Shown: positions 1 through 64,000 of the stretch, in pieces
Layout of the letters: every line of letters starts with the position of its first letter
Numbering within the stretch: the stretch's first letter is position 1
From: Holtermannia corniformis
Lineage: Eukaryota > Basidiomycota > Tremellomycetes > Holtermanniales
Assembly: GCA_001599935.1 (NCBI GenBank)
Contig: BCIJ01000021.1
Span: 9,484-73,483, forward strand
Direction: 5' to 3'
Length of the DNA stretch: 64,000 nt
Translations under genes and position numbers: made by a program
The notes under the pieces: generated by a model
What the model saw: the letters and a program-made list of their open reading frames with translations, nothing else
What the model was told of the DNA's origin: nothing
The model's database searches: none

Positions 1-2418
1 TTCGGCAACACCTTGTGCTTCTGCTGGATGAGCACGACGGCTTGACGCCAGTCTTGCAAGCCAATCTCCGCCTCGCAGTGCTCCATCAACGCAAGCTTGA
101 GAGCCTCGCTGAGNTTGACGCCGCTCCACTGGACGCCGTGCGAGGCCAAAAGGTAGCTGCGCGTGATGGCTACCTTTTCCTCGGCGTCTGCAGCGTCCTT
201 GGCAATGTTCCCAACCAAGTACGCCTCGACGGGTCTGATGAAGACGAGGTACTTGAGCAGCAGCTCTGAGACGCACAGCGGCAGCTCGCGAGGGATAGGC
301 TTGTCCTTGCCAATGAGGTTCGCGCTCTTATGATACTGGAGAATGACGGTGAGGTGACCCGAGATGGCAAAGACGTTGCGCAGCGTAGAGCCAATGTTGA
401 CGAGCTTGGCTGAACAGAGCTCCGAGCCTCGAGACGGGGAGCCGCAGGTGACATGGATGAGCGGGGCGAGGATGCCAAGTAATGCACGGCAGTCGTTGAG
501 GTAGCGTACGACGCGTGTCCGCTGCCAGACAATCTCGCCATTGTCGAGGCCGCGGTGGAAGCCGTCCGAGTCCATGATACGCTGCAGGACGGCTCGCCAA
601 TGGTCTTGCAAGCCGTTCTGCGTGACAAAGCTGTAGCCCGCCTCCTCGTTTGGCACCTGGTCCTTGAGCTCGAGGGACACGTTGAGGTCCTCGCCAAGTG
701 CCAGAGACGCGAGCATCTCGCCAGCCTTGGTGCAGAGCGTCGGGATCATCGTGCGTACACGATCGAGGTCGAGGGTAGTCCCGTTGACTGCGAGGATGAC
801 GCCGGCTGTGTCTTTCCAGCTGCAGCGGGGGAGGAGGGGAGTGGCCATGGCGCAGGCGTTGGCAAGCCGCTTCATGTCGAGCAGGGCAGAAAAGCAGTTG
901 AGACGGGATGGACTGATGAGTGCGATGGTGTCCGCAACGCTAAGACAAGACGTCAGCTACGCTCGTACCACCCTGGCGTACTCACGCNGTCTGCTCTGGC
1001 ATCCCCGAGTCTAGATCCGCCATGATCTTGCTGTACAAGACGGCACGAATGATCCATTGGAGCTGAGCGAGGGTGCGGGTGATGTCGTGCGGGCCATCAA
1101 AGCCGCCCTTCTCCTTGAGATGACGCAGGCAGATGAAGCGGATGAGAGGAAACTCGTAGACGCTGCGGTGCGAGGAGGATGGGACGTCTTCGAGGAGGGC
1201 AACGACGAACTCTTGCAAGTTGGTGATCATCGTGTCGGGCTCCGAAGCCATCTCGACCAGGTCCTCGAGGGCAGACGCGAGCTGCAGAGAGATAGAGGCG
1301 GTGTATGACGAGTCCATGGGAAGTTTGACAAGGCGGGCGAGCATGTTGATGAAGCGTAGGAAGGTCCGCGTGCATTCCATGATGTACTTGTTGCTGTTGG
1401 CTCGCAGCATCCCAGTGGCCCTGCGTCGTCAGCCTCGCACCACCCGCACCAAGCCGTACTCACTCTTCAGCATCGCTGTTGACCAGTAGCGTGCGTACGC
1501 GCGGGTTTCCACTAATCAACATGGCGTGCACCTTGGTGATGGCCGTCCTGACGCCCTTGGACAGCTCGCCAAGTTGAACCTCGTGCTCTCTGACCGTAGC
1601 AAACGTCAGGGCTTGCAACGGGCGCAGTTCGTGACCCTTGACGTGGTCCACCCAGTTATAGACGCGAAGGAACGGAGTCAAGTCCCGCTCGTTCTCAACG
1701 ACCGTTGTGTACGCAGGGATGGCATTGAGCGCGGCTTCCCAGATGGCGGCTTTCGGGTCCACGGGGATGTCAGGGATGCGGTAGTCGTCCACCTCGAAGG
1801 CAACAGTCGTGCCGCGGCTGAAGATTTGTTGGTAGACGGCGTTGTAGCGGAACGAGGTGGACGGCGCCCAGGGATGGTGGTCGCGGAGATGGTTGGACAT
1901 GGTCTTCTCCGTAGGGCAGATGTACCTGCATCTGTCAGCTTGCCCGTGTCAGAGTGACTCACCTGCAGAGACGGCACGCCAGCCCGCAGTTGACTTTGAG
2001 GCCATCAATACGCTGGATGAGCTTGCCCGCGACCATGGGCAAGACGGGATGACCATTCTTGAAGGCTTGCGGGACCTCCTCGAGTGCTGCGTTGACTGCA
2101 GCAGCCGTCGCGTCCTTGGCACGGGCGTCGTGCACCTTGGAAATGTGCTCCTTGATGCTACGCGGGATGGCCCGCACGCCTTCCTTGCACTCGACGCAGA
2201 CCAGAAAGTGGAGGCCAGGTTGGTAGACGAGGCCGAGGGTTGCCAAGGCGGGCAGGTGCTCGAGAGGGACCGTGTAGACATCGAGCGAGCCTGCGAGGTC
2301 AGCGAGGTCACGTCAGGTCGCCGTACGCACCAATCTCCATGTACACCTTGGAGCCCGCGCAGTAGAATTCATCCTCGTCAATGACGATAGCAGTGGCTTG
2401 CGTGTTGCTGACGGACAT
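1..2418 (-). CDS. OrsD/DUF3505 zinc-finger, recombinase-like protein (N-terminal part of a telomere-linked RecQ helicase-type protein), partial
   Basis: Start ATG at 2416-2418; at least four introns (near 2291-2330, 1925-1960, 1420-1465 and 950-990). The reading frame stays open to base 1, so the C-terminus lies outside the window. The N-terminus has two C2H2-type clusters typical of OrsD/PF12013: CVECKEGV...HISKVH, then CRLCRYICPTEKTMSNHL...HH about 80 residues later. The middle part includes FPLIRFICLRHLKEKGGFD-type sequence (FPLIRFICL near 1110-1130). A later stretch (about 330-450) reads GSPSRGSELCS...ILQYHKS...KPIPRELP, a pattern I associate with fungal telomere-linked RecQ helicases; the RGSEL box also resembles the first Arg box of tyrosine recombinases (inference). 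A helicase domain, if present, would lie left of base 1. Two bases are N (113, 986). Family placement is from memory of motifs, without a search. Confidence 0.65.
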
Positions 2419-4239
2419 AGTTAGTTAGGAGCAAGTTGATGGGCAAGCTGTACGCACCGCAGCTTTTCATACTGACACGCTCACGGTCCAAGCGTAACAA
2501 CACCCCTCAGAGATCAGAGCCGTGATTGCCCGTGCTGGTTTGCCTGCGTCACCGCCGCGGTTGGCCGTGCTCAGCGGGTCCTGGCGGGCGTCCTGGATGA
2601 GCTTGACCTGCGCAGTCTGAGGTCGCGTCGAAGCTGGCTGCGGGACCTAATTTGCGCACATGAAACCCGCCGTGCACTTTCCGAGGTGAATGACGGACCA
2701 ACCAAGCGTCCCCCCGCTGGGAGACCGGTACCGTTGTGCTCAGAATAATCAGGGGAACACGCTCGTCTTAGTCTCCGAGGGGCGGACGAGTTCTGGTCAG
2801 AGACCCGGACTGACGGCCAGAGACGACTAGCTGAGGTCATGTGACTCAAGCCTGGATTCGGCGCGTATCCACTCTGCAGCCCGTAAAATGCAACTTTAGA
2901 CAGAACTCTGATAGTACAGATTGTAGAGCAGAATCGTAGCTATCCGTGAATATAACCTAGAGCTCTGTACGTGTCTTGGTTGTTGAGTTCCGAGGGCCGG
3001 GGAGGCGTACGAGGGGAATGGAATCTGGGACGTGACCACGTGGCCGTGAATTGCTGGTTTAGGCAGGTTACGAGGGTCGGGGACGAGGCCACGTGTTTCC
3101 ACCTGCCCGATTGGGGTGCTTTTACGTGGTGAATGAGAATCCACAATGGTTAGGCCGTGGAGTTGGTAGGTTGCTGGGTCATTCTTGATCTTTGCGCGAT
3201 AGAGAGTAAAGACGTTCGAATATACTGTGAAGACCTTGCCTAAGGAAGGCGAGGTCCTAGGACGGCGAGGCGAGGTCGGCGAAGACCTCCCTCGGACGGG
3301 CGGGACTCTGGATCGCGCAGCGGAAAGCGGAGTTCCGCACTACGAGGACCCTTGAGGATCGACGAGAGAGAATAGGTAGAACACTATAATATTCGAACGA
3401 TGGAGATACAACAAGAGAAGCGAAGGCCTAACGGCGCGGCGGCAGACTCCGCAGCGCACAGACAGTGGTGCGCTAGCACCAGTGGCACCCTGAGCGCCGC
3501 GAGGCGGTCTGTTCAGCACGTGACACAGCCATAGGCGTGACAGATAGTTATTAGGCTGGACGGGGTCGTGACAACTACACAGGTGCAGATTGGGAAAGAA
3601 GGAAGTGGAATTGCGAGATCTGTCTCTACCAACGAGGGCCTGCTCGTCACTAGACCAGACTAGGTGACATGCTATATCTGCGTCCCGTCCACATCTATGA
3701 TGCGCTACGGATCTTGCTTGATCCCGAGATCCTTGTACGGACCGTCGAAGAGCGAGTCGCGGAGGGGACTGGATACGGCCGCCGCTGCTTTCTCAATGGC
3801 CCAGGCAGTGACGGCCGGGACGGGCTGAGACACGAACGGGCTCGGCGATGAGCTGCAATGCGTCAATGTGTGCAGCTAACATCGCGTTGCATACTAGGCT
3901 GTTGACCGAGGCAGTGTCGAGTTGACCTTGAATGCCGGGTGTGTGCCATGGTTACTCGCTCTTCTTGGCTTCAAGCAAGAGCGGTCGACATTGCAGATAA
4001 CGTGGAGCTCGATACGACACCTGAAGCCATGCTGGTGGCGGACCGAAGGCAGCGTCGAACGGTTGTCTGTGCACCTGCAGACGTCCACTTCAGCCCGCAT
4101 CACAACACGCTCACTCTGCTCATGCAGATAATCAAGTGGCCGAGTCGGCGTTACACAGGTCCAGCTCGCGCTGACTGCTGATGTTCAGGTCGACCCCGCC
4201 CACGCAACATTGACACCTAGCATGACGCGCGATACTGTA
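2419..4239. other. Gene-free interval
   Basis: About 1.8 kb between the OrsD-type gene and THI4. Open frames here are short and show no recognisable domain (for example 3939-4181 on + and 2896-3146 on -). The middle part, about 3180-3573, has features of a degenerate LTR, listed separately. No RNA gene was recognised. Confidence 0.6.
3180..3573 (-). repeat. Possible solo LTR remnant
   Basis: Read on the - strand the segment starts TGTCACGACC at 3573, like many Ty3/Gypsy LTRs. It has two further TGTCACG copies inside (ending at 3542 and 3525), and AT-rich TATA-like stretches around 3385-3392 and 3220-3226 in an otherwise GC-rich block. An 11-bp inverted repeat (CGTTCGAATAT) lies at 3213-3223 and 3389-3399. 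I could not find a target-site duplication, a primer-binding site or a clear far end, so the left boundary is arbitrary. Confidence 0.25.
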
Positions 4240-5366
<1,127 letters not shown>

Positions 5367-5518
5367 TGTGATGCGGTGAACGCCGCGACGGAGCTGCAGT
5401 TATGTACAGAGCTGCAGCCCCGAGCTCCGGCGCTCCGTGCCGCATCAGTGAGATCCGAGACTGGCAGGATATGACGCGGCGGAGCACAGTATGCATATTG
5501 GGGTTCGGCGTCTCGGCG

Positions 5519-7052
5519 TTATGCGTCTCCTCGCAGGATCACGTTCTCCGTGCTGGCCAGCCTCGCCGCCGTGAATCGATAGCCCCGAGGGAGGCCGTGG
5601 TCGACGAGTGACTGCAACGCCGCGTCCCCCGTCTCGCCCGCGAGCACGCACGGGATCAACGCCCGGACCGAGCCAAAGACGCGTCTGTCGTCAGCCCAGT
5701 CTATCAAGATCGACTTACACCATGCCGCGCCCGTGAAACCCTGCGAGCGTGTAGAGGCCTAGAGGCCGACCTGGGACCGGCCCGACCCACGGGAGAGAGT
5801 CAGACGAGAGGCCGAGGACTGGATCAGCTCGGCATCACGGTGAGCACTCACTTCCGGTCCAGACGCGGTCGACACGGGATTCTGGCTCGGGATAGCCTAG
5901 AAAGTGCTTTGGCATAAACTCGGAAAAGTACTGCTCCACGCCCGGGCTGTCGTCAGCGTTGCCTACCAGAGCAACTTACAGAAGCGTCGCGTCATCCACC
6001 CGGCCGTACCACTCGTCCGTCATGTGCTCGAAACACTGTTGCGCGCCGCCGACGACAATGTTCCTCGTCCCCGCCTTGCGAGAGATCATATAGTCAAACA
6101 CACCCGGACCGTACTTGAGCGAGTAGGACGTGTAGAGCGGGTGCTGGACGGGCTGCGGCGGGAGCAGGAGCGAGCTCGCAGTCTCTCGCACGGGCACCAC
6201 CTTGTTGGCGAGCTCGGGCAGGATGTGCGACGAATAGGCGTTGCAGGCGGCGACAACCTTGGGAGCGCAGACCGAGCCCCGGGCGGTACGCACAACCCAC
6301 TGCCCGTCATGGTCAAGCTCGTCCACCGCGGTGAGCGTGTGCAGGTTGAGCCCCATCTGCAGACACTTTTCCAGCAGCCCGTTGACCAGCTTGTACGGGT
6401 GGATGCTGCCGACCTCGTAGACACAGCCCCAGACGCCGTCGACCCCGCTGAGCCGCTTGATCTCGTCGCGGTCTGTCAACTCGCAAAACGTTGCCATGTC
6501 GTCCGGAAAGTCGGCAAGCCTCGCGCGGTACCCTCGCTGGCCAATGGCGGCAATCTCGGCGTTGGTGCAGATATCATACGCCGAGGTGATCTCAAAGTCG
6601 CACTCGAGCCCTTCGTCGGCCACGAGACGTTTGTACAGACCCAAGTGGCCCGTCTCAAACTTGAGAATCTCGTTGGCGAGCTCGGCCCCGTGCTTGGCCT
6701 TGAGCGCCTCGTCTGTCGTCAACCCTGAACAGCATGGCTATACGCACAAACAAAATACGGCTGGCGTCAGCTCGATCACGACAAGGCGACTCACATCCAC
6801 CTTGACGTGCCCGCCGTTGCGCCCGGTCGCACCGCTACACACCTCTCTCGCCTCGAGCATGACGACGCGCAGGCTAGGCTCGGCTTTGAGCAGATGGTAC
6901 GCACTGAGCGTGCCTGCAATGCCCGAGCCGATGATGACTACATCTGCTGTCGTGGGCAGGTCACCCGAGCGGAACCGCTGCAGACGCGACGGCTCGCTCA
7001 GCCAAAACGACGTGAGCGACGCGGCAGGTGGGAGGGCGCAGGGAGAGAGCAT
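5519..7052 (-). CDS. FAD-dependent amine/amino-acid oxidoreductase (DAO family)
   Basis: Flavoprotein of the D-amino-acid oxidase/glycine oxidase fold, expected to oxidise an amine or amino acid and release ammonia. ATG at 7050-7052, stop TAA at 5519-5521, introns near 6731-6790, 5945-5978, 5828-5852 and 5683-5718. The N-terminus carries the dinucleotide-binding motif VVIIGSGIAGTLSAYHLL at about residue 37, then MLEAREVCSGATGRNGGH, the typical FAD-contacting stretch. The C-terminal part keeps SLPWVGPVPG and LAGFHGRGMV, characteristic of DAO-like enzymes. About 450 aa, normal for the family. Substrate cannot be read from sequence. It is divergent from an amino-acid permease over 175 bp with GATA-type sites, which suggests co-regulated uptake and catabolism of a nitrogen source. 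Confidence 0.85.
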
Positions 7053-7227
7053 TGTGTCGGTTGCCCCTGCGCCGGGCCGCTCATATCCCCGTCGGCACGC
7101 AGCCGAGCCGCGATAAGCCTCAGCTCGGCCAGGTCCTCTCCAACCGGTGCCTCGCTGTTTATCCGCAAGTTGGCGATAAGGCCGCCCTACTTAGCGCGCG
7201 CGCGCTCGCCCGCAGTGTCTCTACAAC
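7053..7227. promoter_or_regulatory. Divergent promoter with three GATA-factor type sites
   Basis: The 175 bp separate the start codons of the FAD oxidoreductase (-) and the amino-acid permease (+). It contains GATAAG at 7112-7117 and 7175-7180, and GATAAA on the - strand at 7158-7163. GATAA(G/A) is the core recognised by fungal nitrogen regulators of the GATA family (established knowledge); the role here is inferred. Confidence 0.5.
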
Positions 7228-9118
7228 ATGTCCACTCTCGAGATCCCCGACTATGACAAGGACGACAAGCAGCCGGTCGAGGTCGTTACAGAGGAAGTCC
7301 ACGAACCGTTCCAGGTCGAGAACACGGTCCATCGTGGCCTCCTGGTCCGCCACATTCAGTTGATCGCCATCAGCGGTGCCATTGGCGCTGGCGTGTTCAT
7401 CTCCATCGGCAACCCGCTCGTCGATGCTGGCCCGCTTGCGCTCGTGCTTGGCATCTGCATCTGGGGCGGCGTCATCTTTGTACGTGCTGTCGGGTCGACC
7501 GCGCTGACATTAGGCATTCAGCAACTGCGTGATTGAAATGTGCACGCTGCTGCCGCTTCCCGGCGGCTACGTCTTCTATGCCTCGCGCTTCCTCGACCCG
7601 TCGGCGGGATTCGCCATTGGATGTGAGTCGCTGTACACTAGCCTAGCTAATAGCAGACAGCAACATTCTCGGCGCAATCTCGTTCGTCTGCTTTGAACTG
7701 ACCGCGATGAACGTCGTGGTCCAGTACTGGGCGCCGGATCTCAACCCAGCCGTCATGATCACGGTCGGTCTGGTCGGCTTGCTGCTCGCCAACGGGATCA
7801 ACGTGCGCTACTATGGCGAAGTTGGTGCGTACCCATCGATTGACCGCGCTGACGTCAGAATTCTGGCTCAGCATCCTCAAGGTCATCCTCATGCTCGGTT
7901 TGTTCCTCTTCACGTTCATCACAATGGTCGGCGGCAACCCGATCCACGACAAGTACGGGTTTAGGTTTTGGAAGAACCCCGGGCTGTTTGCGGCCGACGA
8001 CGCGTTTGGACGCATCAAGGGCATCTGGTCGGCCGTCATGTGGGGCGCGTTTGCGATTGTGAGTTGGCCTCTAGCAGCTCGAGCTTACGCAGGCCGGTCC
8101 CGATTTCATCTCCCAAGTCGCTGGCGAGGTCAAGTCGCCTCGCCGCGTGTTGCCGCGCGCGTTCAACTCGACCATCTACCGTATCCTCGCGTTCTATGTC
8201 GGTAGCGCGCTGTGCGTCTCCGTCGCGGTTCCGTACAACGACGAAGCGCTTCTCGGTGCCATCGCCGCGGGTGCGCCGGGCGCGGCCAAGAGTCCTTATA
8301 TCATCAGCATGAACCGGCTCGGGATCAAAGGCTTGCCGTCGCTCGTCAACGCCGTCGTGCTCACGTCCATCTTTTCGACCGCTTCAAGCTTCATGTTCGT
8401 CGGCAGCCGCTCGCTCTATACACTCGGGCTGCTTGGCCAAGCGCCGCGTTTCGTGACAATCACCAACCGCTTCGGTGTCCCGTACATTGCCGTCGGCACG
8501 ATTGGGGTGCTTTCGTGCATCAGCTACCTGGCGCTGTCGAGCGGCACGGTCAAAGGTGAGCACGCCAACGCCGACCGAGCTGACGGCAGTGCTCGACTGG
8601 TTCATCAACCTGACCACGGCCTGCACCCTGTTGACGTGGTGTACGATCGGATTGTGAGTGACCTCGCGACGACAACGCTGACGCCAGGTCGTACCTCCGT
8701 TTCCGCGTCGGTCTCAAGGCGCAGGCGCTGGAACACATCCTGCCGGTGCGCGGCTACCTCCAACCCTACTCTGGATGGTTCGCAACGATAGCCGCCATCT
8801 TTACCCTCATCTTTTCGTAAGTCTCACCCGCGCTACCGAGCTGACGGCAGTGGGTCCTACCTGATGGAGCCGGGAGGCTTTGCCGTGGCCGACTTTATCT
8901 TTGCGTACGGCGCAGTGTTCCTCTACATCTTCAACTTTCTCCTCTGGAAAGTCAAAGGCGTCATGCGCGGGGAGCAGCGCTGGCTCGGCATCGCCGCGTC
9001 AGAGATGGACTTTGTCAGCGGCCTCGACGAGATCGAGCGCATCACGGAGGAAGACGAAGCGCGCGGCGAGGAGGCGCCCAAGAACTTCGCGCAAAAGATT
9101 GACCGCATTTTATTCTAG
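7228..9118 (+). CDS. Amino-acid permease (APC superfamily)
   Basis: Plasma-membrane proton-coupled amino-acid transporter of the yeast amino-acid permease (PF00324) type. ATG at 7228, stop at 9116-9118, short introns at about 7482-7514 (acceptor ATTAG before GCATTCAGC), 7623-7658, 7825-7858, 8060-8092, 8555-8588, 8654-8687 and 8817-8851. The N-terminal cytosolic tail is acidic; the first helix has the family signature HIQLIAISGAIGAGVFI (residues about 45-62). About 12 hydrophobic segments follow, including GLVGLLLANGINVRYYGEVEFWLSILK and the conserved GPDFISQVAGEVKSPRRVLP block. The tail ends with a charged EEDEARGEEAPKN segment. Length about 540 aa, normal. It converges on the ammonium transporter with 42 bp between stop codons. 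Confidence 0.93.
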
Positions 9119-9160
9119 CGGATAGTGAGTTGTAGAAGCACAGCGAAAGCGTTGTATGCA

Positions 9161-10876
9161 TCAAATCAGGAGGCGCTCGATTGGGTGATTGTCCACCTCG
9201 GTCTCCCACTGCGCTTCGTACAGAGACTCGCCGAGCTGCACCTTGTCCATACCAGCGACGACATCGGTATCCGTCGCAAGCACCTCGAGGCCTGGGACAC
9301 AGTCGATGAGCGCATAGATAGTATAGGTGCCGCCAAACGCCCAGCAAAAGCCGACGGTTGCCTCGACGAGCTGGTATAGGATCTGCCGAAAGTGGCCGTC
9401 GAAAATGACCCCGCCGATAATGACCGTACCGTCGCTGCCATCAGCTTGGTCATAGAGGTCGACTCACTAGGCAGCCACCTCGCGGCTGGCAAACACGCCG
9501 GTGAGCAGGGTAGCAGCAAAGCCGCCGATGCAGTGTGTCGCAAAACTGTCATCAGCTTGAAGCAAACGTGTGACGTACGTATCGCCCGAGTCAACCCAGC
9601 GCCTCGACTTGGCGTGATCGCTCGATTTATACTGCAGTGCGGTGCGGCACACTGCCATCAGCCGAGCTCATCTCGCAGCACTCACCCAACGGTCCGATGA
9701 CGCCAAACAAGCACGACGAGCCGAGGCCGATGAAGCCTGCTGACGGAGTGATCATCACCAGGCCAGAGATCATGCCGAGGCTGTTGTCAGCAATTCTATC
9801 GGGTGGCACTCACAAGGCCGAGTCGAGAGAGAACCGGCCGGTCGTGCGATCTGTTGTCAGCCGCGTCAGACCAAGCGACTCACAATCCAGCAGCGTCCAG
9901 GTCAACACGCCAAACGACGCGGCCAGGTTGGTGTTGAACAAGGCCATGACCGATTTAAAGTTGAGCGCGAGGGTGGTGCCAGCGTCAAACGCAAGCCAGC
10001 CGGCCCAGATGGTCACCATGGAGAAGAGCTCTGCGGTCAACGCGGTCGGTCGAGGGTCACGCACGGCATAAAACATTGTGCGGGCGGTGCAAAGCGAGGT
10101 GCGACGGGGTGCGAGTTGCCGACTTGCGCGAGCGAAAGAGTGGGCGGGACAGGTAGACGGAAATGGCAGTCGCACTGGCACCGCTGCAAATGTGCACTGG
10201 CGTCCCGCCGGCAAAGTCGAGTGCGCCCCTGCGGTCAGCGCTGTTGGCAAGCGGGCACTCACAATCTCGCGAGAAAGCCATACTCGGACCATGTCATGTG
10301 TGCGAGGGGGCAGTAAATGAACGTCGCCCATAGCTGATGTCAGCTGGGTCGATGCCGAGAGACTCACAAACGCCAGAGGAATCAACGGCAACAGCCTGCC
10401 CCGCTCAACAGCCCCGCCGAGGACGATCGAGCAGACGGTGATGCAGAACAGCAGCTGAAAGAAGGAGAACAAGAGCTCTGGGATCGTGCCGATGGGCTGT
10501 CATCAGCTACTCTCACAAGCTAGACTCACATCGCTCAGGACGCCGCGGTGAAAGAGGGCTGATAGGTCGCCGATCACGCCGTTGCCGCCGCGATACTGCC
10601 GTCAGCTTGGCCGTTGGTCGAGCACTCACCGCCAGCGAGTAGCCTAGCATCCACCCTGTCGTCAGCTTGATCACGCGAGCTAGACCCACATTGGACAGAG
10701 ACCGCGGCGATCGCAATCAGACTGGTGTAAAACGCCGCGAGCCCATTCTTCCTGGTCGAGTAGCCTGCATAGCCCAAGCCGACGGCCGGCACGATGGGAA
10801 AGCAAAAGGCACAGCAGCAGAGGACAAAGCAGACGTCGACTGGGTTGCAGGCTGCAAACGTCTCGGCGACAGTCAT
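9161..10876 (-). CDS. Ammonium transporter (Amt/Mep/Rh family)
   Basis: Membrane channel/transporter for ammonium, normally trimeric with 11 helices. ATG at 10874-10876, stop TGA at 9161-9163; about ten introns of 30-45 nt. Conserved pore features are visible: DFAGGTPVHICSGASA keeps the family Asp and, eight residues on, the first pore His; DTFATHCIGGFAATLLTG keeps the second twin-His in the D-x-F-x-x-H-x-x-GG context; HRPHNV and TIWAGWLAFDAG match the PHN and GW..FN.G segments (Asn replaced by Asp). The N-terminus is divergent (CNPVDVCFVLCCCAFCF). It lies next to the permease and oxidase; a GATAA motif on the - strand at 10915-10919 sits just upstream. Divergent from model Mep proteins, so substrate preference is uncertain. 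Confidence 0.88.
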
Positions 10877-10976
10877 GGTTGTAAGTTGGAACAGGTGCAG
10901 AACAGGCTAAACCGTTATCGGTCCGCTCGCATGCCACGCGAGGTCAAGGTGATTCATCATTGTCCGTGGCTATACA

Positions 10977-12363
10977 TTAGAGCAGAGCGACCATGGCGGC
11001 GGCGATAAAGCCAAGGACGCTAGCCTCGACGCGAGAGGCGGCGCCAGACGGACTGGCACTGGCACTAGCCGCGTTGAGAGCAGCCGAGCCAGACGCAGAC
11101 GAACGCGAGGAGACCCGGCTGGTGGACAGACTGGCCGAAGCAGAGGCCGAAGCAGAGGCCGAGGCAGTGGGGGCCGAGGCAGACGAGGCAGAGGCCGAGC
11201 TGGCTGATCCAGATGCCGAGCTGGACGATCCAGTGGTGGTTGCCGAGACACTGGCCGAGCCGGAAACAGTCGCACCGCCAGTGACAGCCGCAGCGTTGAG
11301 AGCAATCGACGAGCCACCGATCGAAGACACCGTGGTGCACATGCTGCTCGACGCGGGAGCGTGCGGGGCGGGGGTCGTCGGGTCGCCCTGGCTAAACGTC
11401 GAACCGTCGTACACACCAGGCTGCTCGCCCGCATCCGCTTGGCAGTTGTCAAACCCGTCGCCCTGTCGTCAGCTCCATACCACGCAGGAACACTCACTGT
11501 AGCGCCGGGGATGGTAAAGTCGCACGAGAGGGTGTCGTAGATGTGCTCGCAGTAGCCCGGGGCGTCTGTCGTCAGCCCAGCCTCTGCAGAGCGACAACTC
11601 ACTCGGGCCGTCGCGGCAGAGCCTGACGCAAAAGTAATCCGCGCCGATAAACGACGTCCACTCGTGCGTCTCTTCCCACTGGCCAAACGCGTTGGTAAAG
11701 GCCAAGCCGCCTTGAGGGTTGCCGAGGCCGGTCCACGCTGGGGCGTAAGCAAGTGCGTGTGGGAGTGGATGACAAGGCAGGGCGGGCGGAGCCATCGTCG
11801 ATAGGCGACTCACAGTGCGGCTGCAACGTCAGTACGCATCAACCTCACACACACTCACATCCAGCTCGCCGCCGTCGTCGCCCGCAGGAATGTTGATCTT
11901 TGTAAACTGCTGGTCAGCCCCACCCCGCCCGTGTCAACTCACATCACCCGTGCCGCGGACTTGCACATACGAGACCTGGTCCGACTCGACCTTTGCAAAG
12001 TGAGCCGAGGTGATGGTGCCGCTGGGAATGAGCCGGGTGCCGTAGCCATCGTTCAAGCAGTATCTGCCGTCAGCTTTGCCTCTAGATGTCCACTCACGAT
12101 ACAACGACCTGCTCGACGTTGCCAATCTTGCTCGTCCCGTCGCCTTCATTGCTCGTGGTTGCGGGCGGACCCCAGAGACAAAAGTCTTGCACACTGTTGA
12201 CGTAAAGGTTTTGACATTTCGACGAGTCGCTCGCGGCCGTCCCGCACTTGTTGGTGCCGGATTGATCCGCCTGCGACGTCTCGGGCAGGTCGAGCGGGTT
12301 GTACGTGGCCGTGTACTGGGCCGTGGCCGTGGCGAGCAAAGGAAGAGCAAGGAGAGCGAGCAT
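10977..12363 (-). CDS. Secreted GPI-anchored glycoprotein (macrofage-activating-glycoprotein-like)
   Basis: Start chosen at 12361-12363 because it places a clean signal peptide (MLALLALPLLATATA) at the N-terminus; an in-frame ATG-less extension upstream is unlikely. Stop TAA at 10977-10979. Five or so short introns. The mature part begins QYTATYNPLDLPETSQADQ and contains many cysteines (NKCGTAA, QDFCLWGPP, YCLNDGYG, DYFCVRLCRDG, YCEHIYDTLSCDF, FDNCQADAG), a pattern I associate with the basidiomycete family annotated as macrofage activating glycoprotein. The last 150 residues are a Ser/Ala-rich stalk (likely O-glycosylated) ending in a hydrophobic tail GFIAAAMVALL, consistent with a GPI attachment signal. 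Cell wall or surface location is inferred. Confidence 0.8.
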
Positions 12364-12532
12364 GCCGTGTGGGCGTGGGCGGGTGGGCGTGGGTGCGTGC
12401 AGCGGACAATGAGCAGGTTCTATAGGAAAGGTCGACGTTGGCGATGCACTCAAGAATAGCATTGGTAAACAACGCCCTGAGCTTCCGTCTGTGCTTACGT
12501 CTTAGCCCGCGGGGGAACCGCCGCGTGGCGAT
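12364..12532. other. Short intergenic interval
   Basis: Between the start of the GPI-protein gene and the stop of THI6, both on the - strand. It should hold the GPI gene promoter and THI6 3' end; no motif stood out. Confidence 0.5.
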
Positions 12533-14520
12533 CTAGACAATCTCCACGTGAGCGCGCTCATACACTGCCTCGGGCGTCAGGTTGTACAGCTCGTCCAGCA
12601 AGGCCGCTCGGAACGTCCCAGGCCCCTTGACGTCGGCTCGGGCCGCAGCAATCTCCGCCGCAATCGTCATGGCGAGCACACTGGGGTCAGCACGGCCGAC
12701 AATTAGGGACTCACCCCGCAAGGGCGCCAACAAGCATGTCACCCTGCACTAGCCTCGACTCGTCATGCTCGGGCGTGGCGAGCAGCCGAGCGCCGGCGCA
12801 AAAGCAAGCGATCAACGAGCCCGTCATACACCCCGAGCCGGTAATGACCCCAAGCTGCGGTGTCAGGACAGTCAGAGCGCTAGCACCCACTAGTTTGTGC
12901 CCGTTGGCCAGCCGGAGCACCGTCTCGCCGTCGGACACGTAGTCGATCTCGCCTGTGAGCACGACCACGGCGGCTGGGGTTAGCTACGCCACACGAGACG
13001 ACTCACCCCTCTTTCTCGCTAGCTGCTTGACGACATTCGCCGGGTCTTTGAAGCCCGAACCGACCGAGTCGACACCGCGGGTCGCAACCTCGGCAGACTT
13101 GGCCAACGCCCCAATCTCGGCCGCATTGCCTTTGATGACTGTTGGCTGCCAGTGTGCGAGCAGTTCTGCGGTCAGCGTCGCACAGCTGGCTTGACTCACG
13201 CTTCGAGACTTCACGCCGGTGGGCCGTCGCCCCCACAGCCACTGGATCGAATACGATCGGCTTGCGGTTGACATTCGCCTCGCGCCCGGCCACAAGCATG
13301 CCCTCCTTGTCGGTGATCGTCCTGTCGTCAGCCCGACCTGGAGAGTGCGACCCACCCAAAGTTGATCAGCAAAGCGCCAATCGCCGGCGAGAGGTCCTTG
13401 ACGTCGCGAGGGTGGGTGGCCATGATGGGTGAAGCCCCCACGGCCAGGGTCGCATTGGCCGAGTCGTTGATGACCACATTGTTGGTGAGCTGCCGTCAGC
13501 CTAGCCTCTGCAGCCGTACCCACCTGGTTGATCATGGGCGTCTCCCTCTTGACGGCCCGCATGACCTCGCCGACTTGCTTGAGCAAGTGATCCCGCGTGC
13601 GCCCCGTGCCAGCAAACAGTGCCCGTGTCGGTCTGGCATCAGATTGGAACGAACGCAGCACACGGTCGAGGTCTTGTGCGGCTTCCTTTGGCGTATGCGA
13701 CGCGACGATATCGGAAATGACTGCGACCCCGTCAAGAGCAACGCCGTGCTTTGGCGAGATGGACGAGTGGAGGAGGTGGGCAAGGTTCGGCAGGTGGATT
13801 CCCCCTGTCGTTAGCTTGGCACACGATCATACACTCACCGATCGCAACAGCCTGCACTCCCGTCCCATGCAGCACATCCAAGATCTCGCCAACGCCCTCG
13901 GGACCCATGCTCGTCTTGCCTTTGAGATCCTTACTGACCGTATGCCAGACTGCGCCGATGCCTATGTAGTCGACGCCTTGGGCCACGGCCGCTTCTGCTT
14001 GCTCTACCGACCCCGTCGAGAGTCCGAGGATCGCATCCGGCCCGATCAACGAGCGGATCATCGGGACGGGCATGTCGGTCTGACCAATGTGGACGCCGGC
14101 CGAGCCTGAGGTCAGCGTAGCCAGAACAGTAGCACATACCGATAGCGAGATGGACATCGACTCGGTCGTTGATGATGAGCGGGACGTTGTACTGCTGTCA
14201 GCGTGCCGTCGAGATGGCACCCACCTTGTCGGTAATCTCCTTGGTCCTCCGCGCGATCTCGACAAACTGCCGTTAGCTCCGTCTGGCACGCTCTACCCAC
14301 CGCGCCAGTGTCCACGTCCTTTTCGCGAACCTGCACGACCGTGACGCCGCCTTGGAGAGACTGCAGGTTAGGCTAGCCGAACGGGGAGGACACACCTCCT
14401 CGAGACTCTCGTAGTAATCCTGTCGTCAGCCCCGCATCGTCGAGCTGGACACACCTTGCCGGGAGGGAGCAGCTCCCTGCCCGTGACCAGATAGAGCGAG
14501 TAGTCTATCGTCTGCTTCAT
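12533..14520 (-). CDS. THI6: Bifunctional thiamine phosphate synthase / hydroxyethylthiazole kinase
   Basis: Joins the two halves of thiamine (TMP pyrophosphorylase, N-terminal) and phosphorylates hydroxyethylthiazole (C-terminal kinase). N-terminal domain: DYSLYLVTGRELLPPG, SLQGGVTVVQVREKD, the exon with LIINDRVDVHLAIG, AGVHIGQTDMP, GVDYIGIGAVWHTVSKD. C-terminal domain: PMINQ-LTNNVVINDSANATL, AVGASPIM, the ATP-site GVITGSGCMTGSLIACFCA with the family Cys. At least ten introns. ATG at 14518-14520 gives the conserved MKQTIDYSLYLV start; an in-frame ATG at 14548-14550 would add 10 residues. Stop TAG at 12533-12535. Length about 520 aa, normal for fungal THI6. It shares a 126-bp promoter with the ZIP transporter. 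Cytosolic. Confidence 0.95.
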
Positions 14521-14646
14521 AGTCAGTGTCGAAAAGATGTCGAGCTGCATAGCAAACGGCGCTCCGGATCAGAAGGTTTCATGTGGAGGTCAGATCGAGA
14601 CTCGCGATCCTTTGACAACATCCTCTTGGACATCTTCTCCATCAAC

Positions 14647-16001
14647 ATGGCAGCACACTCTCTGGCCAAGCTCACAGCAGTCGCGGTCGTTGTGGCCGCA
14701 CTTGTCGCAGCCAAACCCACTGTACGTATCGCCAAATCACGTCCGTGCTGACCGCTCAGCACGATGATCACGACGCCAACGCCATGAAGCGCGTGTTCAA
14801 GACGCTGTTCCCGTTCGAAGACAAGCCAGCGTGGAATTCAAGTAGGTCTCCTGTCACTGGAGCGCACTGACACCAGTCCTCGCAACGTTCTACATCTCCT
14901 CGTGAGTCTGTGCTGAGCGTATTCTGCTAACCCCAGTGTACCCAATCTGATCCTGTGGTTCATCCCACCCACCCTCGAACCGTCGTCGCTCAACACGATG
15001 ATCGCGTTTGCAACCGGCGGCCTCCTCGGCGACGTCTTTCTCCACCTCGTCCCGCACTCGTTCTTTGGCGAGACGCACGAAGAGGGAGCCGTCAAGACGA
15101 TTGTTGTTGACGAGAAGAGGAACATTGTCATTGGGTGGGTGAACCGAGCAGGACGTCGCTCACGCCAGGCTATCCATCTTTCTCGGCTTCGCCGCCTTCT
15201 TTGTGCTCGACAAGACGATGCGCGTGCTCAACTCGGGTGCCGGCCACTCGCACTCGCACTCGCACTCGCACTCCGAGTCGCACTCCGAGTCGACGGCCAC
15301 GACCACCGCCATCGCCCCGTCCTCGTCCGGCCAGCTCAAGCAGCGCAAAACCCCTACCGCTGTCACCGAGCCAAAGAAAGAGCCCAACCAATCCCTCCGT
15401 CTCTCGGCCTACCTCAACCTGTTTGGCGACTTTACACACAACATTACCGACGGCCTCAGCATGGCGGCCAGCTTCTACGTCAGCCCCCAGCTCGGCGCTG
15501 TCAGTGCGATTGCCACCTTTGCGCACGAGATCCCGCACGAGGTGGGTGAGCTGTCGCCGACCGCGCTGACAGCAGATTGCCGACTACTCGATCCTGATCA
15601 AGTCGGGCTTTACAAAGTCGCAGGCAATGGCATCGCAGTTTCTGACGGCCGTTGGCGCTTTCGTCGGCACGTTTCTCGGCATCTGGATCGCCGAGACGTC
15701 GTCGGCCGCTGCCAAGATTGCTCTCGACACGCAAGTCGGACTGTTTGGCACCAGCGTCATGCCCGGCGAGCTTGTCATTCCAATGACCGCAGGAGGTAAG
15801 TTGACAATGCGCAACCACGCTGACGCTAGGCTTCCTCTACATCGCTTCCGTCTCGGTCATTCCCGAGCTCCTCGAAGAGTCCAAGAGCGGCAAACAGGCG
15901 ATCAAAGAGGTGAGCTCCTACCGAAGCGACAGCGCTGACGACAGTACGCTGCCATGGCATTTGGTGTCGCGTGCATGGCTGCAATCGCATGGAACGAGTG
16001 A
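14647..16001 (+). CDS. ZIP-family zinc transporter (Yke4/ZIP7-like)
   Basis: ZIP (SLC39) metal transporter of the KE4 subfamily, which in other eukaryotes moves zinc out of the ER/Golgi. ATG at 14647, stop TGA at 15999-16001; introns near 14720, 14844, 14905, 15134, 15540, 15796 and 15909. Signal-like N-terminus, then helices VPNLILWFIPP and GGLLGDVFLHLVPHSFFG. A cytosolic/lumenal His-Ser loop at 15241-15300 has a run of HS pairs. The metal-site helices are intact: HNITDGLSMAASFY and HEIPHEIADYSILIKSG. The last helix follows GGFLYIASVSVIPELLEE. About 370 aa. Start is supported by the signal sequence. Its stop codon lies four bases from that of the convergent gene. Confidence 0.9.
15240..15300 (+). 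repeat. His/Ser codon microsatellite inside the ZIP gene
   Basis: Tandem CACTCG/CACTCC hexamers encode the His-Ser run of the ZIP transporter loop. Such His-rich loops bind zinc in family members. Repeat length may vary between strains. Confidence 0.8.
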
Positions 16002-16005
16002 TGCA

Positions 16006-19000
16006 TTACTTGCGAAACCACCCAACTGGCCACCGCTTGACCCACCGCTGCCACCACTTTCGACGCACTTGCGGCGGGCTGTCGACTTGGCGGATCACGG
16101 CTCTGGCAGCGTTATCCTCCTTGTCGGTACTGTCCATCCACAGCTTACTCTGGGTTTCGCGCCAGCGAGCGAGATGGCTGCTTGCGGTCCCGATCGGAGG
16201 CCGGTTTCGCCAGTGTCGTCGAGGCTCGGGTGTCGGCGGGTACGGCGTGACCGTCGGTTGGCGATTGCGCAGACGCTCCCGCCAAGGTCTGCCTGTCAGT
16301 TTGGTCGACGAGTCTACGACGTACGGTTTGCGGTTCTGCAACGTCAGCACGCTCAAAACTGCAATCACTCACTTGATCCTTTGGCCTCGGTCGTTCACCC
16401 GGCCGGCGCCGCGCAAAGTCTCGGATCCTGCCCTGCCCCAGCTGATAGCTCTGCAGGGCAATCTTCTCCTCGCGGTCTCTGCGCCTCTCCCTGCGCTCGA
16501 CGGCCCTGCGCTCCTTTTCCTCGGCTCGTCGCATCCGCCGCTGACTGCGCCGCCACTCGGCTTCACGCTGCCGCCTGGCGTTGCGCTCTGCCCGCAGCCG
16601 TTCCTCTCGCTCACGCATCTCGAGAATGTCCACACGCGTTGCGTTGACCCGGGACCGGTTCCAGTCGAAGCGATCCCGGCGGGGTTCAGGTCCATCGACA
16701 ACAGAAGGCGGCTTGCCAAACGAGCGCGAAAGCTTTTCCCAGAACCGCACTTTGGAGTCGGGCTCGGCTTCCTGCACCGGATCGAGGCTTTGCGCCATCG
16801 TCGGGCGTCGATAGCCTTGCGGCGCATAGTCTTGTCGTCGCGGCGAGAAGGTCCACCTGCCGATAAACCGCTGCGGTTTGCCTTCTTCCTCTCTAAAATC
16901 GGCAGTGCGAAACGGACGCCACGGTTGCGGAGGCTGTACGAGCGGTGGCAGCATGTACGACGGGCGGTCGATCCCAGCGGGCAAAGGCGCGCCTGCTTCA
17001 GTCTTGAACGCCGACTGCAGCTCGGATGGAAAGCTATCAGCCGACTCGGCATAGGGACCGCGGCCACGCGCAGGAGGGAACGGAGCAGGTGGTGACAGCG
17101 GGCGGTTGGCCGGGCGGTAGTACCCCGGCGCATGGTACCCCTCGAACGGCACATTGAGCGGTTGGGGATAGGGTATGGGCCGCTGCACAAACTGCTCGTG
17201 GACGCGGCCTTGTCCAGGGCCCGCGTCTCGCCCAGGGCCCGCGTCTCGCCCAGGGCCCGCGTCTCGCCCAGGAAAGTACGCGGGGTTGTAGCCAGCAAAC
17301 CCGTTTGCAAGCGGTCGAGGCTCGGCGACGGGCGACTTGGATGGGACAGGCGGGCCCACGTCAGAGGGCGGACGAGCACTATTCTTGAGCCAGGCCAGCG
17401 ACACATGCAGTCGACGGTGCTCTCCTCGGGGGACATCAAACGAGAGATGGTCCTCGGCGTCGAGTGGCGCGTCGCGGGGGAGAAACGGGGTTGCAGGGGG
17501 ACGAACCGGGTGCGGACTAGCTGTCAGCGCGGTTGTACCAAGCCGACTCACGTTTGAACACGCGCAGCAAGTGTCTGCTCTTGCGGCTCGGTCGACACAG
17601 CCTTGCTTGCCGTCTTGTTCGTAGCAGGTCTCGTTGGCGGCTGCTCGCGTGCCGCTTCACCCGTTATGCGGCGCAGCTCTTCCTCGGGCGGCAGTGCAGT
17701 CGTAGCGGTCGACGCAGACGGAGGCAGTGGGTACACGGCCGGCTCGAATCGCGCTTGCAACGTTCCAGTCGACTGCTTGCGTGATAGCGTGCGAACGATA
17801 GCAGATCCCGGAAACAGCGACGAGCCAGAGGGTTGCGTCACCAAGGGCGGCCGCGACGGAACACTCAGCCTTGGCGGGTAGCGACTGGCTGGCGTGGGCG
17901 CAGGTGGTGGCGACGGGATCGGTAGCAGGTTGCGAGAGGGGAGAGAAGACGGGGCGATCGAAGCTGGCAGCGGCGTGTTCTTTGCCGCCTTCATCGTCGC
18001 CTGCGTCGACACTGTCGGGTTCAGCTTGCTAGGCTGCTGCTTTTTGACACTGCGAGGGAGACTCTCAACGCTGCCCGAGTTGACTGACAAAGGTAGCTCG
18101 ATCCCGGCCGCTTTGTACAGCGTCGTCGTCGATCCGGACGGTTGTTCAGTCAGCCTGCGAACCGTCGATGCAGGAAGTGGATGATGGCGAGCCACGTCGA
18201 TCGTCGAAGGCGGCAGAGGCCGGTCTGCTGGTCGTGCGCTGGCTGTGCGGTTCGTTCGCGCTGGGATGGTCGAGGCAGGAAGGGGCACGTTTTCGGGTTT
18301 GGAGTCGGGTGAGGGTGTCCTGGCCGGGGCTGTGACCCTGCTGGCGACGGGCACTGTGACCCTACTGGCCGGCAGTGGGATCTTTGCGGCAGCTTTGGCA
18401 GTCGCATTCGATGGCGCTGCAACCGTCTTGCTTCGGGTGAGCGCTGCAGTACTCGGCGGCAGCGGATAGTTTGCAGCATCGAATTCGGGCACTTGCAGCT
18501 CTTCGACGATGGGCGGTTCTTTGGTGACGGCACCCTTGCCAGTCGCCTTGCTTTTGGGCTGCTTGCCTTTCGCCTTGCCAGTTGGCGCCGAGACCGTACG
18601 GGCGAGCTGGGATGCGGCGCCTTGCTCAACCCTCGCTTGTGACTCTGCCTTGGATGCCTTGCCTTTGCTTTTCGGCGCCTCGGGTGGTGCCGGCGGCATC
18701 AGCTCGAGCTCGGGGGTTGCGAGTGCATCAGCCAGGTAGGCATCGCGAATCTCACGCCTGCTCCGGAGCGATGAATGCCCAGAGACGCCCGAGACGGGAC
18801 GGGATGGCAGCGGTGTTGGATTCGGGTCGTACTTTGGTGGGACGGCCAGAGTCGGAGCTGGGGGTGGACGAGAGGCGGATCGGGCGGTGGCCTGCTTTGA
18901 AGCAGGTTGCAGCGGGGCAATGCTGGGACGTTGCTGGCGGGACGGGGCGGGTGCTGCTGCTGCTGGCGAGGGAGCTGCTAGCGAGGGAGCTGGCGGAGAC

Positions 19001-19350
19001 GCCTTGACTGCCTTGACCGTCGGCTCTAGCTGCGGCCGACCTTGCCTCGGCTTTGGGTACGGATTCGACGGGGTAGGAGATTCCGCCCTCCGCCTGAGTA
19101 CTTCCTCCTCCGACTCGCCATGCTCTTGTGTATCACTCCAGATGGCACTCTGCCCACCCAACGCGGTCGACTGCGGCCGGACATCGTGCGTCCACTTGCG
19201 AATCTTGGAATACCATGTGCGGTGATACGACAGATCTGAAGGCGAAGGCGAGTAGGCCGTGTACGTCTTGTAGGTCGTCGCTGGGGCAGGAGGTACAGGC
19301 GGGGGAAGAGGTATCGGGCCGCGAGCAGGAGCAGGGGGAATGTTGGTCAT
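16006..19350 (-). CDS. Long proline-rich, basic coiled-coil protein of unknown function
   Basis: Not recognised. ATG at 19348-19350, stop TAA at 16006-16008, two introns (about 17521-17551 and 16339-16373), about 1100 aa. The first 600 residues are low-complexity, rich in Pro, Ser, Ala and Thr, and carry a recurrent short motif xPLP(A/P)S at least seven times. A second part has a perfect 18-bp tandem repeat coding GRDAGP (17214-17267). Near the C-terminus is a strongly basic helix, EMREREERLRAERN... rich in Arg/Glu, likely a coiled coil or nucleic-acid/actin-binding helix. No membrane segment or signal peptide. Composition suggests a scaffold binding SH3, WW or EVH1 domains; this is inference. 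Divergent from the DCAF gene over 359 bp. Confidence 0.75.
17214..17267. repeat. Three tandem 18-bp repeats
   Basis: Three identical 18-bp units (CCAGGGCCCGCGTCTCGC) in tandem, coding on the - strand for a repeated six-residue GRDAGP-type block in the long proline-rich protein. Perfect identity suggests recent slippage or strain-level length variation. Confidence 0.85.
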
Positions 19351-19709
19351 GCTGTGACAATACGCACACCCGAGCTAATCTCACAGCTTCGACCGAGCTC
19401 TTCTTGATGGATAGAGGGACGCGAGTGTAGCTGCAGCGTGTGTTGGGGCTTGCAGCGAGCTGATCACTGTCGACATGCCTCCTGGGTCCGACGGCTGACA
19501 CGGCGTCATTGTCCACCGACGATCCTTTTGTGCGGCTAGTGCGTGTCTGCTGCATTGTCTGCGAGTAGTCTGTGAGTAGCAGGCGGTATTGTCAGTGTGT
19601 GATAGCAGATGTCAGCGAGCTGCTGTTAGTAGTACAGTCCGAGTGGTTGTCGTTGAGAGCAGGCGGCGATGCATGACGTCTGTGCGTCGACAACCAAGAT
19701 CGATTGAGC
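19351..19709. promoter_or_regulatory. Divergent intergenic region
   Basis: About 360 bp between the start codons of the proline-rich protein (-) and the DCAF-type WD40 protein (+). Presumably holds both promoters. I see no clear known element. Confidence 0.5.
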
Positions 19710-21758
19710 ATGACCTCGCGAAGGCAGCGAACAGCCCTGCGTGCAGCCCACACTGTGCCCGGACCATCTTCTCACCTCGATGCGACCGCAAGACGCGAGG
19801 CATTGTTTGCCGATCCGACCATCTGGCAGAACATGGACCGGGCGCAGGTGCTCGGCAACGGCTACCAGGGTCATCGGGGGTGGGTGCTGCTGTACATTGC
19901 TGTGCTGATTGTAGATGTGTCAACGCACTGTCCTGGGCGGAAGACGGTTCCAGCCTGCTGAGCGGGTCGGACGACAAGCGGTGGGTGATGCTGCGGCAAC
20001 CTAGCTGACAGCAGACTGTGCATATGGACTCCTGATCCCGACCCAGTCGATACGGCCTCGCCGCACCCTCTGAAGCTGTCGGATACTATCCTGACAGGCC
20101 ACCATGCCAACATCTTCTCGGCCCACATGCTGTCCGAGATGAGCACACCAACGGCGATCAGCTGTGCCGGCGACGACGTGATCGGAGTGTATCAAGTTGA
20201 GCGTTTGAACCGGGTTGAAGGCGGTCGATCGGACGGCGAGCTCGATGGGCGTAGTGGCGAAGGGTAGGTCTGCATCGCCAAGCTGTACTGACGCCAGCAC
20301 CCAGCAACTGCGATGCCATTCCTCACGGGTCAAACGCTTGCTTCCATCCCAGCTCGCGCCGTCCGTCTTCCTCAGCGTGTCTGAAGACGGCACGATCCGC
20401 CAGCACGACTTGCGTACCTCCCACAACTGTCAAGCTGGTGAATGTCCCGAGCCCCTCTGGCGCGCTCCTTCTGGCGTCGAGCTCTATACGTTGTCAACCC
20501 AGGCTGAAGGCACTGGCTCGGGCGGTGGCTGGGCCATGGTCGCAGGAGGACGCAGCGAGTATGTGCGTGCACTTTGCAGCCGACTGTACTGATGATCAGG
20601 CCTACCTGCTCGATCGCCGGATGCTCAAGCTGCAGACGCAAGACTGGGGCGACGTGCATCAACCCGACGCCAAGGTGCAATGTGTCCGCCGGCTTGGCCT
20701 ACCCAAGGCGGCGTGGGATGCTTCGACGGGCACGGAAGGCGAGGACGACGGCTGGGGCATGACCGAGGTCGAGCGGCACGTCACTTCGGTGCGAATGAGT
20801 CGTCATGTCAACCACGAGGTGGGTGCGAGCCAGCATGCCAAGCTGATGCCCAGGTGCTGGTCAACTTTTCCAATCACTCCACCTCGCTCTTCTCAATCTT
20901 TGACACGCCGCCGTCGCCAGGGATGCACCACGCTGGGTCGAGCGTGCTACCGCCGAATGCCTCCCCAGCGGTACACCCGCGATCGCCATCTGGGTCGCCA
21001 TCGCCGCGCAAACGGCCAAAGTCGGCGTCGAGCGATGAGGGTGTGCAAGATATGAGCGATATCATGGGCGGGCAGGTGCAGAACCTGTACGGCGATGAGA
21101 TGGAGCTCGACGATGAGGACAGCGACGACGACAGCGACGACGACGACGACAGCGAGTACATCTGGGACTATGAAAACCGCAGGCGCGCAAGCTCGAGCGT
21201 CCCGCCTGACCTTTTCGACAACGTGCCCGTCATCCACCCGCGCAGAAGCTACTTTGGCGCTCGCAACTACGAGACGGTCAAGGACTGCAACTTTGTCGGC
21301 GCTCGATCAGACAAGGTTGTGTCAGGGAGTGACGATGGCAACTTTTTCGTCTGGGACAAGGACTCGGGCAAGCTTGAAGGCGTATGGGAAGGCGACGGCA
21401 GTGTTGTGAACGGTGAGTGTTTTTTGCATGGCCGAGCTGACATATAGTGGTGGAGCAGCACCCGACCCTGCCGCTGCTGGCCGTCAGTGGGATCGACAGT
21501 ACCGTCAAGGTGGGTCCACTCCTATAGCCAAGCTGACGAAAGATCTTCACGCCCCTCGACCCCAAGCCGGATCCATCCTTTTCACGCATGGCAGAGGCCG
21601 AGACGATTGTACGACAAAACACCAACCCGCGAGAACTGAACCGGACTCGACACCGAGTCGAACGAGCCGCGTTACTGCAGCTATTGTCGCGGCACCGGAT
21701 CGCACGGGCTGCGGGTGGAGAGGAAGACGACGGGCCGGGAGAGTGTACGACGCAGTGA
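19710..21758 (+). CDS. WD40 protein of the DCAF6/WDTC1 type (CUL4-DDB1 substrate receptor candidate)
   Basis: ATG at 19710, stop TGA at 21756-21758; introns near 19881, 19980, 20263, 20562, 20820, 21414 and 21509. WD repeats are visible: CVNALSWAEDGSSLLSGSDDKRL, ILTGHHANIFSAHML, then QLRCHSSRVKRLLPSQ with VFLSVSEDGTIRQHDLRT, the WDxR/HDLR-like box used by many DCAF proteins to bind DDB1. A long insert follows, with Ser/Pro-rich basic sequence and an acidic run (21095-21165), then the conserved YFGARNYETVKDCNFVGARSDKVVSGSDDGNFFVWD and VVEQHPTLPLLAVSGIDSTVKIF. This order and the ETVKD.NFVG box match DCAF6/DCAF8/WDTC1 relatives. Expected role: substrate receptor for a CUL4 ubiquitin ligase, nuclear. 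Start Met is the first in frame. Confidence 0.8.
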
Positions 21759-21772
21759 TACGATGCATCTGA

Positions 21773-22432
21773 TCACCAGTACTTTTTCCGCTCGGCTCGC
21801 TTGGCCCGTGCGAGCGACTTGCGAAAGCCCCAGCCGAGTTGTTGGCGTTCGAGTGCGGCGGCGGTGGCTTGCTGCTGAGCTGAAGAAGCGGGTGCGAGTC
21901 GGCCGATCAGGTTGGCAGTGGTTGGCGGCAGTGAAAACCTATACGTCAGCCTGGCACTCGGCAGAACAACCCACCTCTTTGCAATCTGCGATCGTGACAG
22001 TCCCTGCGCCCTCGCCGCTTGAATCTCCTCCAGCACCCCGCTCTCGATCTCTACCCGCTCAGACCTCCCCCTGCGCTCCTTCCTGAGTCCAGCCACATGC
22101 TCGCCCGTCAACTTGACCGCATGCTGCGCCTCGGGTCCCGCCACGCCGACCCACTTTAAAAACTCGGGCACCTGGCCAGCCGTATAGCTCGGCGCCGAAG
22201 CAGGCGGGTTGTGGCTGAACACCAAGCCCGAATCTTCGAGAACCGTGTGGCTCAGGGTCGAGGTTGACGCGGCAGGGTTGGGTGTGGATGTGCCCGATGT
22301 CGGCTTGATCGGTTTAGGAGATGATGGTGCAGCGAGGAAAGGGGTACGAGCGGGGCGTGCGTGGTGGATGACCGAGCGAGTCTGCAGCTTTGTCGAGGTT
22401 TTGAGCAGCGGCACGAGTGGTCTGGACGACAT
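21773..22432 (-). CDS. MRPL20: Mitochondrial ribosomal protein L20 (mL58 family)
   Basis: Component of the large mitochondrial ribosomal subunit (PF12824 family). ATG at 22430-22432 starts MSSRPLVPLLKTSTKLQTRSV, a basic, Ser/Thr-rich mitochondrial presequence. The conserved core includes PEFLKWVGVAGPEA..., EIQAARAQGLSRSQIAKRF, and the C-terminal QLGWGFRKSLARAKRAERK. A 36-nt segment at 21939-21974 has donor GTGGGT, branch CTGAC and acceptor TATAG; it has no stop and is divisible by three, and removing it gives KRFSLPP. I therefore model it as an intron. Stop TGA at 21773-21775, only 14 bp from the stop of the convergent DCAF gene. About 205 aa. Confidence 0.85.
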   Translation of the reverse strand: MSSRPLVPLLKTSTKLQTRSVIHHARPARTPFLAAPSSPKPIKPTSGTSTPNPAASTSTLSHTVLEDSGLVFSHNPPASAPSYTAGQVPEFLKWVGVAGPEAQHAVKLTGEHVAGLRKERRGRSERVEIESGVLEEIQAARAQGLSRSQIAKRWVVLPSARLTYRFSLPPTTANLIGRLAPASSAQQQATAAALERQQLGWGFRKSLARAKRAERKKYW

Positions 22433-22567
22433 GGCGAGGTGAATATGGTTGTGCAAGTGGAGCAGATAGATGTAGGAGAACAAGCAATAATCCAACACTT
22501 GTTAGCGGAGCAAATAACCACCAACGTCTTGATGCTGTCTCGCTGCCAGGTAAAGCTTCTTCAGAGA

Positions 22568-23956
22568 ATGTCCAGCGAATACAGCAGCGACAGCGACAGT
22601 GACTTCAGCAGCGGCTCGCCAAGGCATACTCACGATGCGGGCAGTCTATCCCGGGCCGAACGGATGTGGACGGAATATTGGGGTGCAGGCGACCCAACCA
22701 TGACTGTCACACATGGCGGGATGACGCTCGAGACGCTACGGAGCCCACTCCTTACCTGGCGAGCCGACGAAGTGAACCCAATCCTGATTCGCAAAGAGTA
22801 CAGCAGGATATGGCGGAATGTCCAACGACAGCTGTCCAAGAATCCGCAAACGGAATGGGTCGAGCCCGGGCTCGTCCTCTACAGTCACCCAGGGATCGGT
22901 GCGTCCACCAGGCTGAACGGTCTGACTCAAACAGGTAGAACAACCTCTCTGACATACTTCCTTGCAAGGACACTTGCGGACCGCCGGCCTGCCGTGCTCG
23001 TGTCACATCCAAACAGGTTCATAGTGTTTGACGAAAACGGAGTGCGCGAGGTCACGCAGGGCCCGTTCCCGCGTGGTAGCATCGCACTGGTTGAATGCCG
23101 GGAGGGTATCGTACCCCTGGATGTCGTGGCAAGCTATCAAGACCGGTTCACTGATTACACCATTGTCGTTGCCGCAAAGCATACATCAAGACTCGCTAGC
23201 TACATCAAGTACCACAGACCGCGGGTCCTAACAATGGCGCTTTGGTCGAAGGAGGAGCTGCTGCACCTGATGTGAGTTGTCTGGTGATGAACTGGCTGAC
23301 TCGACAGAGCGCTGCGTGACTACACGGGCTTAGCCTTGCCTGGTGATCAAAAGGACAACGGGGCTTACTATACGCCTGAACAAGTCTTCAATCTCTTCGG
23401 CCCTTGCATCCGTACCGTCATCACTCGACGGTACCCCAACACAGGCAGTATCGAACGCGACTTTGCCGAGATCATGGAGACCATCCGACGATTTGTCTCC
23501 ACGACGCCAACAGTCTGCCCCGGGCAAGCCTGGACCACTTGGTCGAGGCTGGGCGATGCTGGCCCTTCAGAGTTGGCGTCGGATAAGCAACGCGCAGAGT
23601 TCAGCACCGTCTTCTTCCTTCAACAGCTATTCGTTGCGCCGCGACTCGATCGCAACCCATCGGGAACGTATACGATTCCGACGCCCTTCCTTGCGTCTAC
23701 ACTGCTGAGTCTAGCGGCGGGACCATGTCCAGCCGAGCAAGAGCGTTTCATTGCGCTCTTCGGCGACGCGCCGGCCGTGCAAGAGGCGTTGCGTGACGCT
23801 CAAACCGCAGCGCATCAAGAGCTGGCCCGCGCTGAAGCGATACCTTCTCAGGCGTCGAGCGAGGCCGAGGGAGCCATCTTATCTCGAAAAAGGATGCGAC
23901 CCCAAGGCGAGCTGACGGGCGCGCGCCCCAAGAGAGGGCGGGCTCATATGCGCTGA
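22568..23956 (+). CDS. P-loop NTPase family protein, copy 1 (Crinkler/RHS-like), Walker A lysine replaced
   Basis: Exons 22568-22898, 22935-23271 and 23308-23956 (438 aa). Homologous throughout to the genes at 24506 and 30320. Order: Ser/Asp-rich N-terminus; block ERMWTEYWGAGDP; NPILIRKEYSRIW; P-loop SHPGIG-RTTSLTYFLART; LVSHPNRFIVFDENGV; Walker-B-like GSIALVEC; then YYTPEQVFNLFGP with YPNTGSIERDF; TIPTPFLASTLLSLA; basic tail KRMRPQG...KRGRAHMR, possibly nuclear. The P-loop Lys is Arg here (G-R-T-T), so nucleotide binding may be weakened. The first intron lies inside the P-loop. Architecture resembles the NTPase part of Crinkler/RHS-type proteins (inference from motif layout). No signal peptide. 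Confidence 0.6.
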
Positions 23957-24024
23957 AATGTGGTTCACTCCCCCTAGGCAGAGGACTTGTACCATGCATC
24001 CCCATCTTCGACACGGCACGTCTA

Positions 24025-24311
24025 CGGTAAGGCATGGCGTTGACGACTTGTCTACACGCGACTGGGTGATGATAGGCAAAGGCATGACGCTGAATGCCAA
24101 ACCCGAAGTGTCGCTATATCACCCTTCCCGCTTATTGTTCATCAAACCCGTCGGACCCCAACCGCAGCAATACCCTGTAACAAAACTCATACCTACGCGC
24201 TATATGGCTGAACGCCTCCTGGATTGGGCGGACGCTGACACGCTGGAGCAGCAAAACCAGTTTGCAAAGATGTTGGCACCCGGCGCGCCAGACATTGCCG
24301 ATCGCAAGTGA
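24025..24311 (+). pseudogene. Remnant of a P-loop NTPase family gene (C-terminal piece)
   Basis: The frame ending at a stop at 24309-24311 reads LLFIKPVGPQPQQYPVTKLI, then PTRYMAERLLDWA and EQQNQFAKMLAPGAPDIAD. This aligns with the C-terminal region of the neighbouring full copies (FVAPRLD...TIPTPFLASTLLSLA...EQERFIALFGDAPAV; FRPV...YIPTEHLTSLFFNLA...EQSAFTAMFACMPAV). The N-terminal domain and P-loop are missing, so it is a truncated relic between copies 1 and 2. Confidence 0.6.
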
Positions 24312-24505
24312 ACTTACGGGCGACTAGATCCGCCATAGCCATCAGCGGGCGCATTTGCTAGTCATCATCCATGCATGCTGTTGCTGCCTAGACGCGTCCA
24401 CCTCGCGCTTTATATCAGTCTGGACCGGACCCGTCCTCGCCCACTCTATGACTGGGACCTCGCCACCGCCTGCAACCTGCAACGACCAGGCATACTCGTG
24501 CAACG

Positions 24506-26283
24506 ATGACCGAGTCATACGCTGATGCGTGGCGAGCCAAGATGAGGAAAACGTACTGGGGCGCTGCAGAACCTACCCAACTCGTCATCCACAAAGGGGA
24601 CCGCATAGAAACACTGGCCGACCCGTATCTTCACTGGACCCCCGATGAGGTCAACCCGCTGTACGTGCGGCCACAATATGTACGGATTTGGCAGCACGTC
24701 GAAACCGACCTGGCGGGCCCGCTCGACGAGAGTAGGCTGGTCATATACGGTCACCCTGGCATCGGTACGTTCCTACACCATCTGAGGCAGGCTGCTGACG
24801 CGCTGTAAAGGTAAGACCACCTGCTTGCTTTACATCATGGCGCGAGCATTGGCCAGGCGAACACCGGTGCTAGTCGTTTGTGAAACGACCGAGTATTCGC
24901 TCTTCACGAATCAAGGAGCCATGACAGTTTCGCAAGGGCCTTATCCGCCTGGCACGCTGGTCCTTATTGACTGCAACGACAGCATCGACGGTGTCCCAGA
25001 CGAGTTCAGGCCCAATGGCAAGAACAAACTGCATACTGTGATAGCAGCGTCGACGCGGCCGCGACGCATCTATCAATACATCAAGTATTGGCGCCCGTTC
25101 GTGGTCACGATGGAGTTGTGGTCGAAGGCCGAGCTTCATCACCTCATGTGAGTGACGCTTGCTAAGCTCCGAGGTCACGCTGACGGGGTCTTGCAGCCAT
25201 CTCCGAGAATCGATCGGATCTGCTGCCCGTCCCATTCCAGTCATCCGCCGCAGTTCATCCGGACCCTTCTATACGCCTGAGGAAGTTTTTGATCTGTTTG
25301 GACCCTGCATGCGCACAGTCTTTACTAAGACGTATCCCAACACAGGCAATGTCGCTGCTGATTTCCTCGGCCTACATTTGCAGATCAAGACCGCCGTTAA
25401 AGGGATCAACTGGGCTTCGCTCAACGACGGCCACCTGTCCGATTCTACCCATGAAGAGCAGCGCCGGGGCTTCAATAAGCTGTTTTACTTTCGTCCCGTG
25501 AGATCGCAGCCGTGCTTGGACGATGGGCCGATTGGGGAGTACTATATCCCGACAGAACACCTTACAAGTCTCTTTTTCAATCTTGCGGCGGGTCGGCAGC
25601 TGGTCGAGCAATCCGCGTTCACGGCCATGTTTGCTTGCATGCCCGCTGTAGCTGATGCCCTCTACGAGGCGATAGTCCTGCGGTATCTGAGTAGAGGCGA
25701 CCAGGGAGAGCCCGTCCTCGTCAATTTCCCCTCGACCTCGACCACGGTGCAGCTACCCTTGCCCATGGCGCATGCACCTCTTCGATTTGACCCGTTCGCC
25801 ATCCAGGAGGTTCCGCAAGCCGGCTTGTTGCACGTCGCCGAGGCAGGCGTCGCGGCGGTGGAGGCAGCATCGGATCGGGACAAGATTGTGAGCTACAGTT
25901 CGAGTCGGCACCTAAGCAGAACTGACTCTCCGCAGATCGAGTGCTTGGACAACATTACGTCGCCGACCGAAGACAGCGGGGTATTGGGCGCGTCAGCAAC
26001 ACCAGCCAGAATGGAGGGCAGCTTAACGGCCAAGCGTCAGGCAGCTGCCAGTGTCGCGATCCAGACGAAGGATACTATCAACGCCGACGTCCGCTCCGCC
26101 GCTCCGATCGAGGCTAGCAGTACGGCCAAAGACGCAACCGGAGCAAGTTCGCGCACGAGCAAGATGGGAACAATGTCGACGTTCGAACATGACGACGGAC
26201 GCGAGACTGACGGCAGTACTGATGCCGATCCGACAGACCGACGGAAGCGACGTAGAACACAGCCAAGCAAGTATGGCTTTTGA
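24506..26283 (+). CDS. P-loop NTPase family protein, copy 2 (Crinkler/RHS-like)
   Basis: Exons 24506-24764, 24811-25147 and 25197-26283; 560 aa if a 48-nt intron-like segment near 25888-25935 (GTGAGC...CTGAC...CGCAG, in frame and stopless) is retained. ATG at 24506. Intact Walker A, HPGIG-KTTCLLYIMARAL, interrupted by intron 1 between Gly and Lys. Walker-B-like GTLVLIDCND. The second exon is 337 nt, exactly as in copy 1. The C-terminal domain has FYTPEEVFDLFGPCMRTVF, YPNTGNVAADF and YYIPTEHLTSLFFNLA. A 180-residue Ser/Thr/Ala-rich tail ends KRRRTQPSKYGF, a likely nuclear localisation signal. Longest of the three copies. Function unknown; the NTPase call rests on the P-loop and position of the acidic strand. 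Confidence 0.6.
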
Positions 26284-26918
26284 TGGCCCCGTCACGTCGC
26301 TGCCCCTCACACGCCAATCAAGTCTACTTGGTGCCGCCGGCGACCGACCCTGTTCTGTACACTGCACTCACCACCGCTCCCAACGTTACGGCTGGTGACA
26401 GCCAAACACCTCTCTACTCAAGCACGGCATCGAGCATCGCAATCTACCCCGCATGCAACCAGCAACCGACCCTCCACCCCCTATCGACTCACCTTGATTC
26501 CCGTATCCGCACCTGCTCCAGCTCGTTTGTGTACTTCGCTAGCATAATGATTGCGTGAGATGGATTGCTGCGGTGATAAGCACAGTAACACTTGGATAGT
26601 TTCACGGACTCACCTGATCTGACGTTCATAGATGGATACGTCGAGTAGGTCGACTTCACGCTCGACGTCGGATCTCGGCGTGACGGGGTGCGTCGAGGTC
26701 GCCTTCGACGACGTGTCACGTCGAGGCGCATCGACGATGTCGACCTACACTGCACCGTGATGACGATTTGCGAGTTCGAGGTCATCGCATGTTACCTCTG
26801 AACAAGTCAACATGCTCGCATTAGGCATGCGAAGTAGGCCAGTAAGCGCGCGTAAGGCGCGAGGGGACAAATTAGACGTTCAAGTGTCAGCACGCATTGA
26901 TCGCAGCGTTCAAACAAT
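26284..26918. other. Gene-free interval left of the transposon
   Basis: No convincing gene. The part 26640-26750 is unusually rich in TCGAC, with a 10-bp inverted repeat GTAGGTCGAC at 26645-26654 and GTCGACCTAC at 26739-26748. It ends in the AAT target duplication at 26916-26918. Confidence 0.5.
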
Positions 26919-26954
26919 AGGGGGGTTCAATTCAAGTGTTCGGTGCTAAGTTCG
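26919..26954 (+). repeat. Left terminal inverted repeat of the Harbinger element
   Basis: First 16 bp match the right end perfectly; the following 20 bp match with a 1-bp gap and substitutions, including GTTCG boxes. Confidence 0.85.
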
Positions 26955-27139
26955 TTCCAGCGATCGATCAGTCACCTTCCGGAAAAGGCAGTCAGAGCTG
27001 AGTGCCCCGTTCGATGATGCAATTGTTCGATCCGCACTCGTGCAAGCACTGCGTGGGAAATGTAAATCTTGCTTGAGTTTGCTTCTATGCATTCGTCTTG
27101 CACTTGTTGTTACTCGCCACCACTCAACACCAGCCAAGA

Positions 27140-28463
27140 ATGGTTCGGCATACTGAGAAAGCCAAGCTACTACATGAGCTCACAAGTTGCCTAGCCGCTG
27201 TAATGGAGGCTGGGCTCGAGGACGACGATGAGGAATTCGACGAGCTGATGGAGCTTCAAGAAGCCGTCGCAGCTTCGAGATACCTTCAGCGGCGTCGCGA
27301 TCCTGGCCAGGAGCGTGCCCATAATGTCAAGGCAACATTCGAGCGCCTTCTGCGCATGCCAGAAGTTGATTTCCGGCGTCACTTTCGCGTCTATCCAAGC
27401 GAGTTGTATGCCATCAACGACCTCATCAAAGACAACCCGGCTTTCTACAATTTGGAGGCCAGGAAACCCCAGCAGCCGTCCCATTATCAACTCATGGTCC
27501 TCATGTACCATCTTGGCCAGTCGGGAACGGCTGCAGGCTACCAAGGAGCTCGTCACTTCTTCGGGATCGCGGGCAAGTCTGAATTTGTGTTTTGATTGTA
27601 GCTAACGCTGTATAGAGGGCACGGTGCTCAACTACATCATCCGCAGCTTGAAAGCCATCATCGACATTGCAGCAGACCATCTCTATTGGCCTGATGATCA
27701 AGAGCGGCGCGACATCGCGAAAAAAACTGGCTTGCCCAACTGCGTCGGCTTTGTTGACGGGTTTTACGCCGTGCTTGACTCCAAGCCCCGTCGAGACGAT
27801 CATGTGGCCTACTGGACTCGCAAGAAGTGCTACGCATTCAACGTAATGCTAGTCTGCGACCACGAAATGAGGATACGGTGGCTCGATCTTGGATGGCCGG
27901 GCGCAGCTGGCGATTGGCGAGTGTACTCAAACTCTGCACTTGGTCAACGGCCTCAAGACTGGTTCTCGCGCCGTCAGTACCTCCTGGCGGATGCAGGGTA
28001 CACCAATACGGAATATTTGGTGGCCTTGTTCAAGCGTCAACGCGGCGAGGACGATTTGACAACTACTCGAGTGTGTACGACTGTTTTGGCTTGACCAATG
28101 CTCACAAAGCTGCAGGGTCGCTTCAATAAACGTGCCGCACGGATCAGAGTGCGCGTGGAGAACTGTATCGGCCTACTCAAGGCTCGGTTTCAATATCTAC
28201 GCTGCATGCGAGTTGTAGTCGAAGCCGAGCGTGGCGACATGCTTGCGCAGTCGTTTATACACGCAGCGGCCGTACTACACAATCTGCTGATAGAGACGGC
28301 TGCAGAGTATGGAGAAGAGGAGCTTGACGAGGATGCCGAGCACCAGGAGCAGATCGACGCCGAAGTACAAGATCTTTTCGAAGTCGAGGAGCGCCGCGGT
28401 GCCAATGACGCTCGGCGGACAGCGTTAATGGCTGAATTGCGACTGTTGGACGAAGATGCATAA
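27140..28463 (+). CDS. Harbinger transposase (DDE_Tnp_4 / HARBI1-like)
   Basis: Exons 27140-27572, 27616-28070 and 28116-28463 give 411 aa without internal stops. First intron is GC-AG (donor GCAAGT, branch GCTAACG, acceptor TATAG); splicing restores the family sequence FFGIAEGTVLNYI, whereas reading through gives an early stop. Catalytic residues are all visible: D in GFVDGFYAVLD, D in GWPGAAGDWRVYSNS and the LLADAGY motif, and E in RIRVRVENCIGLLKARFQ. N-terminal helix-rich region, LLRMPEVDFRRHFRV, matches the fungal Harbinger start. C-terminus is acidic. Catalyses cut-and-paste transposition together with the Myb-like partner. Looks functional. Confidence 0.9.
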
Positions 28464-28468
28464 GGCAT

Positions 28469-29726
28469 CTACTCAATGTCGCTACCAGAGCTGCTGTCAG
28501 ACTCAGAGCTGACGGCAGGGCGCTGGAAACGCTCATTCAGCGCCTTTATGCGCTTGTCGTAGGTCTCCAGCGCCTGCTCAAACGTCACCCCATCACGCGC
28601 CACAATCTCATCAACGATCTTCAGCCGCTGGTGCTGCTCTGTCGCCCGGTTCAAGTCGGCTTTGCTGCGCGCAGCAATTTTTGCGGCTTTGGCCTGGGAT
28701 TTGAGAACCTTGCGGCGTCTCTCGGCACCGTTCGAGTAGACCGACGCGATGTCCTTGTAGGAGCCTGGTAGTAGTATCATTATTGTCAGTCCGTTATTGG
28801 AGGGAATAATAATACAGCACAAAGACATACGGGCTTTCTGCCGGACGCTGGTTTTTCCCCGTCTAGGCGTACTTGAGGCGCGAGGGGTCGCCGGCGACTG
28901 CGCTGACCGTTCTGGCTCGTCCTCATCGGATTCCGGGTGGTTGTCCTCATCCGGGGTACGCGCACGACCACGCAAAAGGCCAGCAAGGTGATCAGAAGCA
29001 CCGGTGGTGTCTTGCGTGTTCTGAGGCGCCGTAGGACCCACCACCGCTGAATTTCCAACAATTTCCAGCATCCTGTCGAAGAAGGGGTACTTTTCAATGG
29101 CCATTGCTGAATTTGGGGTGAGAATCAGCGTCCTGGCATCGAAAAGACGGTACATACGCCGCATCCATTCCTCCTTCGAGACATCATCCGGTTTGGGACC
29201 AAGCTGCTGCTCTGCAAGCGTCTCTGTACCCGTAGCTTCAAGCCAGTCCCTGACAGTGCGAAACTCAGCCATTTGGCGCAGCCACTGTGCAAGTGAGCGC
29301 GCGTGTATGAGGACAGATCATGTGCACTGACCCATGACTTTGCAGCGCTCGCGTCACGCTTCTGGGTGCACCCAGCGGCTTCCAGAAGGGGCTGAAGACA
29401 CTTCGTGAATGTCTTCTGCGGTCCCCAGCCCGTTTCGCGGCCAGAATGCATCCAGCGGTCGAAGTTCTTCTTGTCCTTCATGAAATCAAAGAAGACGTCC
29501 GCGGATGACTTGCTATGCGCGTCCTTGGCATCGACAGTCCACTTTTTGGCTTTGGTGGCCCGAGCAGCAGCCTGGGACGAGCTTTGAGGCAACAGGGATC
29601 AGCCCAAGTTGAGAAACAGACGATCAAACAGAGGCTACATGAGTGGCGGAAGGGTGAAAGATGGGGTAACACGATGGGCGAAAGAGCCGGCTAGACAAAC
29701 CTTTCAGCCCTGAGACTTGCAGACAT
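28469..29726 (-). CDS. Myb/SANT-like DNA-binding partner of the Harbinger transposase
   Basis: Modelled exons: 29701-29726 (ATG at 29724-29726), 29581 down to about 29332, a middle exon to about 28830, and a last exon to the stop at 28469-28471. The first intron is long for this genome (119 nt, 29582-29700), so the 5' end is the least certain part; no ATG is in frame closer to the domain. The product starts MSASLRAESSSQAAARATKA, then KKWTVDAKDA...DRWMHSGRETGWGPQKTFTKCL, which fits a fungal Myb/SANT-like domain, and ends with an acidic Ser-rich region and a basic coiled-coil-like C-terminus. In Harbinger elements this protein recruits the transposase to the ends and to the nucleus (known for the superfamily). 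Confidence 0.7.
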
Positions 29727-29898
29727 ATCGATCTGGTCTGTGTAGAATATGTTTTGAGCTCGGTGGGATTGCGCAAGGTCTGTGGCGAGAGTGACGGTGT
29801 GTCGAACTGATGGCTGTTTGCACGAACTGCCGTTTCGCCGGTTCGACGGCACTCAGCCAAAAATGGTCCCGTTGAACGATCAGAAACCACGTGATAGA

Positions 29899-29934
29899 TC
29901 GAACTCTGCATCGAACTATGAATTGAACCCCCCT
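29899..29934 (-). repeat. Right terminal inverted repeat of the Harbinger element
   Basis: Reverse complement of the left end: AGGGGGGTTCAATTCA then a diverged GTTCG-containing stretch. Followed directly by the AAT duplication. Confidence 0.85.
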
Positions 29935-29937
29935 AAT

Positions 29938-30132
29938 GGAACCAGTCGGGCCAAGCACACTACACGATCGAAGAAGTCTCTGACATGTTTGGTCCCGACC
30001 GCTACCTCAAAACAGGCGATGTCGACCGGGACTTTGGCAGCATCATGCGCATCAGAGGGATGATCCAGTCGATCTCGGACGAGCAGTGGGGAATCCTGCG
30101 CAAAGGCATCGTTCAGGAGCTGTTAACAAGGA
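29938..30132 (+). pseudogene. P-loop NTPase family fragment beside the transposon
   Basis: Directly after the right target duplication the frame reads NQSGQAHYTIEEVSDMFGP, then DRYLKTGDVDRDFGSIMRIR. This matches the domain after the second intron of the full copies (YHTPSDVSDYFGP...YVDTGDPSVDF), with an internal deletion of about ten residues. The upstream P-loop half is absent on either side of the transposon, so this is a relic. Confidence 0.6.
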
Positions 30133-30319
30133 CACATAGGTCGATACGAGCAGAGTCAATAGTGCTGGGTAGTGCCCAGCGGCTGACGACAAGAGGTGAT
30201 GCAATATTTGGTTTACGCCCGTTGCCATCCACGACCCGGCCGACTCGCAATGACGCGTCCGCCTTAGAGTCAAAAGCGCGAAATGACTCGAAACGCAGAC
30301 ACTAGCAACAACCACGGTC

Positions 30320-31553
30320 ATGTCGACAGCGCAAGACAGCACCCGATCCGCGCCTGGGTGGGCGCAGCCGTTCTGGACCGAGTACTGGCAAGGTGGCGGC
30401 GATCCCGTCAAGACGGTCGAGCACGATGGCATGACGATCAAGACTCTGCGTCAGCCTCTACTCTCGTTTCGACCTGACGTTGAAAACCCCATCATGATTC
30501 GGCGTGATTATGAGCGTATCTGGGCATGCATCCAGGAGGATCGGGCGCAGAGCAAAAGGGGGTCTTTGGTCATGTGGGGACAGCCTGGCACAGGTAGGTC
30601 ACTCCTCGCCTGGCCGCAGCTAACGATAGCAGGCAAAACGACGGCTCTGACGTATCTTCTTGCCCAACTACTCGCTCACCACGTTCCGGTCGTGATGGCA
30701 ACGCACCCGACCGAGTTCACGCTATTCGATGCCGATGGCGTGCGCCAAGTTGATCGTTCGTCGCTGCCGCAAGGCGTAGTCGCTCTCGTCGAGTGCAATG
30801 CAGACAACAAACGCACTCCACGGGGGTTGGACGACGGTTACTCGAACATGTATGTCATCATTGCCGTCCCGGGCCTTGGCAAGATCGAGTCGTTTATGAA
30901 GTGGCGCTCGTGGGTTTTCGCCATGAGTCTGTGGACGAACAAAGAGTTGGTTGCCGCTGGGTAAGTAGCCAGTTGACGCGCAAGCCGGCTGACCGTGCAG
31001 AGCGCTCAGAGACCATGTCGAGGGGGCACCGGCTCCCGGCACATTGTATCACACCCCGAGCGACGTGTCAGACTATTTCGGCCCATCTGCCCGCGTCACG
31101 CTCGCAAAGCGCTACGTCGATACCGGCGATCCCAGCGTCGATTTCAAAGACCACTTTGAACACCTGAGGCAGACGATCAAGACGACGCCAGCAGCCACCT
31201 GGGCAAAGCTCGGCAAAGGCGACTTGACGCCGCTCGCAGAAATGCCTGGTCTTTGCGACATTTTCTCCCTCAAGCCGCGGGGTGAGCAACTGCAGAGGAT
31301 GGCGTTGTGCCCGCTCGAGATCACGCTGCCGACGCGCGAGCTTTCCTTCTTGCTGCTAGAGGGCATGACGTTGGCAGAATCGACCCAGTTCCTCATGCTC
31401 TTCATGAGCACGCCCTTGATCGTAGCGACGCCGTATCCCTGGGCCAATCTCGATATCGTGAATAGCACAGACGCGGGTCCTGCAGTACAGATCGAGAAGC
31501 GCAAGCTGGAAGAGGACGAGCCGTCAACTCTACCGCCTCCAGCCAAGTCGTAG
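30320..31553 (+). CDS. P-loop NTPase family protein, copy 3 (Crinkler/RHS-like)
   Basis: Exons 30320-30593, 30633-30960 and 31001-31553 (384 aa). Same architecture as copies 1 and 2: FWTEYWQGGGDPVKTVEHDG; NPIMIRRDYERIW; Walker A GQPGTG-KTTALTYLLAQLL with intron 1 between Gly and Lys; ATHPTEFTLFDADGVRQV; Walker-B-like GVVALVEC; then ALRDHVEG, LYHTPSDVSDYFGP, YVDTGDPSVDF, TLPTRELSFLLLEG and a short basic tail QIEKRKLEEDEPSTLPPPAK. ATG at 30320 is the first in frame. Intact P-loop. Several hundred bases right of the Harbinger element. Function unknown; cytosol or nucleus inferred. Confidence 0.6.
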
Positions 31554-31697
31554 GCTAAAGGCAAGACCAAACGCGCCACACCAAAAGGCAAAACCAGCAA
31601 GCGCAGCAAGCGGTCAACGTAGGGAAGCGCTCACGAGATTGTAGAATACATTTGCAGAGTGATGCACATCACCGCCTCTTTTTCACCGCTGGGACTT

Positions 31698-33947
31698 TTA
31701 GCGTGATTCGTGTCGCCCGGCGTACTCACCCTTCTGTGCGGCCGTCTTGACCTGCGCAACCTTGCCCTTTTTCCCACCCTGCGCCGTCTTCTTGCCCTTG
31801 CTGCTTGCCGGTTTCTTGGCGGCCCCAGTCGGCGACTCGCCCTCTTGCGCGCACGGCGGGCAGAACCACTCGCCGTCTGGGACGGCGCTCAGCGGAGGAT
31901 CGAGGCAGTCAGTGTGGTATGGCTCGTCGCACTGCGCGTCAGCGTTATCGACGTGGTCACGGCGCACCTTTTCACACTCGAGCGGCTCGTCGTCCCTCTC
32001 TTGTGCGCACACGACGCAGACGCTCGAAGCATCGACAGTTTCAGGATGGCGTTCGAGATTGGACAGCGCTGCGTTTGGGGTCGCAAGAAAGAGCGTGTGC
32101 CAGGCGCCTGCGGCCACACTGGGATTTCAGCAACGTTGCGACGCCATGTCGACGCACCTGATCACGTCGACACCATTCAGTGGCTCGATCCGCTGTGGCT
32201 TTGTCGCACTCTTTGGCTGATCATCGCCGAAGCCGAGCTCGCCGTTGAGTGCGCCCTGACCCCAACCGGCCGTCATGGTCGACTCGCCGTCTGGCGCGAT
32301 CGCAAAGTGAGTCGAGCCACCGCAACTGACGGCGCTGATCTTCCAGCCCATCACTGCGCAGTCAGCACACGCCTGCTAGCACGCAACTCACAGTCTTGCA
32401 TATACTTGAACGTCGTCCATGGCTGGCCGCCAGAGCCTGATCGTCAGTCGAGCCGTGGCATGACAGCGCAGACGCACCATCCCCCGTCGTCTTCCACTTG
32501 CCAGCCGCATAGTACATATTTTGCCCATCGACCACGACCGAGTCTGATCCGTCAGCCAGGCGTGTGCGCCACATTGCAGACTGACTGGTCGGCCCACACG
32601 CAATCATGCTCGCACGCATCACCCGGCTTTGCCCCGTAAACTGTAGAGTCAGCTTGACGTCCCGCACGCTGGATAGAGCCAACCTGCGGCACGAGCTGCG
32701 GCAGCACCTGATCCTTTTGATCGCCCAGCCCGAGGCGGGCATAGCCCGCAAAGCCCCAAGCGTAGACGTAGCCCTCGTCGTCCATGGCGAGCGAGTGCTG
32801 TGTGCCCGATGCGATCTGCACGATGTTCTTGGGATCGAGCGGACGGATCTGGCCTGCATGAATCAGCGCCGTGTGGTGCACAGCAGTACGACTCACGCGG
32901 GATCCACTCGATGTCAAAGCTCGACTTGCCGGCCGACACGATGCGCTCGCCTGAAGCGTCAGCTCGAGGGTTTCGATCGTTGCGTACGCACCAGTCTTGC
33001 CGTTGGCGAGCTGACCCTTCTCGCTCGAGCCCATAGCATAGACTTTACCCGTTGATGTCAAGACGAGGGAAAACGTCGCGCCGGCCGTGACCTACGATCA
33101 GCTGAATCCTGCCATCACCAACCCACCTGTACAGCCTTGACCGCGTCCTTGCCCCACGGCCCGGCAATCTTGGTGAACACCTTGATCTCGGGACACGGCG
33201 ACTGAGCCGTGAGCCGCTGCGCTACAGTTTAGCACTACCCACATGCCCACACTGGCCCATCACGTTGGCGCCTGCGCTCCAGACATGGCCATCACTCGCG
33301 ACCAGCAGCGTGTGGTTGCGCCCGGCTGCTGCATGGACGAATGTGACATCCTTTGCCGCTCCAAGATCAGCGGGCGAGATCCTGACCGGCCACGTCTCGG
33401 GGATGATCGCCGTCGCCTGGCCGAGTGAGGAGAAGGTGTTGCGGCCAAACAGGTGAGCGTTGCCGTGGACTGAGCGCGTTGTCAGCCGTGAGCAACACTA
33501 CGGCTCCGACAGACTGTCGATGCAGATCGAGTGGGCGGCCGAGCAGCCGCTGTAGACGGCGACCGTCTTGATGTTGGCGAGCGAGCGGAGGATGCGAGGA
33601 GTGAGTAGGTCGGTGCTGGAGCTGATCAGCTTGGAATGCGCCGAGAGGATGCGACCGACCCTGCAGCGGGCTTGTCCTTTTTGCCGAGGTTGGGCCTGGA
33701 GCATCAGCACGAGCTCGATTGAAAGATGGCAACACTGACCAGTCGGTCCCGCCTGCGATCAGCACTATAGACAAAGGCGGACGTCAGTCTATCTATCAGC
33801 GGAATACACATCCGATCGGTCACACAGCATGAGCCGGTTGATGGAGCCAAACAAGGTCGCGTCTGGTGGTCGTCCGAAGCACCCACCTCGTCCCCACCGC
33901 TGCTCTTCGCTCTTGCCGTTGGCGGCCTGGTGAGTGTCGTCTGCCAT
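31698..33947 (-). CDS. RCC2-like RCC1-repeat protein with C-terminal PHD finger
   Basis: ATG at 33945-33947 (MADDTHQAANGKSEEQRWGR), then, after a short intron with CTGAC, VLIAGGTDWPNLGKKDKP and LLTPRILRSLANIKTVAVYSG-CSAAHSICIDS, the RCC2/TD-60 signature. RCC1 blade sequences follow: HLFGRNTFSSLGQ, AAAGRNHTLLVASDGHVWSAGANVMGQCG, VTAGATFSLVLTSTGKVYAMGSSEKGQLANG, ASGTQHSLAMDDEGYVYAWGFAGYARLGLGD. After the last blade (VAAGAWHTLFLATP) comes a PHD finger CVVCAQE..LECEK-CDEPYHTDC..PDGEWFCPPC with a full C4HC3 set, then a Lys-rich tail. PHD fingers read histone tails, so a chromatin role is likely. At least nine introns. RCC2 proteins I know lack a PHD domain, so the fusion is noteworthy. Confidence 0.85.
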
Positions 33948-34456
33948 GCGAAGTGTGCCAGGGATGTACTGCCTGCCGCGCTGTTGGTTGATGAACAACC
34001 CTACGTACCGTTGTCGAGGGAGGGATGCTGGCTGCCGGGAGCAAACAACTGACGATCCTTGTCCAGTGCGAGTGGGTGGGTGACAACGGCGGGGGAGCTG
34101 CTGTCCAGGCTGTAGACGATAGCAGAAGATGCAGATGTGCTCAGGGGAGCATGCGGAAAGACGGGATGCATCAGATCAACTTGAGCCGCTCTCGGCTCTC
34201 ACTCGGGTCTCAATAGTCTCGGCTCTGCGTTCTCGGCGTCTCTCACCATAGATCAGGGCTCGATGAGATGCATACCGAGTCGAAAGAGCGTGTGGACGAC
34301 CGCGACTCGTCTCGGCGCCGTCGACAGTGTTGAACGGCAACGGCGCACTGCCCGCCCGGTTTCCTTCGCCTTGCTCTGCTCACCGTCCTCTTTGATTGTT
34401 CAACGGCCAGCTCAGCAGCGACCGCACTCACTGATAACCCAGAGAGCTACGAGGCC
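33948..34456. promoter_or_regulatory. Divergent intergenic region
   Basis: About 510 bp between the start codons of the RCC2-like/PHD gene (-) and EFL1 (+). Probably carries both promoters; no specific element identified. Confidence 0.5.
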
Positions 34457-37400
34457 ATGTCCCACACATTCGCCGTCCCACTCGCCAACACCCGCGTCCG
34501 TACTCGCCTCCGACAGGGCGCCATCGCTGACTTGAACTTTTGCAGAACGTCACCATCGTCGCTCACGTCGACCATGGCAAGACTTCGTTCGCAGACAGCC
34601 TGCTCTCGTCCAACAACATCATCTCGCAGCGGCTGGCTGGCAAGATCCGCTTCCTAGACTCGAGAGAGGATGAGCAGGAGCGAGGAATCACGATGGAGAG
34701 CAGTGCGGTGGGTGGACGGTCATGGCAAAGTGCAACGGCTGACCACGCAGGTCTCTCTGCGGTTCGAGATGAAGCGGAGAGCAAGAGAAGGCCAAGGTAG
34801 GCTTGGACGAGCTTGGACCAAGCTGACAACCAGCCGAGCTCTCGCCAAAGCACATCCTCAACCTGATCGACACTCCCGGCCACGTCGACTTTGCGTCCGA
34901 AGTCTCGACCGCTTCACGCCTGTGCGACGGCGCGCTCGTCCTCGTCGACGTCGTCGAAGGCGTGTGTACACAAACGATCGCCGTCCTCCGCCAGGCATGG
35001 CTCGATCGCCTCCGGCCGCTGCTCATCATTAACAAGATGGATCGTCTAATCACCGAGCTCAAGCTGTCCCCAGGAGAAGCCCACCACCACCTGAGCCAGC
35101 TGATCGAGCAAGTCAACGCCGTCATGGGCGGCTTCTATGCGTCCGAGCGGATGGAAGACGATCTTCGATGGCGGGAACAGCGCGAGAAGCGGCTCGAACA
35201 GAGGAGAGAGCAGGAAGAGGACGCTCAGGCCGGCACGGGTACCAACACGCCAGCAGAAGACGACGCTGGCTACGAGGAAAAGGAAGACGAAGACATTTAC
35301 TTTGCCCCGGATCGAGGAAACGTCATCTTTGCGTCGGCCATTGACGGCTGGGCGTTTCGCGTGGGCCGCTTTGCGCAGCTGTACGCCGACAAGCTGGGGA
35401 TCAAAGAGGCGAATCTCCGTAGGGTCCTCTGGGGAGACTGGTATCTCGATCCCAAGAGCAAGCGCGTCGTCGGCCGCAAGCGGTTGGCAGGGCGCAACCT
35501 CAAGCCCATGTTTGTCCAATTCGTGCTGGAGAATATCTGGCGTGTGTATGAGACGGTCCTGGGCGAGCAGTGAGTGACGTTTCGAGTAGACCAAACTAAC
35601 CACGCAGCAACCCCGACAAGGTGCAGAAGATTGTCACGGCACTCAACGTCCGCCTGCTGCCTCGCGACGTCCGGTCCAAAGACACGCGCAACCTGCTCAT
35701 GCAGATCATGCAGCAGTGGCTCCCGCTGTCCACAACGACGTTTCAAGCCGTCGTCGACGTGATTCCATCTCCAGCCCAAGCTCAACCGGTACGACTTCCC
35801 ATCATGCTCCACCCAGATCTGGCGTCCTCCCTCGGCGGCTCCGCCACGACCGAGTTGATCCAGCCAGAGAACAAGCTCGAACAAGACCTGTACGCGTGCA
35901 AGCAGGACCCACACGCGACCGTCGTCGTCTACGTCAGCAAAATGTTTGCCGTCCGACGCGCCGAGCTGCCCGAGTTCAAGCGGAGAGAAGTTACGGCTGA
36001 AGAGATGCGGCAGCGCGGTAAAGAGGCGAGAGAGCGGCGGGCAGCGATCCCAGACGAAGAGCAGGGCGTGCCGATCCCACTGGCCGATCTGTCACTGCAT
36101 GAGAAGCCACAGCCGCTGCTGGAAGAGATTCAGCCAGAGCTAGCGCCATCACAACCGGAATCATCCGAAGCGCTGATCGGCTTCGCGCGCATTTATTCTG
36201 GCACTCTGCATCGCCACACTCCCATCCTCGCCATCCTCCCGAAATTCGACTCGTCCCTGCCACCGAGCCACCCCAAGAACGCGCGCCACGTCGTCGAGGT
36301 ACAAGTTCAAGATCTCTACATGATGATGGGACGAGAGCTCGTCGCTGTCGAGATGGTTCCCGCTGGCAATGTGTTCGCCATTGGCGGGCTCGAAGGCAAG
36401 GTGCCGCGGAATGCGACGCTGTGGGCGCCGAATGCGGATGGCGTGCAGGAGATTGCAGACGAGGCGCTTTTGAACCTCGCGGGGGTCGCCATGAGTGTGA
36501 GTGGTCGTTGCGTCGGAGTAGGCTGACAAACACAGTCGGCACCGATTGTCCGGGTCGCGCTCGAGCCAGAGAACCCTTGTGAGTGCACTTGAACCACGCG
36601 TCGCATGCTGACACTTCGCAGCGGACATGCCGAAACTCGTCGAGGGTCTGCGACTGCTGAACCAAGCCGATCCGTGTGTCGAGGTGCTGGTGCAAGAGAC
36701 GGGCGAGCATGTCATCTTGACAGCGGGCGAGCTGCATCTCGAGGTTTGTAGGCTGCTGAAATACTACTGGGCTGACGCCCACAGCGATGCTTGAAAGACT
36801 TGCGCGAGCGCTTTGCAAAGTGTGCGATTCAGGCGTCGGAAGCGATCGTGCCGTTCCGCGAGACTGCCGTCAAGGGGCTCGGTGGGTTTGAGTTGACCAG
36901 TGATGACGCTGACGTGCAGACATGGCCCCGCCCAAAGTCAAGGACGCTCCGCGCGGCACCGTCATCGGTACGCTCGCCAATCAACTTGTGACATTCAAGA
37001 TCCGCGCCGTGCCTCTACCTGAAAGCGTTACCGCCTTTCTCCTCGCCAACGCATCAACGATCGCCGCGCTGTTAGCGGATCGCAAGATGGCAACGGATGC
37101 CGATGTCGACGAGGAACAGGATTCAGCCGAGGCCGCTCAGGACGAGCGACTGCAGGTCAAGCCGGGTGATTTCTGGGATGCGCTGGCCAAAATCCTCGAC
37201 GAAGCGGGTGGGCAATGGGTTGGCGCTGCGGACCGTGTCTGGGCGTTTGGTCCAAAGCACGTCGGTGCGAATCTACTGCTGGACCCGGCGGGCGCGACAC
37301 TGGATCGGTGAGTCGCCATGCCAGAGATTCGAGCTCATGATACAGCCTGCGGCAGCGCCAAGAACGGATCCAACAAGCGAAATCTCAGGGGAAAACGGCC

Positions 37401-38289
37401 GACGAGGTCACGGCGATCGTCAACGACACGACCGAGCTCGAACAGACGGCCGGTCTGGGTCGTGCCGAGATCCGGATGCTGCGCGAGTTTGACGACAGTA
37501 TCGACTCTGGCTTCCAGATTGCCACGTTCCAGGGGCCGCTGTGTGCCGAGCCGGTCGTGGGTATGGCCTGGGTCGTGGAAGAAGTCACGGTCGGCAAGGA
37601 TGATGCGGATGACCAGGGTATGCAGGTGCTTGCTGTTATCTCTAGCTCACTTCAACAGGACGATCCCGGATGGCCGCCGTCGTCGGCTCGCTCATCTCAT
37701 CGGTCAAGGACGCGTGCAGAGCCGGCATGCTCGACTGGTCACCGCGCATCAAGCTGGCCATGTACACTTGCGATATCCAAGCGTCGAGTGAGTCTTGCAC
37801 GGGCAATCACTTTACTGACAACCCAGCCGACGTCCTTGGCAAAGTCTATGCCGTCGTGGCTCGTCGGCGCGGCCGCATCGTCGCCGAAGAGATGAAAGAG
37901 GGCACGTCGTTCTTCTCGATCAAGTCGATGCTGCCGGTCGTCGAGTCGTTTGGCTTTGCGGATGGTGGGTCGTTGACGAGTACAGTGCACAGGCTGACTG
38001 GCGTAGAGATCCGCAAGCGTACGTCGGGTGCTGCCAGCCCGCAGCTCATCTTCAGCGGGTGCGTCTACCCCATTCCGACCGCTCAAGCTGACTTTGCAGC
38101 TTCGAAACGCTCCCGATGGATCCCTTCTGGGTACCAACAACGCTTGAAGAGCTCGAAGATCTGGGCGAAAAGGCGGACCGCGCCAACGTGGCCAAGCTCT
38201 ACGTCGACGCCGTCCGCAAGCGCAAGGGCATGTTTGTCGAGCAGAAGATTGTCGCTGCCGCCGAGAAGCAGCGGACGCTCAAGCGATGA
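34457..38289 (+). CDS. EFL1: Ribosome assembly GTPase EFL1 (EF2-like)
   Basis: Cytosolic GTPase that, with SBDS, evicts eIF6/TIF6 from late 60S particles (known for the family; RIA1 in yeast). ATG at 34457; intron 1 separates the start exon [13 protein letters not shown] from [19 protein letters not shown] (G1). Other GTPase motifs: [17 protein letters not shown] (G3), NKMDR (G4). A charged EFL1-specific insert follows ([16 protein letters not shown]). Later domains: [51 protein letters not shown] with [15 protein letters not shown], and the C-terminal [55 protein letters not shown], which is the EF2 domain V. Stop TGA at 38287-38289. About 1090 aa, normal. Over ten introns. Confidence 0.95.
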
Positions 38290-38397
38290 GATGATGTTGC
38301 TTTTGCCACCGACCACGTGCTGCAATTGATGGAGCCGATCGTAACACATAATCAGATCGTCCAGCTGTGCAAGACAACGACGACGGGTTACTGCAAG

Positions 38398-40298
38398 ATG
38401 GTGAATAGCACAGCAGGAGCATCGATGGAGCTGCACGCGCTTGGAGAAGTCGAGGCGCCGAGGTCATCCATCGGTCGCGAGTCGGGCGAACGGGGTGTGT
38501 AGAGCTCTGGCTTGGCATTCGCAATTGCTGATGCTGGGCGTGAAAGATCCTTTGCTGCTAAGGGACAAGGTCGTCACGAATGACCAGCTGGCGTCAATCC
38601 GGCAGTGAGTCGTCCTGGCGGAATGTGCAGTGACTGACCCCGCAGACGCAACAGCAGCCGCCGAGCAGCCAAGAAAGTCACCAATTTTTACGAGCAGCAG
38701 AACGAGGTGGGTCATAGCTATGCAGGCTCGTCGGCTTACATTGCCAGCACATCCAAGCACTGCTCAAACCGCTGCACGCTCACACGTCCGACGCTGCCGA
38801 CGATGCCGCCGCTTCAGCTCTCAAGGTCAAGATTGCAGTTTACGTCTCGTTCGGCGCCAACATTGTGCTTGGTCCGTCTTCGGCAGGCTTTGTTGCTTGC
38901 TAACGCTTGCAGCCATCCTCCAGCTTTACGCGGCTATCAGCTCTGGCTCGCTATCTCTGTTTGCGACCATGATTGACTCTGGTGCGTTGCGGACGGTTGC
39001 GCCGGCGCTCGCTGACATTGACAGTTTGTGCGTGGCCTGCTGGCGCCCCTGCCCCACTCATTCCCTTAGTCGATCCTTTCGCCAATCTGCTGCTGTTTGT
39101 CATGCACCGAGCTGCTGACAGGGCTGAGGAGCGCAAGTGGCGTGAGTGTCTCTGATTGCAGGTCAATCTCTGACGTCGGACAGCGGCGGGCGGTAGCCGA
39201 TTCGAGTCTATGTACGTTGTGCCTCAGGCAGCGGGTCTCTGCTGACTGATCAGCGGCAATGTCATCTATGCGTTCATCATGATCATGTGAGTCGCTCGTT
39301 GCAGTTCCCGACAACGCTCACTTTACTTAGGGTCAACATGATCCTCATCGTCAGTCGTGCTGCGGCGCCTTTACCCTCGCTCACCTCGCCAGGTCCAATC
39401 CATCCAAGAGTTTGTCACGCACGACGGCAAGGAAGTGTACAAGTTCCATCTACCATCGATCATTGCCGTTGGCATTGCTCTAGGTGAGTGCAGTCTTACA
39501 GGCGGGCGGTGCTCACCTTCGTCAGCCACCAAGTTCGGTCTCTTCTTGTACTGCTACGCGATCCGCAACGCGTCGAGTCAAGTCAACGTGCTCTGGGAAG
39601 ACCACCGGAATGACCTCTTGACGTGAGTCGCACACTGCAGCGTGTAACAGCATTGACGCTCGGCAGAAACGGGTGAGACGCTCCCATGTTGACCTCACTC
39701 TTCTCATGCAACACAGCTTTGGTCTACTGACCAGTGCTGGCGGCTCCAAGCTCAAGTGGTGGTACGTCGCCTGTCGGATAGACAAGGTGTCGCTCATGCA
39801 GCAGGCTTGACCCGGCTGGTGCCATGCTCATCGCAACCGTCATTTCGCTCATCTGGGTCCGGACCGCCTACGGTATGGCGACACCTTGATATGCGCGCGC
39901 TAACACCGCACAGAGCACTTTACCCACCTCGCCGGGATCGCCGCGCCGACCGAGTTCCAAAAGCTCGTCATCTACAAGGTGATTTCCCACAACCGCGCGT
40001 CCCCTTCACTTACGCCGCAGGCGATGACGTTCAACGACCGGATTGAAAAGATCGACTCGTGCAACGTGTACCACAGCGGCCCAAACTATGTCGTGGAGAT
40101 TGACATCGTCCTGCCGCCAGCGACCCTGCTTGTCGACGCCCACGACATCAGCCAGAACCTGCAGGATGCCATCGAGGCGCTGCCGGATGTATCGCGATGC
40201 TTCGTACACGTCGACCACGAGGTCGAACACAAGCCTGTGAGTTGCTTGCGGCGGAAGGATCGCGCTGACCTCTACAGGAACACCGCAAGAAAGTCTAG
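38398..40298 (+). CDS. Cation diffusion facilitator (DxxxD-type CDF transporter)
   Basis: ATG at 38398 (a second, in-frame ATG lies at 38425); first intron 52 nt restores ESGERDPLLLRDKVVTNDQL. Then SSRRAAKKVTNFYEQQNEHIQALLKPL, a pre-membrane helix typical of fungal CDF proteins, and six membrane segments: KIAVYVSFGANIVLAILQLYAAISSGSLSLFATMIDS, DPLANLLLFVMHRAADRA, GNVIYAFIMIMVNMILIVQSIQEF, SIIAVGIALATKFGLFLYCYAIR. Metal-site helix five reads WEDHRNDLLTNGFGLLTS, a D-x-x-x-D pattern associated with Mn/Fe rather than Zn subgroups. Cytosolic C-terminal domain: KIDSCNVYHSGPNYVVEIDIVLPP and RCFVHVDHEVEHKPEHRKK. Stop TAG at 40296-40298. About ten introns. Likely vacuolar or Golgi manganese or iron transporter (inference). 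Confidence 0.88.
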
Positions 40299-40398
40299 TG
40301 CGACTGATCAGGGCACAAGGTGTATAGTCCCATGCAGCTCATTGAATCCAGTGGAGGCAAGTGCCAAGCTTCGGACTCCGGGAGTATTCGGTTCTCAA

Positions 40399-40428
40399 AC
40401 CTCCACCTCCACCTCCACCTCCACTGGT
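40399..40428. repeat. CTCCAC hexamer microsatellite in the aldo/keto reductase promoter
   Basis: About four tandem CTCCAC units, 45-75 bp upstream of the aldo/keto reductase start codon. Position suggests it is in the promoter or 5' UTR. Confidence 0.8.
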
Positions 40429-40472
40429 CCAGTTATATATCCACGGCTGCAGCTGTTCGTCTTCATCTCGCC

Positions 40473-41625
40473 ATGTCCCCAGAGAACAAGATGCAATACG
40501 TTCGGTGGGTGCTCGACGCCTTGCGCACTGCTGACGATGCAGCCTCGGCGACTCGGCGCTCAAAGTCTCGCGCGTCATCCTCGGCTGCTTGTCTTTCGGC
40601 AACAAGTGGCAGCCGTGGCTGCTTCCAAAGGAAAGGGCGCTGCCAATCCTCAAATACGCCTACGACCAAGGCATCAACACCTTCGACATGGCCGATGTCT
40701 ACTCGAACGGCGAGGCGGAGCGCATCGTCGGCGCGTTCCTGAAGGAATACAAGATTCCGCGGAACCGCGTCGTGCTTTTGACGAAATGTCACCAGTTCGT
40801 GCCTGAGGAGGATGCGCCGGTGGAGCCCAAGTATCTTGCGTACAACGATGGTATTCAGGTGAGTGCATAACATTGATGCATCCAGTGCTGACCGACAGGT
40901 CAATCGCTGCGGCCTGTCACGAAAGCACATCTTTGACGCCATCGACGCCTCCATCGAACGCCTCGGGACGTACCCCGATGTGCTGCAGATCCACCGACTG
41001 GATCGGGAAGCGTCGCCAAAAGAGATCATGCGAGCGCTCAACGATTTTGTCGAATCGGGTCGTGCGCGCTACATTGGAGCCAGCTCGGTACGTCTAGATT
41101 GCCGTCTTGCTTTACTGACTCGTCCAGATGAAAGCGTGGGAATTTCAAAACCTGCAAAATGTTGCAGCCGCCAATGGCTGGCATCAGTTCATCAGCATGC
41201 AGGGGCTCTACAACCTCGTGTACCGCGAGGAAGAGCACGAGATGCTACCGTACTGCGCCTTCTCGGGCGTCGGCTACATCCCCTGGTCACCGCTCGCGTC
41301 CGGCACCCTCACCCGCCCATGGGACGATCACTCGGACGTACGCGAACAGCAAGACGCGTTCCTCAAGACGTTCTTCCGAAGCGGCGAGGATGAGAGTAAT
41401 CGCCGGATCGTTGCCGGCGTCGCGCAGGTGGCGGAAAAGCGCGGCAAGAGCATGGCGCAGATTGCGCTTGCGTGGGTGTTTGCAAAAGGAGCGATGCCGG
41501 TGACGGGGCTGGAGACGGAGCAGAGGATCAACGAGGCAGTCGAGGCTGTGGCGATCGTGTTGACCGACGAGGAGCTGGTGGCGCTGCAGGAGGCGTACAC
41601 CCCGCGAAAGCCGATGCAATTCTGA
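40473..41625 (+). CDS. Aldo/keto reductase
   Basis: NADPH-dependent oxidoreductase of the AKR (PF00248) fold, close to fungal/yeast enzymes of the YakC/Shaker-beta-like type. ATG at 40473, introns near 40506-40540, 40861-40900 and 41089-41128, stop TGA at 41623-41625; about 350 aa, normal. Catalytic tetrad positions are visible: D and Y in TFDMADVYSNGEAE, K in VVLLTKCHQ, H in VLQIHRLDR. Also SGRARYIGASS, WHQFISMQGLYNLVYREEE, YIPWSPLASGTLTRPW and the C-terminal cofactor loop PVTGLETEQRINEAVEA. Cytosolic. Substrate unknown. Confidence 0.93.
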
Positions 41626-41786
41626 AAAAGTGATGTGGCGTACGGAGCAGCGTCCTCAAGCTGACGAACCCGTCGTCATGGCATCGATCATTAGTATTAG
41701 ACAACGTGAAGTACAAGTGTAATCAACAGTGAAGTAGGGGTGTTGGCAAAAGGAGTGACCGTTGCGAGGCAGCCGCCTGTTCAGCC

Positions 41787-42117
41787 TCAGAACTGGTAGA
41801 GGTTTCTACCGCTACCGCCTGGCAAGTCTTCATGTAGTCAGCTGCCGAACCAGGGTGGCACTGGGTCTACTCACGGACGGGACACAGAGAGCGGATACGT
41901 GTGACCCACACATCGCACTTCTCACCTCCCGGGCCGCGATAGGTGCAGCGAGAGATCTTGCGTCCGGTGTAAAGGTACTCGTCTGTGGCAGCATCAGATC
42001 CATGCTATCATGGGCTCCCAGGAACGTACGAAGGGGGCACACGGTGGCCCCACTGGGCATCCATTTGCCACACAACTTGTCCCGCTCTTCATCGTAGTAT
42101 GGGCAACGACCGGTCAT
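41787..42117 (-). CDS. Tiny two-module Cys/His protein, copy 1 (unrecognised family)
   Basis: Not recognised. Modelled from ATG 42115-42117 to stop TGA 41787-41789, with two introns: one with donor GTACGT after codon CTT-C near 42029 and one with donor GTGAGT near 41876. Product about 80 aa. It consists of two modules, RCPYYDEERDKLCGKW...VCPLH and RCTYRGPGGEKCDVW...LCPVH, each C-x9/10-C-x10-C-x2-H, followed by the tail LPGGSGRNLYQF. Both His codons are split by a phase-1 intron (C|AC). The spacing predicts two zinc sites (inference). No signal peptide or membrane segment. It faces kinase copy A across about 660 bp. Upstream coding sequence could extend the N-terminus. Confidence 0.65.
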
Positions 42118-42779
42118 GTGGAGGGCCACTTCGAATGTGTTCAATCGAGATTGTCGGCTGGACGCAGTGTCAAACAGCAGGACAGGCGCTTTATGTGAAT
42201 ATCGGTACGGGATGAGATGGTATCGGCACCCTTCTCTTGGACAAAACCGCATGCGATGTGCGCTACGCCTTCAATCCAGCCTCACAGAAGAGTGCCACTG
42301 TGAGGTTTTGCAGGTTTATGGCTAGAACCATTGAAGCCGGGTCTAGAAGTTGAACAAGCGCAACTCGATCAAGGCCATTTTTGGCTTACTGCATCTTCGC
42401 CGCGTGGGCCTCGGGTCCAGAATACAGAGCATCCTCAGCGCAAAGGGAGGTGACATTGCCAAGAGGGACGGTCAAAGCTGCAATCGGCAATGTCGAACAC
42501 CACGCTGAGACAAAGCATGATGTGCGGAGCATCCCCATTCACTCTTCAGCACAAGGCATCTCGAACCGCAGCTGATTTGCCGCTAGGCGATCTCGGTGAG
42601 ACTTCCGCACGGACTGTGTGTTGCGGCCAAAGGACACGCTAAGACGTTCAACAGGCACTGGCCGCACCGGCGATCACAGCCTGAAACGGTGCAGCAAATT
42701 TGCGTTGCTTCGCGGCGGTACAATGTGCACAATAACAACCACCGACCTCACTCTTGACTATAGTGGTACACGAGCGACG
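42118..42779. promoter_or_regulatory. Intergenic region between the tiny Cys/His gene and kinase copy A
   Basis: Divergent spacer. It contains the shared kinase-upstream element at 42654-42689. Nothing else recognised. Confidence 0.5.
42654..42689 (+). promoter_or_regulatory. Shared upstream element, kinase copy A
   Basis: GGCACTGGCCGCACCGGCGA then TCA; matches the elements upstream of copies C, D and E (core CCGCAC..GGyGATCA). Weakest member: the AAAGG part is changed to CAGCC. Confidence 0.5.
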
Positions 42780-42848
42780 CCATGGTGAGCTGATCCGAGC
42801 CGTGCAGGCGTCATCCGACCTTGAACAGGATCCCCTTCCAGCGCGCGG

Positions 42849-44273
42849 ATGGTATAGCTTGGAGGTCCGTAGTAGCGTGGCTGGGCGAGAAGAGACTGAC
42901 GCTCCCTTACAGCTAGCTGAGCTGGTCAAGCTTGCCCAGAAGATCGACATCGTAAAATACGCAGATGAACTTCGACCGGATCACAAAGCTGAAGCCGACT
43001 ATCCGGCTGACATTCGCCAGCTCCCTCGCGGCGGCCGACATTTGCACATCCCTATAATGTTTGATGACGGCGTCCGGTGGCTCGCGCGTATACGAACAAT
43101 GGACAACCGTCACCCCGGGAAGATGGAAAGTCTCATGCAAGAGAGCGAGGTGGCTACAACACGTTACCTCGTCAAATCGGGTCTGGCGGTCCCGCAAGTC
43201 TACGTGCCCAAGCTACCTGTAGGTACGTGAAGTAGAGTGGACGCAGAGGCAAGCTGCTAACACTGGCGCGAGGTGTCGCTGAACAGATCCAGTTCATCTT
43301 CGTCGAGGCTCTCCCTGGCCAACCCTGCCCAGCACCCCTCAGCGCTTGGAACTCGCACCTTACGGCTGAGGACATCGAGAAGATCATCCCGCAGATTGCC
43401 GCCTTCTACGTTCAGCTATCGGGCCTCAAGTTACCTTTCAACATGGTCGGAAGCCTGGTGGAGACGGAGGGCCAGACGGCAATGGGGCCTTTGATCGATC
43501 CCATCTTCAGCAAGACGGCACCACCCCACTTCCACGGCCCTTTCCTGTCGAGCCTCGATCGTTACCTCACCGAGATTGACACCTCCCTCACGGCCATCCT
43601 GGACGGCGCAGACTATGGATACCCCCCGATAGCCTATTCCATTCGTCTCTGGCTCCGGGACCTGCTGCAGGAGTCGCCGCAACTATGGGAGCAAGACGGC
43701 TTTTTCCTCAAACACGGGGACGACAAGGGTGACCAATGGCTGATGGATGACAATATGGGCTTGACTGGCGTCATCGATTGGGAATGGTGAGTAGATCAAT
43801 GATTCATCTGGACTGACTTCAGTAGGGCTCAGGTCGTGTCCAAGGCCGAGGCGTTTGCCGCGCCGGCTGGCTTTACGAATACCGAGGCTTACTACAACGG
43901 CTCAATCGAGCTAAGCCGGGAAGAAGTTCTATTCTCTCAGGCCTTCGACAAACTCGAGCGACCAGATCTGGCGCAGTGCGTGCGACAGGGCCAGGTATGG
44001 ATGCGTCTCACCGACTGCATTCGGGGTCAGCCAAACTTCCTACAGCTTCGCGCACTTCGCGAACTTCTGACAGGGGACCGCGGCAAAGACAACGACATCA
44101 TGGATTTTTACAACACAGTCGGTGCTCGTTACAAGGACCATCCACATGTGCTTCGGCTAGAAGCTGAAGGCGAGAGCTGGTGGGCTGCACGAAATGCAGA
44201 GGCGGCAGCGGAGGAAGCAGCCATCCAGGCCGAGCTCAAGGCCGAGGAAGAGGCTCAGGCTCAAAGCGGATGA
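42849..44273 (+). CDS. APH-like kinase, copy A
   Basis: Member of a five-gene tandem family with an aminoglycoside/choline-kinase-like fold (PF01636-type). Coding exon 2 starts at 42913 with LAELVKLAQKIDIVKYADEL; the first exon is not resolved (candidate ATGs at 42780 or 42849). N-lobe: GGRHLHIPIMFDDGVRWLARIRTMDN, ESEVATTRYLVKSGLAVPQVYVP. C-lobe: FIFVEALPGQPC, IIPQIAAFYVQLS, NMVGSLVETEGQTAMGPLID, then the catalytic HGDDKGDQWLMDD (D kept, the usual Asn of HGDxxxxN replaced by Gln) and metal-binding GVIDWEW. After an intron at DWE-W: AQVVSKAEAFAAP and a charged helical tail. Substrate unknown; cytosolic. Stop TGA at 44271-44273. Confidence 0.7.
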
Positions 44274-44564
44274 GGGAGCATCAACGTTGACCGCATAGTA
44301 GGTAGATGACGTCAAGCTGTGCGCGCGCGCAGGTTCACCTTTGTTGATCACCCGCACGAGCGGGCAAGACAGAGAGGGGCTCACTCTGACCAGGTCTGTG
44401 CGACTACTGGCTCCATGCCGACTTGTGTGTCACGCACAGCAAATCGAGCACACATCCTTTGGCTCAGGTACCGCAATCGCAATGCGCAGGGGCGACGGCG
44501 ACTGCTCAGGGCGGTGCAAAGAAAGCAAACGCACCACTGGGCGACTTCTGCTCGTCCAACGAAA

Positions 44565-46070
44565 ATGGCATACATAGCGCCCAAGCCTGATTGCATAGTA
44601 AGTACTACTGTAACCCATCGCCTCTGTTGTTGACCCGCGATAGGAGCTGTTTCGCAGCGTCAGATCCGGTGCTCAAGCATCACTTTCGCGACCGCTAACA
44701 TTCTGGTAGTGGGCGGATTTCATTGAGATAGCCAAGACCATCGACTTGGCCAAGTACGCAAGCTCTCTTCGGCCTGGCCATACGGCCACTGCAACGTATC
44801 CTACGGAATATGGTGCACTTCTCAGAGGCGGCCGCCACCTACACATCCCGATTGACTTTGAGGACGGCGTACAATGGCTGGCACGGATCCGCACAATGGA
44901 CAACCGCGATCCGCCCGACATTGAGCGTTTGATGGCGGAAGGTGAAGTGACAACCACTCGGCTGCTTGTCAAAGCTGGCTTGGCTGTACCGCAAATGTTT
45001 GTGCCTGCTCTCTCAAAAGGTATACAGACTTGCTGCGCTCCGGGAGACATGGCTGACGCCATGACAGATGTTGCCGACACCATGCAGTTCACATTCGTCG
45101 AAAGGTTGCCCGGTCGACCTTGCTCGACCCCCATGGGCAGTACCAGGCGTCGACACACCGACGAGGAAGCGGCCATCATCATCCCTCAGATTGCTGCATT
45201 CTATGTGCAGCTGTCGCACATCGAATTCGACATGGTCGGTAGTCTCATCGAGACTGCGAGCGGTGGGACAGAAGTGGGACCCCTGCTCGATCCCACATTT
45301 AAACAGGCGACCGCGCCACATTTTCTGGGCCCTTTCACATCTGGCCTCGACAGATACCTCGCTGAGATCGACAGCGTGCTTGCAGCGATTCTAGAAGGGA
45401 AGGACCTCGGGTACCCACCACGGGCGTATGTTATCCGACTTTGGCTCCGAGATGCGCTATCCGAAGCGTCTCATTTGTGGGTGGACGATGGCTTCTTTCT
45501 CAAGCACGGCGACGACAAAGGAGACCAATGGCTCGTCGATGAGGACATGAACCTCACCGGCATCATCGACTGGGAGTGGTAAGAGGGTACTCTGCTACAT
45601 GAGCAGCAGCTGCTGACCATTGCAGGGCCCAAATCGTTCCCAAAGCCGAAGCTTTTGCCGCCCCGACTGGCTTCTTCAACGTTCCCGCCTACTACAAGGG
45701 GACGACCACGCTTAGTCGAGAAGAAGCGCTATTCGCGGATGCATTCGAAACACTCGGTCGACCAGATCTTGCGCGCTGCGTTCGTCAAGGGCAAGTGTGG
45801 TTTCGAATCCTTGAATGTATCAGGGAACGGCTGGACTTTGCCCAACTTCGAGCGCTTCGTGAGCTTCTGACGGGCGAGAAGGGCGAAGAGACGAACCTTG
45901 TTGAGCTCTGTGAGACGATCGGTGCGCGCTACCAGGACAACCCTGAGCTTTTACGACTCAAAGCTCAAGGACCCGCTTGGTTAGCTGCGCGGTATGAGAG
46001 AGCCAAAGCGCGTGAGCAGGATTGCATAGCTCGAGCTCAGGCCATGAAGGATGCGGCAGCGAAGGAGTAG
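44565..46070 (+). CDS. APH-like kinase, copy B
   Basis: ATG at 44565; exon 1 MAYIAPKPDCI ends at GTAAGT, about 110-nt intron, then WADFIEIAKTIDLAKYASSL. N-lobe RGGRHLHIPIDFEDGVQWLA-RIRTMDNRDPPDIERLM; C-lobe FTFVERLPGRPC, IIPQIAAFYVQLSHIEFDMV, KHGDDKGDQWLVDEDMNLTG, GIIDWEW. Splice at DWE-W gives AQIVPKAEAFAAPTGFFNVP, then the tail with TGEKGEETNLVELCETIGA. Stop TAG at 46068-46070. It follows copy A by only 290 bp and, unlike A, D and E, has no intact tiny Cys/His gene beside it. Confidence 0.75.
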
Positions 46071-46200
46071 CGAGTAATCTGTTATGCACTCTGGTGTGGC
46101 ACATGAGACTGTACAGGCATGAACGTCGCTGCCAGGTCTTTTTGGCCCGACTACGCACGGTCGATGCAGTGCGGCCTGCGGACAAGAAAGATGCTGATTA

Positions 46201-46237
46201 GGCACGCAGACCGCACAGGGCGATCAAAGGATGGGAC
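46201..46237 (+). promoter_or_regulatory. Shared upstream element, kinase copy C
   Basis: GGCACGCAGACCGCACAGGG then CGATCAAAGGATGGGAC, 119 bp before the ATG of copy C. Confidence 0.6.
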
Positions 46238-46319
46238 TAAAAAAACTGCGATGTCCTCGCCTACAACGACCACGACCAAGCCATAAAAAGCAGATTCAAC
46301 CGTGATAGATATACCGATT

Positions 46320-47822
46320 ATGGTATGTCTTCAAGATTCGTATGTACCCGAGCTGAAACTGCCAGAAGGCCCCCGAGCTGGGGTATTTTCGGCAAGAGGT
46401 ACATCTCAATCATGACTGCGTGTACTGATCAGTGGCTGAAGCCGCACAGCTCGCCGACCTCCTTCTTCTAGCTCAGAGGATCAACCTTGCCAAATACACC
46501 GAAGAGCTGCGGCCGGGTCATCACGCAAAGGCTCTGTATCCCCCCGACTATCGAACACTCGGACGAGGAGGCCGACACCTACATGTTCCGGTCGAGTTTG
46601 ATGATGGCCAAAGATGGCTAGCCCGCATCCGCACAATGGATAACCAAGATCCTCCCGAGATGGAGCAGTTGGTATCGGACGGCGAGGTGGCGACCACGCG
46701 ACTGCTCGTGGAAGCAGGCTTGGCCGTACCGCAAGTGTACGTCCCCAACTTGCCAAAAGGTCAGTGTCTAAANCAGAGACTGGTACAGTAACGTGCTGAC
46801 ATTGTCTTAGAGGTTCGCGAGGTGATCCTGTTCACGTTTGTCGAGGCGATCGCGGGCCAAGCCTGTGCGGCCCCCATCAGGTCCAAACCGACGCTGCACG
46901 CCGAGTCCGATGTCGACCAGATCATCCCTCAGATCGCCGCTTTTTACGTTCAGCTCTCGCATATCCGATTTGACAGAGTCGGCAGTCTTATCAAATCCGA
47001 CGGTCAGACTCGGGTCGGTCCGCTGATCGACTACACTTTTTGCAAAACCGAGCCGCCATTCTTTTACGGACCTTTTCAAACTGGGCTCGAGCGCTACATG
47101 ACCGAGATTGACAGGACTTTGGATATCATTGCCCATGGTAGCACTCACTACGGGTTTGCTCCCCGAGCGTACATCATCCGTCTATGGCTACGCGACCTGC
47201 TGCAAGACTCGCCACATCTGTGGGAAGACGGCAAGGATGAGGGCTTCTATCTCAAGCATGGCGACGACAAGGGGGATCAGTGGTTGGTGGACAAGGAACT
47301 GAGACTCACAGGTGTTATCGACTGGGAATGGTACGTTCCATACCGCGGCGCTTGCGTTATGGTTCGAGACTGATGGACTGCAGGGCGCAAGTCCTCCCGA
47401 AAGAAGAAGCCTTTGTGGCCCCTCGCGGCTTCACAAACATCCACGAGTACTTTGATCTCGGCTTGACAACGCTGAGCAGAGAAGAGGCGCTGTTTGCCGA
47501 GGCGTTTGACCGTCTGAATCGCCCCGACTTGGCGCGATGCGTTCGACGCGGCCAAGTCTGGGCCCGCATCAGCAACTGCATCAAGGGCAGGGCGAACTTT
47601 ATGCACATCCAGGCAGTCCGCGAGCTCGTCACCGGCGATCGAGGCCAAGAGAAGACTCTGAAAGAGTTCTGCGAGACCCTCTACGAGCGGTACAAGGACG
47701 ATCCGATACTGCAGCGGCTCAAGGTCGAAGGAGAGGCTTCGCGAGAGGACCAGCGGGCCAAAATCCGAGCGATCGATGAGCTGCTCGCGGCTGAGCAGCA
47801 AGCGGAGGGTAAAGCGCAGTGA
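46320..47822 (+). CDS. APH-like kinase, copy C
   Basis: ATG at 46320; exon 1 (46320-46398) codes MVCLQDSYVPELKLPEGPRA followed by GVFSAR; a 34-nt intron (46399-46432) joins it to VAEAAQLADLLLLAQRINLA. N-lobe RGGRHLHVPVEFDDGQRWLA; C-lobe FTFVEAIAGQAC, IIPQIAAFYVQLSHIRFDRV, LKHGDDKGDQWLVDKELRLT, GVIDWEW. After the DWE-W splice: AQVLPKEEAFVAPRGFTN and a tail ending EQQAEGKAQ. One N (46772) lies inside the second intron. Stop TGA at 47820-47822. Catalytic Asn replaced by Gln as in A and B. Confidence 0.78.
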
Positions 47823-47992
47823 AGGGGATTGAGCGCCCATGTGTGATACAGTAAATCTTCGTACACCCAGGGGTGATGAAGCAACGCCGTAATGATCGCA
47901 TCGCGCTTGCAGTGAGGCTCGTGGAGCAAAGTGCACAGGCCGGCCTCAGCACAGAAAATGAACGCCGGCGATCGGCAGAGACCGACGCGAGT

Positions 47993-48236
47993 ACACGGAC
48001 CTCGAAGGCTTTTTCAAGACAATCAGTGTTCGGTACAAGGACGACCCTGTACTACAGCGGCTGAAGGTGAAGGGCGAGGAATGGCTGCAAAGGCAGTTGG
48101 CAGAGTACACGGTGCTGGAGAAGAAGCTGTTGGCCGAGATGAGGGCTGAGGACGAAGCACGAGAGAGGCGGAAGAGGAAGACGCTCTCGTCGCGAAGCGC
48201 ATCCCGTCGGTGTGCTGTCGGTGAGTTGTGTGCTAT
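47993..48236 (+). pseudogene. APH-like kinase C-terminal fragment
   Basis: The frame reads LEGFFKTISVRYKDDPVLQR then LKVKGEEWLQRQ, aligning with the last 50 residues of copy C (LKEFCETLYERYKDDPILQRLKVEG). Kinase core is missing. It is a truncated sixth member, placed just where a kinase would precede the second tiny Cys/His gene. Confidence 0.65.
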
Positions 48237-48576
48237 AAGTGTGTGATACTATGTGGATTACTTGTGCAACATAGACAGGCCCCAGGCTTGACTTGACCTC
48301 GGACAGTGCGCGAGACGACCACATCCGCAGGCACCAGGTCGGTTTCTTGCCAGATTCATCGACAATCAATGACATCGTACGAGCAGGAACTCGCCATGAG
48401 TCGGTTTCCGACAAGCGATGCGAATCTTGCAATAACGATGAGATCCAGCAAGTAAATGATATACATTCCTTGACTCACACAAACAGATTCATCAAATCGT
48501 CAATCAAACACCAGGGGGTATTCAGTCTGAAGTCCAACATTGTCCGATCAAGAGCGCCTCTCTCTACTTGGCAAAG
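48237..48576. other. Gene-free interval
   Basis: About 340 bp after the kinase fragment. I see no gene or known element in it. Confidence 0.5.
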
Positions 48577-49034
48577 CTACTGCCAGCGGCTGTATCCCTG
48601 GTAGATCTGCGTCGCCTCTGGGTCAATCCTACCCGGGCCACCCGGCTGGTCTACGGTTGATGAGCTTTAGCAGAGCACTCGCATTCTTACGAAGAAGACG
48701 CACGCAGCGCACACTGAGTATAGTTGTGCGGAGCCCAATTGGTGCACGGAGCGTAACCCGGCACCGTGTAGTCGCAACGACGCAGGGTACTAAAGTCTGT
48801 TTGTGCTTCATCTGCCGAATGTCAGTTTAAGCACGCGTATCAGATCCACGTACGGGTTTGGCAGACGACTTGACCACTCACGATTCTCACTCCGCAAGCC
48901 TGTGTCTCGGACACCTGCACGGGACAATAGCGCGTATTGTCGCGCTTCCTACAACAGAGGCATTGGCTAACGTCGCAGGGTCAACATCGCAAGCGTGGAG
49001 CTCACATTTTCTTGAGGTATTGAATGAGACCCAT
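48577..49034 (-). CDS. Tiny two-module Cys/His protein, copy 2 (unrecognised family)
   Basis: Start ATG at 49032-49034; exon 1 MGLIQYLKKM ends with a phase-2 donor GTGAGC; exon 2 gives KRDNTRYCPVQVSETQACGV...VVCQT and a phase-1 donor GTACGT; exon 3 (HEAQTDFSTLRRCDYTVPGY...APCTNW...QCAL) ends at another phase-1 donor; exon 4 is HQPGGPGRIDPEATQIYQGY-SRWQ. Stop TAG at 48577-48579; about 100 aa. Module spacing: C-x9-C-x10-C-x2-H twice. Both final His codons (C|AT, C|AC) are split by introns. Similar to copy 3 over its whole length (module 2 and the PGG-GR-DPE-YxGYxRW tail). Faces kinase copy D. Probably zinc-binding (inference). Confidence 0.7.
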
Positions 49035-49557
49035 CGTGTCGTGTGTCTCGGCTAGCTGTCAGACAGGACGACTCCCAGCCGCGAGCCCGTCGTCTTGTAC
49101 TGTCCGGCGAAGAAGCACACAGGTACCTCGCCGTGCAGGCGTTGCATTGCAGACGCTAGCCGATCGAGGCTGGAGAGTTTGTCAAGCGGTCAGAAGACGC
49201 AGTTGCAGTCCACCACGCGAATATCAATGTCCAAAACGGTCATTTCAGCATCCACAATCCGCCAGTCCGACCCGAAGTGTGGGAAACAGCGATCTTACTG
49301 ATGCTGACTGAGCGGGCTGATGAATGCCCAGCGAGTCTGCATTGTTTCGAGGCGACAGAACAGGACATTTTCATGTCCGTATCTGCACTGCATGGACCGC
49401 ACGCTCGCGATCTGTGCACCTGCTACCGCCTGCCCTAGCGTACAGGCACCAACCGCACGGCGATCAAAGGACGGAACGGCGCGGTTTTCTACAACGTTCA
49501 TCGCAGTCCTCATCCTCGTCAGCTTCGTGTTCTTGCGGTCAACGCGTCGGCTCAAGC
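49035..49557. promoter_or_regulatory. Divergent spacer between tiny Cys/His copy 2 and kinase copy D
   Basis: 523 bp. Carries the shared upstream element at 49445-49479. A short - strand frame near 49060-49270 has no recognisable domain and is interrupted by a stop. Confidence 0.55.
49445..49479 (+). promoter_or_regulatory. Shared upstream element, kinase copy D
   Basis: GGCACCAACCGCACGGCGAT then CAAAGGACGGAACGG, 113 bp before the ATG of copy D. Confidence 0.6.
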
Positions 49558-51039
49558 ATGTCGGACACTCTAGGACAACCTCATGATCCGAGCGTGAGAA
49601 CTACGTTTCCATTCGCGCAGAGCTCAACTGATCACCGTTGGTCGGATAGGGGTACTATCATCAGGTAGATCGAAGTCTCGTCGTTGCTACCGTCACGTCC
49701 TCGAGCTAACAGCCTGCAGCTCGCAGAACTCGTCAACAAAGCCAAGGAGGTCGACCTCGCCCAGTATGGGAAATCATTACGTCCAGGCTATGACGCACGG
49801 GCGATATACCCTGTCGACTACCCTTCGCTGAAAGCAGGAGGCCGACACATCCATATTCCTATCGAGTTCGACGACGGAGTGAGATGGCTCGCCCGGATCC
49901 GCTCCGTTCGCAGTCGTGATCCGCCCGAGGTTGAGCGCATCTTGGAGCAAAGCGAGGTAGCGACCATGCAGTTCCTTGCAAAGACCGGTCTACCTGTCCC
50001 CAAGGTGTTTGTTCCAGTCTTACCGCCCGGTGGGTAGTATATCATCCAGCATATTGTCGTGGCTCACCGTCACCGCAGATGTCTACGAGGCAATTCAATT
50101 CACGTTCATCGAGGCAATGGCCGGCACAAGCTGCGATGCCCCACCCATGCACAAAGGGCTCACGATCCCGCGCCGTCATACGGACGAAGACATCGCCGTC
50201 ATCATCCCTCAGATCGCTGCATTCCTCGCACACTTATCGCACTTTCCTTTGGATCGCGTCGGCAGCCTTTTGCCGTCCGACACAGGCGAACTTCAAGTCG
50301 GCCCTATCATCAGCTTTCACTACTGCAACCCCGACACGCCACCGTACTTCAATGGACCTTTTGCGAGTAACCAAGAGCGCTATCTCCAGGAAATCGAGGC
50401 TGAGCTACAAGACCCTGAGGAGGAGGAGTCCACGGGGAACCCGGTGCACTACTACCTTGTTCATCTATGGCTGCGCGACACGCTCAAGGAGTGTACCGAC
50501 CTGTGGAAGGATGAGGGCTATTACGTCTGGCACGGTGATGCCAAAGGTGACCACTGGCTAGTGGATGAAAACCTCAAGCTGACGGCTGTGATTGACTGGG
50601 AGTGGTGAGTCAGTTCGCAAAGCTCATGCGCGCAGCTAATCCCCTCAGGGCCGAGGTCGTTGCCAAATCCGAGGCTTTCGCTGCACCCAATGCGCTGGTC
50701 AATGAACACGAATGCTGGGTCTTAGGCCTCAACACCCCCTGTCGAGAGGAAACCTTGCTCATCGACGCCTACGAGAAGCTTGGGCGTCCCGACTTGGCCG
50801 ACTGTGTGCGCAAAGGCAAAGTATGGGTCCGCTTGCGGGACGCGATTGGCGCAACCCCAAACTTGATCCAGCTTCAAGCCTTGCGGGAGCTGCTCACAGG
50901 TCACCGAGGCGACGAAAAGACCATCGACGAGTTTTGCGACAATATCGGCGCAAAGTACAAAGACGACCCAGTCGTGCACAGGCTGGCTCAATTTGGGCTG
51001 GCTGAGGAGCATGAGAAGGTATCTAGCGCCTCCCAGTGA
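49558..51039 (+). CDS. APH-like kinase, copy D
   Basis: ATG at 49558 codes MSDTLGQPHDPS; a long first intron (about 49594-49732, ending CTAACAGCCTGCAG) joins to LAELVNKAKEVDLAQYGKSL. N-lobe AGGRHIHIPIEFDDGVRWLA, SEVATMQFLAKTGLPVPKVF; C-lobe FTFIEAMAGTSCDAPP, IIPQIAAFLAHLSHFPLDRV, WHGDAKGDHWLVDENLKLTA, AVIDWEW. DWE-W splice to AEVVAKSEAFAAPNALVN. Stop TGA at 51037-51039. The catalytic-loop Asn is His here. D and E are closer to each other than to A-C (shared FCNPDTPP-type insert, HGD.KGDHW). Confidence 0.78.
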
Positions 51040-51374
51040 GGAACAGCGTGGTGGTTCGGGCAGCAAGCAGGACAAGTATGTGCTTCCAATTGTGATATAT
51101 CCGCATGCAGTGTGAATAGGATGTTTGCTGTCAGCGCTGTCGATTCTGATTCGCTCATCACAAGCGGAGTAGCGCGCATTGCTGATGGTAGCATCCAGAT
51201 GTTTAATGGTGGGCCGACTCGCCCTCATTCAAGTAGCGTCAAGCAGATTCATCATGTTCGTGAGCACAGCCTATCAATCAATCACTCATCCTGTGTGACA
51301 ACATCGCAGATTCTCGTAGCTCTTCAAGCGCAATGGGTCCCGTCTTGAACTTGACAAACGGAGACGCGCTGGGT
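51040..51374. other. Gene-free interval
   Basis: 335 bp between convergent copy D and tiny Cys/His copy 3. Nothing recognised. Confidence 0.5.
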
Positions 51375-51814
51375 TCACCAGCGGCCGTATCCAGTGTACG
51401 TCGTGGTTTCCTCGGGGTCGACACGTCCCTCACCACCCGGGCGGTCTGGGATCATCACTGTCAGCTGCCGCAAACAGGTGCTGATTCAAAGCGAGGGTGA
51501 AATGCTGACGCGATTCGCACTGGAGGTGGTTGTGCATGGCCCACAGGTTGCAAGGCGCCTCGCCTGGTGGCGTATAGTCACAGCGGCGCAGCGTACCGTT
51601 CTCGCACTGATCGCGGTCTTGTACGGTAAGCCGAGCTGTACAAGCGCCCCGTGTGATACGTACGAGCGCTGCAAACGACCAGACCACTCACGGCTCTGAT
51701 GCCGCATTCACCATCGCCGGAGAGCTTAACGATGCAGTATTCTGGTTCTGTACGCGCTCTATCATGACTCAGTATGTTGCATCTCAGTCGAACATCCTTC
51801 ACTTACTGTGACAT
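51375..51814 (-). CDS. Tiny two-module Cys/His protein, copy 3 (unrecognised family)
   Basis: Start ATG at 51812-51814; exon 1 MS plus two bases, donor GTAAGT; exon 2 QARTEPEYCIVKLSGDGECG...VVCSA; exon 3 HRDQCENGTLRRCDYTPPGE-APCNLW...QCES; exon 4 HRPGGEGRVDPEETTTYTGY-GRW; stop TGA at 51375-51377. About 93 aa. Both modules are C-x9-C-x10-C-x2-H, and both final His codons are split as C|AC by phase-1 introns. No signal peptide; no hydrophobic segment. Faces kinase copy E across 641 bp. The repeated fold suggests two zinc knuckles, perhaps for protein or nucleic-acid binding (inference). Confidence 0.72.
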
Positions 51815-52455
51815 GTTTATCGAAATTAGATGGGATGGGTGCTGAGGAATCTCCTCGAGCGGGTCACTTATAGGCGTACGCGCGGGCGATCTTCATGTCT
51901 GACGATAGCCTTGCATTCATCTGCGCAACAAGACCGACCGAGCCGGCCTACTGATATTGTTCTTGCAGAATAGGGCTAGAACAGAAATGAGAGAAGCGCA
52001 ACAATCGTCGTACTGGGCAGTGTGGGGTGGCCATTCCTCATCGGTCAAGGTATCTGGCTATTCTCAGCGTCAGACCCATACGACTAATCCGCAAACGGCT
52101 TGCGGTAGCTGAATCTCTCCTCGGTCAGCAGAGGTCCTGTACGTGTAGTGTCCCCGCTGTGTCCCCGGAGGTGACCTTTGCAGTTAGCAGCATCGTTCAT
52201 CAGATCCTGAAAGGATCATCTGTGCTGAGTTCTGTCAGCGCGTCGATCCCAGGGTGTAGCTCAGGTCCGCGTGTGTGCCGTGTGCTGACAGCTAGCGCAC
52301 ATCATAGGCACGTCAACCGCACGGTGATCAAAAGGATGGTACGGCGAAACGTCTCGCACGGGCGGTGGAATAGGGGCTAGGATCAAGCGTTCAAGACCGC
52401 AGCATGGCCGCCTTGCTGAACTCACAAGCTACCTTTGCCTTCCCAAGCTATAACG
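51815..52455. promoter_or_regulatory. Divergent spacer between tiny Cys/His copy 3 and kinase copy E
   Basis: 641 bp, with the shared element at 52307-52344. No other gene recognised. Confidence 0.55.
52307..52344 (+). promoter_or_regulatory. Shared upstream element, kinase copy E
   Basis: GGCACGTCAACCGCACGGTG then ATCAAAAGGATGGTACGG, 149 bp before the ATG of copy E. Confidence 0.6.
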
Positions 52456-53903
52456 ATGGATGTCGGTCTTGGCCTGCGCGGCGGTGCTGCAGTGAGTAAA
52501 GTCACGATGCTGAGCCCCACCACTGACGCTCGATAGGCGTATAAGCGTGAGGTAAGACCAACTACTCTTTGCCGCCATTTGTGATCCTCCTAGACTTCCC
52601 GCTGATCTCCTGCAGCTAGCCGACCTTGTCAAGAAGGCCGAAGAGGTCGACGTGGCTCAATACGCCCGACGATTGCGCCCAGGCCATGAGGCCAAAGCGG
52701 TCTTTCCCACCGATTGCTCCTCGCTGCAGACCGGAGGACGTCACACGCACCTCCCAATCGATTTCGACGATGGCGTACAATGGCTCGTGCGTATACGGCT
52801 GCTTCTAGGACGCGACACACCCGAAATGGAGCGGCTCATGGATGAAAGCGAAGCGGCAACGACGCGGTTCTTGGCGGATGCGGGTCTGCCAGTGCCAAGG
52901 GTCTACATCCCGGACCTGGCACCAGGTCAGCCATCACTCGACTACTGGTTGAGAGTTCTCACCACGCCGCAGAGGTCCGCGAGGAGCTCCAATTCACATT
53001 TGTCGAACGCGCAGCCGGCAGCAAGTGCGATGCTCCGTTGTATAACCCATACGGCACCTTTCCCAGTCGCCATTCGCCATCGGACATTGCCGTTATCATC
53101 CCTCAGATTGCATCCTTCCTCGAGCGCTTGTCGCATCACCGACTGGACCAAGTTGGGAGCCTTTTGCCGACCTCGTCGGGCGCGCCACGCGTCGGCCCTG
53201 TGATCAGCTACTACTTTTGCGATCCGGACACCCCGCCGCATTTCTTCGGGCCGTTCCAGACGAGTCGAGACCGATATCTGTTCAAGATTGACAGGGTTCT
53301 CAAAGAGTGCGAAGCGGGACAAACGACTGGCGACCGCGTGCAGTTCTACATCGTGCATTGCTGGTTGCGCGACACTTTGAAGGCAGCTACCCACCTGTGG
53401 AAGGACGAGGGCTACTTTGTGAAGCACGGGGATGACAAGGGTGATCACTGGCTGGTTGACGACGAATTGCAAGTCACGGCATGGATCGACTGGGAATGGT
53501 GAGTCCGTGTCAAACGACGCTGCTGACAAGTGACAGGGCCGAGGTCGTCTCGAAAGCCGAGGCGTTTGCGACCCCAAACGCGCTCGTCAACTATCCAGAG
53601 TGTTTCAACCTTGGGCTCAACACTCTATGTCGCGAAGAAGCCCTGCTCGCCGCTGCGTTTGACGATCTGCAACGTCCAGACTTGGCCGCCTGCGTCCGCA
53701 ACGGCAAGGTCTGGGAGCGAATACGGCACGCTATCGGCCGGGTCCCGAAGTTGTTGCATCTACAGGCGCTGCGCGAGTTACTGGTCGGTCATCGCGGTGA
53801 AGAGAAGACGATCGACGAGTTTTGCCAAAGCGTTGGTGCGAAGTATATGGACGACCCGGTGGTGCGACGGCTGGCGGACGAGGCTGCGATCAAATCAAAG
53901 TAG
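52456..53903 (+). CDS. APH-like kinase, copy E
   Basis: ATG at 52456: MDVGLGLRGGAA, intron (GTGAGT...CTGACGCTCGATAG), mini-exon AYKRE (15 nt), intron (GTAAGA...CTGATCTCCTGCAG), then LADLVKKAEEVDVAQYARRL; all junctions are phase 0. N-lobe TGGRHTHLPIDFDDGVQWLV, SEAATTRFLADAGLPVPRVY; C-lobe FTFVERAAGSKCDAPL, IIPQIASFLERLSHHRLDQV, KHGDDKGDHWLVDDELQVTA, AWIDWEW. DWE-W splice to AEVVSKAEAFATPNALVN. Stop TAG at 53901-53903. Catalytic Asn replaced by His. Paired with tiny Cys/His copy 3. Confidence 0.78.
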
Positions 53904-54081
53904 AACGTCGAAATGAGCCCACCGTACATACCATTGTTGAATACATCATGCACGGATGTGTATTGCTCACCCGCAGCTGCACCCACTTTTGGTCACTTTC
54001 CCACGGATCCCATTCCATCGCCACCACCTTACCTCGGTGCTGTCCATTGTTGTCCTCTCGACGACGACTCCGCTGTGCACA

Positions 54082-55525
54082 ATGTCAATGGACGTCGTCA
54101 ACAAGTTGATACGCGCCGCAGCGTCCGTGAGCGACAGCGTGTCGGATGCCGAGCTCGACCGGCACGTCGCCGAGATGCTCAAAGCCGAAGCTAAAGCCAA
54201 GGAGATGAAGTGGAGCGAACTGGGCTTGGGAGCACTGCTGGGCGAGGGCAGGGGTGTCTCTTCGTGAGTGGCAACTGTGCTGACTCGTTATACTGCGGCT
54301 GACAGCACAGACCCGACCCGTCGTTACCGAAACCGAACAAACGCTTCTTGTCGTCCATTATCCGCACGGTCGACGAGCACAATGCGGCTTTGCTGAGACA
54401 GCAGGCTGAGGCGGCTCGGGACGCGAGAATCGCGCAGGGCCATGCGCCGGGTGGAAGGTTTGCGGGCGGAGGGGCGAGTAGGTTGTTTGGAGGGGCGATG
54501 CGGGGCGCTGCGGCCGGGCCTTCGAGGGACCGTCGGGAAGATGAGCGGCGGTCGAGGAGGGATGATGAACGGCGGCCCAAGAGAGAGGATGACGAGGAAG
54601 ATGACAGGCGGTCAAGACGACGTGATAATGACCATGAGCGGCGACGAGGTGTGCGACGAGACGGGGATGATGAGGATCGAAGGGAGCACAGGTCCTCAAG
54701 GCGGCATGAGGACGACGCAAGGGACGAGAAACGACGGTCAAGATGCGACGAGGACGATCCGGAGCGTGAGGAAAGGCGAAAACGACGTCGAGCCAGAGAG
54801 GCCAGGAAGGACGAAGGGGACGCCGAGTCGTCCCGAAAAGCCAAGCAACGGGAGGATGAATCTCGGCGTCGGTCCAAGCATCACGACACGTCCGACGACG
54901 AGGACGAGCCCAGACGAGATGAAGAGCGTCCCCGTCGGCGTGAAAAGCATCGCTCTGCATCCCCGAAGCGCCGTCGACGCAAGCCTTCACCCCCTCCACC
55001 TCCAGCAGACGACGCACCACCTCTCCCGCCTGGCTCGCCGCCGCCACAGCCGATCCCACCGAGCAAGATGGACAAGTACTTTGACGAAGAGTATGATCCC
55101 CGACTCGACTTTGCGCCAGTGCCGAAAGACGGCCTGGTGCCAGAGGTGGCTTGGGATGCGATGCTCCAAGTGCTGCGCGAACGCGGCAAGAAGGTCCGTC
55201 CTGCTGTTGCCTTTATTACCCTAGTTCTAGCTAACAACTGTAGAAACGCAAGTCCCCCACCCTGTCCGATGACGACTACCCAACCTCTTCTGCACGCCCA
55301 TTCTCCTCGACCCGTGAGCGTGAATACGACTCGAAGTCATCCTCTCAGCGCGCAGAGGAGAAGGAGCGCAGGCGCAAGACCAAGGAGATCCGGAAAAAGT
55401 ACGGGCTCAGCGACTCTTCGGAAGATGAGGCGGCCAAGGCCAAGACGGCGATTGGGACCGGCGGCATCTTTGACGTTGCGTATGCCAAGAAGGGTGCTGT
55501 GCGCGAGTGGGACGTTGGCAAGTGA
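54082..55525 (+). CDS. RS-like charged nuclear protein, unknown function
   Basis: ATG at 54082 (MSMDVVNKLIRAAASVSDS), stop TGA at 55523-55525, two introns (near 54265-54308 and 55195-55241). N-terminal helix with AEMLKAEAKAKEMKWSELG, then PKPNKRFLSSIIRTVDEHNA. The centre is a 200-residue Arg/Asp/Glu/Ser-rich segment (RRDDERRPKREDDEEDD and similar) of the type seen in splicing-associated proteins. After a Pro-rich linker comes a conserved-looking block KMDKYFDEEYDPRLDFAP, VAWDAMLQVLRERGKK. C-terminus EIRKKYGLSD...GGIFDVAYAKKGAVREWDVGK. Probably a nuclear RNA-processing factor; I do not recognise the family with certainty. Confidence 0.7.
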
Positions 55526-55781
55526 TGCATGGCTTGCAAACGAGTGTACAGAGCAAGACGGTGCGAAGATGCCACAGTGCAAGACGGGGTTTACGTAAAT
55601 GCTGCCGATCACTCAGACTTCAGCTCGAGCTGTTGGCCATCATCAACGACAGTCACAGCGTACAGGCTTCGCGAGAGGAGCATACACGAGCTGGAGAGTG
55701 CAAACGAGCTCAGTCTGGTCCGATTGCGCGAAAAAACCGACGGAAACGGATCATCAACACGCACAGACCCATGTTTGTGCC

Positions 55782-58700
55782 ATGACAGACTCGCTCGGTT
55801 CTCCGCTCGACATCGACTCCAAGCACCCGCCGTGAGTGTAGTGCATGCTACTGTGAGCTTGCTAACAATACAGACGACGCCCCCCACCCCTGCAGTCTTT
55901 CCAGCGACCGCCGCAGGGCACATGGGAGCCATTACCCCATATCCTGTTTGGCTTTGCGACGGCCGCCTTTGAGCCTTCCTACCTCTCAGCCTCGTCTGGC
56001 GCCGACAGCCTCGCGCGCAGAAACAGCAAAGGCCATAAACGCACCGGGTCGTCAAGCTCACAAGTCCGCAACCGCTTCTCTTGGAGTGGCATCCCAGCCA
56101 GCGAAAAGGGCAAGCATGTCGAGCGTGAAGAGCGCGGCAACCCGCACGAGCAGGCGCTCGCAGTCGGAGACGAGATCTATGCGTTTGAGCAGCTTGTTCT
56201 GGATAGACCCGAGCCGGGAGGTGTGATCTGGTATCGCGGGTGAGTGGCTGCGGTCGAGATGGCCTCGGCTGATGGTCTAGCTACGTGTCGACCCCACCTC
56301 CTATCGTCCAACTCGTCCCTCGCGTATCCGACCCTTCCTCATCGACTTCAGCTTTGACAGTCCCGCAGCCCGACCCAGCAGTGTTCGTCGGCATCTTTCC
56401 CTCGACACACTTTTATATCCGAGAGCAGCTACAGGATGCAGAGGGCACGCTGGCGGACGCCTACGCCGAGGCAGAAGCCAAGCGCCGCGCAGGCTTTGCA
56501 AAGATGGAACCGCTGCGTGAAGAGGAGGAAGAAGGTGCAGCCGACGACGACTGGTTCGCGACAAGTCGGACGCGCACAGCGCGCCATGAAGAGGACAAGG
56601 CGCAACCGCCGCTGCCGAACCTCAAAGCGGGCGGAGAGACGCGAGAGGGCAGGCGGCAACCACTCGTAGACGAGATAGCGTGTGCGATACGAGAGTGGTA
56701 CCTGGTCAGTAGCATGCCGTTCTCACTGCCACACTGACGCTCGTCAGCGGATGCCCATTTACCTCCAACGACGCGAATACCGCGTGTTCGACATTGTCCA
56801 TCAACACATTGACGCCCTTCACATGGGTCGCCGTCAGCTCCTCGCGCAGACTCTGAGTGTGGAAGAGACTGCGCTGCTCAAGAAGGAATGTGTCGCCCGC
56901 CTTGTCAAAGGCAACGTTGCGCAGGGCCTCGACGTGATTGTCCGCCACCCTGCCCATGGCGGACTCGTCACGGTCGATCCAGAGGCGGAAGACGAGCAGG
57001 AAGGGTGGCTGACTGGCGTGCGCATGTACGCTATGCAGGTTGCGGTAGGTGCTGTATTCACGTTGCGCTGAACTGACAACTCAGCTCGCCTACATTGACG
57101 TCACGCCGATTGACGCACTCCTCAACCGTACAGCCGGACCGCCAGTCAAGACATCCCAGCCTCTATCTGCCTCGCTCACTGCCGGCTCGACTCGCAGCCG
57201 CCGCACTCTGACCGCACCAGACGCTTCGGTCACGTCGGGTGCCTTCTTCCAATGCTTCCTCGACGTACGCGCCTTTGTCGCAAGCCCCTGCGCACCGGGC
57301 GAGACTGCCGAGCTCTACTTTTCACTCTACAGCAAAGCCGAGTCGCGTTTCCTGACCGAGGAATACTGCCTCGTCATGAACCACCTCGGCTCCCCTGCGC
57401 GCGACGCCGAGACTCGTATCGGTCGATTGCGCACCCTCTTCACCGACCTCTCGGCGCAGGACGTCAGTGGGACCGTGTACCTTGTCTGCAGGCTGGTCCG
57501 CCATGGCGCGATGAAGATGGCGGCCGAGGCCAGCTCGGCCGGCGCACCCGAGTCGAGCAACAAACGCAACAGCCTGCGATCAACCGCAACGTTAACCGAC
57601 CGCAGTTGGCGCGGAACCGCCACCGGCTCGGTCCGGACAACAGATCGCACAGACGATTCGTTCTCCATCACTTCTGGCTATGACGGCCCGCGGATCCAGC
57701 AAGCACCGACGCATGCGACAGTCAATGGGGACACAAAGTCGGGCCGCTTCACCTTTCGCAGGCCGCTTGGCTGCTCTGTTCTCGAACTCAATCAACTCGC
57801 GCGCATGGTCACCAACCCGGCTGATGCGCCTTCTGGCGGCGAATTCTCAATTCCAATCTTTGTCCCGCGCGATGAGGCCGGCTTTGCGACCCTGCACGAA
57901 GACATTATCAACGGCAGGAGCAAGGAGTATGAGAGATCGCCAAGGTCAGTCCAATCGTCGGCGTAGCATCGTATGCTGACAAGCGCAGGGCCGATGCCAT
58001 CGCCATCAGCTTTCGCATCTTCCACGGCGTGGCAACCGCCATCATCAACGAAAACCCAGCGTTACTGCTCGATGTGCCGCTCACGGCTCGCCTCGGCTTC
58101 CCAGACGTCGTCTACCCCGGCAGTGTTCGCAACGACTTGTACGTCAAGCTGTGGTCTGGTTTGTTCCACCCGGCTGTCAGCACCGGCGGCTCGCTCCGCA
58201 TGCGCAAGTCGGTCGCGCCGGCCGGTCACTACAACGTCCAAGTCTCTCTCGAAGTACGCCGAAGCGATGGCTCGGCAGTACACGACGCGCTCTTTGCCGG
58301 TGGCTCTGGCGAACCCCCAACGACATACTACCAGTCGCTAGTGTTCCATCACAACGAACGCCCGACATTCGGCGAGCTCGTCAAAGTCTCTATCCCCGGC
58401 GACGTCATGCCAGACTGTCACTTGTTCTTAACGTTCCGCAACCGTAGTTCGCACCCGAAAGGATCGGCAGCGCCAGTCGACACCAACGGCCTCGAAAGGC
58501 CATTCGCGTTCGCCTACCTCCCGCTGTGTTCGGCCGAGCAAGCGTGCCTCCAGGACGGCTCGCACGACCTCGTCCTCTACCGCATGGAGAAGAACCTACA
58601 AATCTCGCCAATGATCTACTTCAACGCCCCGTCGATAGCAACCGACGCAGCCATGGCGACGCTCAAGCTGCCGACCAACGTGGCCAAGGCAATGTCGCCA

Positions 58701-61700
58701 CTCAAAGATCGCTTTTCTGTTCGCACATTCCTGTGCTCAACCCAGCACACTCAGAGCGACGTATTGCTATCCTTGCTTGACTGGCAACGTCGCCTCTCGA
58801 ACGACACTGCGGCCTTGCTCGGTATCTTGCGCGCGTTTGCATTCGTTGGTGAGGAAGAGGTTGTCAAGTTCCTGCCAGACATCTTCGACTCGCTCTTTGG
58901 CATCCTTGCATCCAATGTCGGCGACAGTCATCCAACCGTCAACCATCTCGCGTTCACTGACCTCCTGGGCGTGCTCGGTATCGTGTCCGACAGGCGCTTT
59001 ACCAACTTTGGCGCCGTGCTCGACGTCTACCTTGACGGTGGTCACTTTGACTCTCCCGCAAGCTGCTGGCAACTCGTCAAGCAAATGAAGCGATTGACCG
59101 AGTCGCCAAAGGACAAGGAGCTTCGTCAGATGCTCAAGGTGTGGAACCTGCTCCTGCGCTTTGTCGTTAAAGCCCGTGAGCTCGACCGGGCACGCAACCT
59201 CGGCCTGGATGCAACTTCGGCTCACATGGAAGCCGACTTCAAGCGACAGATCAAGGCGGTGCTGTACGACATTGAAGTACTCATGACCTCGATGGATGCT
59301 ACCGACATTGGCGCCCAGACCTTGGCTGTACAGCACTATGCCGACGTGCTTCCCACCCTCGCCAACATCTTCCAACCCGTCGAGCTCGCGGAGATTGTGA
59401 TCGGCTTTGCCGACACGCTCGGCAGTGCGACGACTGGGAAAATCGCAATATGGAAGCTGTTGCTTCTCCTGCAAGTCGTGCGTTGCGTCTTTGGTCAAAG
59501 CGAGGCCAGGGCGTTGCTCGTACCAGCTCTTGTGCGGTGGGTCAAGCCGCATCTCGGCAGGTACAACGAGTTGGTCACCGTCAAGGCGGGTGACACGCAA
59601 AAGACCAAGGATGCTGCCAACATACACTGGCTCGAGTGCAACCGCTTGGCCATCACTGTGGGTGATCGGCAAATCTATGCTCGCGCTGACCGTCCAGGTG
59701 GTCGCGCTCATGCTCGACAAGCTGCAAGAGTGGCTGGTCTCGCCGCTCATCACCGACGATCGCAGCCTGCTTGGCCAGGAAGAGGATAATGTCGAGTACT
59801 GCCTGACTCTACTGCCAAGGTGGGTCATCACAAATCTGTTCTCGCTGACGCCTCAGGCTGCTCGAGTCGTACACCGAGCTCAATGATGCACAGACGGCCG
59901 AAGTAATTGATCGTCACGGCGCCAACACGCCGATCTCCAAGGCCTATCCTGATGTTTTCCCTTCTACCTACCCCTTCGCCCTGGTCGCACTGACCCCCGA
60001 CTCGTCCTTGCTGGCTCGCGGTCGAGACGCCAACGAGATCGACAGCCCTCACAAGCCGCTGCTCAATTGCGGTCTGGGAGAAGCCTCCGTCATCATCTTG
60101 GTTCTGCTGCTTGCGTGCCCGCGCAGCCGCCTAGCCACTTGGCTCGAGGAACTATACGAAGTCGAAGGCGGTCGCAACGTTACCGAATTCCTGCGAAGCT
60201 TTTTCGACGTCGGCGTATCAATACTGCATCACGAGGCGTTCCCGCCAGACTGGCTCAATGTCACTCTGATGGCGCACGTCGTCATGCTAAAGATGCTGGA
60301 GCCAGTCGCATCTTTACTCGAGACATCGTACATCCCGGCATTTGACGACTCGTCTTCTTTCGACACCCTGCTGTGGGGCGACTGTCTCAACTTTATCTGC
60401 CAGCTGCTCGCGTCGGATGCACTGGTGATTGAAGAATTCCCAGCCCAGAAGCGACGAGCGGTGTGGAAGCTGGCGGGTGATCTCCGTGGTGATGGTGTGG
60501 CGGTACTGTCCAAGCTCTGGAACGCAATCGGTTGGCGAGAGCAGGGTGGGGATGGCTTTACGCGCGCTGGAGGGGTGAGTGTTTGGTTCCATTGGCTCAT
60601 TGCTCATCGCTGGCAGTACCAAGTCCGCTTTGTCTTCCTCGTCGAGCACGTCTTGACCCTGTGTTTGTCACATCACGACGAGCTCAGGTCGGGCGCCGTC
60701 GACATTCTCTTTTCAATGATTGAAGCCGAGTACGAGCGTCAAGGCGGGGCGTTCCCCACAATCGAGTCGGAAGTGTTTGCAAAGCTAGACAAGCTTGTGA
60801 GTGTGCGTCAACGATATGTGCGTCGCTGATGTCTAGTTTACCAACGATCGCGGAGGATCCGACACGGTCTCAAGGGCCTACTTCGTGGCTCATCTTCGCG
60901 CCGTGTTCGAGGGTGCCGGCGGTGACTCCACTTTCCGAGCCAAGGTCAACGCCTTTCTCACTGATCTCGAGGCATTTCTTGATCTGCTACTCAACCTTCG
61001 CGATCTCCCCGATGCACCTCAGTGGACCGACGAACGGGCAGGTGCAACGTTGCGCCTCATGGAGTTTATACGCCGAATCGGTCGCGAGGACATTTACATT
61101 GCCTACGTGCACCAGCTCGTCCAGTGCAACGTGGACAATGACGATTGGCTCGGTGCGGGCCTCGCGCTCAAGCTCCACGCCGACCTCTACGAGTGGACGA
61201 CCGAGGGCGACGTGGTCGAGGCCTTTGAGTTTGGCAAGTTTGACTTGCCGCCGCAAACGCAATTCGCGCGGAAAGAGTCGCTCTACTATCTCGTGCTGGA
61301 CTATCTAGGTGCGTTGCTCATAGTATAGATAGAAAGCTTACGCCCGCAGGCCAAGCTGAAGCGTACGAGGTGGCCATTGGCATCTGTCAAGAGCTCTCCC
61401 GGCAGCACGAAACTACCACCTTCAATTACAGTCGCCTGGCAGATCTCCTTATGCACCAAGCGAGGCTTTACGAGCGCATCAATGACACGACTCGGCAGTT
61501 CCCAGAGTACTATCGGATTGTGTGTTATGGCCGTACGAAGAACACGACTGATTTCTTACAGGCATACTACGGCGGTTTCCCGGATGCGCTCCGAGGCAAG
61601 CAATTCGTTGCGCGGGGTCAACCGTGGCAAAAGTATGGGGCTTTGTGAGTGGACGGGCGGCGGCGAAGTCTACTGATCTCTTCAGCTGCGAGGCCATTCA

Positions 61701-63057
61701 AGCCAAGCATCCGGGCGCGGCACTGCATCGCTCAATGATCCCGCCTTCGCCATCGGTGCAGAACGGCGATGAGCTCGTGATCTGGGTCACGGCTTTGACG
61801 CCCGAGCCAGATACATCGCGGGCTGTGCTTCGTACGCCAACCGTGTCGGAGAACGTGCAGTCATACTGGCGACACTGCGACGTCGACACCTTTTCGTGTC
61901 AGCGCTCGTATCGATCCATGGCGAACGGCAGCACAGGCGACAACGACCTGCTGGATCTCTGGATTGAAAAGACGATCATCAAGGGTCAGTGAAGCACTGG
62001 TCGAGTGGCAGCTCTGACGTCTGCAGCATCGCACAAGTTCCCACATGTGCTTGGTCGCGCCGACATTGTCGATGTCCTCACCGAGCAGATCTCGCCACTA
62101 GCCAGCGCGCTCCACGAGCTGCGAAAAGTGACGGCGTCAATGAACACTTTAGCCGACAAGTATCGGATTCTAGCGCAGACGGGCGAAGCGGCCGAGTGAG
62201 TCTGAGCTATAGTCGTCTCTCTGGCTCACACGGCGCAGCACCCGCCGATTGTCCATGGCTTTGAACAGCGCCGTCGACAGTCCGATCTCTGGCGGCGTCC
62301 CGGCTTATCGCCAAACGTTTCTGGATCCGAGCTACCTCACACATTGTCCACAGGATGCAGCTCAAGTGGAAGAGCTGCGCGAACTCATCCTCATGCACGT
62401 CAAGGCGATCGAGGTTTGCCTGGACCTACATGCAACTCTGCGCCCTCCCGAGATGGCCTCGTTCCACGAGGCTCTGGTGCGATGTAAGTGTCTGCTGTTA
62501 CCGGTCCAACCGCTCATCCCGCAGTCTACCACAAGTCGTTCCCAGATGAGATTTCGACTCTCAAGATGCGGCGCAACATGGAGCAGGCGCTGTACCGCTC
62601 GCCGTCGTCGAATCCACGCTCGGTGCATACGCCATCGATCGTGACGCCGTTTGACGCCGGAGAGCGTCCGACCCATCTCAATGGCGAGTCGTTGACTGGC
62701 CCAAACTCGCTGCACTCGTCGGGCCGAGGCGAGTTTCAACTCCCACCGCTCGTCATGTACCCGGGGTCGTATGACAACAGCCTGTTGGCGCGCCCGACGG
62801 CATCGCCATCGAGTCGAAAGACACCGGCGACACCGAGCAAGTCGCGGCGGACCTCGATCAACGCCGACACTGTTGCGAGCCCCAGCAGAGCAAAAGGCAG
62901 CATACGGTCGCCGAGCCCGGCGGGTAGCTATGTCAATGTGCCGGCCCTCGGCGGCGCGCCGTACAGTGCCAAGGATGACGGCGCCGCCGCCGCTCGCACC
63001 GTCGGCAAACGCGAAGGGCTCATGCGGCTCGGCAGCCTGCTCAAGAAGCGGTCATGA
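55782..63057 (+). CDS. DOCK-family Rho-GTPase guanine nucleotide exchange factor
   Basis: ATG at 55782, stop TGA at 63055-63057, about a dozen introns, about 2200 aa. N-terminal SH3-like segment LAVGDEIYAFEQL...VIWYRGYVS...VFVGIFPSTHFYIRE (like DOCK180). DHR1 (C2-like) region: GAFFQCFLDVRAFVASPCAP, EEYCLVMNHLG, then RNDLYVKLWSGLFHP, GHYNVQVSLEVRRSDG, VFHHNERPTFGELVKVSIP, HLFLTFRNRSSHP. A long helical middle follows. C-terminal DHR2 region: YEVAIGICQELSRQHETT, LMHQARLYERI, YYRIVCYG, FPDALRGKQFVARGQPWQKY, FPHVLGRADIVDVLTEQISP, then PAYRQTFLDPSYL and LHATLRPPEMASFHEAL. Ser-rich tail. Activates Rac/Cdc42-type GTPases in polarity or morphogenesis (family knowledge); near the plasma membrane. Confidence 0.92.
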
Positions 63058-63253
63058 GGGTCTCCGAGTGCGTTGGGCATGCTTGTTGTTCAGTCTAGCG
63101 ATGCAAACCCAGATTGTCCATGGCTGCTGGATCCGGCTTGACTTCGACACGCGTCAAACACGCCGCAGTTCGCGACCCGCGGCTCGACGATCGTCTCGAC
63201 GACCACAAGCATCTGCACACTGTACACTGACTGCAGAGTGTTCGTCGTCCAGC

Positions 63254-64000
63254 ATGGGCTCGGTACCGACCAACGAGGTCAACCTCGACTATGACGGTCC
63301 GCTCAATATCCCCACCAACTCGGTCGCGGCGAGCTCGAGTGCGGTTGAGCGCGGCGACGGCTCTGCCATGATCGGCGGACCGCTCGCAGGTCAACCGCAG
63401 AGCAGGCGGCTCACCCCGAAACGGCTTGCCAAGCTCGTCGGCGTCCGAGTCATGCGAGCCGTCCGCCGCGGCAACCTCCCGTTCTTGATCCTCTTCTTTA
63501 GGTTTGTCTGTCCCTGTGCCTTTGCTAGCCTTGCTGACGGTTGCTGGGGAACAGCTGTGTCATCGTCTTCTTCTCGGCTCTCACCGGTGTGGGCTATGTC
63601 GAGCCGCCGTCAGAGGGCCCGGCGGTACCGTCGGCAGGCGACTCCGAGTTCAAGCTCGGCCAGCCAGTGTTTGATCCCAGTGACGATAACCCGGTCAACG
63701 CGAGAGAGAGGCAGCAGCAGGCGTTGAAAGAGCTCGAAGACGAGTGGGCAAAGAGGAAGCGGCCACAGGATGTAAGCTTATCGGTTCAGGCTAGCGCTGA
63801 CATGGCAGGGCAAGTGGATGCAAAAGTCAAGAGACCATGGCGCACGGCGAATGCCCCAGCCTGAACCGGCGCAGGACGTCGAGGCAGCCAGGTCTGAGAA
63901 CGACGCTGTGGCCGATGCAGATGTCGTACAAGACGTCAAGGAGCAAGTCGCCAAGCGAGATAACCAAGCAGAGGTCGAGACGAAACCGGTCGTGGACACG
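63254..64000 (+). CDS. Single-pass membrane protein, N-terminal part (partial)
   Basis: ATG at 63254 (MGSVPTNEVNLDYDGPLNIP); continues past the window edge. Basic stretch RRLTPKRLAKLVGVRVMRAVRRG, then a membrane helix NLPFLILFFSCVIVFFSAL that spans an intron (donor GTTTGT near 63502, acceptor GGGGAACAG). This is the topology of a type II Golgi protein such as a glycosyltransferase, but no catalytic domain is inside the window. Then an acidic/charged stem, ERQQQALKELEDEWAKRKRP, and after a second intron GKWMQKSRDHGARRMPQPEP. Identity not recognised. Confidence 0.6.

Follow-up and report, generated by a model that had tools for sequence, protein, structure and literature searches.

The question raised by this locus is whether three very small, intron-split genes of Holtermannia corniformis are genuine members of one family and, if so, what their products may do next to a cluster of kinase genes. 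Within the whole stretch of DNA that was analysed (64,000 nucleotides, referred to below as the window), the three genes lie on the minus strand at the coordinates described in the first-pass annotation (copy 1, 41787-42117; copy 2, 48577-49034; copy 3, 51375-51814). After removal of the predicted introns, they encode proteins of 78, 101 and 93 aa, respectively, correcting the earlier estimate of about 80-100 residues. Each protein contains two Cys/His modules, and all six modules fit the pattern C-x9/10-C-x2-(W/R)-x7-C-x2-H in the spliced readings, with a first gap of x9 in five modules and of x10 in one (copy 1 module 1), as had been proposed. The first three ligands of every module are visible in the unspliced six-frame reading, and the terminal His is present solely in the spliced one.

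The gene models appear good, as judged from the agreement among exon lengths, intron phases and split His codons, and the paralogous, intron-split character originally suggested for the genes is borne out by the models and their exon layout. Eight introns are needed in total; three per gene, as first claimed, holds for copies 2 and 3, but copy 1 needs two. All eight are of the GT..AG type with predicted lengths of 42-64 nt. The exon carrying module 2 is 108 nt long in all three genes and that carrying module 1 is 95 nt long in copies 2 and 3; the intron phases agree among the models, none of which contains a frame break. In all six modules the codon of the last His is split by an intron, its C joining AC five times and AT once, and the donor following module 1 is GTACGT in every gene. 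Read-through at the donor converts this His codon to Arg in all six modules, and intron retention would therefore disarm the putative finger. The second His of copy 1 requires the AAG acceptor ending at 41828, whereas a CAG acceptor 9 nt downstream in the same frame gives Arg. AAG is a weak acceptor here and in copy 3 intron 2, the donor of copy 3 intron 3 (GTCAGC) is also weak, and a CTRAY branch-like site occurs in only four of the eight introns. A further weak point of the models is that copies 2 and 3 begin with dissimilar first exons. From these features taken together, we infer that the three genes are spliced as listed in Table 1.

Table 1. Predicted exons and introns of the three small genes, the neighbouring APH-like kinase genes and the upstream element (positions within the window)
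Feature	Coordinates	Strand	Remarks
Copy 1 exon 1	42030..42117	-	start and module 1 (C-x10-C-x10-C)
Copy 1 intron 1	41983..42029	-	47 nt, GTACGT..CAG, phase 1, His codon C/AC
Copy 1 exon 2	41875..41982	-	module 2, 108 nt
Copy 1 intron 2	41828..41874	-	47 nt, GTGAGT..AAG, CTGAC branch-like site, phase 1, C/AC
Copy 1 exon 3	41787..41827	-	tail LPGGSGRNLYQF following the split His, then stop
Copy 2 exon 1	49006..49034	-	29 nt; without similarity support from copy 3
Copy 2 intron 1	48949..49005	-	57 nt, phase 2
Copy 2 exon 2	48854..48948	-	module 1, 95 nt
Copy 2 intron 2	48812..48853	-	42 nt, GTACGT..CAG, phase 1, C/AT
Copy 2 exon 3	48704..48811	-	module 2, 108 nt
Copy 2 intron 3	48651..48703	-	53 nt, GTGCGT..TAG, phase 1, C/AC
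Copy 2 exon 4	48577..48650	-	tail QPGGPGRIDPE..YQGYSRWQ, stop
Copy 3 exon 1	51807..51814	-	8 nt; least certain exon
Copy 3 intron 1	51759..51806	-	48 nt, GTAAGT..TAG, phase 2
Copy 3 exon 2	51664..51758	-	module 1, 95 nt
Copy 3 intron 2	51618..51663	-	46 nt, GTACGT..AAG, phase 1, C/AC
Copy 3 exon 3	51510..51617	-	module 2, 108 nt
Copy 3 intron 3	51446..51509	-	64 nt, GTCAGC..CAG (unusual donor), phase 1, C/AC
Copy 3 exon 4	51375..51445	-	tail RPGGEGRVDPE..YTGYGRW, stop
APH-like kinase A	42736..44270	+	open-frame span, provisional at the 5' exon; divergent from copy 1
APH-like kinase D	49669..51036	+	open-frame span, provisional at the 5' exon; divergent from copy 2
APH-like kinase E	52556..53900	+	open-frame span, provisional at the 5' exon; divergent from copy 3
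Upstream element (~40 bp), kinase A side	42652..42691	+	
Upstream element (~40 bp), kinase D side	49443..49481	+	
Upstream element (~40 bp), kinase E side	52305..52346	+	
Upstream element (~40 bp), kinase C	46199..46237	+	no small gene adjoining

Among the three proteins, copies 2 and 3 are the closest pair (55% identity; 38 and 32% for the other pairs). The alignment of all three has 23 invariant columns, of which 15 are non-ligand, and the conserved non-ligand positions include Trp, Tyr, Pro and Gly; across the six modules, no column is invariant except the four that hold the ligands. The C-terminal tail reported for copies 2 and 3 is present there as described, but its PGGxGR part extends to all three copies (as HxPGGxGR with a later Tyr), and only DPE and GYxRW are restricted to copies 2 and 3. 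In a six-frame search of the genome, the module-2 part of copy 2 matches the module-2 exon of copy 3 at 2.7e-9 within one exon. Over the three exons shared by these two copies without gaps, differences at codon positions 1/2/3 number 32/29/55 (p=0.005), and the NG86 method gave dN of 0.45 and dS of 1.89, the latter being near saturation; no dS was obtained for either pair involving copy 1. The DNA identity between copies 2 and 3 is 0.58-0.65 in exons 2-4 against 0.49-0.52 after shuffling, and the introns show a smaller excess (0.54-0.55 against 0.47-0.50). Selection was judged solely among the three paralogues, since no orthologue was found. Copy 1 is tied to the other two copies by the protein alignment, the BLASTP match between the spliced readings of copies 1 and 2 (2e-12 in a single comparison) and the common exon layout.

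Copy 1 is also where the possibility has to be weighed that these are decaying orphan genes, formerly coding and now functionless, or open frames arisen by chance. It has neither the C-terminal motif nor the first intron of the other two copies. Its exon DNA is barely above shuffles (by 0.01-0.06), with introns from 0.01 below to 0.13 above them, so that introns stand out from shuffles as much as exons or more; for copies 1 and 3, for example, identities are 0.62 against 0.50 and 0.59 against 0.46 in the introns, and 0.52 against 0.49, 0.57 against 0.51 and 0.46 against 0.41 in the exons. The third-position excess is slight in the exon pairs with copy 1 (18/20/24 and 16/22/22), and no relative was found in the protein database. 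Against decay stand the unbroken frames of all three spliced models, the surplus of third-position differences that separates copies 2 and 3, and the frequency of the modules themselves: the raw pattern C-x9/10-C-x2-[WR]-x7-C-x2-R, in which R is the pre-splicing reading of the His codon, occurs six times in the window compared with a mean of 0.05 and a maximum of 1 in 60 order-2 Markov windows, and without the W/R position seven times compared with a mean of 0.92 and a maximum of 5, although these figures flatter the modules because the pattern was framed after they had been seen. A looser six-frame pattern (first gap x8-11) returned 11 rows over the whole window, five of them unrelated matches elsewhere. 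Decay or chance is regarded as highly improbable.

Reading the modules as fingers is well supported by their spacing and conservation, and from the ligand spacing each module would hold one zinc ion via its three Cys and single His. The product would be a compact protein of two fingers, which may bind nucleic acid or a partner protein. Modelling the module with AlphaFold from its unspliced reading was uninformative (pLDDT 54). Fungi commonly secrete small Cys-rich proteins, and the six Cys common to each protein (copy 3 has a seventh) are an even number that could form three disulfides, leaving His incidental. Such disulfide-rich secreted proteins are nevertheless improbable here: the three Cys of each repeated module are an odd number, His is retained in all six modules despite being assembled across an intron (five CAC, one CAT), and by eye the predicted N-termini are not signal-peptide-like, which suggests an intracellular location. 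Still less probable is a small buffer for zinc or another metal, acting in metallothionein-like storage or as a chaperone. The high Cys/His content would suit it, as would the presence in the window of a CDF-type ZT_dimer match and a sub-threshold ZIP-type match; however, other genes separate these transporters from the small genes, at distances of about 1 and 26 kb. Moreover, metallothionein ligands form CxC clusters, whereas those of the small proteins are wide and regularly spaced and are accompanied by conserved Trp, Tyr, Pro and Gly positions, as in folded domains.

The ligand spacing has a precedent, contrary to the first-pass statement that no named family has it: eight papers mention CX9CX10CX2H together with the WRC domain, and it is given for the plant WRC zinc finger, a motif tied to barley HRT (PMC7380329). 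Five of the six small-gene modules have this spacing, which is shared with WRC (PF08879). WRC differs in the Trp-Arg preceding the second Cys (Trp-Arg-Cys), which is absent from the six modules (KL, QA, GE, EK, AP and AP in these positions), and GRFs are described there as having a QLQ domain as well (PMC7380329). PF08879 gave no match up to E 10 for the three proteins or for five of the six modules (cut-off, 28.6 bits), and its search of the H. corniformis genome was empty; as a control, a GRF WRC fragment with the same spacing scored 80.1 bits (9.2e-23). This fragment itself had no PDB match. In hhalign, the six modules aligned to it with the Cys in register, at a probability of 9% and an E-value of 0.0035 (single comparison). 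The lack of a WRC profile score thus indicates shared spacing, not WRC membership. Plant ET factors, among which HRT is counted as an ET2-type gene, have a variable number of repeats binding zinc and DNA, and are reported to be restricted to plants and to possess a GIY-YIG nuclease domain as well (PMC6585611). Compared with them by description only, the small proteins likewise have tandem Cys/His repeats (two in all three), but GIY-YIG has no Pfam match in them and there is no room for it in 78-101 aa. The putative finger spacing is hence already published in plants, and the predicted modules resemble the WRC/HRT finger in spacing only.

Other known layouts did not reach a profile cut-off either. 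The zf-C3Hc3H domain (PF13891), with KANL2 and INO80D as members, likewise has two C3H modules in tandem, but no match was found in the three small proteins (cut-off, 27 bits); a search of the H. corniformis genome with this family was also empty and hence provides no positive control there. The Mcm10/primase zinc finger (PF09329) has a similar C-C-C-H layout and scored below the cut-off in copy 1 only (E 0.037; 14.3 bits against 28.8), and no literature match was found for the Mcm10 finger spacing. The best Pfam E-value belonged to DUF2180 (PF09947), an archaeal, uncharacterised family (0.0044 for one of the three proteins and 0.0046 for copy 2 module 1), yet its score of 17.5 bits is below the cut-off of 22.2.

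The absence of a family match, as initially noted, held throughout these searches. No Pfam family was above its cut-off for the three proteins (copy 3 scanned minus the initial residues) or for the five modules scanned (all but copy 3 module 1), no match to the small proteins was found in NCBIfam or PDB, and PHROGs gave four families, all weak (E 0.075 or worse). In the protein database, no relative was found at E 10 or better among 29 and 368 scored candidates, which is weak evidence of absence because shared exact five-residue words and called genes were required. When the three proteins were each searched against the genome (20.2 Mb in 55 contigs), no further copy emerged. The reach of these searches is limited: even at E 10 they do not join copy 1 to copy 2 or 3 in either direction, so that another copy of similar divergence could be missed. 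Two candidates for a fourth copy, at C1:1709142 (E 0.17) and C5:883935 (E 0.085), were rejected, their six-frame readings showing no modules by eye. The apparent novelty therefore concerns the small proteins, for which no relative was found in the databases searched, and not the finger spacing, which is known. Gene callers readily overlook genes so small and so split, and unannotated relatives may thus exist in other fungi. We take the three to be a real orphan family and infer only its putative function.

The first-pass annotation had missed that the small genes are paired divergently with members of a cluster of APH-like kinase genes. Five such genes (A-E) lie in tandem on the plus strand, beside and between the small genes, and three of them are head-to-head with a small gene (copy 1 with A, copy 2 with D and copy 3 with E). 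As single unspliced open frames, D, A, B and C scored 33.1, 21.4, 21.7 and 16.5 bits, respectively, with PF01636 (cut-off, 23.2 bits), and one frame of E gave no match; A-E match one another in protein searches, which gave nine matches in the genome in total, including four paralogues outside the cluster. The kinase tree places D and E as sisters (100/99) and leaves the A/B/C fork without resolution, A, B and C being mutually nearest by identity (58-63%). The closest pairs thus agree between kinases (D and E) and small genes (copies 2 and 3), an agreement with a one-in-three probability by chance among three. The layout is consistent with at least two duplications of a divergent pair, small gene plus adjoining kinase gene, as a unit, in the course of which B and C either arose without a small gene or ended up without one. 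No small gene was recognised beside B, C or the four outside paralogues, and the pairing may for this reason reflect passive co-duplication. In the flanks of the outside paralogues, two strict and several loose pattern matches were discarded, having by eye none of the other conserved residues.

Each small gene has an intergenic region in common with a kinase gene, and its product could be a WRC/HRT-like DNA-binding repressor or activator acting on the shared promoter region to control the divergent kinase. The WRC-like ligand spacing and the binding of zinc and DNA by plant ET repeats (PMC6585611) are in line with this idea. A ~40-bp element also recurs in the intergenic regions: a genome-wide scan with a pattern of it gave three matches (A, D and E; none for the reversed control), a stricter version has one (D), and the alignment scores of D-E (49; shuffle maximum, 28), C-D (41) and C-E (40) all exceed 100 of 100 shuffles. 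The score of A-D (32) was reached by one of 100 shuffles and that of A-E (21) by 53, whereas A-C (29) exceeds all 100 in a longer gapped match covering part of the element. However, the element was not found before kinase B. Its presence before C, where a small gene is lacking, makes it most likely a part of the kinase promoter and not evidence for the pairing. Considering further that no WRC profile matches, that the hhalign probability is low, and that the pI ranges from acidic in copy 3 (5.46) to basic in copies 1 and 2 (9.02 and 8.58), we find a transcription factor of this type possible but doubtful.

The explanation that we prefer, with a probability of roughly 0.5, is that the small genes encode genuine, spliced, paralogous and intracellular two-finger mini-proteins, duplicated as a unit with the kinase and serving as regulators or adaptors of the kinase pathway; from the arrangement by itself, the two-finger protein may regulate the kinase gene or the pathway served by the kinase. 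A bolder version, in which a fungal two-gene unit is duplicated whole, the final His of the finger is created by splicing, and the pair works as a regulator-kinase switch or a selfish element, strikes us as distinctly unlikely. If the preferred explanation is confirmed, it would establish a fungal mini zinc-finger family with the ligand spacing published for plant WRC/HRT factors, its one-exon-per-module structure would show how such proteins are built, and the divergent kinase would offer a concrete partner hypothesis. The kinase link rests on the arrangement, the above agreement of the closest pairs (one in three by chance) and the N-termini of kinase relatives in the database. Seven relatives of kinase D were found there, one from Rhodocollybia and six from Kwoniella, both basidiomycetes, with 30-39% identity, and two of the seven (P0002 and P0004, from Kwoniella) have Cys/His-rich N-termini. 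Although the cluster in these N-termini is AN1-like (PF01428, E 3.5 in P0004, far under the cut-off) and not of the CX9CX10CX2H type, both proteins join Cys/His clusters to a related kinase, a weak hint that fingers and the APH-like kinase family go together.

The five APH-like kinase genes lying in tandem beside the small genes for predicted two-module Cys/His proteins depart from the canonical catalytic loop, HGDxxxxN, at its terminal Asn. Among the nine paralogues (kinases A–E of the cluster and four further copies elsewhere in the genome), this position is occupied by Gln in six, His in two, and Glu in one, and the Asn is likewise absent from all seven database relatives. These kinases possibly form an altered or inactive family. 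Judged by eye, one open frame is similar to the C-terminal part of kinase C and seems to be the remnant of one more duplicate. A non-coding element of ~40 bp precedes four of the five kinase genes, and matches to its pattern in a genome-wide search were confined to the cluster.

Features in the window
Feature	Position	Strand	Match
Thi4	4868–5518	-	2.5e-05, below cut-off
Hydroxyethylthiazole kinase	12987–13826	-	8.5e-08
ZIP zinc transporter	14917–15546	+	4.7e-05, below cut-off
ZT_dimer domain, CDF-type	39904–40803	+	6.6e-08
APH-like kinase genes, five in tandem	42736–53900	+	
~40-bp non-coding repeated element	42652–42691, 46199–46237, 49443–49481, 52305–52346	+	
Open frame, kinase C-like	47962–48243	+	by eye
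DOCK-family guanine nucleotide exchange factor	57933–60829	+	

The window that holds the small genes also contains the CDF-type ZT_dimer and sub-cut-off ZIP matches. Two thiamine-related matches (Thi4, sub-cut-off, and hydroxyethylthiazole kinase) lie on the same strand within a span of <9 kb. The top PDB match of the DOCK-family gene was DOCK5.
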